A DNA stretch of 64,000 nt, taken from positions 62,001 to 126,000 of the forward strand of contig JAKTTT010000035.1 in NCBI GenBank assembly GCA_030581615.1. The letters run 5' to 3'. The position numbers and the translations under genes are program-made. Below are positions 1 through 64,000 of this stretch, piece by piece. Within the stretch, counting starts at the first letter, position 1. Each line of letters starts with the position of its first letter. The notes beneath the pieces are model-generated. The model made no database searches. It had not been told where the DNA came from and worked only from the letters and a program-made list of their open reading frames with translations. This DNA comes from Alloascoidea africana. Taxonomy: Eukaryota > Ascomycota > Alloascoideomycetes > Alloascoideales > Alloascoideaceae.

Positions 1-855
1 GCCCGTTGGGTTTCTCGGGTTAGAGGTGAGAATTGCAGAAACTCCTCGCACAAGCTCTTTCCTGATTACATCAAGATCCATATGGTAAAATTCAGACTCA
101 TACAAGGGCACAGGTAAAGGTGCAAAGTTCTTGAAAAGAGAAAGCATCTCTGCGTATGCGGTGTAATCAGGGAGGAAGAAAGAGAGATAGCAGTTTTTCA
201 AAATGGCTGCAATCCGAGTAAGACCTGCTCTTCCACCAGGCACAATACACACATTTTCAGCAGTATATTGGGAAGCTTTGCCCTGTCTATAGTGCACATT
301 GTAGAGGTTTGCCACTGCGTCTCTCAACTCTTTTATTCCGCCTGTTGAGGCGTATTCCATGCCTTCTGCGTCTATTGGGATTGAAGTTGGTCTTTCAAAA
401 CATCCGGGGATTGGTCCTACCTCAGGCATTCCCTGGCCAAAATTAACCCATGAGGGATCATCATTAGAGTAACCACGCTCATATGCTCGCTCGGTGGTCC
501 AAATGACACCAGTAGAGGCCTGTGCCATGTCAAGCGCCGGGTGGTTTGACTCCACAGGTCCCGATGAAGGGATGGGGACTGGCGAGTCTACGCCAGATCT
601 GCTTCCCACACTTGGAGGAGCTCTTAGGCCCGAGACGAGATCAACATGGTTCTGGGGACATCCATTAGCCGGACGATGAAGAGAACTGAGAAGAGCATTT
701 CCAAGAGAGCTCACGTTGGTGGGTGGTGACGGATGGAATATCTTGGAAGCTGATTTTTTCAAAGGTTCTGGCAGCGTTTGTTCAAAATCAGAAAAGTCTG
801 TGCCATCGTCCCAATCAGACACGGTCCTAATCGGGGAATTTGATCGAGAAGTCAT
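1..855 (-). CDS. class I/II (fold type I) PLP aminotransferase, 3' part outside window
   Basis: An open frame of 285 codons runs from an ATG at 855 to the window edge without a stop. The translation ends in SNPRNPTG, the substrate/PLP-loop motif of class I/II aminotransferases. Before it come MEYASTGGIKELRDAVANLY and VCIVPGGRAGLTRIAAIL, the regions that precede the PLP-binding core in this superfamily. The catalytic lysine lies beyond the window. The first ~105 residues are Ser/Pro-rich and acidic and look like a disordered extension. Met110 (ATG at 528-526, start of MAQASTGVIW) is an alternative start at the edge of the conserved domain; I prefer 855 because the frame is open throughout. Substrate is unknown; I do not recognise a named yeast orthologue. 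It is read away from HMG1 across a long intergenic gap. Confidence 0.8.
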   Translation of the reverse strand, partial: MTSRSNSPIRTVSDWDDGTDFSDFEQTLPEPLKKSASKIFHPSPPTNVSSLGNALLSSLHRPANGCPQNHVDLVSGLRAPPSVGSRSGVDSPVPIPSSGPVESNHPALDMAQASTGVIWTTERAYERGYSNDDPSWVNFGQGMPEVGPIPGCFERPTSIPIDAEGMEYASTGGIKELRDAVANLYNVHYRQGKASQYTAENVCIVPGGRAGLTRIAAILKNCYLSFFLPDYTAYAEMLSLFKNFAPLPVPLYESEFYHMDLDVIRKELVRGVSAILTSNPRNPTG

Positions 856-3800
856 TGTCAATGTGTTTTCAACTGGACTCGTCCAGGCTTTGCTTATAGT
901 GGCAGTAGGAGAAGTGGTTAACTCAAGCGGTGAAAAGAGATGCGATGAGATGAGATGAGATGAGCTGTGATTCGATCCAGTTTTATATTTCGTGACATAA
1001 TTCCCAACCAACCCAAGGCTTTCCTAAAAGTTCCGATAATGACGCGATGAGGAGGGCACATATCTGTTTCAAAAATGTCTCTGTTCGGAAGCCTGAGAGA
1101 AGGAGCCTTGTCTCTGACCCCCGGTAGTGGCTCCAAAATGCTGCCATGTTATCAGGCTCATGCCAAATAGAGTATTCGCGGCGCGGCGCATCGGGTCTGT
1201 GTTGGTTATTAACTTCGCCCCGGCACCGAGACAATTTTTTTTTAAAGAAACAGGGAAAAAACCGCTGGAAAATTCGTGAAAATACCGCAAATTGAATTAG
1301 AAGTGTAAAAGACTTGAGCTTTTGCCGTTCTTCATGCTACTGGTGTGTATTAAACAGAGTGTCTCTATGGACTTTTGGTTTTAAGCCCTCGGAATCATCA
1401 AAAGTGAGGCGCTGCTATATTTTGAGTTGGTTGAAAAATGCCCATACAAGTAGCGGGTAAAAACCAAATTGAGGGATAATTCAGTGGCAATTCTAGAGAT
1501 GGGATACTCCAATCCTTTTTCCTCTGGGCAAAATTCTATTATTGTTCCGACAATGGGCTATATGCTATTAAATTCTCCAGGTGGTGGCATCTGTGGAGAC
1601 TTTGTTTCACAAACATTCGAGGCTATATTCTATTGTCCAGGGCTTCTTCTGTATTGTTGGAAAATTATTAACTTGAGTTAGTTAGCACTATTTGGCAAAA
1701 AACAAAAATCTGGGTTTGTAGGAGAGGCGCAGATTGATTTTTATAACAAAACTAGATTTTGTTTCCCAACGAGAGGACATCTACATGCTGTTCCGTTTAC
1801 ACAATACTGGGTTAGAATTAGCACAGATCCAAAAACCAATTTCTTGTGAATTTCTACTATATTCTGTAGAACGTGACTGTTTGTAGCACGTTAAGCGTCG
1901 GGACAATTAGGAGTAGAGTCGTTGCCATGCAGAAGAATCAACATCATCAGACTACGGACAAACTGGAAGACTTGTCTCTTTTTTTACAGTCGGATGGTGG
2001 GATACACTAGTCCATGACATCACAATCTTGCTCTACAAGTGAGAGATATACATAAACAAGAAAATTAAACCACCCGATAACTTTTAACCTCTTATCAAAT
2101 TCCCTCTTTTCTGGGCATCAATTCTCCATTCTCTTTGATACAAGGCGCTAATAAAAGTCTTGTTTTTAGAAGCAACCTGTGACTCGTTTTCAACAAACCT
2201 GGATCGATCCGATACCTGATAATTTTTTGAAAAAAAAAGCTGGTTTGCATGTCAACTGTAGGGGAATTACGGTGTTTTTGGTTATAACCCTATCATGCTA
2301 CTGAACGGCAGATGGCTTTGTGTTTGGTCATGTTCTCATCTCCTACAGGCGCTTTTCAAGAATGTTGGAAAAATACTTTAAAAGCAACTTTGATTTTCTC
2401 AAAATAGTATGTAATTTATTTATTTTTTTTAATGAAGATTGCGAAAACTGTTATATAGCTGTGGTTGTGTCAAAATAAAAGAAAGATTGGTCCTGCGATG
2501 AGCAAGCTGTCCGAATCTGTTAGAACATGCACAATTCAACAGCTTGTCAAACTGAAAAAAAAAAAAGATTCAAGTGTACCTTTTTCCAAAGCCAATGCAA
2601 AAAACACGTTCTCAGAATGGGAATAGAAAGTAGCAACGATGCATGAGTCTTAAAGATCAACAACGGGGGAGCACGTTATCCATGTTTAAATGAAATCCCA
2701 CGTTTGTTTTGCTTTCTCAAGATCCCTAACCAATTCCAGGGTTGTAGTGTTCTTTATAGAGGTTCTTTGATTACCACTACCTCTCAGACCTTTTCTCTTC
2801 TAGATTTGATATCCATCTTTGAGAAAAGATGAATCATTATAACTGCTCATGCAATATCAAACGTTAACTCACAAAAACCATTATTATCACTCTTTATCAG
2901 AATTAACTTTCCCTGGTTTCTTTAAACATTGTCGATCAATCTCATTTCAGACTTCAACACAAGCCAATCTGACATGCTGCAACCCAATAACTTTAAGACC
3001 CATTTGGGTTTGGAGGAAGAGACAAAAAAGTTGGGATCAAAATATTAATCAGATCGGAGAGTCAAGATGACGGAAGTGTCTGATTCGGGGGAATAGATGT
3101 GCCGTAGGCCGGAGAGATTCTATCTACATCTACAAGTCTCTACTGGTTTACTTCTGGAACCGATATGTATGTTTTGGATAACGTTAAATCTAAAAGAAGC
3201 TTATTGGATCTATTTGCTTCTCCATATTTCGAACATTGTCTTTTGTACCCGAGCTCCTATGAACAAAAGAAGAGTTGATAGACAGGATATGTAAAGATTT
3301 GAAAATGGGAGCAATCCGAAAACGTTATCCATAGCCGATCGATCTATTTTGTTAGGTGATGGATGATGGCTAAGTAAGATCCAAGAAACTGAGCATTTTA
3401 GGACTCTAATCATCCACCAGTTTTTCGATTTCACCTGTCTTGCATTAAGCAACAGCAGCATCTTTCGAAATTATTCCTCTCCTTCATTTTAGTCCAGTGC
3501 TTTGTGTAATCCATTTTTGTGGCTGAGATAGATGGAGATAAATAGACATTTCTTTAATCCTTGTAAACATGCCAGTGAATGTTGAAATGCCAATGAAGAT
3601 GAGTTAAGGGTGTATTGAAAGATTCTACTGCTTCTGACGCTGCTGTTGCTGCTGTTGCTGCTTTGTGTTAAGGTACAAGCATGTTCTGATTGTTCAGAAC
3701 ACTGGGACCAAAAAGAACAACACAACAAAAGAATAAAATGTGTTATTACTTCTGTCATTTTTGGGGTTCAAAAAAAGAAGGAAGAAAGAACGACAATTTA

Positions 3801-5060
3801 GGTGCATGTACAACAATGTCTTAATAGATATTTTTGCAAAGGCAATTTTGAACATCACAAGTATAAAAGTTTTCGAAAATTGTATGTTTGAACAATAGAA
3901 TAGGAATCAGAAGAATCATCCTTGATACTTTCAAAAGGTTCAGTGAGATGGGGTAAGAAATTCACAAACACTCAACTCCCACAGATCAAAAATGCTTATT
4001 CATTTGCTTTCCCCATTCTGTTGTGTGTGTGTGTGTGTATATGATTGTCCAAGTGTAAGTGTAAGTGGTTTTTTTTGCTGGTGTTTAATGTCATGCAGAA
4101 GAAAGACATGGAGATATCACACCTTGAGTTGAAATTAGGAGCAAGAACTTTAAGATTGATCGATGACGCTACGCTTCAAACACTTTACATTATTTTGGGT
4201 TACGAACAAAAAAACAAGGGAATCCAAATTGTGCAAGTTCGATGGGAAAAAAAGCGGCTAGAAGTTGGGATACAGAATGCTAAAGCCGATGGGTAATTAT
4301 GGAACGGACATAATTAATAACCATCACCAAAGAAAAAGGCTGACATTCCTACCAGGTAGCGATTAGGGGCAATGGGTGAACGAATAGCAAGCAGAACAAT
4401 GTGGGAATAATAAACAAGAACGTTCTTGATTCTCTCGGGCATGGATGGATGCTTACGGGAGATCTTTCCGGTTAGCCTATTTCATAAGATACGGCTTAGT
4501 ACTACTAGTACTACTGGTACTACTACTGCTATAATTTTCGCCCAAGGTTGCTGCTGAGATTGCTCAAACTTGGAAAGCATCAACTGTTTCTCACATCTTT
4601 GCTCCGGGAGGTGTTGGGTGATCTAGGATATGCAATTTAGGAAATGGGTATTTCAGATGGGATATTAAAGTTTTAATAGAAGGTAAGCTTTTTCGTTTTT
4701 TTTTTTTTTTTTGGTTAGTTGTTTGTCTGTGCCTTGGGAAAGAAATTGTTCAAGCTGTAGTTATTTCCCTGTTGGCGCAGGCGTACTGTGCCCAGTGTAA
4801 AACAAAAACCAAAAGAAAGTGTATGGTGAATGAATGAATGTACGAACGAACGAAGGAAACGCTTACTCCAATCCTTTTACTCTTTGGCATTATCCAAGCA
4901 AGTAGGAGCAAAGTAAATGTCAGTTCAAAGTTCCACTTGCGACATGAGATCAGGGACATGGACAGGGAGGGATAAGGAGGCACACATATTTAGAAATCGA
5001 GAAATTTCTGGAGCAGGTGAGATCACATCGTAATTTCTGGTTTTCTTCTAGGTTGATAGG
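856..5060. other. gene-free interval, 4.2 kb
   Basis: Between the aminotransferase start and the proximal HMG1 promoter no frame exceeds about 90 codons, and none of those resembles a known family. The sequence has many homopolymer T/A tracts, a TGTGTG run near 4020, CTG/TTG repeats near 3640-3660 and ACT/TAC repeats near 4500-4530. I see no tRNA, snRNA or element signature. It is probably long upstream regulatory sequence for the two divergent genes, or holds an unannotated non-coding transcript; nothing in the sequence proves either. Confidence 0.6.
941..965. repeat. GATGA pentanucleotide tandem repeat
   Basis: About four consecutive copies of a 5-bp GATGA unit lie 86-110 bp upstream of the aminotransferase ATG, so probably in its leader or promoter. 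This is a simple slippage repeat and no function is visible. Confidence 0.7.
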
Positions 5061-5071
5061 TCCGTATAAGC
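5061..5071 (+). promoter_or_regulatory. sterol response element-like site upstream of HMG1
   Basis: TCCGTATAAGC shares its last nine bases, CGTATAAGC, with the 11-bp Upc2/Ecm22 sterol response element (CTCGTATAAGC) known from S. cerevisiae ergosterol genes. It lies about 80 bp upstream of a good TATA box, a normal activator-to-TATA spacing, and the downstream gene is HMG-CoA reductase, the key sterol-pathway enzyme. The match is visible; use by an Upc2-type factor is inferred. Confidence 0.45.
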
Positions 5072-5152
5072 GTGCATTTCAACCTCTGTATTATTTTAGT
5101 CCTGGATTTTTTTGGTTTTGTTTTTTATTGCCGAGCAGCAGATCCAATGGAG

Positions 5153-5160
5153 TATATAAG
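5153..5160 (+). promoter_or_regulatory. TATA box, putative HMG1 promoter
   Basis: TATATAAG lies downstream of the sterol-element-like site and about 730 bp before the HMG1 ATG. If used, transcription would start near 5200-5250 and give a long leader, most of which would be removed by the probable leader intron at 5484-5845. A four-codon upstream frame (ATG at about 5439, MTQL) would remain in the spliced leader. Confidence 0.45.
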
Positions 5161-5483
5161 TGTGAAAAGATCTCAACACCTCTGAATTCAAAGAGTCTTT
5201 TTCTGGTCTCTTTAATTTTTTTATTTGTTGGGTTCTTCTTCTTCTAAGATTACGACTATTGTTATTCCATCCAGGTCTCCCTTTTCTTGTTTTTTTTTTT
5301 TCATCGTCGACGCTTAAGTACCTCGACACCGGACACAAACCTAAAACACAACAAGTATCAAGAAAAGCCCGAGGCTAGAGATCATCATCCTTCAACAATA
5401 GGACAAGACAAAACCGAAACCGACCACTGAATATTGTATATGACCCAGTTGTAACTCGACTCAGCAGTATATATATCATCACG

Positions 5484-5845
5484 GTATGTGTGTGAAATGT
5501 TGGAGGTCCTTCCTTGGACAAACTTTGTTATACTTTTTTCCTTTTTTCCTTTTTCCCGCTTTTGGTTTGCTGGACATGCTACGATATGATCTGATATGAT
5601 CCTATTGCCGTGCACCGGAGAAGATGCTTGTTCCCAAAACCAAACATGATTTGTGCACTAGCCCCGATTATTTTTTTTTTCTTGTCTTTTGGACTATTTT
5701 TTTTTATTCTTCTTAATTTATATCTATCGGGTGTGGGAGATTGGGGCAAAAAAATTTCTTTGGCGCCTTGACTCTCGTTCCGTTCCATTTCCTTTCACAA
5801 AACAAACATAGGTGAAATGAACTAACAGTCTTTCATTCTCAATAG
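5484..5845 (+). other. probable 5'-UTR intron of HMG1
   Basis: The donor GTATGTGTG at 5484 is the canonical yeast type. The right end has a branch-point sequence GAACTAACAG at about 5819, a pyrimidine-rich stretch and the acceptor CAATAG ending at 5845, 48 bp before the HMG1 ATG. Splicing would remove 362 nt carrying several upstream ATGs. No coding evidence is needed or seen for the flanking exon, so this is a splice-signal prediction only. Confidence 0.5.
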
Positions 5846-5893
5846 CATTTTTATCTCGTTTACAGAAGATTATCCACGAATTTTCCCATTTTA

Positions 5894-8800
5894 ATGAAGA
5901 CAATAACGTTCCCCCAGGCTTTAGCCCAAGCTGCACATTATTCGGCGCTTAAGCCGATTCACATCATCAACATTGTCTCAATTTTGGCCTGTTTTGCATA
6001 TTTGAGCGTTTTCGAGGAATACGTTCCTGAGTTGACAACGCCGAATGCCGTTTCTTTCTACAACCCGGGGGTCTCCACAAGCAGCAGCAGCAGCAACAGC
6101 AACAACAATGGATTATGTGGAGGATTAACGGAAAATCAAACAAGTTGTTGGGTGAAAATGGACGGTAATATGAGTCTCCCACCTGAAGCTCGGCATTATG
6201 CGCTTGCGACTTTCCGATTCACCAGTTCAAGTGGCAGTGGCAGTGGCAGTGGCAGCGGAAGCGGAAATTCCATCTCATTGGGGGGCAATTCCAAAACTTT
6301 AAAGATCCCCAAGGTTCCAGGTACCTTCCACGGCGAATCAGCAAATGAACAGAAATTGGTTCTTCCATATCATGAGAAAGATGGGCTTTTATCACAATTT
6401 TCGGAACTTGGAACCTTATCTTCGCAAACTGTATGGAGACTAAGACCTTACCAAAGTGGACTTTCCTGGTCACAACAGTTGCAAGTAATAGTTACAAAAC
6501 TCACTACGGCTTTTGATAAGATGGATAATTTTGATGTTTTAACGATTGCTTCAGCATATTTTTTGATGATGTATACATTGGCTACATTATTCATTTCGAT
6601 GAAACGGATCGGATCTAGTTTTTCTCTTGCATTTGCAACTATTTTATCAAGTTTTATTTCTCTATTGTTTGCACTTGTTACGGCGAAACAGAATAAAGTT
6701 CACGTTTCACTATCATCATTAACGGAGGGGATGCCATTTTTCGTTGCAACAATTGGTTTCAACAGTAAGATTTTGTTGACGAGAAAGTTTGCAGAGAGAC
6801 AGGCAGAACAACAACAACAACGTGGTAATTCACCATTGTCCATTGCACAGTTGCTCAAATCAGTTGTTGAACAGAATTGTTCCACTATATTACGGGATTA
6901 TTTCATCGAGATTTGTGCGTTTTACGGTTGTTATTCATTTTTAACGACGAAGGATACTTCGAATCTGGGCAAATTTTGCCAATTGTGTTCGTATCTGTTG
7001 ACGTACGATTTGATACTGTTGTTTACATTTTACTCAGCGGTTCTTGGGTTGAAATTTGAGATTTCCAACATTAGGAGAACAGCAGCGATTCGAGAGACGT
7101 TGTTGGAAGATGGGGTTTCAGAAAGTATTGCAAAAAGTGTTGCAAATACTTCTTTTTTGGGAGCATGCACCACCACAGTAGATAAGGACAATAAAAATGT
7201 GGATGAACAACAAGAGAGGGTTGAGGTTGGATGGTTCAACACGGGGTCAAGCGGCAAGAGGGTACTTGGGTTCAAGTTGTTTCTACTGTTTGGGTTTGTT
7301 GCGGTTAATATTTGGAGTGTTTCTACATTGTCATCGGGAACGGGAACGGGAACAGGGACGGGCACGACGAGTGGTGCAGCAGCGGATATGGAGTTTGTGA
7401 ATCTTGGACCGATGGTTTCATTTTTGCCGGAGGAAATCACAAAGCATTTGCCAGTGGGACCCAGAGGCACGGCGGTTACGATTCTACCAGCAATGGTTTA
7501 CAAACCAGCCAAGATTAGTGTTCAGTTTGAGGATATTGTGTACCAGGTGATGAAGCGGGTGAGCCGGGGCATTCGAGATCCGAATCTGAGCAAGATCATG
7601 GTTGTTTTGACTGCGATCAGTTTGTCGCTGAACGGGTATTTGCTGGGGGCCGCGAGAGAGGCTGATGACACGGTGCACGAGGTGAAGCGACGACGGGCGA
7701 GCAGTGCAAGCGGAGCGAGCAGTGCTGGTGCTGGTGCTGGTGCTGGTGCTGGTGCTGGTGGAGCGTCGATAAAGGCCATGAACTCGCTTCCTACTCCTAC
7801 GGTGCCACACTCACAGCCACAGTCGGCGCCACAGCTGGTGGCTCCTACGGTGGCTCCTACGGAGTCACCTTCGGAGACTCTTTCGGAGACTCTGTCGCTG
7901 CGGTTTGACGAGACACGGCCGAGACGAGACACGGACGAGTGCGTTGCTCTGGTGCAATCCGGGGCCGCCGCGAGCCTGACGAACGAAGAGCTGGTGGAGC
8001 TGGCGACGGGCAACAGGCTTCCGCTCTACTCGCTGGAGAAGCAGCTGGGCAGCACGATGCGGGCCGTGGCCGTGCGCCGGGTCGCGCTGTCGCGGATGCA
8101 CCAGCTGGACGTGCTGCAGGACCCGCGGCTGCCGTATCTGGCGTACGACTACGACCGGGTGTTCGGCGCGTGCTGCGAGAACGTGATCGGGTACATGCCG
8201 CTGCCGCTGGGCGTCGCGGGCCCGCTGGACATTGACGGGGCCGCGTTCCACATTCCGATGGCGACGACCGAGGGCTGTCTCGTCGCGAGCACGATGCGCG
8301 GCTGCAAGGCCATCAACGCGGGCGGCGGCGTGACGACCGTGCTGACCCGAGACGGGATGACCCGCGGGCCGTGTGTGTCTTTCCCGTCGCTGGCCCGCGC
8401 GGGACGGGCGAAGCTGTGGCTGGACAGCGCGGACGGCCAGGCCAGCATGAAGGCCGCGTTCAACACAACGTCGCGCTTCGCAAGGCTGCAGCACGTGCAG
8501 ACCGCGATCGCCGGCACGCTGGTCTTCATCCGGTTCCGGACCACGACGGGCGACGCCATGGGCATGAACATGATCTCCAAGGGCGTGGAGCACGCACTGA
8601 GCCAGATGGTCGAGCGCTTCGGATTCGCGGACATGGAGGTCATTTCCGTGTCGGGCAACTACTGCACGGACAAGAAGCCGGCCGCCATCAACTGGATCGA
8701 GGGCCGTGGCAAGAGCGTCGTGGCAGAGGCCACCGTGCCCGGCTCCGTCATCCGCTCCGTGCTCAAGAGCGACGTGGACGCGCTGGTCGAGCTCAACGTG

Positions 8801-9283
8801 AGCAAGAACCTGGTGGGCAGCGCCATGGCCGGCAGCGTGGGCGGCTTCAACGCCCACGCCGCGAACCTGGTCTCCGCCATCTTCCTCGCCACGGGCCAGG
8901 ACCCGGCCCAGAACGTCGAGGCCTCCCAGTGCATCACCCTGATGAAAAACGTCGGCGGCAGTCTCCAGATCTCCGTGTCCATGCCCTGTATCGAGGTGGG
9001 CACCATCGGCGGCGGCACCGTGCTGGAGCCCCAGGCCGCCATGCTCGAGCTGCTGGGCGTCCGCGGCCCGCACCCGACCCACCCGGGCACCAACGCGCGC
9101 CAGCTGGCCCGCGTCGTCGCGGCGGGCGTGCTTGCCGCCGAGCTGTCGCTGTGCGCGGCCCTCGCGGCGGGGCACCTCGTGCAGAGTCACATGGCCCACA
9201 ACCGCAAGCCTGCAGCAGCAGCAGCAGCGACAGCAGCAGCAGCAGCAGCAGCGACAGCAGCAGCAGCAGCAGCAACAAAGTAA
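5894..9283 (+). CDS. HMG1: 3-hydroxy-3-methylglutaryl-CoA reductase
   Basis: A 1129-residue protein of the ER membrane that reduces HMG-CoA to mevalonate with NADPH, the rate-controlling step of sterol synthesis. The N-terminal half has a hydrophobic segment near residues 23-42, a luminal low-complexity loop, and a sterol-sensing-like membrane region from about residue 212. The catalytic domain covers roughly 680-1105 and shows ENVIGYMPLPLGVAGPL (from 762), TTEGC with catalytic Glu793, DAMGMNM, DKKPAAINW with Lys927, GQDPAQN with Asp1003 and LVQSHMAHNR with His1099. It ends in an unusual Ala-rich tail of about 25 residues. Codon use changes sharply: the membrane half is AT-rich, while from about 7.6 kb nearly all third positions are G or C. 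Gly-Ser, Gly-Thr and Gly-Ala dipeptide runs are encoded by hexanucleotide repeats. Length is close to S. cerevisiae Hmg1. Confidence 0.97.
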   Translation: MKTITFPQALAQAAHYSALKPIHIINIVSILACFAYLSVFEEYVPELTTPNAVSFYNPGVSTSSSSSNSNNNGLCGGLTENQTSCWVKMDGNMSLPPEARHYALATFRFTSSSGSGSGSGSGSGNSISLGGNSKTLKIPKVPGTFHGESANEQKLVLPYHEKDGLLSQFSELGTLSSQTVWRLRPYQSGLSWSQQLQVIVTKLTTAFDKMDNFDVLTIASAYFLMMYTLATLFISMKRIGSSFSLAFATILSSFISLLFALVTAKQNKVHVSLSSLTEGMPFFVATIGFNSKILLTRKFAERQAEQQQQRGNSPLSIAQLLKSVVEQNCSTILRDYFIEICAFYGCYSFLTTKDTSNLGKFCQLCSYLLTYDLILLFTFYSAVLGLKFEISNIRRTAAIRETLLEDGVSESIAKSVANTSFLGACTTTVDKDNKNVDEQQERVEVGWFNTGSSGKRVLGFKLFLLFGFVAVNIWSVSTLSSGTGTGTGTGTTSGAAADMEFVNLGPMVSFLPEEITKHLPVGPRGTAVTILPAMVYKPAKISVQFEDIVYQVMKRVSRGIRDPNLSKIMVVLTAISLSLNGYLLGAAREADDTVHEVKRRRASSASGASSAGAGAGAGAGAGGASIKAMNSLPTPTVPHSQPQSAPQLVAPTVAPTESPSETLSETLSLRFDETRPRRDTDECVALVQSGAAASLTNEELVELATGNRLPLYSLEKQLGSTMRAVAVRRVALSRMHQLDVLQDPRLPYLAYDYDRVFGACCENVIGYMPLPLGVAGPLDIDGAAFHIPMATTEGCLVASTMRGCKAINAGGGVTTVLTRDGMTRGPCVSFPSLARAGRAKLWLDSADGQASMKAAFNTTSRFARLQHVQTAIAGTLVFIRFRTTTGDAMGMNMISKGVEHALSQMVERFGFADMEVISVSGNYCTDKKPAAINWIEGRGKSVVAEATVPGSVIRSVLKSDVDALVELNVSKNLVGSAMAGSVGGFNAHAANLVSAIFLATGQDPAQNVEASQCITLMKNVGGSLQISVSMPCIEVGTIGGGTVLEPQAAMLELLGVRGPHPTHPGTNARQLARVVAAGVLAAELSLCAALAAGHLVQSHMAHNRKPAAAAAATAAAAAAATAAAAAATK

Positions 9284-9346
9284 GTAGGGTAACTCTAGTG
9301 GATTAGTCATAGCTCAGTAACACACACACGCTCTCTCTCACGTGCC

Positions 9347-9367
9347 CTGTTTCCTGTTTCCTGTTTC
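9347..9367. repeat. three tandem CTGTTTC heptamers
   Basis: Three perfect 7-bp copies lie between HMG1 and the zinc-cluster gene, about 80 bp before its ATG and next to TCACGTGC (9338-9345). They resemble, but do not match, the pheromone response element TGTTTCA. They could be slippage product or factor-binding sites in the short promoter of the downstream gene. Confidence 0.6.
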
Positions 9368-9445
9368 CTGTACACCCGTGCACCCGCCCCCGTAGCCATT
9401 TCGCCTCCCGCTGCACTAACAAACCACCATCACTCTGCCCATGTC

Positions 9446-12400
9446 ATGACGATGAACCCCAGCCAGCTCCCGCTCCAGCTCCAGCGCCAGCGCCAGCGCC
9501 AACGCCCACGCCAACGCGGACTCGTCCAACTGTCGCCGCCCATGGATCAGACTTCCGCCTCTGATCCCGCTCCTCCTCGTCAACCGCCGGGCTCAGGCTC
9601 AAGCGCAAGCTCGGCAGCATCAGCGTCGGCATCGGCATCGACAGCGGTCTCTGCTTCTGCTTCTGCCTCTGTCTCAGGCCCAACATCCAACTCGAACGAC
9701 CCAAACCCCCCGGCTTATACCCACGCTCCAGGCCGCCATCCGCACCAGAAACGCCGTCCCGTCGCATGCACTTACTGCCATGCCCTCAAGGTCCGATGTA
9801 TCCCCTCCGTCCCCAACGACATCAACTCGCCTTGTATCCGCTGCGTCAAGAGCAACAAAAGATGCATTATTCAGCCAAGCCAGCGGAGAAAGAAAGCCAA
9901 AACTGATTCGTAAGTACGATTTTTCTTCCTTTCTTCTATTTTTCATACAAAGCCTTGACGAATATACCCCATTGAAAAGCAATCTCAACCAAAACACCCC
10001 AAAAAAAAAAAAAAATTGGTGCTAGTCCTGCTTGTGTGTAGGGATCGCCGGATCAAACATTAACAAAACCCCATCAAACTCAATGTTGGGAGCGCAATGG
10101 GCGTCATATACAAGAAAAACAACAAAAAACATAAAAAACTCCCGCTCTCCCCTAACGGTAACTGTAACTATAACAGAAGCACCAACGGCTAACTGCCTCC
10201 AGCGGCGCCGAGAAATACCAAGCCTAGTTACCAACTGGTCGTTTCTCAGCCCTACCATGCCGGCCCGGATATACCCTGCCGTGCACCGACGCTTCAACCT
10301 TCTTGGCTTTGCTTATATTCCATATCCTCAAACCTATTTCCCTACCTTTGTCTTACCCACATTTCTAACCAACGAATCATAATAGTCGCGTTGAAGAGCT
10401 AGAGAAAAAAGTAATGCAGCTGACAGCAGCTCTACAACAGCAGCACCAACAATCTCCAAAGATCCCGCCCTTGCCATGGGCAAACCAGCAACCCCAACCC
10501 CAACCCCAGCCTTTACAACTCTCATCCTCAAATCATCTCCTGCCACAACAACAACAGCAGCAACAACAGCAGCCCCTGGTGGCGCTAAGCGATCAGCTCG
10601 GCATGAACATGAATCTAAACATGCCAATGAACCCTTCCACTCCAACTCCAACTCCACAAATGCATCCTCTCCCCACATCCTCAATCTCAGACTTTTCCTA
10701 CCCACAGCAACAGACAAACCCTGCTGCATCCATGAATCGGCCATCGGTTTCTCTCCCCCCAATCTATCTCAGCCCAGGCACCTCCCAACAACAAAATCAA
10801 GACCCAATCATGCCTTTACAATCTTCCTCAACCACCCCAGGATTCAGGCCTTATGACTACTCCTCCAACCCTGTAGCACTAAACATGAGATACCCTTCCT
10901 CTTTTTCCTTTCTACCTCCATCAACAGGCTCTCCATCAAATGGTACCCCCACTGATACCAATCCTGCACGCAACAATAGCCCTCTCCCAAACCCAAAGTT
11001 GAACAATACTGTTGCTGACCAAATAGGTTTCAAACCGCTGCCTCCTACCCAAATAGCAACCACAACAGCAGCACCCTCTGTCTCGTTTGTACCAACAACA
11101 ACAACATCAACAATAATTTCGGCACAACCCCAGGCTGCTCTAAGATGTTACGATACCAACACTGTGCCTTCGACAATACTAGGCTTGGATATGCCAAACT
11201 CCGATAAAACACCAAATACCTCTACAAGCCTGACAAATGGCTTAACGATGGATTCTTCTTCCCCTTCCACATCCTCCTCATTTGTACAAACCCCTTCCTC
11301 GCAAATCGATGCGGAAGTAGACGCTGAAAGAGCTTTGGAAACCCTTAATGCAACAAGCGCAAAGCTGACAATTTTGGCTGAACGCAGAAGCAAGCTGGTG
11401 ACCGATATCAACTTTTCAAAATTGGTCAGAAATTATGATAGTTCCAATGACGTTATTTCAGGAGGTCTAATGGACGAAACCGAAGCGAGACAGAGGTTTG
11501 AAAACTACAAATCTATACTACACCCCCGATTCCCAGTGGTTGCAATCGATGCCTCGTTTGAGGAATGCCGTAAAGAAACACCAATTTTATTTCTAACCGT
11601 AATGGCTATCACGAACGTAAGCTATGAGTTGCAACAAAAGGAGAAACTGTTTACCAAGCAAACAGACAAATCCAATTCTTCACCATCACAATCTACTGAC
11701 GATCAAAACCAAACTTTTTCTATCGACCATTCTATCAAGATTGAGAGCTTGGCTTTCCAAGTTGTTATATGGGAATTGCTAATCATTGGCAACAAAAATC
11801 TAGAACTGTGCAAATCACTTGTACTACTCACAACATGGTATAATTCAGCAGAAACTTTCCATCAGAGACGATACCACATGTTAGCTGGACTATCTGTCAT
11901 GCTTTCAAACGATTTGGGAATAACATCCAGACTTGTTTCCGCCTATCCTTACGACACACCTCTGAAAGCTCCACAACTAATTACTGAACCAAGCAGCAGA
12001 CCAAATAGAATTTTGGCTCTAAGCATTTACTGTTCTTCACTTTGTGTATGTGTCTCATTACGCAAACCTTTACAAATTTCATGGAATCAATATTTTGAAG
12101 AATGCTGCACTTTGTTAGAATCAGAGGATGCTACACGGTATGAACGAAAAATTGCAGTTTTCAGTAGAATCAACAATGTTCTCGAGCGAATCTATAGATT
12201 ACTCCATGTAGATACAGTTGCGAATTCTAATCAAAATACAAGCACTTTTTTACAACGAGATGAGGATAAAGATAAGGCAACAAGAGAAGAGATTTTGGTC
12301 TTACAAGCAGAACTTGACAAGATTAAAGAAGAAGGTCAAAAGGATTCAAAACAGGGAAACATTCAAGATCGTCCGATAATATCCTATTTTTTTTCGGTAC

Positions 12401-13503
12401 AGGCATTTTTGTACGAACCTTGTTTGCTAAGCCTGGTTTCTGGAGACTATCGTCATTTTGCAGTTTTTGCTCCTCCTTCAGGCACTTTAACGCCAATCAG
12501 TAATTCCAGTGGAGTCCCCGATGTCACACCTCGGGGTCCTAACACAACTTCGGAAACTTCCCAGATACCTGAAGATGTGATTTCGTCAATAAGCAGATGT
12601 ATAAATGCGTGTTATCTAGCCCTTGACAAGTTTTCCGAACTATCTCCAAGCGAAATTGCTCTAATCCCTAGCAATTTTTCATCACGAATAATATACATTT
12701 GTGGAATGACACTTCGAATCCGGTTTCTGCTACTGACTATACCCGCACTGACACCTCACATGAAAACTTTGGAACTTTTGGTTGATATTAAACAAGTGTT
12801 GCATATTCAAAAGTTGTTGGATTCTGCCCATGAAACCTGTGAATCTGCAAGTCTTTTGCTAAAAGTTAGCATTGTTTTGAATCTGTTCCATAGAACCTAT
12901 GTGAACAAGATTGAAAGTATGGCACCAAATGTTCAAGAAACGGACCGAGGGATTAAAAGAGAGGAATTACAACAGCAGACAAAACCAGCTGAATATAGTG
13001 TTTCAGATTCTTCCCAGCATCATCAACAACAACAACAGCAGACGAATAATGGTGGTAATGAACCAACACCAATGGACATTGATCGAAATAACGATAATGA
13101 TTCTACCAACAAGGCCAAGGGGTTCCCGATGGGAATTCTTGCTGATGTAACCGAGCCAATTCAGAAAGTTTCAAATGCTCAACAGTTTGCTGATGCTCAG
13201 GGCTTAAATCAGTTCAACACCGTCACTGCAAATGCTGCTAATGTTCCTTTAAACAGTCAATTCCCCCAAACTAATACAAATATGAACATGAATAATTACT
13301 CATTGGACATACCTCAACAATTGGCAAATGGTGCTGGACTTTTCGATTTCACAAACAATGGAATGACCGGTGCAGCATGTGGAGCAGGAGGAAACTGTGG
13401 TGATCCTTTAGACTTTAATCGATGGGCTTTTAATGAGGATTTTTGGGACGATATTCTTTTAAAAGCTTCGAGTTTACATGGTTGGGAGAATGTCAAGTTT
13501 TAA
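9446..13503 (+). CDS. Zn2Cys6 binuclear-cluster transcription factor, two exons
   Basis: Exons 9446-9909 and 10386-13503 join in frame to 1193 codons. The donor is GTAAGT, the acceptor AATAG, with TTCTAAC upstream as branch point. Exon 1 encodes a Ser/Ala/Gln-rich start and the DNA-binding cluster with Cys108, 111, 118, 130, 133 and 140. The third loop is long (11 residues), as in Leu3- or Sef1-like factors. The start of exon 2 (SRVEELEKKVMQL) continues directly after the cluster as a short coiled coil, the usual dimerisation element. A Gln/Pro/Thr-rich stretch, a middle homology region with MLAGLSVMLSNDLGITSR, and an Asn/Gln-rich C-terminus ending in acidic and aromatic residues (FNEDFWDDILL, a plausible activation domain) follow. 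Which regulator it is cannot be said from sequence. The first exon is GC-rich like the end of HMG1; exon 2 is not. Confidence 0.9.
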
Positions 13504-14844
13504 TCAAACAAAGGAAGGGTGTTTTATTGGTAAAACCCCGCGGCGAGAATCGGCAACTTGTAGAGTATCCAAAATTAAAACAAAATAAATATTTAAAACA
13601 ACAATAAAATTCGACAAAAAGAACAAAAAGAAAAGGCTTGTCTTAGTATCTATCAACCACGACAATGACGCATAGAGATGTTTTTTTTTAATGAGCGGTT
13701 TTTTTTTTTTCTATATCATATCTTTTTATTCTCTCGCTCATAATATTCGATTACAATAATACACATTCTTCTTTGGATTGGCAATACTATACCTCTGATC
13801 TCTGTGGAGAAGTTTTTAGAGATGGCTTTTTGGTATATCAAAAGAGACGCTCATCATCATATATTACAACGATTTTACATTTACATTTTCCACTGGTTTT
13901 TAACTTAAACCTGTGTAACTCTTTACAAATATATATTATATACCAATCCCTATATATATTAACACTTTTAAATTATTTTGTATATTAAATAAAGCATTCT
14001 TGTTTCCTTTGCACTGTTTTATTTTTGTTGATTAGATTGTGAGTTTTGGTATCCTGTAAATCACAAAAGCTCTGTTTGGTTGTGGCGGTGTGTGCTCAGA
14101 CAAGGATTATCAAGTTTGTACTTTTGTTCTCAAGTGTAAGACATTGGCAAGATATATCTACAATGTTCATCGCAGTAAATGGTCCAAGATTTGAGTTTCA
14201 ACGGTTTGACAGAAAAGCTTATCCGGAGAAAAAGAATTCAAGCATTTAACGCCAAGATTCGCCAAAAAAAAAAAATTGTGCGTGCATGGATTTATGACAT
14301 ATAAGATGTCCCCAGATATACGCGTGTGTACGTAATTCGAGTCCTGGTAAATCATTCATAAGATGATTTGTCTGTGAATTGAATTGAGTTGGTTGTTTTG
14401 GAACAAGAATTGCAAAGTTAGGTGTGAGTCTTTTCTATAGTAAGTTCACGACGGTATAGATTTATTGCAGTTATAGTAACTAGTGGATTAGGGCACAAAT
14501 ATGCATTTTAATCACCAACTACCACACTCGCAATCTGTAGTCATTCTCAAGTATCAACACCATGTCAATGTCTAGAAAAAAACTGTACTTATTTATCTTA
14601 TTGAAATCAGCATTTATTCATATATCTGTATCTATATATTTAATGTAAAAATTTAAAAAAGCAGAACCTTTAATTTCAAGCATCTTTCATAATTGTTTTG
14701 ATATCAAAAAAAAAAAGATAATCAATAGCAACAAGAAAACACAAAACAATCCAAACTATTCATACCGTAAAACTTGTGTCAAAAAACTTTGCGAAAAAAA
14801 TAGAAAAAAAGCAATCAGCTTGCTTGTCGAGATATGTCCCGGTT
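13504..14844. other. intergenic interval, no gene seen
   Basis: This AT-rich stretch is the shared 3' region of the zinc-cluster gene and the convergent repeat-peptide gene. It has long T and A runs and ATATAT tracts. Short frames (at most about 70 codons) show no recognisable content. Confidence 0.6.
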
Positions 14845-15912
14845 TCAATTGTCTCTTTCTTCAGCACCTTCTTCAACATCTTTGGGAAATCGAGGCAAGT
14901 TGGTGGGCCAGTATCGCGTTGGAGGACCGTACCTTTTGACCTTTTTATCCGAATCTTCATCTTCATCTTCATTCTTCTCCACGTTTTTGCCATATCTGGG
15001 CATGTTGGTAGGCCAGTATCGCGTAGGTGGACCATGTCTTTTCACCTTTTCATCCGAATCTTCATCCTCTTCTTCAACATCTTTGGGAAATCGAGGCAAG
15101 TTGGTGGGCCAGTATCTAGTTGGAGGACCGTACCTTTTCACCTTTTCATTCGAATCTTCATATTCCTCCTCTTGTTCAACATCTTTGGGATATCGAGGCA
15201 AGTTGGTAGGCCAGTATCGTGTAGGTGGACCATATCTTTTGACCTTTTCATTCGAATCTTCATATTCCTCCTCTTGTTCAACATCTTTGGGATATCGAGG
15301 CAAGTTGGTAGGCCAGTATCGCGTTGGAGGACCGTACCTTTTGACCTTTTCATTCGAATCTTCATCTTCATCTTCATTCTTCTCCACGTTTTTGCCATAT
15401 CTGGGCATGTTGGTGGGCCAGTATCGCGTAGGTGGACCATGTCTTTTCACCTTTTCATCCTCTTCTTCATCCTCTTCTTCAACATCTTTGGGAAATCGAG
15501 GCAAGTTGGTGGGCCAGTATCTAGTTGGAGGACCGTACCTTTTCACCTTTTCATTCGAATCTTCATATTCCTCCTCTTGTTCAACATCTTTGGGATATCG
15601 AGGCAAGTTGGTAGGCCAGTATCGTGTAGGTGGACCGTATCTTTTTTCCACATCATCCTCACCTTCTTGAACCCCTTCTACATCTTTTCCGAGCTGGGGA
15701 GGTTGATGTGTAGCCCACGGCTCAATTGTATAGCCCTTCTTTTTATCTTGAACCTCATCGATTGTCTTAGTGCCATTCCCAATAACGGTTAACGGTGTAG
15801 TTTTGGTTGGAGGAGTTAATGTAAATGTGTTGGGGTCAACTAGAAACAAGGCTACAATAGGAACCAAGTATATGGACAAGGCACACAAGAGCAACGAAAG
15901 CTTTGATGCCAT
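14845..15912 (-). CDS. secreted Kex2-processed tandem-repeat peptide precursor
   Basis: A 355-residue protein begins with a hydrophobic signal-like segment (about residues 4-25), then a 65-residue pro-region with one N-glycosylation sequon (Asn46). From residue 92 there are eight near-identical units of 32-35 residues (the last is 28 and ends the protein). Units begin YGPPTRYWPTN or HGPPTRYWPTN, continue [L/M]PR-[YF/YG]-PK/GK-[D/N]VE, then a Glu/Asp-rich spacer, and seven end in KVKR. One further KR precedes unit 1. Lys-Arg is the site of the Golgi protease Kex2, so maturation should release eight peptides, as from alpha-factor precursors. The core has no similarity that I recognise to known yeast pheromones, and no Ste13-type Xaa-Ala spacers are present. 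Residues 60-79 (GYTIEPWATHQPP...GKDVE) look like a worn ninth copy. A TATA-like element lies near 15990, about 80 bp upstream. Alternatives: a fungal Kex2-processed repeat protein of unknown role, or a surface-active or antimicrobial peptide. Confidence 0.85.
   Translation of the reverse strand: MASKLSLLLCALSIYLVPIVALFLVDPNTFTLTPPTKTTPLTVIGNGTKTIDEVQDKKKGYTIEPWATHQPPQLGKDVEGVQEGEDDVEKRYGPPTRYWPTNLPRYPKDVEQEEEYEDSNEKVKRYGPPTRYWPTNLPRFPKDVEEEDEEEDEKVKRHGPPTRYWPTNMPRYGKNVEKNEDEDEDSNEKVKRYGPPTRYWPTNLPRYPKDVEQEEEYEDSNEKVKRYGPPTRYWPTNLPRYPKDVEQEEEYEDSNEKVKRYGPPTRYWPTNLPRFPKDVEEEDEDSDEKVKRHGPPTRYWPTNMPRYGKNVEKNEDEDEDSDKKVKRYGPPTRYWPTNLPRFPKDVEEGAEERDN
14848..15639 (-). repeat. ~96-105 bp coding tandem repeat, eight units
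   Basis: Reading in the gene's direction, the units fall into three classes: A (NLPRYPKDVEQEEEY), B (NLPRFPKDVEEE) and C (HGPP...NMPRYGKNVEKNED). The order is A-B-C-A-A-B-C-B. DNA identity between same-class units is very high, including shared silent variants, so the array grew by recent duplication of single and triple units or is kept uniform by gene conversion. Confidence 0.9.
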
Positions 15913-16856
15913 TATTCTTTATCCCTTTTACTTTCAGTCGTTCTTTCCACTTGGAATCAGAGAAAGAAGAAAAAAACGAAGAACAGGAATATATAAATGT
16001 CTTGGATATACCTGACAGGCCGGAACATGTCCTGATCGATTAAACTCAGGGTCGTATGGTCTCTTATTTTCTGTTAGTTAGTGTCTCACCGCAAAACTAT
16101 ACAAATCGGCTAGCGCGGAAAAAGAGAACTCAGTTCATTTAGGCTCAATTTTTTGTTGCCTCTCTTCATTAAAACTAATCTAATCTTCGGGATTATTCAA
16201 ACTTCATTATATTGCTCACCATAATACGTTTACCATATACAACAAAGTCAAAACTTTTGGTGTGGAAAAGATTTACCGACCTAACGTGTTGAAATAATAG
16301 GTATACACGGAATCAAAAGAAGTTGAGGTACAGTTTTGTTCAACCGTGATGTCATGAACGTTGGAGAGTTGAGGACCAAATTTGAGAAGATTTTAGAGTT
16401 GATCCACAGTATGTTGTGCAAGGCCACAATTAATCGCAAACAACGGATCAATCAAGGACTCATAGGGCAAACACAATCCAAGACATGCCCTCCGTTCGGA
16501 AAGTCCCTTTAAAGGCGAAAAATCTTAAACATAGCAATAAATGATTTGTTACCCACTAACAATGAACTCTTGCTCTTTATGACCTTTAGTTAGACCACAA
16601 TAGCTGCTATCATTACACAATCACTAGTAAAACACACATTTCTTGCTTTTCAAAATTACATTTTTTTTTTGTTTTGTCTTTCCTTTTGGCTAGTAAACCA
16701 AATTATGAACAAGCTAGATAAAAGCAATCGTAACCTAACTGGTGATCAGCAAAAACAACAATAGTAATAATAGCGATAGAAATGAATGAAATCATACTAA
16801 CTAAGGCAATAATAGGTGAAGGATTAAGTCCGAGGATTGGGAATGTAGATCTTCCA
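15913..16856. other. intergenic interval, promoter of the repeat-peptide gene
   Basis: Upstream region of the repeat-peptide precursor and 3' region of the hydantoinase-family gene. TTATATATTC on the minus strand near 15988-15998 is a likely TATA box. I found no perfect pheromone response element (TGAAACA). No other gene is visible. Confidence 0.55.
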
Positions 16857-19800
16857 CTAAACGCTAGCGTATTCATCAATAACACTCTTCGGCTCAACAT
16901 ACTCTCCGATAGGTTTATATTCAACCTCGTCAAAACCAAAGGCCGAAGGTCCTCCAATTTTGATTCCCTTTGGTGTATTAGTCCACAGTTTGCTAGGCGC
17001 AATTGCAAGCACGAAAACGAGAAGACCATATCTATACTCTGGTGTCCCCACAGCTTCACCAGTGTCTGTGTCTATAACGGAGATCAGATCGGGAACAGAA
17101 CAAATGACCTTGCCAGTTGTATCTGCTTTGCTTTCATGTAGTCTTGCATAGATATTTTCATTTTTGAATGGAATCTTCAGCTGTCTTGGAGACTCCAATT
17201 CCTCAATTGTAACTTCTCCATAGATGTAACCTTTTTGCAACTTCTTCTCTACCCCGACAATTTTACCTCTAAAGAGTATTTTGGCGGATTTTGGACCGCC
17301 AACAGCTTCGATTATCTGTTTTGGGAGCTGGTCTATTTGACTCTTTTGTCTCGCCAACCGCACTGCTCTCCCCACTCGCCATGCCAAAGAAGTAGTGTTT
17401 ATAACGCTCATCGTGCGAAGCTCTTCCGCGGTCATCGGTGGATTCACGACTCCAACATCAGCACCAAGCTCAGAAAGCGCAGCTCTTATGATGTTTTCTA
17501 AATGAACATCAGACTTGGCACTGGAGATTAGCAAATCGTTCCCGTTTCCATCGCTCATAACCGAGGGCGCAAAGAAAGGCTCCTCTTTCTGAACAACGGG
17601 AATTGTCTGCCATAGAGTTGGATAGGCTCTCCCCATGAGATCAGCATCCACAGAGGGTATATTCAACTTTGCGTTGCTTGAGCATATCATACCTTGAAAC
17701 CCATTACCTCCACCAATTTCAAGTGAAATAACGGCCTCAGGCTTCTTACCAATATACCTTGCCAGCAAGTTATAGGCGTGCATCAGCTCATCACCTTGTA
17801 ATTTCTCATGAGACACAGTTGGCGAGCCAGCATGCCCAACAGAAATGATGGCACCTTTGCCAGAAATATGTCTTTCCAAGTCTTTTGCATCAATAACCCG
17901 CAGAGTATTTCCTGCCCTCAAATGGTTTCGCGCCTGTAAGAATTTGGAATATGGCTGACCTCCTCCTCCAGTGCCCAGTATATATGCACCAATGTTGATA
18001 AACTCCAAGTCCGTCTCTGAAATGATCCATTCCCTATTCGAGTTAATAAAAGGCTTGTAACTCGGAATGTCGAGCTGTTCTTTTGGCTTTTCAGCTTTCT
18101 TGTTCTTTTTGAACTGGGGAGGCTTGGAATTTAAGAAAGTATCATCATAGGGCTTCAGGGCCTCTTGATGGAAGGCTTTTTGCATGCTGCTGTAATCAAT
18201 ATCACCCACTACCTTGACGTAAAAAGAGATTGTGTTGGGGACATAAGGAACGGGCTCGCTGACCAAGTCAACAACCACTATGGAGTTGGGCAGTCCTCCT
18301 TTCGCGATTGCTTCTTCGATGGCCTGATTCTTCAACTCTGTCGTTATTTTGTCTTTTATAAACGAATCTCCTCCTCCGGGAAGCACCTTATAGGTTGTAG
18401 CCTCTGCTGATATTTTTCCAATCGCTGCACCGATTGCATTTGCAACGCCAAAGAATGGAGGCCTCAAGACTTTGGAGGCTCCTTGGAGCGTTGGTGGTAC
18501 GATAAAAGAGCCACCTCCAACGAGCAATACTGGTATAGGATCTGGAGAAGTCTTCATTCTATCGATTACTTTCTCCACCATCCTTTTCAGCGTGTCCGAG
18601 TACTGCGATTTGAAAGAGGGCTTAAATCTTCCTTCAACTTTTGTGTAATCGCCAATCGAATACAAATGCTCTCTGTCTTCGTCGGCATGTTCCTCTGTGC
18701 CAATGGCTACACTAACATCAGAGGTTGTCACCGTATTTCCACCAAAAAGAATTGCTCTTGTCACAATCTCGCTGTCCACCGAGTCTGGACCAATTGTTAT
18801 GCTTTTGTCCACACCATTGCCGCGTACAATTGATCCACCACCCAGACCAATACTCTCCGTGTGGACCATTGAAAAATTCATTCGCACTCCACCAACAACC
18901 GAGAAGGACGAAGACTGCCTGGGAAATCCAGTGGCCAGCAACATTCCCACATCGGTGGTGGTTCCACCGACATCGACCACCATGACAGGTTTTCCGCGGA
19001 TTTCCTCTTCTTTGGAGCACAGAAAAGCGGCTCCTCTCATGGAGTTTGTGGCTCCTGAAGAGAACGTTCTGATGGGCGTTTCCGCAGCTTCTTCTGTGGT
19101 GAGCACTGTGCCATCGTTCTGAGTCAAAAGAATCGGACAGTTCAGTCCCAGCCGTTTCACGGCAGACTTGAAAGAAGCAATTATATTGGTCGCAAAATAC
19201 TTCATCGAGGCATTTAGAATCGAGGCATTCTCTCGTTCTAAGAATCCAACACCAGAGACCTTGTGCGATAACACGATTCGAACATCTGGCCCTAGCTCCT
19301 CTTCCACAATCTTGCCAACGAGCTTTTCATGAGAAGAATTGATTGAGGAGAATATCCCCACAATGGCAACGGCTCGCACTCCCAGGTCCCGGATCTTGGC
19401 GCAGTGCTCTCTTACTTCCTGCTCATCTATGGGTGCAATCTCTTGACCATCAATGTGGAACCCTCCTTTCAGATAGCCAATGTATCCATTCAGAATTTCA
19501 GTCAGCCCATCTGGAAAGTCCGAGAAAGGGCCCGATTCACGGGAGTAGGGCCCGGTCAGCCTCAGGACCGCTACTTTTTCCAGTCTCCCGCTGTCCTGCT
19601 CGATGACCGCATTGATAAAGTGAGTCGTGCCGATAGTCACCACCGTGACATCATCTTTGGACACTCCATGGGACTCTGAATTCGAGAAGAGGGTACTGAT
19701 TGCCGTTTCTATCCCTATAGAAACGTCAGGGGTAGTTATCGACTTGTTCCAGGCAAGCACCCCACGGTTAGGTTCGTTAAAGTGATGCGGATCTAGAAGG

Positions 19801-19865
19801 ACTGAGTCTGTGTTTGTGCCTCCAACATCGACTCCGATAAGCAACTGCCGGTTCGCCTGTGTCAT
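16857..19865 (-). CDS. hydantoinase/5-oxoprolinase-family protein fused to DUF917 domain
   Basis: A 1002-residue protein starting MTQANRQLL at 19865; the frame stays open upstream, but only with non-ATG codons (TTG at 19898). The N-terminus shows the ASKHA phosphate-binding motif LIGVDVGGTNTDS, followed by the HydA-type region, a second motif VVDVGGTTTDVGML and GGGSFIVPP. This is the ATP-dependent hydantoinase A / 5-oxoprolinase A fold. From about residue 610 (SETDLEFINIGAYILGTGGGG) the sequence matches the DUF917 type, which in prokaryotes is often a separate gene beside hydantoinase subunits. The family cleaves cyclic imides or lactams with ATP; the substrate here is unknown. It could use 5-oxoproline, hydantoins or a related compound. 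The gene is intact and its base composition is normal for the window. Confidence 0.85.
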   Translation of the reverse strand: MTQANRQLLIGVDVGGTNTDSVLLDPHHFNEPNRGVLAWNKSITTPDVSIGIETAISTLFSNSESHGVSKDDVTVVTIGTTHFINAVIEQDSGRLEKVAVLRLTGPYSRESGPFSDFPDGLTEILNGYIGYLKGGFHIDGQEIAPIDEQEVREHCAKIRDLGVRAVAIVGIFSSINSSHEKLVGKIVEEELGPDVRIVLSHKVSGVGFLERENASILNASMKYFATNIIASFKSAVKRLGLNCPILLTQNDGTVLTTEEAAETPIRTFSSGATNSMRGAAFLCSKEEEIRGKPVMVVDVGGTTTDVGMLLATGFPRQSSSFSVVGGVRMNFSMVHTESIGLGGGSIVRGNGVDKSITIGPDSVDSEIVTRAILFGGNTVTTSDVSVAIGTEEHADEDREHLYSIGDYTKVEGRFKPSFKSQYSDTLKRMVEKVIDRMKTSPDPIPVLLVGGGSFIVPPTLQGASKVLRPPFFGVANAIGAAIGKISAEATTYKVLPGGGDSFIKDKITTELKNQAIEEAIAKGGLPNSIVVVDLVSEPVPYVPNTISFYVKVVGDIDYSSMQKAFHQEALKPYDDTFLNSKPPQFKKNKKAEKPKEQLDIPSYKPFINSNREWIISETDLEFINIGAYILGTGGGGQPYSKFLQARNHLRAGNTLRVIDAKDLERHISGKGAIISVGHAGSPTVSHEKLQGDELMHAYNLLARYIGKKPEAVISLEIGGGNGFQGMICSSNAKLNIPSVDADLMGRAYPTLWQTIPVVQKEEPFFAPSVMSDGNGNDLLISSAKSDVHLENIIRAALSELGADVGVVNPPMTAEELRTMSVINTTSLAWRVGRAVRLARQKSQIDQLPKQIIEAVGGPKSAKILFRGKIVGVEKKLQKGYIYGEVTIEELESPRQLKIPFKNENIYARLHESKADTTGKVICSVPDLISVIDTDTGEAVGTPEYRYGLLVFVLAIAPSKLWTNTPKGIKIGGPSAFGFDEVEYKPIGEYVEPKSVIDEYASV

Positions 19866-20082
19866 GGTAGTATGAGTAGAACTAAGTGGAAATAACAAAA
19901 AAATCGCTAGCTTTCAGGTCACCTGGGAATGAGGATCTTTTATACCGTCTTGGGATTTTTCGTACTAAGTGGTGGGTCTCGGTGGGAAACACTAAGTCCG
20001 ATCCCGTAGCCGTCCACTTAACTTTGTTTATCTTGTTCCTATTATTCTACATACACTACATGGCCCAAGAACCACCACTCCT

Positions 20083-21090
20083 CTAACGGTAGTTCTCGTA
20101 CAGGCTACCCAGCGTGGTTCGTGGTGTTGCGGTCGCGGGACCAAACATGATTGTTCCTTTTTGTCTGCGTTGCTGCTCCTGCTGGGCGCTCAAATTTCTT
20201 CTGGGCACCGGCTTTTCCATTCTCCCAGCTCCTCCGCCAGGGCTTTCAGACGTTGTCCACATACTTTCTTTGTGGACCGCTGTTGGTATAGGCTTTTGAA
20301 GCTTCACAGGTATTTCTTTAAACTCTGGCCGTCTTTCCTGGCTACGGTCAGGCGCACCGTGGTCTCGGTCTCGGTCTCGGTCTCGGTCGTCACCTTGAAA
20401 CTCCGAAGTCATGGCATTCGTTGATACTGAGGGCAGGGTCGGAACTTCAGAAATCTTTTGCTTCCCATGTTTCTTGCTCTGTTTGCTTGTAGCACCGGGA
20501 TTTATGTATGACGGAACTCTAGGGTCGATATGGTCCGTCTTCTCAGAGCCCGTACCCGAGTTTTCAACGAACGGGTTGGAAATATCACGTAAACTTATCC
20601 TTCGCTTCTTGTGGTGTCTTGCCTTGCCTTTTTTTGAGTTCCCGCCATTGCCTGTCCCTGCCGCTAGGTGCCCACTGAAGGGATTCTGGACGGTGCCTGA
20701 GGTTTGATCTTCTGAGCTGCTCAATGTGCTTTTATTGGCTCTGCTGTCCAAGTCGTAACTGTCTTCGTAATCGTCCTCAATACCTTTCTGTCCAAGCCTC
20801 TTCGTTTTCTGTTTTTTTTTCCACCAATGTATAAAGAATCCCGCACATACAAAAAGTACTATAAGAGCTATCGATATGCCAACTATTATCGGAACGGGTG
20901 AGGCCTTTGTCTCATTAATATCCTCTTGGGTATTTCCAGCTGATGATGACGAGGACGACGAAGGAGGTGTTGATTCTTTTGATACCGTGGTTCGCGTCGT
21001 GACAGCTGACGACAGCGTAATCGTGGTAAGAACCCCCACGGTTCTGACATTTCCTGCTATTGGGTTACTTCCATCTGTGGGGCTTTCCAT
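20083..21090 (-). CDS. Skg6/Tos2-like single-pass membrane protein
   Basis: A 335-residue protein with a Ser/Thr-rich N-terminal segment, one clear transmembrane helix at about 66-90 (PIIVGISIALIVLFVCAGF), then a basic stop-transfer KKKQKTKR followed by an acidic EDDYEDSYDLDS stretch and a long disordered tail. This arrangement (short exposed N-terminus without cleavable signal, TM, juxtamembrane KKK, EDDYD) is typical of the yeast Skg6/Tos2 group, which sits at bud neck and growth sites. An Asp-Arg run (DRDRDRD) comes from a CGGTCT hexamer repeat near 20365-20390. The C-terminus (KGTIMFGPATATPRTTLGSLYENYR) is well ordered in composition and may be a conserved motif. Shorter than S. cerevisiae Skg6/Tos2, so the assignment is by architecture only. 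Confidence 0.6.
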   Translation of the reverse strand: MESPTDGSNPIAGNVRTVGVLTTITLSSAVTTRTTVSKESTPPSSSSSSSAGNTQEDINETKASPVPIIVGISIALIVLFVCAGFFIHWWKKKQKTKRLGQKGIEDDYEDSYDLDSRANKSTLSSSEDQTSGTVQNPFSGHLAAGTGNGGNSKKGKARHHKKRRISLRDISNPFVENSGTGSEKTDHIDPRVPSYINPGATSKQSKKHGKQKISEVPTLPSVSTNAMTSEFQGDDRDRDRDRDHGAPDRSQERRPEFKEIPVKLQKPIPTAVHKESMWTTSESPGGGAGRMEKPVPRRNLSAQQEQQRRQKGTIMFGPATATPRTTLGSLYENYR

Positions 21091-21495
21091 TCCGGTTAGA
21101 GAAAATAAACCTATTTAGAAACAAATGTTGAAGGTGCACTGGCGCTGGGTCCTAGATAAAAACATTTGGAAATGAGTAGTAAGGCAACTTTGAGGATATT
21201 TGCAATACTAGCACATGGAATCACTTTTGTGAATCTGCTTTCAGTCCCTGCCATAAATAGAACTTTTTTTTATCTAGAGTTTTCTTTCCCAGAATGGTTG
21301 AGCAGAATTGGAAACAACTGTACATGTAATTACAATTGATACAAACGGGCAGAACAAGTAAAACAAAAAAGTGCATCTTTAGTATATCCACCTTAACTTA
21401 TCGAGTAAATCAAAAAAATAAATTAAAACACCAATTGATGAAAAATAGTATAGGATGTATCAGATCAATCGCCGTGTATGGGCGTAATCTTCAAC
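21091..21495. other. intergenic interval, no gene seen
   Basis: Upstream of the membrane-protein gene and downstream of GTR1, both on the minus strand. The content is AT-rich and I see no coding or RNA feature. Confidence 0.6.
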
Positions 21496-22674
21496 TCATC
21501 GACTAGCCTCGATTTTTTCAAATGATCGCCTGGCCACTCTGATGTTTGCCAAAACCAAATTCTCCTCATCTGCATTTTCTCCACTAAGATCATTGGGCAA
21601 AACAACCATAATGTACATGTTTGGAGTAAACACGTCGATATATACTGAACAAGTTGTTCCGTGAAGAACAAACGTCCGAAAGTGCCCACCCATTTTGCTA
21701 CAACTCTGTTTGTACGTTTTGATAATGTTGGATATCTTTTCAAACCTTTTGGGATCAAGGTTGTTTAAAGGTCCAAGACCATTGGATGCCAACTCCGTAT
21801 TCTGGCTCCCCTCAGCTTCTTCTGTGGAAGAGATCGCCAACGGTGGGATATTACTATCAGCAGAATCGCCATCAATTTTGCTCAAATCGTTGGAGACATG
21901 TGAAATCACTAGGAACGTTGTTTTTTCAAATAATATCACCTCTTGGGCTTCGGTAATTGATGCAAACTTTTGTAGATTCTTCTCAAAGAGCCCCATGTTT
22001 GGAATAAGTGAACAGACAATACTGGACCATGCTCTGTAAAGGCTCTCGTCCCATATCGAGGTGGCATATCCTGTAATTGCAAATCCAAACTGGCGGGCAC
22101 TTTCCTTCAACTTTTTCATCATTATCGAGAACAACTGCTCTCTTTTATCTACCTGTACCAGATCCATCTTGTGCAACAGGACGAATACCTTTGCCTTTGG
22201 AGAAAAGTCTTTCAGCTGTCTCAGGCCCCGTGTGAAAGTTTCAATATCCTTTATAACTTCCCGTGACTCGACATCAAAAACATGTATCAGAACTTGCACC
22301 ATTCTGAAAATATGATCTTTTTGTGTGGTAAAATAGTTGTCCATGAAAACATCTTGCCTTTGGCAATCAGATGGTTGTTAGCCCACTGCTGACAAAACAA
22401 CAAACATTATAGACATACCCTCCACAATCCCACAGATTCAGGGTCATGTTTCCCAGAAAACGAAGGTGAGAATGCTCCACATCCATAGTTGCAATCAACC
22501 GTCTTGTGTCGAACGCTGAGTAATTACTGAATATGATGCTTCTCATTGAGGATTTTCCTGATCCGCTTCGCCCCTATTATAACTGTTAGTGTGTATTCAG
22601 AAAAAAGAATGCGAAAAGGTCCCTTAACGACATACCATAAGGAGGAGCTTCTTACGAGAGGACACTCCTGCCAT
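21496..22674 (-). CDS. GTR1: Rag GTPase Gtr1, three exons
   Basis: Exons on the minus strand: 22674-22636, 22573-22419 and 22357-21496, 351 codons joined. Both introns are short (62 and 60 nt), with GTATGT donors and CACTAAC or GGCTAAC branch points. The protein starts [22 protein letters not shown], with the P-loop split across intron 1. It continues with [20 protein letters not shown] (switch region) and LHKMDLV (G4-type motif). The C-terminal roadblock-like region follows. Similarity to S. cerevisiae Gtr1 is high through the G domain. Gtr1 pairs with Gtr2 on the vacuole in the EGO complex and signals amino-acid status to TORC1. The gene is divergent from MED11. Confidence 0.95.
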
Positions 22675-22835
22675 ATTTAACTCTTGGTGACGATAACAAG
22701 CGAGAGTAGTGTGAGATGCAATGTAGAGATAGAGCACTCCCGGAAGTTTTGGTGCACATATTCCGGGATGAAGATACACCACCATAAACGAACAGAACAG
22801 GAGAGGACAGAACACAGCGGAAAGACAATACAAAG
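22675..22835. promoter_or_regulatory. 161-bp divergent promoter, GTR1/MED11
   Basis: Start codons of GTR1 (-) and MED11 (+) are separated by 161 bp, so the two genes must share a compact bidirectional promoter. I see no clear TATA box. Confidence 0.6.
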
Positions 22836-23372
22836 ATGAGCTTTGAAAACACCGAAACTAGCGTAGAGACCCAATTAGAAACAAGCTTATCCTCGGAGAA
22901 AAAACCAAATTCGATAATTCAGGAGCGACTAGACAAGTTAAATGAAATAGATGGCAAGATTGTCACTTTGTTATCCTTCGCTTCCAACAGTCTGAATCAT
23001 CTCGTTCAAGGCAAACTTTCGTCTGCTGCTTCTACCCAAGAGGACATTCAAAAACTAGGCAAGGCCAAAGAGGATTTTAAAGAAAATAACAAAAAGTTTT
23101 TTGAGACGCTGGAAGATGTAGCAACATCTTTGAGACGCGAAATACGGAAACTAGACCAAAGCATTGGAGGATCCATCTCTACTACTCAAACTGGCGAAAA
23201 CACCAAGAATAAAGGCGATATAATGTTACTGCCTGTTAATATAAACAAAAAGGCTGTTTGGGTTGGAAAACATAAGACAGATCAACAGCTTCAACATTTG
23301 AACGAGATGCTTGCGGACCACGGTCAAAAGTCCAAGACTCAAGAGGAAGACCAAGATGTGATCATGGACTAG
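22836..23372 (+). CDS. MED11: Mediator head subunit Med11
   Basis: A 178-residue protein. The region from about residue 28 (IQERLDKLNEIDGKIVTLLSFAS) and the later RREIRKLDQSIG and MLLPVNINKKA match the Med11 core, including the LLPxNxNKKA motif seen in S. cerevisiae Med11. Med11 pairs with Med22 in the head module of Mediator and helps RNA polymerase II pre-initiation. This version has about 30 extra N-terminal residues and a longer acidic C-terminus than the 131-residue S. cerevisiae protein. It is convergent with HFD1, with 155 bp between stops. Confidence 0.9.
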   Translation: MSFENTETSVETQLETSLSSEKKPNSIIQERLDKLNEIDGKIVTLLSFASNSLNHLVQGKLSSAASTQEDIQKLGKAKEDFKENNKKFFETLEDVATSLRREIRKLDQSIGGSISTTQTGENTKNKGDIMLLPVNINKKAVWVGKHKTDQQLQHLNEMLADHGQKSKTQEEDQDVIMD

Positions 23373-23527
23373 CACAATAGCTATCACTGCTACGCTTTTA
23401 TCGATACATTTTACCATATCAAGGTCGGAATTCATTATAATCTATAGCAATCCAAGGAGAATAATCACTGAAGTTAACCACTACTATTAATTCTGTAAAG
23501 AAAGTGTCGAGTGCAAACAACGAAAGC

Positions 23528-25099
23528 TTAGAGCTTCAAGAGCTTCTTCACGATTTCACTGTATCTCTTGCTAAAACGCAAGTATGCAAGTATACCGGCT
23601 ACAACAATGATCTTGGACAACGTATTTTTCCACTCGCAAGCATTAACAGGCCCAGTTCTTCCAAAAAAGGGTGTCAGGACCATATAATTATTGAACATGT
23701 TCACGATCCGCTCGCTGTAAGGAGGGTATCTTACAGACAGGATCTTTTCAACCCACATTGGCTGTCTCATCAGGACATGCCTATGGCTGAAAGTGATGAA
23801 TGATTGCTTTCCACGGTAGCTACCTATTCCCGAAACGCCAATGCCACCGAAAAGAGCTTGATGGACGCCCATATGAATCATAGTGTCGTTCACAACAACG
23901 CCACCTGCTCTGACGTGATCCCTGATATCTTTCTCCTCAGCTCTGTCCTGCGTGAAAATGTATAGTACTAATGGAGTATCAGCGGTATCGATGACGTCGT
24001 CCATAGCTGTGTCAAGAGAGTCATATGGAACAATTGGAATGATAGGGCCAAACAATTCTTCCTTCATCAACTCATCTTCAAAGGTAACATCTTTAACAAC
24101 CATTGGGGGGATGAATCTGGTGGTGGAATCAGCTGCCTCGAGTCCTCCATAAACAATCTCGCCGTCAGTGTCTTTCAAATGCTTTATGGTCCTCTCATAG
24201 GCCCTGTTGTGAATCATGTGGGTATAATCCTTAGACTGAGGAGTCAAATTGGGAAACAGGTCATCGAGCGCCTTCTTGAAGGCTTCGACCAATTTGTCTT
24301 GTAAAGATCGGTCCACGACGACATAATCTGGAGCAATACAGGTTTGACCCGCGTTGAGCATTCTGCCCCAAGCTACACGCTTTGCGATCGTATATAGATC
24401 ACTGCTGGCATTCTTTGTCACAAATACTGGACATTTTCCTCCCAATTCCAAAACAACTGGGGTGAGGGACTTTGCAGCAGCAGTATGGACAATTTTGCCG
24501 ACAGCGGGGCTTCCAGTGTACATGATCTTGTCAAATTTCTGTTGCAGGACGACGGTTGTCTCCTCCACGCCGCCATTTGTAACCTGGAAGATATCATGGT
24601 CTAGAGCCTCGTTGAGCATATCGGTAAGCAAGGCGGCGGTATGTGGAGAAACCTCGCTGGGCTTGAGCAGAACCGTGTTACCAGCAGCAATTGCACCCAC
24701 AACGGGCAAGATACTGATGAGAATAGGGTAGTTATACGCGGAAATGACAAGCACGACACCTAATGGACGCTTGGAAATGTGGGGCTTTGCAAGGGAATAT
24801 GGAAGGGCAGCGCCGTGGACTTTTTCATCCTGGGCCCACTCCTTGAGGTTCTTCATGATATAGTGAATCTCGTTCAGAACACCATTGATTTCCAGCAACG
24901 TGGTTTCTGCAGGCGCTCTGTAAAAGTCCTTGTACATGGACTCTTCAAGCGCTTTTCGGTTGTCCCTGAGGGCATAATAGATGTTTCTGATCTGTGCGAG
25001 CCTATAGTCAATGTCATAGGTCTTCTGGGTACGGAACGTCCTTCGAAGAAGCTTAACCTGGCTCGGGATAAGGTCAATGGGCGTGTATTGGAGAGACAT
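23528..25099 (-). CDS. HFD1: fatty aldehyde dehydrogenase (Hfd1 type, class 3 ALDH)
   Basis: A 523-residue NAD(P)-dependent aldehyde dehydrogenase. Visible motifs are PLGVVLVISAYNYP, the NAD-binding region GNTVLLKPSE, MYTGSPAVGK, ELGGK with general base Glu218, and GQTC with nucleophile Cys254. The C-terminus carries a hydrophobic anchor (IIVVAGILAYLRF, about residues 497-509) followed by basic residues, as in Hfd1, which is held in mitochondrial outer membrane or lipid droplets. Hfd1 oxidises long-chain fatty aldehydes such as hexadecenal from sphingolipid breakdown and takes part in making the 4-hydroxybenzoate precursor of coenzyme Q. No introns. Confidence 0.93.
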   Translation of the reverse strand: MSLQYTPIDLIPSQVKLLRRTFRTQKTYDIDYRLAQIRNIYYALRDNRKALEESMYKDFYRAPAETTLLEINGVLNEIHYIMKNLKEWAQDEKVHGAALPYSLAKPHISKRPLGVVLVISAYNYPILISILPVVGAIAAGNTVLLKPSEVSPHTAALLTDMLNEALDHDIFQVTNGGVEETTVVLQQKFDKIMYTGSPAVGKIVHTAAAKSLTPVVLELGGKCPVFVTKNASSDLYTIAKRVAWGRMLNAGQTCIAPDYVVVDRSLQDKLVEAFKKALDDLFPNLTPQSKDYTHMIHNRAYERTIKHLKDTDGEIVYGGLEAADSTTRFIPPMVVKDVTFEDELMKEELFGPIIPIVPYDSLDTAMDDVIDTADTPLVLYIFTQDRAEEKDIRDHVRAGGVVVNDTMIHMGVHQALFGGIGVSGIGSYRGKQSFITFSHRHVLMRQPMWVEKILSVRYPPYSERIVNMFNNYMVLTPFFGRTGPVNACEWKNTLSKIIVVAGILAYLRFSKRYSEIVKKLLKL

Positions 25100-25905
25100 T
25101 CTGTTTACTTGAGTGAGTTAATTGAGATTGAGAAGATGTTTAGTACTCAAGAATAACAGAAAGGAAAGGATGTGGGCGGAAGCTGTTCATTTTAAATCTT
25201 TGGGTTGAAGGGGAGTATTTCCAAACAATTGATCTAGTTTGGAAATATGCTGACAGCAGCAAATTCTTTACGCTTGTATACATTTGTATGCATTTATAGG
25301 GCCTTTTCTTTTTTTGGGGGTTTCTTGAGAATATCTTTTCTCTTTTAGATTTACTTGTGATTAGGCAACTTCTATTTCGTTTCGGCTCAATCGTTCATAT
25401 TCCCTATGATATAAAGAAATAGCCAAGAGGAATGATCCTCGCAGCAATGATCAATGGATAGAAGCTTTTTATTTTTCCTATATGCCTCTCAAATCTATGT
25501 AATTAAGGGACAATCTGCTGGCCATTCCTTTTTTCCCCTTCTGGGGGGGTTGTAATAACATGAGATGCAAAACTTAAGGCAAAAAAAAAAGATTTGTCTC
25601 CGCCTTGCTGAGCAGCATTAAAATCCCAGAATGCATATTTTAAGCCCTGCGAAATAATACACCGATCCAGATCTGAAACATCTGAAAATGAACAGATAAC
25701 TAGCGCAAAACCAAAAGAAGAGCTTTCACATTTCATCTGTCTCAGGCCGAGTGGCCAAAAGAGAAAAACTAAGCATCACACCCGATTTTCCCCTGCCGTT
25801 GCACGTGACTCTCCTCCACTAATCAATGTCGAGCCGAAATGGAAAGAAGGGCTCAGTTTTCCAGTCGCTGTTACTCGGAATAGACATTGAGCAATACTTT
25901 TAAAG
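25100..25905. other. divergent intergenic region, HFD1/BNA6
   Basis: 806 bp between two divergent ATGs. The BNA6-proximal part carries a CACGTGAC site (listed separately). A tRNA D-arm-like string at 25744-25760 is not supported by a T-arm. No gene is visible. Confidence 0.6.
25802..25809 (-). promoter_or_regulatory. Cbf1-type E-box
   Basis: CACGTGAC, read as GTCACGTG on the minus strand, fits the Cbf1 consensus RTCACRTG exactly. It is 97 bp upstream of the BNA6 ATG and may serve either divergent gene. Pho4 is an alternative reader of CACGTG. Confidence 0.4.
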
Positions 25906-26917
25906 ATGCCAAATTATCAGGACCTTCTTCCAGCTTCGGGTGCGTGGAAACAGGATGTGACAAATTGGCTTTCTGAAGACATCCCCTCTTTTGACTTTGG
26001 TGGATTTGTCGTCGGGGACAGTATAAAAGAAGCCACTCTTCTTTGCAAGCAAGAGGTATGCTTTGTGACCATTGTAACGGTATTCCCAATTCTCACTCTT
26101 GTGCCATGAATTAGGGTGTTCTTGCTGGTGTTCCTTTTGCCCAAGAAGTCTTTGACCAGTGCAAATTGACCGTAACTTGGAACTACAAAGAGGGAGAACA
26201 TCTTGATCCCGCGAAAATTGGCAAAAACGGTAAAGTTGCCGTAGCACATGTTAAAGGCCCGGTGAAGAACATTTTGATTGCCGAGAGAACTGCACTGAAT
26301 ATTTTGGCAAGAGCTTCTGGAATAGCTACTCAGTAGGTCTTGATTTTGACTTTTTAGCTGATCTGCACAGCGAACTAACGACCATTGGCAGGTCAAATAA
26401 GGTCATCTCTCTGGCAAGAAAGAGCGGATACCAGGGCATCATTGCGGGTACCAGGAAAACCACCCCGGGGCTACGACGGTTGGAGAAGTACGCGATGCTT
26501 GTTGGCGGTGTCGACACTCACCGATACGATTTGTCCTCAATGGTGATGCTCAAGGACAATCATGTGTGGGCTACGGGCTCGATCACAAAGGCCGTCCAAA
26601 ACGCGAGATCTGTGTGCGGTTTTGCCATGAAGATCGAGGTCGAATGCCAGTCCGAAGACGAAGCTAACGAGGCCATCGCGGCGGGTGCCGACGTGGTGAT
26701 GCTGGACAACTTTGTGGGAGAGGGACTAAAGGTAGCAGCCGCCAGTCTAAGACAAAAATGGGCCGGAAAACGCCAGTTTCTGATCGAATGTAGCGGTGGA
26801 CTGAGACTGGAGAACTTGGAGCAATACCTGTGCTCTGATGTCGACATTTACTCGACGTCTTCGATCCACCAGGGCACTGGCGTGGTAGACTTTAGCTTGA
26901 AGATAAACCGGGATTAA
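25906..26917 (+). CDS. BNA6: quinolinate phosphoribosyltransferase, three exons
   Basis: Exons 25906-26055, 26115-26332 and 26392-26917 join to 297 codons. Both introns are 59 nt; the second has donor GTAGGT and branch GAACTAACG. The protein converts quinolinate and PRPP to nicotinate mononucleotide in de novo NAD synthesis. Family motifs are [57 protein letters not shown] (substrate-binding Arg/Lys), [15 protein letters not shown], and the barrel-end strands DVVMLDNF and IECSGGL. Length equals the family norm (about 295). The next gene, APC10, starts only 67 bp after the stop on the same strand. Confidence 0.96.
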
Positions 26918-26984
26918 TTGTTGTGAGCCTTCTCTTCCTCTTCTTCTTTACATAGTATACATAGTAACGAGCACGACCAGTGCA

Positions 26985-27657
26985 ATGGCTCTCTTAAACG
27001 GTGGGGAGCTAGACAATCAACTACTTGACTCGGAATCGGCAAAGCTCTACACAAATTGTAAGTGAACCCTCAGTAGTCTTCTGGTGTCGTGTGTTTGTGT
27101 CTGGTGTGCCCGTGTCTGTGGAAGTACTAACACCGTGCACTTCTCTCTAGGCCTATCTCAACAAGAACTACTCACGCTGACCGAGATTGGAAACTTGGCC
27201 TCATGGTCCTGCTCCTCTTTCAAGCAAGATTGCGAAGTTTCAAAGATTCGCGATGATAACCCAGAAACGTTTTGGCAGTCTGATGGTTCCCAACCACACC
27301 ATATCACCATTCACTTTAGCAAGAGAGTGAGCATGGAGAGAATAGGGATTTTCTTAGATTATGATAGAGATGAGAGTTATACTCCACAGAAGATTGAATT
27401 GCTCGCTGGTACGGGAGCTCATGATTTACAAGAAGTTGCCAGTGTTCATATGGAACCCAATGGCTGGAACTTTATCAAGTTCGACACCTTTAGGAAAGAG
27501 TGAGTACTTTTAACTCCCGACAATACATTCGTCTAATCCTTTTGACTTTAGTGGACTGTTGAAAGCTTTTCTAGTCAGGTTAGCTGTCTCGGCAAACTAT
27601 CAAGATGGGAAAGATACACGAATACGCCAGATAAAAGTGTTTTCCCCAAAGAAGTGA
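26985..27657 (+). CDS. APC10: anaphase-promoting complex subunit Apc10/Doc1, three exons
   Basis: Exons 26985-27057, 27151-27499 and 27552-27657 join to 175 codons. Intron 1 (93 nt) has donor GTAAGT and a perfect TACTAAC branch point; intron 2 is 52 nt with GTGAGT. The protein is almost entirely a DOC domain: LTEIGNLASWSCSSFKQDCEV, DDNPETFWQSDGSQPHHITIHF, the central strands and the end DGKDTRIRQIKVFSP. Doc1 is a processivity and D-box co-receptor subunit of the APC/C ubiquitin ligase. At 175 residues it is shorter than S. cerevisiae Doc1 and ends two residues after the DOC domain, without an obvious C-terminal Ile-Arg tail. Confidence 0.92.
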
Positions 27658-27884
27658 GAACCATTTTCATTTTCGATGTCTGTCCCTAGCTAACAGCGGT
27701 ACCATAGTTATCCTTTCATAGCCTCGCATTCCTCTGACATTCAGTTTACTAGCATTAAAATGCTTTCAGAAACTACAATACGTTAGGGAAATCTACTACA
27801 AAATATCAATTAAAAAAATCTAATTCTCCCATGTATACATGTTCTGTAATGATATCGAAAGAATACAAAAACAATGAAAAAATA

Positions 27885-30800
27885 CTATATAGACGCTGAC
27901 TCTGAAAAGTATTGTCTTAGAACCAAAGAAAGAACGCCAGGCAATTCCCTGATATTTCTAACAATGACAAAAAATTTAAAAGGGAACGTGTCCAGGTACT
28001 TGCTGATCTTCAACTTTGCTGAGCCAGAGACAGGATCCATATCATAGCTTGCTTCATTCATATCTAGAATAGATTCGTTGTTATTTATTCCATCAATGAC
28101 GACAAACACGATCATAATTTTCTCTTCTAGAGCTTGCCTGACCAGTCTAGTAAGCGCAGCATGGTCTTCACAGATGCCATCCGACAAGATTACTTGTAGC
28201 TGCCATAAATCGCTAGCTGAACCTTCAGCCCTAGCCTCCCTGAACAGATTAATAGATGTCTTGATAAGATTCTTGACATCCGTCTTTGTATCTGAAAAGT
28301 CAAGCCAGCGGAGAACAGAGCCACCAGCTTCAGTTGAAAACTGCTTTTTGAAAGGATGAACCACCTTAACAGACTCCCCAAATCTCACAATAGATAGCTC
28401 TCCTGATTCCAATTGGGTTAATGCTTTTGAAACCAGAGTAATACTCTGGAATGCCAAATCTGAACATTTGGATTCAGACATTGATTTAGAATTGTCCACT
28501 GCGATCATAATCTGATACTGGCGTTTGCTTGGCTTTGTTCTTCTTAACCATATTTTATCTTTTCGGAAATCACTTGCAATGTAAGGAATAATGCGCTTCA
28601 TGTTTAACCGTTTTCCTGTTTTGTAATCGCCTCGGAGCTTTGTAGCAAGCGTTGGCTCTAAAATTAACCGAAGCTGCTCGCACAATCCCGACGCAAGCTC
28701 TTGAGTAGCCAAGTCGTATCTCTGCCAAAGAGTTCGTCCTTCTTCTGCCGATCGAACGGGCAAATCTTCAAAGCCTGGAACCGCTTTAAATTCTTCAATG
28801 ACTTCTTCTTCCTCTTCCTCATCACTATTTGTTTCTCGATCAATACCTGGGCCATCGTCGAAATCGGCAGTCTTCTTCTGTTCGCCAATGATGCCACCTC
28901 TTGTGTGACCATCAAATTCCCCAGCCTCTGTGATTTCCTCATCTGAAATATCCATCTCCTCTTTTTCCTCATCTAACTCATCCGCATTTGGACCTTGTCC
29001 TTGCTCATCAAGCGGTTCCTCCATCTCCTCATCGTCAACAATTTCTTTTGAATCGTCAATTTGCTGAACTTGGTCCTGAGAAGCGGAACCAAGAGCTTGC
29101 GTGTCAAAGTGGCTATTCTCTCCTTCAACATGTTCGAATTCATCTGGCCGAACATTGGCATCATTATTACTATTTTCATCTTTCTCATTTGCATCATTGA
29201 TCTCTTGGTTTTTGCGGTTATGATACTCCTTAAGAGCATCGCCCAGCTGCTTCAGCGATTGATTAGCTAAATCTCTAGCGGGATCAGATATAGGATCCTC
29301 CTCTTCTTTTTCTTGCTCTTTAGATTCCGCTGCACTGGCTCCTCCTCCACTGGAGTCGCCTATTTCTTGTTCCTCATGAACCTCATGATCAGCCCCGCTG
29401 CTTTGCTCTCCTGAAGCCTGTCTTAGTTCTGGATTATCATTGTTTTCATCCTCGGCATTATTAGCATCATCAGCACCATGTAGACCTTCGAGCTCAGCTT
29501 TTTGTGATTCATCATCCTGCGGTTTAGATTCGACCTGCTGCTCCATGTCTTCAGCACCTAAAGGTTCATCGTACTCTCCTTCATTCTGCTCTTCATTTTC
29601 AACAGCCTCTTCATCAATCTCGTCAGTGTTGTCTAGTTCCATCGGATCTTCATTTTCATTTGCTTTGTTTTCATCTTGGTTATCCTCCTCCGTTGTTTCT
29701 TCCTTTTCATCCTCGATTTTTTCAGCTTGCTCTTCACTTGGCATCTCCTCATCCATGCCGTCTTCCATTTCTTCCCCATCAAAATCATCATCTTTTTCTT
29801 CTGCATCGCTTTCATTATCTAAATCCATGTTTTCAGGCAAGTCAAGAGTATCTACTTCAGGAACAAATGGTTCGAGCGATTCCTTTTCTTGGTGTTGAAC
29901 ATCGTCCTCCTGCACGTCCAAACCTTCCCCGTCTTCATCATCGCTTCCATCGTCTTGATTCTCCGGATCCTCTTTATTTTCATCTGGGTTGTCAGAATTT
30001 TTCTGCTCCTTAGTAGGATTATCATCTCCTTCATCTTTACCAGTCATATCTTCTTGTGGCTTGCCGTTTTCTGGCATGTCATTCGAATCTTTTTCTTTGC
30101 TATCGTCTTTGGCCTCTTCATCCCACAACTTCTCATCAATCGCGTTAGGATCCAAACTGTCAATATCGTCTCGCTCTTCGTCTAATTCTTCATCATCGCC
30201 ATCTTTCTCGTCTTCGTCTCCACTATCGTCCTTTTCATCAGCGTCTTCAAGTTCGCCAGCCATGTCTCCCTCAATCTCAACAGCATCATCATCCTCATCA
30301 TTTTTTTCAGTATCATCTTTTTCCTCGTTGGGTTTTTGAGCTTCTTCTGATAAATCTTCATCATCTTCGACATCATTAGAAGCATTCTTCTCTCCAGCAC
30401 CATCGCCTAAACCGGTACCATCCTTTGTCATGTCACTATTGTCTTCATGTGACTTCTCCTCTGGCGTACAGAATCCAGTGGTAGAAAGGCCCAACAACAC
30501 TTTCCCCATTAAAAACAATGACTTTGTGTTGTTGAAGTAATTGACTTTCATTTTGTTCAGAATTGATAATACCAATGAGTAGTATTCATGGATGAGAGGG
30601 AGAGTAAACGTAACCATTGCAGCAAGAGATGGGGCCGTAGTTTCAGTGGTATCTACTCCTTTCAGAAGCTGCGCACATTGCAAAAGCTTGGAAATAATCT
30701 CCGATAAATGAAGATGCTTCCCATACTGAATGAACCTCTTTTGAGACGCAAAAAACCACTTGTCACTTTCCTCTTTTATATCCTCCGTGAGCTTACTTCT

Positions 30801-33800
30801 GTAATTTTGAATAACAAGCAAAATCGAGTTTGAAATATCGCGAAGACAGCAATCAACTTCTTCCAAAGTATTCAAATGGCTTTCCTCATTCTCCATTTTA
30901 ATTCGTTCCAAATTATTTAATGAGCCAATCCAATTCAATACCATATCAACAATGAATTGGAACTTTGAATTTTTGGCTTTCCATTTCAAAAGCGCGGTGG
31001 AGAACTCTTTTATGAACTGCTCCATATCTTCAAACACCTTCTCCAAGAATGTATTAAAAAATCCGTTTTCAACGGAGGAAGAGAATTCTTCATAACGTGC
31101 AGAAAGTCCATTGAGATTGACTATTGCACGGTCAACCATTTCTGCAAAGCTGGAATCAGAATTCTCATCTACTACTTTCGCCGCATTTTGATAAACCGAG
31201 ATTGCATAGTTGAGAACATATGGAAGCCACTTGGATATTGTGCTAAAAGCTTTGAGATCCATAATGAGCTTACGATTTGATCTGACTAATCTCTCGTTTT
31301 CTGTTAGCAAAGAAAAATCATTGAACAGTTTAATCAAGGCTTCGAGGTTATCAGCTTTTGTGTGCGTCTTAAACATGACGTCTCTGCTTGCTAAAAGTAA
31401 ATACAAGATATGCTCGGATATGGCACCTCCTTTTTGTATATCCGGGAAGGGGACATCGGATGATGGTGAAGCAACGGCGGCACGCAGTCTTGGTAAAATA
31501 TCCAAATAACGATAGAAGTAGCTATCTGAGTCTTGCAAATCAGCTCCCAGGGGGCTGACTTTGGCTAATATTTTTGAAACGCTAGATTGATCATTAAAAA
31601 TGTCTGCTCTAAGATTGTTCTTCAAGCCAGCACTTTTGAGAGATTTTAGTGTGGTGGAAAGAAGCATCTGTTTTTCCCTTCTTAACGAGGCAATAAGCTT
31701 CTTGTTCTTGTCTGTAAGAACCTGGGGGGTTTCCTTTCTTAATTTCTCCATATACTCAATCAAGTTTTCTGTAGATTCAACAAGATCCGGAAGGTTGGCA
31801 GAGGTTATGCTTGACATATAGACAGAAATATTAGCTAAAACAAGGTCGTTTTTCAGCAATCTTTTTGGTCTGCTAGACCAGCTTGGAATAGTTGAGCAAA
31901 TCAAATCTATTTCCTTGTTCGCATCAGGAATTTGCACCTTTCTGACCAGTGATTTCAAACCGTGCTTCGAAAACTCAGAGTCTGTAATGCCGTTTTCGAC
32001 AACGGGAGTAATACTTTCTGAAAGAAGGGTTCGATACTTTCTCACCAGTTTGAAAAGATTGTGATGAGATCTTCTTGCGCTTGCCTTCAGCGCGTCTATA
32101 TTAATATCCTTCCAACTGGCAAACAGAATCACATCATTAACATCTTTCTCCAGTTTCTTGCTCCCTTGCTCAATATGCTTTTTAATGGTTGGTATAAATT
32201 GGTCAAAGTAGTGAATCACATTTTGGATAACGGATGCTTTGATCTTGCCAACAATTGACACTTGCGTTCCATATTTCAGCAAAGCTTTCAGTAAGTCTAA
32301 TTTGTATTCAAAATCCCCATAGGTAGATTTACTGAGATACGAATTGATAGCGTGAACCAAATTCTCATTCTTCTCCAAATCATCCTCTTCGTCCGTTTCC
32401 AGTACTTGAAACAGGTAAAAGAACCACTTGGAAGACTTTTGCTCTATATTCTTCCTTTCCATAGCAAATAGAGCTTTATAGGTACGCAACTCCAATTTTC
32501 GCCAGGACACTATTAACGAAGTGAATTGTTCCAGTTCATGAGCAAGAGATACATCTTTGCTGGCATACTTTTCCCATTCTGAAGCAAAAGTATAAATTTG
32601 TTCAATCTTTTGAAGAAGACGCGCTAAAGGTGTATTTGCAGAGAACTGTAGGAAATCCTCACAACATTCGGAAATATTGACCAAGGTTGAATGCTCTGGC
32701 CACTTTTTTATCAACTTGTCTATAAACTGGTGAACGCGTTGTACTATAACCAAGGCCTTTCTGGTTTCGCTAGGGCATCCATCCTGATAAAAATTGTATA
32801 GACCATTCTCAGTAGGTAAAGATTGACACTGATCAAGTGATGATGTTAAAGAAGCCACAATTGCAGTGTAGTTAGAAGGCAAAGCTTCTGACCAATTGTT
32901 GTGGGTTGTGTACGCTTGAAGTTTGGAACCGTCTTTCATGAGACTATCTAAACAAATGTCCTTAGATCGGACAAAAAAGTTGATAAATATTTCACAGAGA
33001 TCGGCTTGCGGATTAGATTCACTCGAAATCTCACTTTTTTTGTCTTCAGTTTCAAAATCTGGGAACATTTCTCTAAATTCTTCCTCAAAGATTTCCTCAT
33101 CTTCTTTACTTCGATAAATGGAGCTTTTGAGCATGTCTTCTTGCTCTTGCTTTTCTTTTTTCGCAGCCCATTCATAGTACAAAGATTTGAATACCAAGGT
33201 GGATATGCTTTGAGCATAAGCATCAAACCGCTGTTCTCGTTTCAGATGGACAAGGCAAACCTTTAGCGCAAATATCATCGCTCTATCGTTAACTGCCGTG
33301 ACATTGCCCTTATCGGAAATGAAAGCTTCGTATTCTGTAAGGAACTTTTTTGTATAAAGTAAAGTACTCAAATCGGTAGGCCATAAACTACACACTTTCG
33401 ATTTGGATTGAGAAAGCTTTATCAAGTCGTACCCCAATTTTAATGCATACACATAACCTTCCAAGATTGTTGTCAAATCTGGGTACCTCGGAAAAGAAGC
33501 CCTCATTCTGGAGAGAAATTGTGATGAGTTTCTCTGAAAGTTATCGACACGGGCGGATGGACCATTCACCATCCCAATCATAGATTCTAAATTACCAATT
33601 GAACTCTTCATAAAATCTGTCCACTCGTCAAATAATGGTTTGATTTGTCTCCACCCTGATCGGTAGACCTTGGGTTCAGCCACCTCGTTTATGGCGACCC
33701 AAGGAGATGAGACCTCAGCTTCTATTTTATGATCGCCAAATTTTGTCTTCCTAAAGCTTTCCCAAGCTTTCATAAGCTCTTTACCTTCTCTTAATTGAGT

Positions 33801-36800
33801 TTGCATCCTTTCAAACTCTACATGTTGTGAAACAGCAGGATCATATGGGCGATTAGGAACGTATAGTTGAACCATTGAAAGTGCAAATGAAACATAGGCA
33901 CTCCCCAAAGCCAAAATTTTATCTGGGTGTTGATCAATGTCTTTCAAACTGTGAAAAATTGGTAAAAGGTGAGTTTTGGACATAGCAACAAAGTTCTTGT
34001 CTGATGAACAATCCAGGACTTCAAGAATATCTTGGATGTCGGAATGAAGCAACTGGTTGGCTTTCCCTTTAAATTTGGTTTTCTTGAGATCCATCGTTGT
34101 AATATGTGCAAATATCACGTCCTCAATCCACTTGGACAAAAGATCTGAGAAAACTTTCAAATGATTTGTCAAAATGCGCGGTGAATGGGTAACAGTGAGT
34201 GATGATAGCACTTTCATATCATCTATTGCTTGATTGAGAAATTTGGATGGAATCAAAGCGAATGAATCAGATTGTTTCAGCGTATCGGTGTAAAACTTGG
34301 TAGAGAATATGTATGGAACAAAACTCTCGTAGTCCGTTTCAAAACTAGACAAATATTTCAACGCGGGAGGATATGGTTTAAAGTACTCTTTCCGGTAAAT
34401 GTACTCCATGCTCTCTGTAGATCTTCCACTATAGTAAGAAAGCGAAAAGAACTCTTCTTTCGAGACAGAAGCTGTTCCACTAAGAGTTCCGATTTCTAGG
34501 AAATTCAAGATTCTAGAAAATAAAGGCGAAAAAACATTTAGACGGCCATAAAAGAAATCTGAAGCAGTTTTTTCCAGTCCTTCAATCCCTGCCTTCAGCG
34601 TTTGAATGATTGTAGCATCCTGCAACCCTTCATTTATCTTCAGCTGGAGATCAAAAATAATTTGCTTTAGAATGACAATGACATCAATAGACTCTGGAAA
34701 CAGTTCTTGCACCACTTTGTCAAGCCTTTTCACAAGAGACTCAATCTGTTCAAATAAATCCCATTGATGACGACTGGAAGGGTAATGCAATCTATATCTA
34801 TTCCAAAGAATTGCCATTGAAGTTCCTGTTGTCAGTTCTAGGCCTTCTCCGAAAGCTGAAGTTGCACCATTTAAAACAAATAAGTCAATATCGCTTTTTG
34901 TCTTCTCTTTAAACTCTTCAATCCAGCTAAGGAAGAGATTTTGATAGACGTGAAGAACTGTTTCGTCAAGATCACCTGAAGCTAATTGAAAAAGATCGTT
35001 CCATATAGCTTGTAGGTTCAAAAGGCAAGAGTAACTGGCGTTATGAAAGACAAAATTTGAACTGAGCTTTTCTCCAATGTATTGTTTGATGAAAGCATTG
35101 ATGGAGACTAAGATCGAGTAAACGTTGACACTAGGAGTATATTTTAGTGGTCTGCCCTTAGTTACTGCAGCACACAATTCCAGGCATGTCATTTTCGATA
35201 CTTTAGATGTTAAACATTTGTCCACAACTGATTTCAGCAACTTCTCAGCACGGTTAACGTAAGACAGTAACCTGAATAAATAATGCACATCTGAGTTGTT
35301 TCCAAATTTCTCAACGGTCTTAAGATGGCACAGAATATACTCATTAACCAAAAAATTTGAGGACTTATAAGAGGCAAACGAAGAAGCTTGTTCAACTGAC
35401 AGGCTGATTGGCAAAGCTGTAAGGTATTTTTGGTGAAAATACTTCAAAAAGTTGCCTTGATCCAAAAATTTTAGCATGCCTGTTACTGTATCTGCTATTA
35501 ACTTTTGTTCCTTGTCAAAAAAGGAAGAGTTCGCTACAGACAAGCACCATCGAGCACTAAATCTGGAGACAAACAGTGGGAGTGTAGGAGTGATCACACT
35601 TGAAAAGTTTTCAATTGAACATTCGCCTCTACTAGAAAGGCAGGAATCATGAACTGTAGCAAATGACTGCGAAAACGAATCGCTTGGGTGAATGTACGAC
35701 AACAAATCGCGTTTACTGAAAACATTCAAATTATCAATCTCCTCTGGATTCTGTTGGATTTGAGCACTGTCCCAAGAAGTCTGCCTAACTGACAATGAAT
35801 CCAGGAACACTTCAATACTTCGATTTCTCATCGCTCTAGAAAGTTCGCCATACTTGGGGTTGACAGTCAAAAATAGACGAAAGTTGGGATGAGGCTTCAC
35901 AATTCTCGGAGAGCCATCACTTAGACTACATTCGTTCACAGAAAGTAGCCCATTAGGCTCTAGAAGAGAATTCAGTCGATCGAGTACAGATGGGTTGCAT
36001 AGATTAGCGTTATCCAAAATGAGCCAGTTTCCGCGTTCCAATGCTCGAATTAATATCCCATCTGCCCATCGGAACTGTGTATTTACGTTTCTCCTCAAGT
36101 TGCGTTCAATAAAATCAATATGCTTCAATAAAGATTTAGCGTCAACACCGGCCTCTTTGTTTGAAACCACTGAAATAATTTCAGATTTCAATTGCCTAAA
36201 TGTGTCTTCAGAGGGCGAAAGAGAATAAATTTGATGCAAGGTGCGGAGACAGTTGAACAAAAGAGATGTACTGCTGGGTTCAGAGACTAAAAGGCAGTTT
36301 TTGCAAATATTGAGCAAAAGAACCGATGAGTTCTTCATCATCTCAGAAATTTCTTTGACCAAATCTAACTGCTCATAGCCCCCGATAATATCAGTACTGT
36401 CAACATTACTGTCAATTGAAAATTCGTCCAGAGTACGACCAAGAATCGAAGCCAGATACCTAACAAGACTTGTTTTGCCTGAACATGTAGGACCAACCAA
36501 GATAAGAGGCCAACTGCTCTCCACACAGGTAAGCATTGTTTCTAGTATAGGGGCATTACACTGAAGAAAAATCAAATCAGAATGTAACTTGTGCTGAGAA
36601 TTGCTGTTTCTGTGTGCTAGTGCACGGCCAGCCTGAACAAACTCCTTTTCTAGGAGAAAGTAATGGTCTCTTACAATGCTTTCCGGAAAATACTGGGCAA
36701 ACAGCTCTGCAGCAGCCTTCCGATCATCATCTGTTCTAAACCGTTGCGATATAACAGTATCAAAAAACTCGCTCAAACCTCTTCCTTTCCATAGGCCATC

Positions 36801-39800
36801 CTTCTCTTGCAGCTCAAGCCATCGCATCGTGTCTCTTAAATTAAACTCCCAGGGTGCTCCCATAGATCCCCATTTCTTCTGTATAACAACTTGTTCATCT
36901 AATTTAGAGATAAACTGGATAAGCTTAGATATTGCTTCTGGAGAGATCTTTGAGTAAACATGGGTTGAAATAAGCTGCAAATCAGAAGGTGAGAGTGTGT
37001 CAACATAAACAACGGTGAATCTGTTCACAAATGACTTTGGCAAACCCTTTCGACCGCCTCCTTGATATTGGGGATTCTGAGCAGCAAACACTAGGAAATC
37101 AGAATGGCAAGGAAAAGTTTTATCTAGTTCCGGAATGTAGGCTTCGGCTCTAAAATCCAAACATGCGTTTAATCCCTCCAAAACTGACTGAGGACATAGG
37201 TTCATTTCATCCAAGAGAACCCAGTTTCCATTCTTCATAGCTTGTAAAAAGGGTGCATCTCTCCAGACAAACTCGCCTGTACTGCCTCCTTCTGCTGGCG
37301 CATCGGTGCCAAAAAGGTCAATTAGATCTGTCTGCTCGGAGAGGTTTATTCTGGTTAGAGAATGGCCTGCAGCATCTGCAAGAGCTGACACCAAACTGGT
37401 TTTTCCAACTCCAGGACTTCCTTCCAATAAGATTGGTTTCTTAACTTGCATGGCTCTTACTACTCGTGTAGCATTACCCGCGGTTGTTGGTGCTTGCAGA
37501 TTGAAAAGAGCTGGTTGCTCGCCTTTAACACACCTGTCAATTGAGAACGGCCCACACTCTAGCTTTGAGCCTTCAACAGAAACCATGTACTGCTTTTGAT
37601 ATAGTTGAAGAAGGTCAAACCCAGAGAGAGAACTTAGCTTTTGCACGCATTCGTTCTTAAGTTCCTTTAGCCTATCCGGGGATTGAGACAAATGCGCCGT
37701 GTTATTTGTCCCAAGAGCGTCAATAAACACCATAGCAGCACCATGCAAAAACCCAACTTTGTGATCATTTTGGTACGATACGTTAAGGAAGCTCACCCAA
37801 GCTAGTATATCACGTAAAGAAATAATACCATTCATAGAACTACCCCCACCAAACTTGAGGCCAAACCATTCGGAGAAAGAGACCAATGGCTCACAAAGGT
37901 ATTTCACCTCTGAGGATAGCTTTGCATCAACAATTTGTCTCACATCATCAAAGTCGTCCATTGAAGGAACCCAAATTTCCGTAAAACGGTTTCGCAGAGC
38001 AGGGGAGAGCTCCTTCTTACCATAATCGCCACCTGGGTTCATTGTGGCTAGAAACTGGTAGCCGTCCACGCCAGTGATTACGCTATTATCGCCAGACAGC
38101 AACATTCTCTCTGGTTCCAATACGCTGTTAATGCTCTCAAGAACCGAATCATCCGCAAGAGAGATCTCGTCAAGTAAGAAAAAGGATCCGTTTTTCATTG
38201 CCTGAACCAATGGACCATCGTTCCATTCAAACAAAATAGAAGCGGCCACTCTATCTTTTTTGATCTTTTCAACAAGTTCAGGTGATACATGCTCATATGA
38301 GCCTAATTGATCATATCTTTTAAGTAAGAGCTCTAAATTGGAATCTTGTTCCTCAGGTAAATTGGCGTTTGTTTGAGAAAGAGCTTCTTTCAAATCAAGC
38401 TCTAGTGCTTTCTGTAGTTCGCTTCTATTTCTTACAGGCCTTTGAGCACCTGTAATATCGCCAGTTTCTGTGTTTTGATGTGCATTAACTGATAAAAGCT
38501 TTGTATTTTTGAACGAAGCCAAAAGCTGACATATTGTAGTTTTGCCACATCCTGTTTCGCCCACGAGTAATAAAGGCTCGTTATACTTTAAGGCATTGGA
38601 AACTAACACCGAGAGACGCCTCATTCCCTTGGTCCATATAACTGAGGTATTAGGGAGAGCGAACAGCTCCTTATCTTCAAGAGACTCGTACATTGCCGAA
38701 ATGTCAAGTTTCACTTTCATAACCTTTTCAATGATCCCTTTCACAACCGCTCTTTCTTCAGGTCTTCGTACCCTTTCCGCAAGTAGCATGTACCCGTTGA
38801 TTGCAAGCTGCTCATAACCAACAGCCTCGCGAGTTCCCCATCTGAACAAATCTCGAAGGGTAGCAAAACTATTCTTTTGTTCAAACAGCCTAGTAGCCTG
38901 TCTTTGAACCGATAATTCCCTATACACCTTCACAATCTTAGCGGCATAAGAAGGTGCAATCTGGCACCTTTGTTGGAGGATAGTTTCCAATTCATCTATT
39001 GGAATGTCATCAAAGTGGAGTTCTAAAAACCTGTTCCTGAAGGCTCTTGAGAGTACTTTTCGCCCTCCGTAAAGACCCGGAGGATTCTGTGTAGCAAATA
39101 GCATAAAATCGGGATGAGGACGCACAATTTCTTGCGTTTCGGGGATGAAAAGCTCCCTATTGTCATCAAGTAGACGATTAAGTGCCTCCAACACCTCTGT
39201 AGGTGCCAAATTAAGCTCATCAAGAACAAGCCAATGGCCCCCTCGTAACGCTTTGACCAATAATGATTCTTGAAAGACCAACTTACCAGTATTATCTGAA
39301 ATATATGACCCAAGGTATTCTTGAACGTCTGTGTGTTCGTGGTTGTTTATTCTCACAAACTTATGGCCAGTGATCTCTGCCAGGTAACGGATCATACTGG
39401 TCTTCCCGCTCGAAGTTGGTCCCTGTATCAAAACAGGGTACTTTCCACCTGAAGTTGCTCTTACAAGAGAAAGCAAATTCTTTTCAACAGAAGGTGTGAT
39501 AATATATCGAGACTCTTCTGGAGGGAACTTGCCTTTCTTTAACCAATAATGCTTAAACTTGACATACTGGAATCCGTCTTGCGGAGGTGGAAGTGGTTGA
39601 TTAATCAAGGACCTTACATTCTTCAATCTTCCCAAAGTGTACCGTTCAATAAATGGTTTTAGAAGGGACTCTGACTTGCCATCCAGAAGCGTTAAAAAAC
39701 TCATGCAAAACCCTTCATAAAGACTTCTTCTCAGTCCGTAAATATCGTAAATAGTATGCACATAGGATAATGTTCTCGTTAACGAACGAATACTGAAATG

Positions 39801-42656
39801 AGGACGCTGTTCTGCACCATCAACAATTTGATTAGATTCAGCTAAATCCTTTGCTTTCAAGTACAAATCAGCAACGTCTTGAGCCACCCATTCATCATTA
39901 TGGATATACCTCGAAATATAAACGTTTATGATTTCAAGCAGGTCGTTTAAGCTAGAGTCGGGGCTTTTAACATAGAATTCTGTGAATTTGCTTCTAATTG
40001 ATTCCGGCAAATCTCGCTTCCCGACATCAGTAGCAGGGTTCATACATGCAAATATCCTGAAATCTGGATGTGCTTTGATCGACTCTACTTCTCCTTTTTC
40101 TGAAAGTAAAATGCTCCTTTGGTCAGACTCGGATAAAAGTTCAGAAATGCTCTCTAGAGTATCTACTGACGCAAGATTCAATTCGTCAAGTAGTAGCCAT
40201 CCTCCTTTGCGAACAGCCTGTATTAGAGCACCTTCCACAAATGAAAAAAGAAAACCTTTCATCTCGGAAGACTTGACTCTAAAGGTTTCCACTTGCTGCT
40301 CAAACTTGTTCCACTCAGTAAGTAGTATGTTCTTTTCAGGAGTTCCTAGCCTTCTCTTCTTCTTTGGTTTCCCATCGGATGCATCCCTGTCTTTCTCTTG
40401 CAGCATATTTTTTGCCATTTTTATAGCTTCTTTCCATAGTTTTACCACATTCTTCCACTGGTTTCTATTAAAGCATTTTGAAAGCACTTTGTTAAATTTT
40501 TCATTTCTTTTCGTGGAATATGTGGTTTGAAAGAGTCGTTCGAATTCTTCCTGCAACGGAATGGCTATTAATTTTGGGTTTATTGGTTTGTACCCGCCCA
40601 ATAGGTCTCCTGATTCTGTTTGTTGAGAAACGTTGATAACTGTTAAATTTTGTCCCATTAACTCCGACAAGTGTTGAACAACAGTTGTCTTTCCGGTACC
40701 AGTCTCGCCTACCAGAAGAACTGGTTCACACATAGAAACAGAAACAGTTATTTGCTCCATCAACCTTCGTGCATGATTCGTGGTCGCAAATACCCGTTTC
40801 TTTTTTGAGGGTAGAGTTCGAAAAATTGTTTCTGGTTTTCTCAATAAAGCACGACCCACTTTCAAAAATGTAGGATGGTCTTCTACTATTGGTGCGTGTC
40901 TCTTGAGATACAGCTCAATTCGAGAACTGGGAACTTCGAGCGTTTTTCCAATCATGTGGATCAGATACTCTGCTGCACCCGTTTCATTCACAGCGCCAAC
41001 AAAACAATCTACAGCTTCAGCAAAAATATCATCGTATACAGCCAGTGGCAAAGGCTGAGCGGCACCTTCGTAATTGGAGTTATGCAACAACCTGGAAACT
41101 CTTTTAGCCCATTCCATGATATCTCTGGTAGATATAGACCTTAAATGCGACCCTTTACACATTGCAGAAAACTTGCTGTCAAGATAAACTGATCTAATAG
41201 TCGTGTAAGTATTAATCATTTCTTGTGAAAACAGAGCCAAATTTGGCCACTTGGTTACAATAATTTGTTTCAAATCGTTGTCTGTTGGTTCAGTGACAAA
41301 AATTTTTGACCACATCCGAAGACCAATTATATCGGGAATTATGTTTTTGCTAGTCTCAGAATTTGATATTCTTATAGTTGACAAAAGTTGAAATCCCCTC
41401 TTCGCTGGTATCGTTTCTCCTCTTGACGGGATGCGAATAACACGCTGCTCCAGAAGGGTTAGCAAAACCGATACTACTTCTGTAGGTGCCTTATCAATGT
41501 CTTCGACCACTACCCACCTTCCTTCTCGAACTGCGGTTGTCAGTACGCCTGGTCTCCATTCAAAAGTCCCAGGCTTTTCACCCGAAGCATAAGTACCGAG
41601 AAGTAACTTGACATCTGTTTGATCACCCAGGTGTATTCGTACTATGCTCTCCGAACAGGAGAGATATTTTCCCAATTCGTTAATGTAGAAAGTTTTTCCT
41701 GATCCTGCAGGCCCTGCAAGAAGTACTGGCCGTGAGTGTTGAATGCCAATTGCCATTTTTCTTATGACTCCTACTGAATCAGATGTTGGGACAAGCTCTT
41801 GATTGAAAGGAAGACGGGTAGAAATATTGGGAATTAAAACTCCACAAATGCATGTGACATAGGGACTCAAATTGTCTTGCTGAATTTTTACTTCGCAACT
41901 TTTGTCGTTATCACCTTCGTCAAATGTTCCAAGTAATTGACCTGCATTTTGTAACCTTTTCGCTTCCATCAATTCTAAAAAAATGTAGTCGATATCTTTA
42001 TCCCCTTCGTAAGCACCCTTGATAGTAGCATCACCTATATGTAGGGATATCAATTTTTCGATTTCCGTTTCTGAAATGCATAGATATAGTGACAATATCT
42101 GGATGGATAGATATCTGATAACAAGCGAAGGATAAGATAACAAACGGAAGAGTATGGTAGGGTTAATTAGCAGTAAAAAGTCGTCTCTATTGAATCTTAA
42201 AAATCTGTATAAAGCAAGTAGAATTTCTCTTATTTCATCTTCAGACATTACTGAGTAGTTTGCTTGAAGGGCAAGCAGAAAGTCTAGTTCTGAGGTAAAA
42301 TGCTTAACAAAAAGAGATATTTCCGGTGAAAATTGTATCACCCTCGCCATCGCAGATAAAACAAGAGATCCTCGCACTTTTTGACAATAAGAATTGGGGA
42401 AGAATTCGAATGCTCGTTGTTCTATGCTTGAGTCTGATATCCACCGAGAGACCAAATCAAGAAAAATGGGACGAAATGATGCAAGGGTGGGAACAGTTGC
42501 TGATTCGACAAGAGCCAAAACTGCCAAAGAGTTGAGATTCATGTCTATTACGGTTTCTGAGAAACCGTTTAAGAAGGCATTAAGTTGTCCATCTTTGATT
42601 AGCAATGCCAAATGCTGTTGTCGCCGATGAAAATTGATTCTGATACAGTTATCCAT
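27885..42656 (-). CDS. MDN1: midasin, AAA+ ATPase of 60S ribosome maturation
   Basis: A single 14.8-kb frame gives 4923 residues from the ATG at 42656 (MDNCIRINFHRR). An upstream in-frame ATG at 42719 adds 21 residues, but lies inside a probable leader intron. The N-terminal third carries six AAA+ modules with Walker A motifs GPAGSGKT, GETGTGKT, GPTSSGKT, GETGCGKT, GSPGVGKT and GPTCSGKT. A long helical linker follows, then a roughly 550-residue Asp/Glu-rich segment (nt ~28780-30480). The C-terminal VWA/MIDAS domain has DNSKS (Asp4721). Midasin (Rea1) pulls assembly factors Ytm1 and Rsa4 off pre-60S particles in nucleolus and nucleoplasm. Length matches S. cerevisiae Mdn1 (4910). It is intact throughout. 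Confidence 0.97.
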   Translation of the reverse strand: MDNCIRINFHRRQQHLALLIKDGQLNAFLNGFSETVIDMNLNSLAVLALVESATVPTLASFRPIFLDLVSRWISDSSIEQRAFEFFPNSYCQKVRGSLVLSAMARVIQFSPEISLFVKHFTSELDFLLALQANYSVMSEDEIREILLALYRFLRFNRDDFLLLINPTILFRLLSYPSLVIRYLSIQILSLYLCISETEIEKLISLHIGDATIKGAYEGDKDIDYIFLELMEAKRLQNAGQLLGTFDEGDNDKSCEVKIQQDNLSPYVTCICGVLIPNISTRLPFNQELVPTSDSVGVIRKMAIGIQHSRPVLLAGPAGSGKTFYINELGKYLSCSESIVRIHLGDQTDVKLLLGTYASGEKPGTFEWRPGVLTTAVREGRWVVVEDIDKAPTEVVSVLLTLLEQRVIRIPSRGETIPAKRGFQLLSTIRISNSETSKNIIPDIIGLRMWSKIFVTEPTDNDLKQIIVTKWPNLALFSQEMINTYTTIRSVYLDSKFSAMCKGSHLRSISTRDIMEWAKRVSRLLHNSNYEGAAQPLPLAVYDDIFAEAVDCFVGAVNETGAAEYLIHMIGKTLEVPSSRIELYLKRHAPIVEDHPTFLKVGRALLRKPETIFRTLPSKKKRVFATTNHARRLMEQITVSVSMCEPVLLVGETGTGKTTVVQHLSELMGQNLTVINVSQQTESGDLLGGYKPINPKLIAIPLQEEFERLFQTTYSTKRNEKFNKVLSKCFNRNQWKNVVKLWKEAIKMAKNMLQEKDRDASDGKPKKKRRLGTPEKNILLTEWNKFEQQVETFRVKSSEMKGFLFSFVEGALIQAVRKGGWLLLDELNLASVDTLESISELLSESDQRSILLSEKGEVESIKAHPDFRIFACMNPATDVGKRDLPESIRSKFTEFYVKSPDSSLNDLLEIINVYISRYIHNDEWVAQDVADLYLKAKDLAESNQIVDGAEQRPHFSIRSLTRTLSYVHTIYDIYGLRRSLYEGFCMSFLTLLDGKSESLLKPFIERYTLGRLKNVRSLINQPLPPPQDGFQYVKFKHYWLKKGKFPPEESRYIITPSVEKNLLSLVRATSGGKYPVLIQGPTSSGKTSMIRYLAEITGHKFVRINNHEHTDVQEYLGSYISDNTGKLVFQESLLVKALRGGHWLVLDELNLAPTEVLEALNRLLDDNRELFIPETQEIVRPHPDFMLFATQNPPGLYGGRKVLSRAFRNRFLELHFDDIPIDELETILQQRCQIAPSYAAKIVKVYRELSVQRQATRLFEQKNSFATLRDLFRWGTREAVGYEQLAINGYMLLAERVRRPEERAVVKGIIEKVMKVKLDISAMYESLEDKELFALPNTSVIWTKGMRRLSVLVSNALKYNEPLLLVGETGCGKTTICQLLASFKNTKLLSVNAHQNTETGDITGAQRPVRNRSELQKALELDLKEALSQTNANLPEEQDSNLELLLKRYDQLGSYEHVSPELVEKIKKDRVAASILFEWNDGPLVQAMKNGSFFLLDEISLADDSVLESINSVLEPERMLLSGDNSVITGVDGYQFLATMNPGGDYGKKELSPALRNRFTEIWVPSMDDFDDVRQIVDAKLSSEVKYLCEPLVSFSEWFGLKFGGGSSMNGIISLRDILAWVSFLNVSYQNDHKVGFLHGAAMVFIDALGTNNTAHLSQSPDRLKELKNECVQKLSSLSGFDLLQLYQKQYMVSVEGSKLECGPFSIDRCVKGEQPALFNLQAPTTAGNATRVVRAMQVKKPILLEGSPGVGKTSLVSALADAAGHSLTRINLSEQTDLIDLFGTDAPAEGGSTGEFVWRDAPFLQAMKNGNWVLLDEMNLCPQSVLEGLNACLDFRAEAYIPELDKTFPCHSDFLVFAAQNPQYQGGGRKGLPKSFVNRFTVVYVDTLSPSDLQLISTHVYSKISPEAISKLIQFISKLDEQVVIQKKWGSMGAPWEFNLRDTMRWLELQEKDGLWKGRGLSEFFDTVISQRFRTDDDRKAAAELFAQYFPESIVRDHYFLLEKEFVQAGRALAHRNSNSQHKLHSDLIFLQCNAPILETMLTCVESSWPLILVGPTCSGKTSLVRYLASILGRTLDEFSIDSNVDSTDIIGGYEQLDLVKEISEMMKNSSVLLLNICKNCLLVSEPSSTSLLFNCLRTLHQIYSLSPSEDTFRQLKSEIISVVSNKEAGVDAKSLLKHIDFIERNLRRNVNTQFRWADGILIRALERGNWLILDNANLCNPSVLDRLNSLLEPNGLLSVNECSLSDGSPRIVKPHPNFRLFLTVNPKYGELSRAMRNRSIEVFLDSLSVRQTSWDSAQIQQNPEEIDNLNVFSKRDLLSYIHPSDSFSQSFATVHDSCLSSRGECSIENFSSVITPTLPLFVSRFSARWCLSVANSSFFDKEQKLIADTVTGMLKFLDQGNFLKYFHQKYLTALPISLSVEQASSFASYKSSNFLVNEYILCHLKTVEKFGNNSDVHYLFRLLSYVNRAEKLLKSVVDKCLTSKVSKMTCLELCAAVTKGRPLKYTPSVNVYSILVSINAFIKQYIGEKLSSNFVFHNASYSCLLNLQAIWNDLFQLASGDLDETVLHVYQNLFLSWIEEFKEKTKSDIDLFVLNGATSAFGEGLELTTGTSMAILWNRYRLHYPSSRHQWDLFEQIESLVKRLDKVVQELFPESIDVIVILKQIIFDLQLKINEGLQDATIIQTLKAGIEGLEKTASDFFYGRLNVFSPLFSRILNFLEIGTLSGTASVSKEEFFSLSYYSGRSTESMEYIYRKEYFKPYPPALKYLSSFETDYESFVPYIFSTKFYTDTLKQSDSFALIPSKFLNQAIDDMKVLSSLTVTHSPRILTNHLKVFSDLLSKWIEDVIFAHITTMDLKKTKFKGKANQLLHSDIQDILEVLDCSSDKNFVAMSKTHLLPIFHSLKDIDQHPDKILALGSAYVSFALSMVQLYVPNRPYDPAVSQHVEFERMQTQLREGKELMKAWESFRKTKFGDHKIEAEVSSPWVAINEVAEPKVYRSGWRQIKPLFDEWTDFMKSSIGNLESMIGMVNGPSARVDNFQRNSSQFLSRMRASFPRYPDLTTILEGYVYALKLGYDLIKLSQSKSKVCSLWPTDLSTLLYTKKFLTEYEAFISDKGNVTAVNDRAMIFALKVCLVHLKREQRFDAYAQSISTLVFKSLYYEWAAKKEKQEQEDMLKSSIYRSKEDEEIFEEEFREMFPDFETEDKKSEISSESNPQADLCEIFINFFVRSKDICLDSLMKDGSKLQAYTTHNNWSEALPSNYTAIVASLTSSLDQCQSLPTENGLYNFYQDGCPSETRKALVIVQRVHQFIDKLIKKWPEHSTLVNISECCEDFLQFSANTPLARLLQKIEQIYTFASEWEKYASKDVSLAHELEQFTSLIVSWRKLELRTYKALFAMERKNIEQKSSKWFFYLFQVLETDEEDDLEKNENLVHAINSYLSKSTYGDFEYKLDLLKALLKYGTQVSIVGKIKASVIQNVIHYFDQFIPTIKKHIEQGSKKLEKDVNDVILFASWKDINIDALKASARRSHHNLFKLVRKYRTLLSESITPVVENGITDSEFSKHGLKSLVRKVQIPDANKEIDLICSTIPSWSSRPKRLLKNDLVLANISVYMSSITSANLPDLVESTENLIEYMEKLRKETPQVLTDKNKKLIASLRREKQMLLSTTLKSLKSAGLKNNLRADIFNDQSSVSKILAKVSPLGADLQDSDSYFYRYLDILPRLRAAVASPSSDVPFPDIQKGGAISEHILYLLLASRDVMFKTHTKADNLEALIKLFNDFSLLTENERLVRSNRKLIMDLKAFSTISKWLPYVLNYAISVYQNAAKVVDENSDSSFAEMVDRAIVNLNGLSARYEEFSSSVENGFFNTFLEKVFEDMEQFIKEFSTALLKWKAKNSKFQFIVDMVLNWIGSLNNLERIKMENEESHLNTLEEVDCCLRDISNSILLVIQNYRSKLTEDIKEESDKWFFASQKRFIQYGKHLHLSEIISKLLQCAQLLKGVDTTETTAPSLAAMVTFTLPLIHEYYSLVLSILNKMKVNYFNNTKSLFLMGKVLLGLSTTGFCTPEEKSHEDNSDMTKDGTGLGDGAGEKNASNDVEDDEDLSEEAQKPNEEKDDTEKNDEDDDAVEIEGDMAGELEDADEKDDSGDEDEKDGDDEELDEERDDIDSLDPNAIDEKLWDEEAKDDSKEKDSNDMPENGKPQEDMTGKDEGDDNPTKEQKNSDNPDENKEDPENQDDGSDDEDGEGLDVQEDDVQHQEKESLEPFVPEVDTLDLPENMDLDNESDAEEKDDDFDGEEMEDGMDEEMPSEEQAEKIEDEKEETTEEDNQDENKANENEDPMELDNTDEIDEEAVENEEQNEGEYDEPLGAEDMEQQVESKPQDDESQKAELEGLHGADDANNAEDENNDNPELRQASGEQSSGADHEVHEEQEIGDSSGGGASAAESKEQEKEEEDPISDPARDLANQSLKQLGDALKEYHNRKNQEINDANEKDENSNNDANVRPDEFEHVEGENSHFDTQALGSASQDQVQQIDDSKEIVDDEEMEEPLDEQGQGPNADELDEEKEEMDISDEEITEAGEFDGHTRGGIIGEQKKTADFDDGPGIDRETNSDEEEEEEVIEEFKAVPGFEDLPVRSAEEGRTLWQRYDLATQELASGLCEQLRLILEPTLATKLRGDYKTGKRLNMKRIIPYIASDFRKDKIWLRRTKPSKRQYQIMIAVDNSKSMSESKCSDLAFQSITLVSKALTQLESGELSIVRFGESVKVVHPFKKQFSTEAGGSVLRWLDFSDTKTDVKNLIKTSINLFREARAEGSASDLWQLQVILSDGICEDHAALTRLVRQALEEKIMIVFVVIDGINNNESILDMNEASYDMDPVSGSAKLKISKYLDTFPFKFFVIVRNIRELPGVLSLVLRQYFSESASI

Positions 42657-42657
42657 T

Positions 42658-42723
42658 CTAAAACAGTAAATTGTAAGCAAATACGGAGAACCGTGAATAT
42701 AGTTCAAATTTGAAGCCATTTAC
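42658..42723 (-). other. possible 5'-UTR intron of MDN1
   Basis: On the minus strand CAG|GTAAATG begins at 42723 and TTTTAG ends at 42658, one base before the preferred ATG region. Splicing 66 nt would delete the upstream ATG at 42719. The branch point is poor (TTTACTG or CTTACAA), so support is modest. Confidence 0.35.
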
Positions 42724-43387
42724 CTGAATCAATGTGACCACAATAGCCTGCTCTCAGAGTGCAAAAATTATGGTTCTGAAAAAAATGAAATTAGATACTA
42801 TTGTTTCCAAAACTGCGTCAACTTGCTCACATTGCTGGACAAACCGTATAAAGGCTTTACTTCAAAATGTATACGCTTTTCAAAACTTGAAGTTGGGCGA
42901 TGAGAAAAAAAGATATTGAAAAGTCTCAAGCCCTACGAACACCCGTACACCACATCAGTCAATTGACTTACCCTGTCTTAAGGTGTGTGGGTGTACTAAG
43001 GTGGGAATGCGTGCCTTGCATATTCTATTTTTAGAATAATTACATAACATCTGAGTAACCAGACGTCCTCATGTTTTTGGCTTCTCTCGCTCCTCCCACT
43101 CTTCCTGCTCATCTTCACCACCCACTAGGCCCCAGTCTTAACCATATTTCTCCACACTGTGGTTGTCTGATCATTATTGTTGACTGTCAGATCTGTCTGA
43201 TGCATATTGGCTTTTAATCCCGTGGTACAAAGCTATAATATATTTCGCAAACATAGCAACTGCTTCTCACCAGTTCTTTTCCCCTTACTCTATTTTATCC
43301 ATTTTACATCTGCCTGTGGAGTATCAACGCTTTTCTTTCCTGATTCTTCCTTCATTTAGTATCATATCTGATTAATCATAATCTATC
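42724..43387. promoter_or_regulatory. divergent promoter region, MDN1/RLM1
   Basis: About 0.66 kb between divergent genes. Apart from the Rlm1-type site at 43025-43034 and a TATAATATAT near 43231-43240 (candidate TATA of RLM1) no other element is clear. Confidence 0.5.
43025..43034. promoter_or_regulatory. MEF2/Rlm1 binding site in the RLM1 promoter
   Basis: CTATTTTTAG fits CTA(A/T)4TAG, the consensus of the Rlm1 MADS factor, exactly. It sits in a longer palindrome ATTCTA-TTTT-TAGAAT, 354 bp before the RLM1 ATG. This suggests autoregulation; the site is seen, the regulation is inferred. Confidence 0.6.
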
Positions 43388-45351
43388 ATGGGTCGAAGAA
43401 AAATTGCTATTAAACCTTTGACAAACGAGCGTAACAGATCTGTGTAAGTTTCTTCGATGTTTGACATCATTGTCGCGTTCTGTTGAAATTGAGACTAATT
43501 TGTTGGTTTTTTTAGTACATTTGTCAAAAGAAAAGCCGGACTGTTCAAAAAGGCTCATGAATTGGCGGTTTTGTGCCAGGTTGATTTAGCAGTAATAATT
43601 TTTGGTCCAAATGATCGTGTTTATGAATTCTCGTCTGTGGACGTACAGGAGATTATCGACAATTATGGCAAGGCACGTTTGCGCTTTATGTTTTTTACAC
43701 TCTTTTCCTATTACTGACTTTACTATTATTGTAGATTGTGGCTCCTTTCGAAGCGAAGAAACCTACCGATTACGACCCTTCGATTACAGATCTGAGTTGG
43801 AAAAGCAATAACAGATCTGAATACGTTTCGAAACACGACGAAAATGCCGACGACTTGGGTCAAGAAAGCGACGAAGAAAGCTCACAGGATGAGGAGGACA
43901 ATAATAGTGATGAAGACGCAAAGTTTTCTAAGGGTCATCGAAAGCAAAAGTCTACTTCAAAAGCTTCAAAGAATATACCGAAACGGCAAACTCATCAACA
44001 TAAAGTCTCACGGACGCATTCTAGAACCAGCAGTTGTTCCAGTGTAACCAGCAATAAAGTAAAATCAGAGAAAATAGAATCCATTCGAATGAACTCTAAT
44101 TATCAATTTCCAAGACCAGAAAACTCAAATTCCTTACCTTCATATAGCCAATATCCTAATGATGGAAGAGTATTGACTCAGCCATACCATCGTCAATCCC
44201 CGCCAACCCAGTACCAGCAACTATCGCATGATAAATCTAGAGGCGAATCAAGAAACAATACACCAAGGCTTCCTACAACATCGCTGCATGTCCGAACCAC
44301 ATCAAATCAATCGTTGCAAGCTAATCTACCCATTTCTCATCATCATCCAAACGTTCCGTCTCCATTTCCACCACCTGCATCACTTCTGAGCTCGTCAAAT
44401 AATCCCAGTGTAAGCAACTTTCGACCAAAGTTGAAAGTTCAGATACCAGGAATGCCAAACCCTCCATTACCCACAACTCAGGCTAGCTCGGAATCTAAAA
44501 GTAGCGAAGCATCGTCATCAATATCGAACCCTGAAACCACTCAGAGAGAGGGAGAAACCTCCAACGTTCCATCGATTACTGGACCAATGATGCCTTTACC
44601 CAGTATAAGCACCAATATGACCGTAGCAGATACTTCCAATTCAATACAACAGAATAACGGCAATCTAATGGGCCATGGTAATCCAGCTCCAATGCATCCT
44701 TCAAATGTTTCTATGCAAAAGTCACCACTTTCTGCTTCAGCATCTGGTGGGCCGTTCTTTGTTCTTCCTCAGCCGTCACCCTCTTTCCAAACTCTCAACG
44801 GAACTCCGTTTACAAAGCTCGCAATGTTTAGTGGTGTCAATAATGGCGGTGAACAGACCCCAATAAGTGGCCTACCCAGCCGCTATATCAATGATTTGCT
44901 GCAAAGCCCGAGCAATTTTTATAGCAATGACTGGAACATTCCATTTGGTGCAAACCCAAATTCTTCAACAACTGGGCCTGGTGGGATTGCTGGATTATCC
45001 ATTATTACGCCTACGAATTACACTGCAAACAATGTGGTATCGAATCAGACCAATGCTAGTGGTAGTAACTTGGTTGGCAATAATAGTGGGACAAACGGAA
45101 TAACCCGTCTTCCGCCAAGGACATCACATTTATCAAATATGGAACAGGTACCTTCTCCGTCACAGGCTTCTGGTGGAGTAATGATGGCTTCCATAAATCC
45201 CGCTGTGTCTACAAGCATGGTGACATCAGTACCAGGAAATGCATCAATAAATCAGAAAGATGATTCGGGTAGGGATAGCACGAACAACGGTATGAAACGT
45301 GGAGCAACGGATACTGCTGAGGGGAATACAAAAAAACCAAAATATGAATAA
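43388..45351 (+). CDS. RLM1: MADS-box (MEF2-type) transcription factor Rlm1, three exons
   Basis: Exons 43388-43443, 43516-43672 and 43735-45351 join to 609 codons. Intron 1 is GTAAGT...TTTTAG. Intron 2 appears to begin with GC (AAG|GCACGT) and ends ATTGTAG after a TTACTGAC branch point; no GT donor in the right phase gives a sensible product except GTACAG at 43643, which would cut the conserved [10 protein letters not shown] stretch. The MADS box reads [49 protein letters not shown], and [15 protein letters not shown] follows, typical of Rlm1/Smp1. The remainder is acidic then Ser/Pro/Asn-rich and disordered. Rlm1 is the target of the Slt2/Mpk1 cell-wall-integrity MAP kinase. Confidence 0.9.
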
Positions 45352-48300
45352 ACTAAGTCCGCCTCCTACCTTTATTTGAACCGCTTTTCGTCGTGTTAAG
45401 GACTCTCATCAATTATCCTATTTACTTGTTCATAATACCAAAGATATGTCGTTTTGGATATTTTTATTAAGTTACATGATGAAAGATTGTTGTGTCATGA
45501 ACAGAAAAACTTGATTTCGCTTTACCTGTTTTTGATCATGTTGGAATATATTATGATGTTGGACTGAGGAGAGTATGGGACAAAACTCCTATTTTCCAAC
45601 TTTTTCGTTCTTTTGTTTGGCCTCTTCCCTCGAGATAGATATGATGGCTTGTAACAATCTTATGATCACTCTCCAAAGTCAGCTTCCCTTTTATCTGCCC
45701 TCTTTTCCCCTATCTCAGGTACAGTATGTTTTTTTTCTTGTTATCTCATTCTTTATTTTTTCAGAATAGCATTTTTTATTCTTTGGTTTGTTTACATAAA
45801 TCACCCTAAAGAAAATTGTTTATTAATTTTGAGCATTTTTGTATGGATCCATGTCTTGCTCATTCTTTTCTTTCATTATAAGAATAGGACGCGCTTTAAC
45901 TTGATTGTATTTTTACATCTTCTACGTCAGTTATTCTAGAAATTGGACGACAATCGTATTTCAATATTATGCCACATTAATAGTTACCTTTAGTGTATTG
46001 ACTGAAGGGTATGATACTTTGTTTAAACAATAATTTATGCTCAACTTGGTAAGCCATTTTAAGCATCATCCAACTCACTACAAAAACTGGCACATTTAGA
46101 TATGAATTTCTTGGTCACTTTATACAATAATAATGCGAAATAGTTCTTAGATAGAGTATTAAAGGCTATTAGTTCGCCTCCATGGCTACCGAAATGGAAC
46201 ATAGATTACTTCTGCCACCTTAAGAAGTGTCGAACGTGAGTGGGAATGAATACAGACGCCTTTGTAGGTACTAAGCATTCACCAAGAATTAGAAATGATC
46301 ATTCCCATTTCCGTAGCAGTAAGTACACTCAAACCTGTTCTCACATATTGATATTTTCTCAAATTTCTTGTTCCAATATGTATGCTCATCATTAAATACA
46401 CTGAGACTTTCTTGTTTGAAACAAAACTGTTTGATTGGCCCCATCATCGGATTTTGTTGAAAGCAAAAAACGAGGAATGGATTCAGCAACAAAATCATCA
46501 AAAATGATTGCTGAACTACTCTAGCAATTTTTTTTTTATAGATGACTTTGTAGACAAGTGTTAACATTTCAGGTTCTTTCTTTGGCAGAAATGGTGGGGA
46601 TAAAGTTATGTCAACTGAAAACTGTCAAACTTAAAATGCTAGTCCATGCTACTATTTTTTCTTAAGCCATCAAACCTACCGAATATAGTTTGACTTGGTT
46701 CGGTGAAGCATTTAAACCCCAAAAAAACAAAACATTGTGAAGAATATCGTGTTATCGGTCGGACCCTCCAGTTTTGCCCAAACAAGAGCTTGTGTCAAAG
46801 TACAGACAACGCACCGCTTAATGATCAAACTTCGTTGAGCATGCCAGTTAGACAATTGGTTGGCCATCTAGCCCTGGCCTAATCAAGGAACATGGATCGC
46901 TCGCTTCAGCCTGCTTGTAATCTTTCTGAACACGAAGGTCAGCAAGATGTAGAATTAGCAATCTCTTAAACTTCTTCTACTTAGCCTAAAACCAAGCCCA
47001 GATAGTTGCTAGGTCTTACAAAAGTTATCTGAAGCTATTTATTGGATGAGCAAAATACCTGACTATCTCACAAACGATCTCTTTCACAATACGCCTCCAA
47101 AATCTTTTGAAGTTCTTCAAACCAAATATGTGCGGAAATGTTTTACACCTAGGTTACAGCATAAGATACGTTGTAGCCGTGTGACTTTTGTATTGCCCGC
47201 TACGACCTAATCATACAAATTAAGGCCATGCAACACGCACTCACAACTGTATGTTAACTCTGCGTGATGAAACCCATCAATTGCTGACAAAAAACCCAAA
47301 GAAGATACAGTGGAAGAATGACGATTCGCAAGAGACCATGAGAAAATGAACCGCCACCTTTAGTTGCTCAAGAAAATGTGGCCTCGGTTGAACTGGAGTA
47401 GGGGAGGATAATGAAGGCTTTCCTTATTTTGAACGTACGATGGTAAGTCGTGTTTGTAGTCAGCATTGTAAATCTTTGTGATAAAAGTAGCAATTCTTTT
47501 GCATACAAAGGCAAAAGGGACAGGCAAATACAGACTCTAAAAGTTGAGAACACCTTGTATAGTATGTTGACAAATAACTCCAGGAAACACAGCTGACCTG
47601 ATTCCCTGCATTCTTGCGTAGACTACTGAGAATCATGCTTTACTTGGGAAGAATGGCTTATGACAACATCAACAAATTTTATCAAAGAGTACAGTTTTGT
47701 GTTAATTGGTTCTCTACCATCTCATCTATGATAAATATACCACATGAATATTTTATTAAACAAGTTACCTTTTTACTTTCCTCGGGCAAAAGAGCTCAAA
47801 TCTTCACTGAAAAACTTAAACCTGAAGCAGATATCTGGATCGGGACCGCAGAATTTTATGTATGTGTCTCTTAAACTTAATCGTTTTCACCTAGTTCAGA
47901 TGGTGAGAAAATAATCCGATCATAAACAACTGGTGATTATAATTTGAATCACGCTTTGTTTGTATTACTTTGCAAGCCTTAAAAACAAGTTTTTGCAACG
48001 AATCTGACACTGGTCCAGGATCAGGAGAATGTGATAGTTTCCAAGTATCCTCTTTGATGCAGATCTTTATTATAACGCTCCGTTAAGATTTGGCCGTCTT
48101 TGGAACTATACGCGTCCTACAGCATTAATGAAGCTGTTAACAATGTGTTTCTCTGACTAGGAGACCATCTTTTCAAAATTGAAAAATCAACCTGCATGGT
48201 CGGAAATTAATACACCTTGTATCTGAGAATCCGGCTCCTTAGTAGGGTAATAACGAATCGTATCTGGAGGGAATTTAGCCTATATGTGGGCTCAGAAGGT

Positions 48301-51224
48301 TTCCGTCAACGTGTTTATAAGGCGTGGGAGAAAAAGCATACAAAGAGTCCGAGATACGAGAGAAACAAAAATATACTCTAAATAGTGACGAATCTCTGGA
48401 ACTTGCTTCCATGGGAAGTATTCCAATTATAGGGTGATCTAAGCTTAATCATGATACTAAAACGCAGGGGTGGCCACACAAGAAACGGCGCTTAGAGCAA
48501 ATAGACAATTTCCCACTTTGACACCTTTAGAAGCAAGCATTGTGTCATAATATATTATGGCTGCTGAATTTAATATCGGTCCATTAAGCTTTGTTAATGC
48601 CCATTCCGTGGCGACAGACCTCGGAAGGGGAAAGAATCGCTTATGCTTCGATTTTTCCTTGTTTCATATCACATTATCTTCTTTCAATCGCCTTCATCTC
48701 TCAGCTTCGATAAGAAAGAGTGTATATTTCCAAACCATGCTCACTGATGCATTTCTCCTCATTTCGAGTTTTCTTTTAGAAAATGTCAGCAACTCTTATT
48801 ACCCTTTAAGAGAACGGCTGACCTTCACTCTCGAGCAAATCTGAAAAGTGGCTTTAGAGCTGATATTGCTTCACGTTATAGTGTCTCAGTTATGTTAATT
48901 TGATTTTTTTCTTTGTTAATTATTAGTAACTTAAGGATTAAACGCCTTTCTTATTTTCTCTCGATCATAAAAGAGGAGGGATGATAATCTTCTTTCATTA
49001 AACACGGAAAGCCTGATATTTAATGACTTCAATTGGCAACGGCTAAAGTGTTTACAAGTTAGAACTGGATCCTACTGTAAAAATTTAATACTGGATAGCT
49101 TAGATACGTGCTACATTTTGGCGGCCCAATTATTCTCTGCAGAGCACTTGGACTCAGAAGTCACTACATGTTAGTAATTGAAGGCAGCAATAACATGATA
49201 TGGATCACCTGCATTATTTTTCTATTCTTTTTCTTTTGAATCGAGACTAGATTAAGATAGTTTGGCTCTCAAACAAAGGCTCTTCTTTTTCCAGATTTTA
49301 CAATCCACTCCTGGTTTAATTAGGATTCTTTTTAAGAACATGCTATTTTATGCTTTAATAGTACACAGATACGAGGATGAGAACTGGAGTGGTAAAACTC
49401 TGTGTGCTTTCTCACTTCGTGTGAAATAGAAATAGAATGCCAAACCTGTCAGGTTATAGGTTGACACTGAGGGGTTTTCATTCATGGGACGGTTGGTGTA
49501 ACATACGTCCAGTAGATGTCCATTGAACTGATGTTTATTTTACTCTACCTTACTTATTCTCTTAACTGCACAGAGTACCATTCAAGAGGAAATGGAATAC
49601 TAGAATCATCTCCAAAACTACTCTATCTTTTTAGAATTAATAAAACTACTTAAATTAGGTACACTATTCAGTAGTCGATCCTTACCTAAATCGATGACAG
49701 CCTACTTTGTGGCAATTTAGTCACCCACATGCTGCCAGTACATCCTATTATTTGTTCATCAACCTTTAAATTCAACATTAAACTATTAGAACTGTTTATT
49801 TCAATAGTTTCTCACTCATTTCTTTCACTAAACAGTCTAGAGAGATTGGCCCGAAGATGTACTGTAACATCGAATTGGTTAGATCCCTAAGATTGATGTT
49901 TGAACCTCGATTCTTCTCCCCCACAGTTCACTGTCTGCTTTTTACAATGGTTGTATCTACGAGCATTTTGTAATCTGTTCATTTACTACAAAACCAAGGA
50001 GAAATGACCAAGTACGAACTAAAGAAGGAACGATGATGCGGATATGGAATGAAGAACCAGCTAACGATTTGGTTGCAATAGATTTGAAATTGCCAACGGT
50101 TGTGTAACCTGCAGCTTTAGAAATCGCTTATCGAGCTATCTTTTCCAACGGTTTTTCTTCAAGGATGTTTTCTAAAAGCCCTAATCCTAGCCCTAAAAGC
50201 AATTTTAAAAATCCTTTACGGAAACATCCACAACCGTCATCAACTGAAATTTCATTTAAAACCCCCAGTGTTCTCTTTCTTTTTAATCTAGCTTCCAGAA
50301 GCTATCAAGGCTTAAAAATTCATCTCTGGTATGCATGGGAAACGTCAGACTAAGAATGCGCGATTTCCCACAGCATTTGACAGCATTAGTATACAGTAGC
50401 ATAACATACAGAGGTTATGCATAATAGTTATCTCAAGAAATCTGGTTCAAATGGGGGAGGGTCACATCTGAACTCTAGTTGTTCAAGCGTGTACTTCAGA
50501 TTTGCCTTGACCTTAAGGACCAAATCCATCTTGTTTGGTTTGGACCAGTTCAGAAAATAATGATCTCTTGTTAATTCAAAATAGTTGGAAATGTCAATTT
50601 TGAAGTCTAACTGTTCCCTTTTCCTACTCTTCAATTCCAAGAGTGATAATCAAGAAACCCTTATCTTTTTGAATGATTTTCAGAAATAATTCTTTAACAC
50701 ATCCAGATCTAGTTGATTTGCGACAACATTCTTTCGTTAAGATTATTCAATAATTAGAATTCTCAATCTAACCTAGTAACCCTTGTTTGATCTGTTTCAC
50801 CCTGACAAGTTTATACACCCAGCACAAAGCTACAGAGTAGGAACAATAAAAGTTTTCTGTTGTCAGATATAACTGCATGTGAAAGAGCATGATGTCCATT
50901 ACACTTCTGACAAGTTTGCGTTTCTTCTGATTATGCTTAATTTGATAGATCTTGCTCATCAGCTCGTTTGATTCGTGTTTCCAAATGAAAGCTGGGTTTT
51001 AAATAGCAAAAGCTTTTTTGTGAAAAAGTTTTCATTATTATTGCCCCATCAGGTGAGAAGCGGATAAAGCAACCAAGAGAATCCTAGGTACTCGTGGATC
51101 AAGATGGATTAAAAGAAAAGATTTCTATTGTATGATTTGGAGATTAAACAAGTAGTATGTTAGAAATCACACAGAGTTTTGTTTTGGATTATTCAAAATT
51201 CCATCAGATTATTCCTTAGAAAAA

Positions 51225-51385
51225 TACATTAATCGCAAACTATTTCTTGGAAAGAGGTAGATATCAAGAGACTCAAGCGGAATTTCTTCAGCAAGTGGCT
51301 TAGCAAAGATATTTTCCAAACAACGATTTATGTAAAAGCTCACTTCAGCAACTATATGATTCTGAGAAGAATGTCAAGCAAGATT
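51225..51385 (-). mobile_element. possible fossil of a Ty1/copia-type retroelement (RNase H end)
   Basis: A short minus-strand translation contains ENIFAKPLAEE, which resembles the ADIFTKPL signature near the end of copia-type Pol, preceded by a HIV...FYI stretch like the region before it. The element, if real, is old and broken, with only a small piece recognisable; no terminal repeats are visible. Chance similarity is quite possible. Confidence 0.25.
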
Positions 51386-54300
51386 TTTTGAAACTTGGCG
51401 ATGGCAACTGGGTGTGCATCCAACCGGCCTTGCAGATAAAATGTTAGCAATATGCGCAGTTCAAAGCCAGTAGCTAAGCTTATACATTGCTCAAAGTCTC
51501 GTCAAGCGTATGAGGATTGGCCATGGCTGAGCGTGGTGAGAAAGTAGCCTATTTTCTGTGGAGTTTTCCGGTGGTTAAGTCTTCGTATATTCTCAATACA
51601 GAAATGCTTTCTATATTTGAATGCTGAAATATTTACAGTGTTATAGGAAGCAATTTCTAATGTAACCAAGAGGTGAAGCAAGAATGATTGAGTTGTGCAG
51701 ATAACGGTGGACGTTGGAATCTCTTCCAACCGCTTACATGGTACAGGACTCGGCTCAATTCTCCACATTCAAAGAAGGGAATTTCCAGATCCCGGAAGTT
51801 CTGGAATATCTCAATGTATAGCTTCTGGAAAGAAATTGTCAGCGTTTTCTTTGCGAATCTTGAAGATGGAAGAAGTAGTCTCTAATTATCCCTTGCACAC
51901 TTCAGAAATTAAACCTTGACTAGCAAACAATTTACATAGTTATAAAACTTGATGCTAATCTATAGCAGGGATATGATGTTGATATGATGTTATGGCGTAG
52001 AGATTTGAGTACCCATCCCGACGTTGAGAAAACCGTTATGAGATGCATTTGACAGGGTACGTATATTATCATCACGGCCTACATCGGACAAAGCAAACTT
52101 GTTCTTCACGTCATATGAAAAACAGAAAAGAAAGAAAAAAGAAATAATAAACTTGTTGGATGAAGCTTCTAAGAACATTAAAATTTGCTTTAATTCTCAT
52201 TCTGATTAGAGATATTTCGACAAAGGATGATCAACAACTAATAGTAGGTGGTTGGTTTGAGAGAGAATCCTTGAAAATGAATGACTGAGAAGCGAAAAAA
52301 GAAAAGCTGTGATCCTGCAAAACATGCACCTGTGAAATGCCATAGGATGTTAAGATCGGCAGTTGGGAAACTGAAGGTAAATCTTCCAAGGTCAAGTACA
52401 TTTTAGCCCGTATTTAGAGCTCTTCCAACGGATCTAACAGTTCATTAGACTTTTCTTCTGTTTGATTTACCTGTCAAAAAGTTTTCAGTCATCTTTTACT
52501 CAAGCTCATTAGAGTGATATTCTATTATGGCGATCTTTTACACAATAAAAAACGAATATTCAGGAACGTTTTCCTAAAATTCCACACTTTTTCATACTGG
52601 TTTGATTCAATCTAAGCCTAGAAGTGGCACAAATTCAACTGATGAAACTTATAATACCAACTTCAAATTCATAGGTAAACTGATTTATCTTCTTTCCTGT
52701 TTCTTTTTGGTAGCCAGTTGATCTTGTTTTTCTAGTACATGCTTGCCATTTATTGTTTGTCAGTAATAATGATTCGATTAGTAAAACCGTTGAGATTTGG
52801 CATAGAAAATCCCTGTGATTTGCAATGACAAAAGATAAGATCCTGCGATTCATTCTATAGCATTTCAGTTTCAACATTTGAGCATTAGCCTGAAGTAAAC
52901 CCTAAGCGGGGAGTGCTTCAACGTTCAAAACAAGTGAAACTTTGTAACAATTGTGTTTAATTCATACCGTAGAGGTCATTGCATGAACATTTCAGTAAAC
53001 CTCAACAACACCTATATTTTTGCTGCAATCTTCTTCCCATTAATGTATGAAATTTGGAGGCTTCCAGAATCTTGTGAGAGGTTGTCAGAATAGTTAGTAG
53101 AAATGTACACTTTTACAAGGATGTGGATCTAAAAATAAACGCAGTAATTTGGCTCAGCTATAGAAGCCTAGAGGGCATAAACGAGTCCTTCCTCCAGAAG
53201 GCAAATTGTTTTTTCTCTTGTAGTATGAGGTAATGTTAAAAGAACATGATTATATAATAATTCGAATACCACCAAAACTAACCTTCTAGTTAATGGCATC
53301 ACTTCACCAAACTAACTCAACATATCAGTGAGTTTACTAGAATTCTGGAAATACTATACCGAAACAGATCACAAATAAGTTTTCAGAGAATTTATTTCTG
53401 AAATATTCAAATGAAAAGAAATTAGAATTGATGAAAACCCAATTGGAAACAATCTGTGTGTATCATCTATTATATTATAGTGCTAAACACCTCGTCCTTG
53501 CTAGCATCGGACTCTCAGTGGGCTTCGGGGAACAATCAGTAATGAATTTTATTTTTCTTTTTCTTTAAATTTTTGATTGTGCCACTTACCGCGCAACAGT
53601 CAAACGGTTCAAATGTATTAAGTCTGATCAATGCTCCAAGTTTGAAGTTTGCGCCTCTTAAAACTCAAAATTATTGATTTTGAAAGCAAAAAAACGAGAA
53701 GAGCAGCTCGGTATTTATAATAGGGAGATAATCAATTTTACAGTATTGGAACAAGAAAACGCCTACGTTTAATTCTAGTTGCACTATTCTAATGGTTCTT
53801 TTTCTGCAAAACTGTAAAGTCAACTCTAGTAACTATATATTATAAGTCGGAGTTTATGAGATTCGAGCTCAGATCCTTCCTCACAAGTCGTAAAAGCGGG
53901 CGTTACTGGAGAAAGGCACTCTCTCCAACTGACTAGGGTAGGGAAGAAGAAGGGTTCTTTTTACCCGTACATCCCAACATAGTAGTGACACATGTTTTTC
54001 TTGTCTTGGTAATTAGAGCCAATGTTCTCGTCGAACTTACCGATAGTTTGCCCTGAAAAGACAGGATATCTGACTGTCAACAGCCCAGAAGTAGTCAGCT
54101 CATATGAGGAATTATCATGGCAGAACAATTTAGAATTGTCTGATTTGTGTCCTGCACAAAGTTTCAAGCTTTGGGACAAGAGAAAGCAATATGGGCTCAT
54201 GTGGACACAATTATCATCGCCAGGGGAATTTGGAAACCACACGCAAATAGCTAGTTGGAACGTGGGGGGAGAGGGAAGGAACTGAGTTGTTTTTCTCGGC

Positions 54301-54547
54301 CCAACACCGCCTGATTGTTTTATCGCTCTACCATCCTCCATCTTGACCCGCGACCACGATGTGGCGTTTTGGATCAGGCACTATGCATACTTTGGAGATT
54401 GGCGAGAGCAAATCTAGGTGTCTGTCCAAACGCAGTAATGTGCACACGCAGATGTATTCTGCCTCTACATCCAGGCTGCAAGAAGGAGGAGCGGTGCAGC
54501 GAGCGCCCTGATCCAGGATTAAAGCTCTGGGTTCCGGCGAGAGCTCT

Positions 54548-54555
54548 TATAAAAT
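54548..54555 (+). promoter_or_regulatory. TATA box of IRA
   Basis: TATAAAAT lies 96 bp upstream of the IRA ATG at 54644, a normal distance for a yeast core promoter. Confidence 0.5.
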
Positions 54556-54643
54556 TACTGATTCTCCTCCAAGTTTCTTTATCCTTCCCCTTTTATAGAC
54601 TCTTTGTGCTTTACAGGTTATCTAATTCCTAGTCTTCTCCAAG

Positions 54644-57600
54644 ATGGCATCCTCCGATAAGGTTGGCTCCTCCAGCATCCCTACCATCATCGGAAGGTTG
54701 CTGAAGCTGGTAAGTACCGTTACCCACCACCTGGAGCGACAAAGATTTTCATCTTCTAACGTATGCTTTATGGAAAAATAGCTGCCATTTGAGACTGGTA
54801 ACACAGTCCAGAATACAGAGCTCGACAAGCTGTATCTCTCTACGAAAGAGACTCTACTCGATCTCTCGAAAACACACTTGATCTCTGAGGTCGTTTTTGG
54901 GTTCTCTTCCCTCCTGGACCAAATTTCAAAGGTGAGCCAGGGTATTTAGTGTTTGCTGAGCCGCAACATCGAACAATTGACTAATCCTTTTAATCCAGAG
55001 AGATCGTTATGAAGCACTGAGTAATAGAAACGTCTACTCTCTACGGTCTTTGGTAGTGGTACTAAGATTGTTGACAGAATGCACAGAACAAAATTGGGAC
55101 ACATGCGAACCGGGCCCTGTCAGAAGAGGAAGAGTTCCAATCACCTATGGCGTCACCGGATATGTAAAGCCATTTTTGAAGTACCATACTGTTCTACCGC
55201 CAAATCTTGACGGCTCAGTTGTTAAAAGAGTCTTTGAACAACTGTTAGCGCTACGTTCGCAAGCAGACGTAATCCACGCGGTCTCAATTATCACCAACGG
55301 CAGCGTCACCATTCCTTCTACCCTGGACGGGCATCCATACCGCGAGCTGATCGACGAAATTGATGAACATTCTGTTACCATTTTGAGGTTCTTATCGGCA
55401 TCCAACTGGACTGCAACTTACAACATAATAACAAACCAGCTCAACGTTCTTAAAAGCTCAAGCTTTGCTGAAAACGAATTGGTTGCAAACATTGATGTCC
55501 TCAGTTACATTTATCTTGACCAAAATTCCATTGCTGTGCTATTCAAAGAAATGTGGCATTTCTTGAGCGCAATTCGAGTTCCTTTACACCAGGCATTGTT
55601 GTTCTACTTCTTCTCGGAAAGTATGGAATATTGGGTTATCGCTCGCCCCGAAGAGCTGTACAAGTCTGCACAGGAAGGCTCTCCTCTTGCAGTTGAAGCA
55701 ACAGGATTCTTCGATTATATGTATACAGCTACAGAAAATTCAAAGTATTCTGGCATAATGATCCGATTTCTGTCTATGCTCTTGTGTTTCATTCCAAGCG
55801 TATTCACGACCTTTATGAACTCGGGAATAAAACGCTTCTCCGCAAACTCAAAAAAGCTTAAGCTTCTGAGTTTCATTAAAAGCAACCTTCATACGAAAAG
55901 AGTTGGCGATCTGCAGTTGGTTTGTGTGAGGAACATTTTGGCTGCCGCTTCAAGTTTATTCCTATTTGACAAACAGAATCCTTTGGCAAAGTTTCTCATT
56001 GCAATTCGAGAAGAAGTCCAGCCTGCTTTTTACAACTATTCCAATGACATGTCTCCATACATCATTAACTTGTATACAGAATTTTTCACCGCCTATTCAA
56101 TCGTGAAACCAGACTTTTTGTTAGAAGACTTTTCAAACATGCTGGATACCCCAGACATAGAACCGTCCATTGTGTGCTGTATGGCAACAGCTCTGAGAGG
56201 GTTTGGTGCAATCCCCTCTATGTTTCATATTTACTTGATGTACATGGAACAAAATGGTCCCATTTTGAGAAACCTGCTCTGGAAGCAGGCAAAGCTGTTG
56301 TTGAAAAACAGAGCATCTGGTAGCTCTTCAAAGAAATCTTTGTCAACAAGCAATTCGGAAGCCGTAAGTTTGCCAATTTTGGTAAATGTTTACTTTGCAT
56401 TTATCCCCCATCCGTATTGCTACTTTGAGCAGAAGGATAGGTCTATTTCTATCTCAGTTAAGCACCTGGAGCCAATTGTTAGTTCCTTGGTGGATTACGA
56501 TCATGACCTGGTTCAAGCGTCAACACAATTCTTATATGCGGTCATTTCCAGCAGTAGAATATCCTCAATAAACCCAGAAGAGGTAGGGTACGATAGATCA
56601 CACTTGGTATACCAGTTGTACGGCGGATGCGGCTACATAATTAAGGCCCTTTCAGAAAAGGTGCTTGAAACCGATATGAATGACAAAAGAATGGCCACAT
56701 TCTTTGAACTAATTGTGAAGCTGCTGAATGCAAGGGTCTTACTGGCAGAGCGATTCCAGTTGAAAGAGAGATGCAATAGCATTACAAACCTTGAGAGCTA
56801 TCAAACTAGAATTGGCATATACACTGCACTGGAGTCAGCAATTATTACTTGTCTCTGCTGTCCAGATATCGAGGTTTACAAATTAGTTGTCAGTGCTTTA
56901 TCCAGTGCTATAAAGGATGGACATGTTACTGAGACGTTCGAATCTCAGCTCATCTCTTGTCCCCTTCTTTACAACTCAGACCAGTACAAAGTGTTTGCAA
57001 AAGACGGATATGTGATTACTGGACAAGTTGCACTTCAAAAAAGGATCCGAAGCGTCCTTAGTCAGCTTACTATTCCAACTGATGGTATCATGAATGCATG
57101 GGAGGGCATCTATAACCGTTTCCTCTCTGGATCTGAACAAATGAAAACCACATATGTCGTGGAGAGAAGAAACTATGCCGGCATGCTTTGTTCTCTATCC
57201 GATTGTATCTTGGCGGCAGATCCCGAAACTAATGAAAAGATTGCTGCGACTGTGACTTTGATCAGATCATTTATTGAAGACATGGTGGACCTGCTTGACA
57301 GTCCTAACCTACTTGTATCAGACTCTTCTAGGGAAACGTTGGCTCGTGAAATTAGTAAACACGGCTTGCCTCTTTGCATCGATTTAGTCAACAAACTAGC
57401 TAAAAAATGTGTTGATCGAGGACCCTGTGAAGATACGTTCCGCGTCCTGGAACAGATTCTTGCTTTAAACAAGTCAACTGTAGATCGAGCCGCGGCTGAA
57501 AGGATTGAACTCGATTCTCCAATTGCAAACGTCCTTTGGCTTATTGCCCAGTTCCTTGATCATCTGGAGGATGATCCTAACGTCATGAAACTAAAAATTC

Positions 57601-60600
57601 GAACAGCTCGTACGGCAGCCAATATATCCACGAAAAAGACTGCTATCTCGCTTAGAATCACGTCAAAGCTGAGATTTAATGGATTTACCACGTTTGCTAG
57701 ATGGTTTGAAGCTGTCAGTTTCAAGTCGGACAATGAATCATCACTTCTCAGTTCAGTGGCTTCTTCCGAGAGAAGGCAAAATGAATTGGAGCATATGTCA
57801 AATGACTTGGTCCTAGAATGCGCGAGGGCGGCAGCTCTGTTATCCGATGGTCTTATCATCGAAGTTCCAACTACAGGAAATCTTGACGATTATTTGCACG
57901 CAAAGTCAGGAATCTGTGGTGCTTACTTTTCCCTGTGTCTAAGATCTTTGGAAAAGTATGAAGGATATACTCCTGGAAATGCAAATGGATCGAGCAGCAT
58001 AGTTGCCAAAACTTTAACATCTTCGGTATCAGTTCCGTCAACCGAATATTCAAGTCAGCCAAAATTCAAGCGATCACACCAAATTTGTCAGTATATCATC
58101 CAATGTCTTTCTAACATTATTGGGAATAACGTTGACGTCAGTCTAAAGTTCGGCCTACCATTGGGTTATCACAAGAACTCAAGAATTCGGCTAGCCTTTA
58201 TTAACATCTTCAGAGATTTGATTCAAGGAGCCATGAAGAATGTTATGGCAGATGATGAAAAGGAAAAATTTAGACATCTATTGGACTTTTTGGGGGAGAA
58301 CATTCCTTTATGTGTTGCCGTTGCAGATTGTTGCACTGCAAGCGAAGTTGACTCTTTAGCTTCCGCGCTTCTCAATCTCTATGAAGCAAAGGGTAAAGGA
58401 CTTGCTTTGTTAAAGGCTTTGGTTGCAAGAGAAATCGAGAATACATCAAGATTGGTTGATTTGCTTCGGCGGAATAGTGTAGCCACCAGAATGCTATCTT
58501 TGTTTGCGAAAAAGTATGGATCTGAGTACTTGGTTGCGACGTTGGGTCCGGTTATGAAAGATTTCATTGACTCCCCAGATGAGCATGTCTTTGAAATTAG
58601 TGCAGACAAAATCAATCAAGAGTCGAAAGCAAATGAGAATATTGAAAAATTCATGAAAGCACTTTCATCCTTTACTACAGCTTTTGCATGCTCTCTTCAT
58701 AACATGCCGTCGTCCTTCAGAGAAATTTGCTACACCATCAGAAAGTGTGTTTTGCCCAGATTCCCCGAGGCAGCAGCTACCTCAGTTGGCTCCTTTTTAT
58801 TCCTCAGATTTTTCTGTCCTGCAATTGTTGCCCCCGAAAGCGATAATATTTTGACCAGGCATCCGCGTCGTGATGTGAGAAGATCGCTTCTTTTAATTGC
58901 AAAGGTTATCCAGAATATGGCAAATGGCTCGCTGTTCTCTTTGAAGTTGCCATTACTTTATGACAGAATGGGCGATCTTAACACCTTTAGCGATGATATT
59001 GTTCGTTTCCTGCAAGCAGCTGCCGACTTTTCTTTGCAAAACGGTAAACACGATGATATTCTAGATATAGCATCAATTATCGAGGCAGACGAAAGAGAGA
59101 CTAATCTCGTGGAGTTAGAAGAGAAAGATAGAAAGGCTATTCATGAGTTTTTGTTCAACCACTCGGAAGAAATTCACAAGAATGCGTCATTAAACGATAA
59201 GAGTGCACAGTCCACAAGCTTGCTTGCGCTACATAAAAAGACACAAGCTCGTGCTGAAATCTTCAAAGATAGTATCGAGTTTGTTTATCCAGAGGCATCT
59301 GTTTACTTCAGGATGGATGATCTACTTGAATCTATTGGTCAGCCCAAGGGAGTATCTTCTTACCAAATTCCCGAGTCTATTGCTCTTGACAAGTCTGAAT
59401 CTGGTACCAGACTTAACGAATTTATGACCAAGCACGCCGGAAAAGATTTTGGAAATATTCTGGAAAAGCAGCTTATCCAACAGGGCGTTACAAGCGATGG
59501 TTTGCCATTTTTAATTTGGTCGGTTGGTCTCTTTGATGCAACCACCGTTACAGACCCCGAAATGATTGTTTATCGCATGTTCCAAACTATGAGCAACATT
59601 TGGCATGAGAATTTTGTCCTGTTTCTTGATTGGACTGGGTTTGGTCCTAGTGGGTTTGTGCATCCAACAATTATTACTCAGTTGGAAGCGCTGTATCCCA
59701 AGAATCTAAAAGATAACTGTATTGGAGTTTACTACTATAACATGTCTACCTACGCTCTGGACTTATTCCCTCAAATTATGGAAATTTACTCCAGCCCGAA
59801 CTGTACTTTGTTCAACCCATACCTGGTTCCTTATCATTTGGTATCATCATTCTATGACTCTGATCAGTTGCCCGTCCCCCCATTTGGTCTCTGCAGTAGA
59901 ACCAGGCGTGTTATTAAAGACATGAGAGTTGAGTATACCGACGTTGCTACTTACTCTCCGGAAACTGGTAAATCGGTTGCGGTAACGTTGAGAATCGGAG
60001 AAGAATTCCTTCAAATATGTCCCTCTGAACCGGTAAAGGTTGATGTTGCATCTAGACCTCATTATTTGAGGACTCTTGACACCGTTCATGCAACAGAAAT
60101 GGTAAAGGCTAAAATCGCTGCTGTGGATGGTATAAGCAACACATTTATTGTGGAGCTGAACGAAGCAAAAGATCTTATATTTACTAGTCCCAGAAGAAAT
60201 GACGTTATTCGTTCCATCAATAATCTGATCATCAAATACAGCGAGCATTCATCTTCAACATCTGTTAGCGAATCTCCGACTCAGTCTATCAGGGATGTGA
60301 TGTGTTATATGCTGAACGTTTGTCTGATTGGGGTTTTCGCTGATACCAACGAAGTGAGAAACGCTGCTTATAATGTGGGTTCTTCCTTGAAGCAGATGTT
60401 TAAGATGGGGACTGGTAGAAATTCTCTCCCCAGAGACGGCTTATACTTTCCAAAAGATGACGTTTTGTACATCACTGGCGTCTCACAAGGGGTTTCAATG
60501 ATGCATCCCGAGTGGGCTTATGACTTTTTCAAAGGGTGGTTTGATGGTTATAATTCATCTTCCACCAGTGTAAGAGACTTGGCCATTGCTTATATTGTGT

Positions 60601-62609
60601 ATTGGATTAAGCATATTTATAAGGAGATTTATCTGGCTAGCTCCCGTGGACCAAGAAGAACCAAGGATATTATTCGCCGATTTATTAAAATGACATATGA
60701 GTCTAAGGTCCATGTTCCAGCTTTCCATCAGTACGTTTGGGTTCCGCTATTCGAGCAAGAGGAACTTCATGATATAATTATAGAAGAAGTTCTCAATGCA
60801 GCGATTGATAGAAGAAGTGAAGGAGGTAATTGTGAGGATGTTATTGCGATATTCACGGTTAAACAAACCTCTTACATAGCCTCAAAGATCATTTCGAGGC
60901 TGAAGAATGTTGCGACGGTGCCAACCGATGATATGAGCGAAGCGCAGGCCATTGCCAATGCACAAGGAAGTTGGCAGGAACTGATTGTTCTTATCAAGGC
61001 ATGTGCTTTAGTACTTTTCGACGACTTGGACCTCACCAGAGAATACATTGCGGACTTGTGTTTCATTGGGAGCGCATTTATTGATATGGGACCTTATGAA
61101 ATGCGATCTGCTCTTCAAAAGCTATCAATTAACTCGATGCATACATTTTCCCAAGAGATTGGATTGACAGTGGAAAAACGTAACGGGCTCAACGTTGTTA
61201 TCGAAAGAATCTCTAGTACTCGAGCTGAATTACTCTTTGGTTTGAACAAATCCTCTTTTGACGGAAATGATGAGGCTGGTGATGCTTCAGCAATGGTTTC
61301 TGGATTGGACTCGTTCTGCGGATGTTTGTTAGAGGCTCTTCAAATCGTTGCCAAAGATGAGGATGAGCTCAGTAAATGGAGAAAGCAATGGATTGCGAAC
61401 GTTGTTGACGCGGCATTCAAACGTGCTTCTATCATTCGTTCAAGAGCACTGCTGTGTCTGGGATTCTTGTCTAAGGATAGCAGCTCTGCTGATGTACTGG
61501 TGCCGAAGGTGATGAAGTTCCTGTTGAAGACAAGTGATACGCCATACTTTACCGACCCCAGAGTTGTCGATATGTGCGTTTGTACAGTTTACTGTCTCGT
61601 TTGGCTTGTCGATGGTCTGTCAGTTAATTCACAATATTTGGCCAAGCTGTTCTGGTTTGGCGCTTGCATTTGCCAGATGCCTCACAGTGGATACTTCTTA
61701 TCCTCTATCCAGCTCATGTCTAAAGCACTACAAAGAATGGAGGAAGTTGGAAGATTTTTGGATGGAGACACTATATCTATTTTGAGCAAAGAGCGTCTTA
61801 GCTTGTCTCTGTACTTGAAAGACATGGAAGACACTACAGGATTGGTGTTCTCTTCCAATACATTTGATTGCTACTTTGCAAATATTTTAATGAAGGGTCT
61901 TCATCAACCCTCTACAAGGTACGTGACGGTTGAGGCTTTAGAATCAATAATGAGTGTTCGAGCAAGAAACAATGATCTATACCTTGACAGACATTCAAAG
62001 GATATTGTTGGAGAGAAAAGAGAGCAGTTTAGACTTTCGCCATGTGTATACTTGGCTATTCTCTATGCTTACTCTCGTAGTGTTGCAGAAAAGAAGCAGT
62101 ATCTGTTCAGTTTGTATGGCGAAACTGAACTGGTAGATGCAGGAGAAGGCGTCCAGGTTCCTAATATCTTGATTGAGTTTTTAAAGCGGGCAAGTGATAG
62201 TTCTTTTATTGCGTTGCACTATTTGACCTCGATCTTCAACGAGCCTACCATCGACGAGACGGTCCTGATGAAGATATTGAGGCTATTTATCACTGTTGAG
62301 ACCAACTCTTCAAAGCTCAAGGTATTTGCCTATGTAATGATGAGCAAGAAGATTGACGAAATTTGTGATCATTCTTCTTCGATGGCATTAGTTAGATCAT
62401 CGCAGGAGTTCTTGTCCCAAATTCTGACCCATCCTGAATTTGATATCACCAAGACAGACGATTACGCAAAGCAATTCACTTCAATTATGAAGACCTATGG
62501 CCTCCATAATTACAGTCTCAGGTATTTGATGAAACCAGGCCCTGAGTTTGAAGCCCAGTATAAGGCTGCAACAGTTCTTTTAAGAAAGCTCGGAAATTTG
62601 CAAGGTTGA
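54644..62609 (+). CDS. IRA1: Ras GTPase-activating protein, Ira1/2 (neurofibromin) type, three exons
   Basis: Exons 54644-54709, 54782-54931 and 54999-62609 join to 2608 codons. Introns are 72 and 67 nt (GTAAGT with CTTCTAAC; GTGAGC with GACTAAT). The Ras-GAP domain lies at about residues 1180-1500: LLRRNSVATR carries the arginine finger (about Arg1229) and FLRFFCPAIVAP (from about 1340) is the second signature. A CRAL-TRIO/Sec14-like module follows from about 1576 (VLFLDWTGFGPSGF, YPKNLKDNCIGVYYYNMS), as in neurofibromin. The protein stimulates GTP hydrolysis on Ras and so lowers cAMP/PKA signalling. It is somewhat shorter than S. cerevisiae Ira1/Ira2 (about 3,080-3,090). A single gene is expected in a yeast outside the whole-genome-duplication clade, so the symbol covers IRA1/IRA2. 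Confidence 0.95.
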
Positions 62610-62902
62610 TGATTTTGTTTTGCATTTTTGTTTTGTCAATCTAGTTTTAGAAAGTTGTGATTTATGTTGAATTGAATAAAGAATAATTAATAGCGCGAGT
62701 TTTCAGTTTGTAGAACGATTATGATTTAAATCATAGCTCAGTAGATGTAACTGATAAATGGGTGTTGCGGTTGGTTTTGGTACAGATAGAAAACATGCTG
62801 AATGCTCTTAGTTAATGACTTGTTGCTACAGTAAATAAGAATTGCCTTTGCCTGTCCGTGGAGTTTCTATAAATACTATCTGAATACATTACACTATATG
62901 TT

Positions 62903-64000
62903 TTAATCCAAATCCAAATCAAGCTTCTTTTCACGTCGGTGCTGATACTCAAAAATTCCCCTATCTTTACCAAACTCATTACAGGTGATTAATTCTCGAA
63001 GAAAATTGTAAGATATTGCATAAACTTGAAATGAAGAATCCACCAGCCATGTGATTTTGTCTTCATCCGTTGAGTATACGCGTATAGATTTGTTGACGAG
63101 ATTCACTAAAATGAGTGTGGAATTATCTGTAAGACCACTTTTTGAAAGAGAAATATAAAGAACTGAATCATGTATCACTTTGAAAGACGGATATCGAGTG
63201 ATTCGCTCTAACGAAATGTCAGAAAAATAAAAAAGGCTAGACCATTCAGAGGATGACTCGCTTCCACTGCTTTGACTTAGTGGAGGGGTACAGGGACGTT
63301 GAAGGTAAACAGAGGATTGACTGACAGAAGATCTATTCTTGCCTCCAACAGGTATCCTTCCTTTACGTTGCGCTTTATCCAAAAACTCTATTAGACTGTT
63401 TATTGAAATCTGCTTCACCACCTTTGGAGTCAAGCAGAACAGACGAGTATCTGAAGCTGTTATACTGATTATTGGCATCATCCCTTGAGAACTGACTCTG
63501 TCGTCAACCCCTAGTAGCTTTCCATTTAATTTGTTTAATATGACAATTTTGTTATTTACTGACAGAAACAAATAGTTTGTTGAAAAGGACATTGATAAGG
63601 GGCCATCTGAGCACCGTGGAACAAAATATGCTTCCTCCATTGGGATTTCGGTTGCCCAATTCTTTAAGCTATATTCTCTCTGCCCTGGAAATAGGCTTTC
63701 ATGGTTTATGCAGGCATAGCTCTCTACTAGCATACTCTTTGGAGATAACCTTCGTACGCCAACCAAGTTGTCTTCGTCTATATGTACAGTACTTCTGTCG
63801 AGTCGAGTCTTAAACTTCCATCTTGTTTTGGTACCCGCTAAGCGAATATCATGATATCCTCTATTGCATTTGTATCGAAGAGAAGAGTGTGAAAAGTACC
63901 GTTCGTTTTTGGCCCGTCTCCACTTTTTGATCTTCCCGGTGCGAAAATCTATACTGATCTGCCAAAACTCATAGTCGTCAATACTGAAGTCCACCTCGTC
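62903..64000 (-). CDS. unrecognised protein, 5' end outside window
   Basis: An open frame of 365 codons reads from the window edge to a stop at 62903. The visible part starts DEVDFSIDDYEFWQISID and no internal ATG is needed, so the start probably lies beyond 64000. The sequence alternates short strands with Gly/Asn/Asp turns (VDFSIDDYEFWQISIDFRTGKI, LFLSVNNKIVILNKLNGKLLG, TRLFCLTPKVVKQISI, STLILVNLVNKSIRVYSTDED), which suggests a beta-propeller, as in fungal F-box/WD-like proteins. A Ser/Pro-rich loop interrupts it. It ends EKKLDLDLD. It is convergent with IRA, 293 bp between stops. I do not recognise the family. Confidence 0.75.
   Translation of the reverse strand, partial: DEVDFSIDDYEFWQISIDFRTGKIKKWRRAKNERYFSHSSLRYKCNRGYHDIRLAGTKTRWKFKTRLDRSTVHIDEDNLVGVRRLSPKSMLVESYACINHESLFPGQREYSLKNWATEIPMEEAYFVPRCSDGPLSMSFSTNYLFLSVNNKIVILNKLNGKLLGVDDRVSSQGMMPIISITASDTRLFCLTPKVVKQISINSLIEFLDKAQRKGRIPVGGKNRSSVSQSSVYLQRPCTPPLSQSSGSESSSEWSSLFYFSDISLERITRYPSFKVIHDSVLYISLSKSGLTDNSTLILVNLVNKSIRVYSTDEDKITWLVDSSFQVYAISYNFLRELITCNEFGKDRGIFEYQHRREKKLDLDLD

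What the first reader, a model, noticed from the sequence alone, without database searches (positions are those of the whole stretch)
14845..15912. A secreted precursor for eight copies of an unfamiliar Kex2-released peptide
The protein has a signal-like start and eight units beginning [Y/H]GPPTRYWPTN, each closed by KVKR except the last, which ends the protein. This is the architecture of alpha-factor and of fungal Kex2-processed repeat proteins, but the peptide core is not a pheromone I recognise and Ste13-type spacers are missing. Each predicted product has an aromatic/proline head with arginines and a strongly acidic tail. It could be a mating, quorum, surface or antagonistic peptide.
Basis: partly seen in the sequence, partly recalled or inferred. 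Interest (0 to 1): 0.78.

Follow-up and report, generated by a model that had tools for sequence, protein, structure and literature searches.

The report
Yeast precursor of eight secreted peptides
A budding-yeast gene encodes a probably secreted precursor made of eight near-identical peptides, most likely cut apart by the Kex2 protease; it is a new example of a known class of fungal peptide precursors, and what its peptide does is unknown.

Summary
The 355-codon frame at 14845-15912 (minus strand) encodes a signal-like helix, a short pro-region and eight units [YH]GPPTRYWPTN..., seven closed by KVKR, with KR before every unit. I added three points. (1) The frame is really coding: across the eight units the 11-residue head differs almost only at synonymous positions (pN/pS 0.04; 1 of 8 minimal changes replaces a residue), and codon usage fits the window's genes in this frame but not in three overlapping frames scored. 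(2) A degenerate ninth unit lies just upstream at 15640-15735. (3) The array grew by block duplication: units 1-3 match units 5-7 at 296 of 303 bases. [quoted passage not shown] the signal peptide rests on heuristics and cleavage is untested. It has no alpha-factor Pfam match and no Ste13 signature. Tyr or His after KR is a poor Kex2 context in published data. I found no credible homologue, but no eukaryotic genome collection could be searched. Best reading: a linear secreted signalling peptide; that function is inferred and weakly supported.

The parts
14845..15912 (-). Precursor gene, 355 aa plus stop
   Evidence: ORF; coding-frame tests
15850..15912 (-). Putative signal peptide, residues 1-21; the cleavage point after A21 is my inference by the -3/-1 rule (recalled), not the output of a tool
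   Evidence: hydrophobic peak; helix 3-24 in the model
15736..15849 (-). Pro-region, residues 22-59, with one N-glycosylation sequon at N46; ends in KKK
15640..15735 (-). Degenerate unit 0, residues 60-91 (W.T..P...KDVE...ED..EKR)
   Evidence: alignment A1; 1, 2 and 3 of 2000 shuffles reach its score against units 1, 2 and 3
15538..15639 (-). Unit 1, 34 aa, ends KVKR
15442..15537 (-). Unit 2, 32 aa, ends KVKR
15337..15441 (-). Unit 3, 35 aa, H-type, ends KVKR
15235..15336 (-). Unit 4, 34 aa, ends KVKR
15133..15234 (-). Unit 5, 34 aa, ends KVKR
15037..15132 (-). Unit 6, 32 aa, ends KVKR
14932..15036 (-). Unit 7, 35 aa, H-type, ends KVKR
14848..14931 (-). Unit 8, 28 aa, no closing dibasic site, ends the protein
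15989..15995 (-). TATA-like element TATATAT, 83 bases upstream of the ATG

Best explanation
The gene encodes a Kex2-processed repeat protein (KEP). Inferred steps: the N-terminal helix targets the precursor to the ER and is removed; in the late Golgi, Kex2 cuts after the KR in front of each of the eight units; Kex1 trims the C-terminal basic residues, leaving linear cysteine-free peptides of about 28-33 residues that start [YH]GPPTRYWPTN and end in an acidic tail. The aromatic/proline head is the selected part and the tail is a variable acidic spacer. Most likely the head acts as a diffusible signal read by a receptor, in the manner of alpha-type pheromones and other peptide hormones, with many copies per precursor to raise the dose. 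Shown here: frame, repeats, KR sites, constraint on the head, block duplication, no cysteine outside the signal region. Inferred: secretion, cleavage, trimming, signalling. I hold the architecture at about 0.85 and signalling as the function at about 0.4.
For: Eight units of 28-35 aa with KR before each. Cutting in silico at KR/RR gives 9 fragments, and the shortest closed unit times 8 is 72% of the protein. Head pN/pS is 0.042 over 11 codons in all 28 pairs of units; 8 minimal changes (counted by me from the codons) with 1 nonsynonymous, against an expected nonsynonymous fraction of 0.75, gives binomial P 0.0004 (duplicated units share changes, so P is rough). KR occurs 7 times from unit 1 on, against a mean of 2.3 in 2000 shuffles, maximum 8. 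The only cysteine is C10. No second hydrophobic stretch: the best 19-residue window starting at residue 26 or later averages 0.06. The single-sequence model has low confidence from residue 40 on and no second helix or strand. DUF3328 cyclisation proteins are reported absent in the class Saccharomycetes, whose KEPs are thought to be secreted linear (PMC7329392, passages).
Against: Processed Kex2 substrates favour acidic or small residues at P1', P2' and P4' (PMC2515848, passages), and Tyr at P1' gave the lowest Venus secretion in Pichia, nearly 13-fold below Ser, although the pattern depended on the protein (PMC3777899, passages); here P1' is Tyr or His. No homologue shows conservation between species. 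No TGAAAC element lies in the 944 bases upstream. There is no receptor, expression or peptide evidence. Low divergence inside the head could partly reflect recent duplication or gene conversion. One antisense frame also has pN/pS below 1 (0.29).
Confidence: 0.5

Rival explanations
1. It is this species' alpha-type mating pheromone precursor in a much diverged form.
For: Same gross architecture. The Trichomonascus vanleenenianus paper (PMC13130702, passages) assigned an MF-alpha by the same criterion (repeated Kex2 sites in secretory proteins of no known function), with repeats that may mature to IYGEPGW, and quotes GYGEPNW for Yarrowia. Our head YGPPTRYW and unit 0 GYTIEPW resemble these loosely. 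CTG is read as Leu and introns look frequent here, which would allow a yeast of that broad region.
Against: No MF_alpha or MF_alpha_N Pfam match at E 1 or E 10 (HMMER's filters drop most matches above about 0.1). No Ste13 signature in 8 of 8 sites. Units of 28-35 aa against 9-24 for alpha pheromones (PMC6339444). The resemblance is post hoc and weak: 186 of 5000 (GYGEPNW, pro-region), 358 of 5000 (GYGEPNW, unit 1), 412 of 5000 (IYGEPGW, unit 1) and 1795 of 5000 (IYGEPGW, pro-region) shuffles score as high. The Yarrowia-group genomes tabulated in PMC13130702 have 47.5-49.4% G+C, above most of this window.
Confidence: 0.2
2. The peptides are structural components of the cell surface, as for Rep1 of Ustilago maydis.
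For: Rep1 has ten conserved repeats separated by Kex2 sites (PMC2515848) and no Ste13 signature (PMC6339444).
Against: Rep1 peptides are described as amyloid-forming (PMC9769878 passage) and amphipathic (reference title). Here the tails have 6-10 acidic residues of 11-14, and the one-sequence model shows no strand.
Confidence: 0.15
3. The product is the cationic 17-residue Pro/Arg/aromatic head (net +3), freed from its acidic tail at the conserved lysine by a yapsin-type protease, and acts against competing microbes. The acidic tail masks it in the precursor.
For: Charge is split sharply within each unit: head +3 in 8 of 8 units, pI 9.99 for the unit-1 17-mer, tail acidic. K17 is invariant in all nine aligned units. 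Insect proline-rich antimicrobial peptides are also encoded as pre-pro-polyproteins (PMC11549390, start of abstract in the listing).
Against: No dibasic site separates head from tail. No activity data. Yapsin cleavage here is recalled knowledge and was not modelled.
Confidence: 0.12
4. The repeat is a fast-evolving low-complexity secreted protein that is not cut, with dibasic sites carried along by the repeat.
For: Unfavourable P1' residues; repeats spread by recent block duplication.
Against: KR is kept in front of all eight units although the tails vary in length and sequence.
Confidence: 0.1

Closest known systems
KEX2-processed repeat proteins (KEPs), Le Marquer 2019 (PMC6339444) and Umemura 2020 (PMC7329392)
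   Same: Signal-like start, three or more tandem repeats of 8-100 aa bounded by dibasic sites, repeats filling most of the protein
   Different: Repeat sequence not found in the searched library (four strings, 0 papers); the supplementary KEP tables of those papers could not be opened. Acidic spacer at the C-terminal side of the head and none after KR
Ascomycete alpha-type pheromone precursors (MF-alpha), e.g. Yarrowia and Trichomonascus vanleenenianus
   Same: Secreted multi-copy precursor with KR between copies; loose YG.P...W resemblance
   Different: No Pfam MF_alpha match, no Ste13 dipeptides, longer units, acidic stretch on the opposite side of the peptide
Ustilago maydis Rep1 repellent precursor
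   Same: Conserved repeats separated by Kex2 sites, no Ste13 signature
   Different: Acidic, apparently disordered units rather than amphipathic fibril formers; no longer terminal fragment unlike the repeats
Candida albicans Ece1 and CA0365
   Same: Yeast polypeptide precursors with several Kex2 sites (PMC2515848 passage)
   Different: Ece1's repeats are described there as less conserved and CA0365 as having only three; units here are nearly identical and hydrophilic. CTG is read as Leu here, so the window is not from the CTG-Ser clade to which C. albicans belongs (recalled)

Membership tests
KEP | N-terminal signal peptide (SignalP in the defining papers) | tested here: inconclusive
   Hydropathy and model heuristics positive; SignalP not available
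KEP | No transmembrane segment after the signal peptide (TMHMM, Le Marquer) | tested here: met
   Hydropathy proxy only: best 19-aa window starting at residue 26 or later averages 0.06; TMHMM itself not run
KEP | At least 4 fragments after cutting at KR or RR (Le Marquer) | tested here: met
   9 fragments
KEP | At least 3 repeats of 8-100 aa between dibasic sites (Umemura) | tested here: met
   8 repeats of 28-35 aa, 7 of them closed by a dibasic site; my version of the 40-aa seed scan was only approximate (124 of 334 positions over 0.6)
KEP | Repeats at least 15% of protein length (Le Marquer) | tested here: met
   0.72
KEP | Actual cleavage by Kex2 | not testable with these tools
   Needs peptidomics; P1' residues unfavourable
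alpha-type pheromone precursor | Pfam MF_alpha or MF_alpha_N | tested here: not met
   No match at E 1 or E 10
alpha-type pheromone precursor | Ste13 signature XA or XP directly after KR | tested here: not met
   YG x6, HG x2, so 0 of 8
alpha-type pheromone precursor | Mature peptide of 9-24 aa | tested here: not met
   Units 28-35 aa, unless a further cut occurs
alpha-type pheromone precursor | Pheromone motif of related yeasts | tested here: inconclusive
   Weak, post hoc: 186, 358, 412 and 1795 of 5000 shuffles score as high in the four comparisons
alpha-type pheromone precursor | Mating-type-specific expression and a Ste2 ligand | not testable with these tools
   No TGAAAC upstream, one Mcm1-like CCTTTAAAGG at -603 (motif names recalled)
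Rep1-type surface peptide | Amyloid-like peptides on the cell surface | not testable with these tools
   Acidic composition and strand-free model argue against

The most novel reading that the evidence does not exclude
A lineage-specific yeast peptide hormone or antagonistic peptide made in a mirror image of alpha-factor: Kex2 sets the N-terminus directly, a variable acidic spacer sits at the C-terminal side, and a second, monobasic cut at the invariant lysine frees a cationic 17-residue head used for communication or competition outside the mating system.
Probability: 0.15. Interest if true: 0.72.

Novelty: new member of a known kind. Interest (0 to 1): 0.42.

Why it matters
KEPs average only 1.35 per strain in Saccharomycetes and most of those are annotated alpha-factors (PMC7329392, passages). 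A non-alpha-factor example whose head shows purifying selection between its own copies is therefore a good candidate for a non-mating yeast peptide signal. It gives exact masses to look for: 3927.823, 3663.701 and 3930.787 Da for trimmed units 1, 2 and 3, and 2105.085 Da for the 17-residue head.

Tried and rejected
Homologue searches. In viral contigs the precursor had 600 pattern matches and the nine-unit alignment 17, none confirmed. The alignment in genome contigs gave 1 confirmed locus of 1 candidate, L001 in a Pseudomonas record, 10 residues at 90% identity; I take it as a chance match and did not read its DNA. Plasmids by tblastn: none. PDB: none at E 1. Pfam: only TRH at E 1.9, not significant. 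NCBIfam: none. The DNA collections are viral, bacterial/archaeal and plasmid, so their silence says little about fungi.

Other dead ends. Rfam and ARAGORN gave nothing to place the organism. The own-genome search was impossible because no genome is held. A literature search for four strings of the core peptide found 0 papers; searches for yeast KEPs outside mating were unproductive, except that led to PMC13130702.

Rejected readings. The overlapping ORFs: three of four score negative by codon usage, and five other frames show a higher or undefined pN/pS. Cyclised ustiloxin-type product: not favoured, as DUF3328 proteins are reported absent in Saccharomycetes; Pfam was run on the precursor and 6 other predicted window proteins and showed none; the rest of the window's proteins were not scanned.

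Full report
What is there. The minus-strand ORF 14845-15912 encodes 355 residues. It consists of a hydrophobic start, a pro-region of about 38 residues with one N-glycosylation sequon, a degenerate unit 0, and eight units beginning [YH]GPPTRYWPTN. Every one of the eight is preceded by KR; seven of eight end KVKR. Tandem Repeats Finder reports the array at 14868-15645, with a 405-bp period matching at 97%.

Is it coding? Because the units are multiples of three, four other ORFs of 91-278 codons overlap the array, so openness is no evidence. Two tests separate the frames. Over the first 17 codons of all eight units (28 pairs; one codon fewer in shifted frames), pN/pS is 0.17 in the stated frame, against 1.42 and 2.39 in the other sense frames and 1.16, 0.29 and no synonymous change at all in the antisense frames. 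Codon usage learned from eight window genes scores +44.0 for this frame and -6.1, -45.1 and -6.9 for three of the four overlapping ORFs; the 91-codon ORF was not scored. The antisense frame at 0.29 is also below 1, which I read as a by-product of third positions coinciding; it is a point against a clean separation.

Where is the constraint? In the first 11 codons pN/pS is 0.042. Codons for P3, P4, T5, R6 and P9 vary, including CGA/AGA, while the residues do not; the only replacement is Y to H at position 1. One nonsynonymous change of 8 minimal changes has binomial probability 0.0004, a rough figure because duplicated units share changes. The tails differ in length and residues but stay acidic: 6-10 D/E of 11-14. 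Comparisons of tails within same-type units are too few to measure (4 synonymous and 0 nonsynonymous differences among units 1, 4, 5; 0 and 3 between units 2 and 6; 0 and 2 between units 3 and 7).

How did it arise? Units 1-3 and 5-7 match at 296 of 303 bases; units 1 and 5 at 99%, 2 and 6 at 97%, 3 and 7 at 97%. So a block was duplicated recently. Unit 0 shares W.T..P...KDVE and a closing KR with the others; 1, 2 and 3 of 2000 shuffles of the pro-region reach its alignment score against units 1, 2 and 3. Part of that score comes from acidic composition.

Secretion. The N-terminal 15-residue hydrophobic peak (2.63) is reached by 1 of 98 ATG ORFs of 60 aa or more, presumably this one. No second hydrophobic segment exists. 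AlphaFold2 on the single sequence has mean pLDDT 47.9, with one helix at 3-24 and no other helix or strand; with one sequence this is weak evidence. SignalP was not available.

Processing. KR before each unit fits Kex2. Against this, processed Kex2 sites favour acidic or small residues at P1', P2' and P4' (PMC2515848, passages), and in Pichia Tyr at P1' gave the lowest Venus secretion, nearly 13-fold below Ser, though the pattern depended on the protein (PMC3777899, passages). Here P1' is Tyr or His, P2' Gly, P4' Pro. So cleavage may be slow or partial, or the species' enzyme may differ.

Organism. The large protein at 27885-42719 matches Midasin entries (that the best entries are S. cerevisiae and the weaker long one S. 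pombe is recalled). Of 15 CTG codons before codon 1250, by eye in the alignments, 10 stand opposite Leu and 1 each opposite Ser, Ile, Phe, Arg and Asn. CTG is therefore read as Leu and this is not the CTG-Ser clade. At least three genes show frame breaks that I bridged by eye with introns, which looks frequent for a budding yeast; PMC13130702 (passages) gives 15% intron-containing genes for Yarrowia, nearly 25% for Trichomonascus vanleenenianus and 35% for Geotrichum candidum. The G+C of those genomes (47.5-49.4%) is higher than most of this window. The species remains unknown.

Is it alpha-factor? Not by membership: no Pfam MF_alpha match, no Ste13 signature in 8 of 8 sites, and units longer than 9-24 aa. 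A loose likeness to GYGEPNW and IYGEPGW, seen in PMC13130702, was found after the fact and is weak (186, 358, 1795 and 412 of 5000 shuffles in the four comparisons). That paper assigned its MF-alpha by the same architecture, so the pheromone reading stays open at about 0.2.

What is it, then? It meets the repeat criteria of KEPs as read in PMC6339444 (results, discussion part 1 and pipeline sections) and PMC7329392 (abstract, passages and the detection section); the signal-peptide criterion is inconclusive here. KEPs are numerous (7878 in 1345 of 1461 strains), and PMC9769878 calls most of unknown function (passage), but they average 1.35 per strain in Saccharomycetes, mostly alpha-factors. 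This is a new member of a known kind. The constrained head with a more variable tail fits best with a recognised ligand; the function is inference.

What is not shown. No eukaryotic genome collection, peptide data, expression data or supplementary KEP table could be consulted. That the peptide is unpublished rests only (0 papers holding any of four core strings in the held library).

Noticed in passing
7250-9750: A GC-rich island (0.50-0.756 in 250-base steps; 0.34-0.41 just before it and 0.44-0.51 just after) spans the catalytic half of an HMG-CoA reductase gene and the first exon of the next gene, a zinc-cluster-like factor (that name is recalled from its motif). It crosses a gene boundary, which suggests a local mutational or conversion bias rather than one foreign gene.
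   Followed up: partly
45400-54900: A stretch of about 9.5 kb with no ATG ORF of 150 aa or more and low GC (0.35-0.37 over most of it), without internal repeats of 30 bases or more; it could be a regional centromere or hold non-coding genes.
   Followed up: partly
43380-43800, 25960-26200, 9900-10420: Apparent spliceosomal introns in a MADS-box gene, a quinolinate phosphoribosyltransferase-like gene and the zinc-cluster factor gene, by eye from translations; gene names recalled.
   Followed up: no
16857-19865: The neighbouring gene on the same strand is a hydantoinase/oxoprolinase family protein that also carries S-Me-THD-like domains (Pfam PF05378, PF01968, PF06032, PF20906).
   Followed up: no
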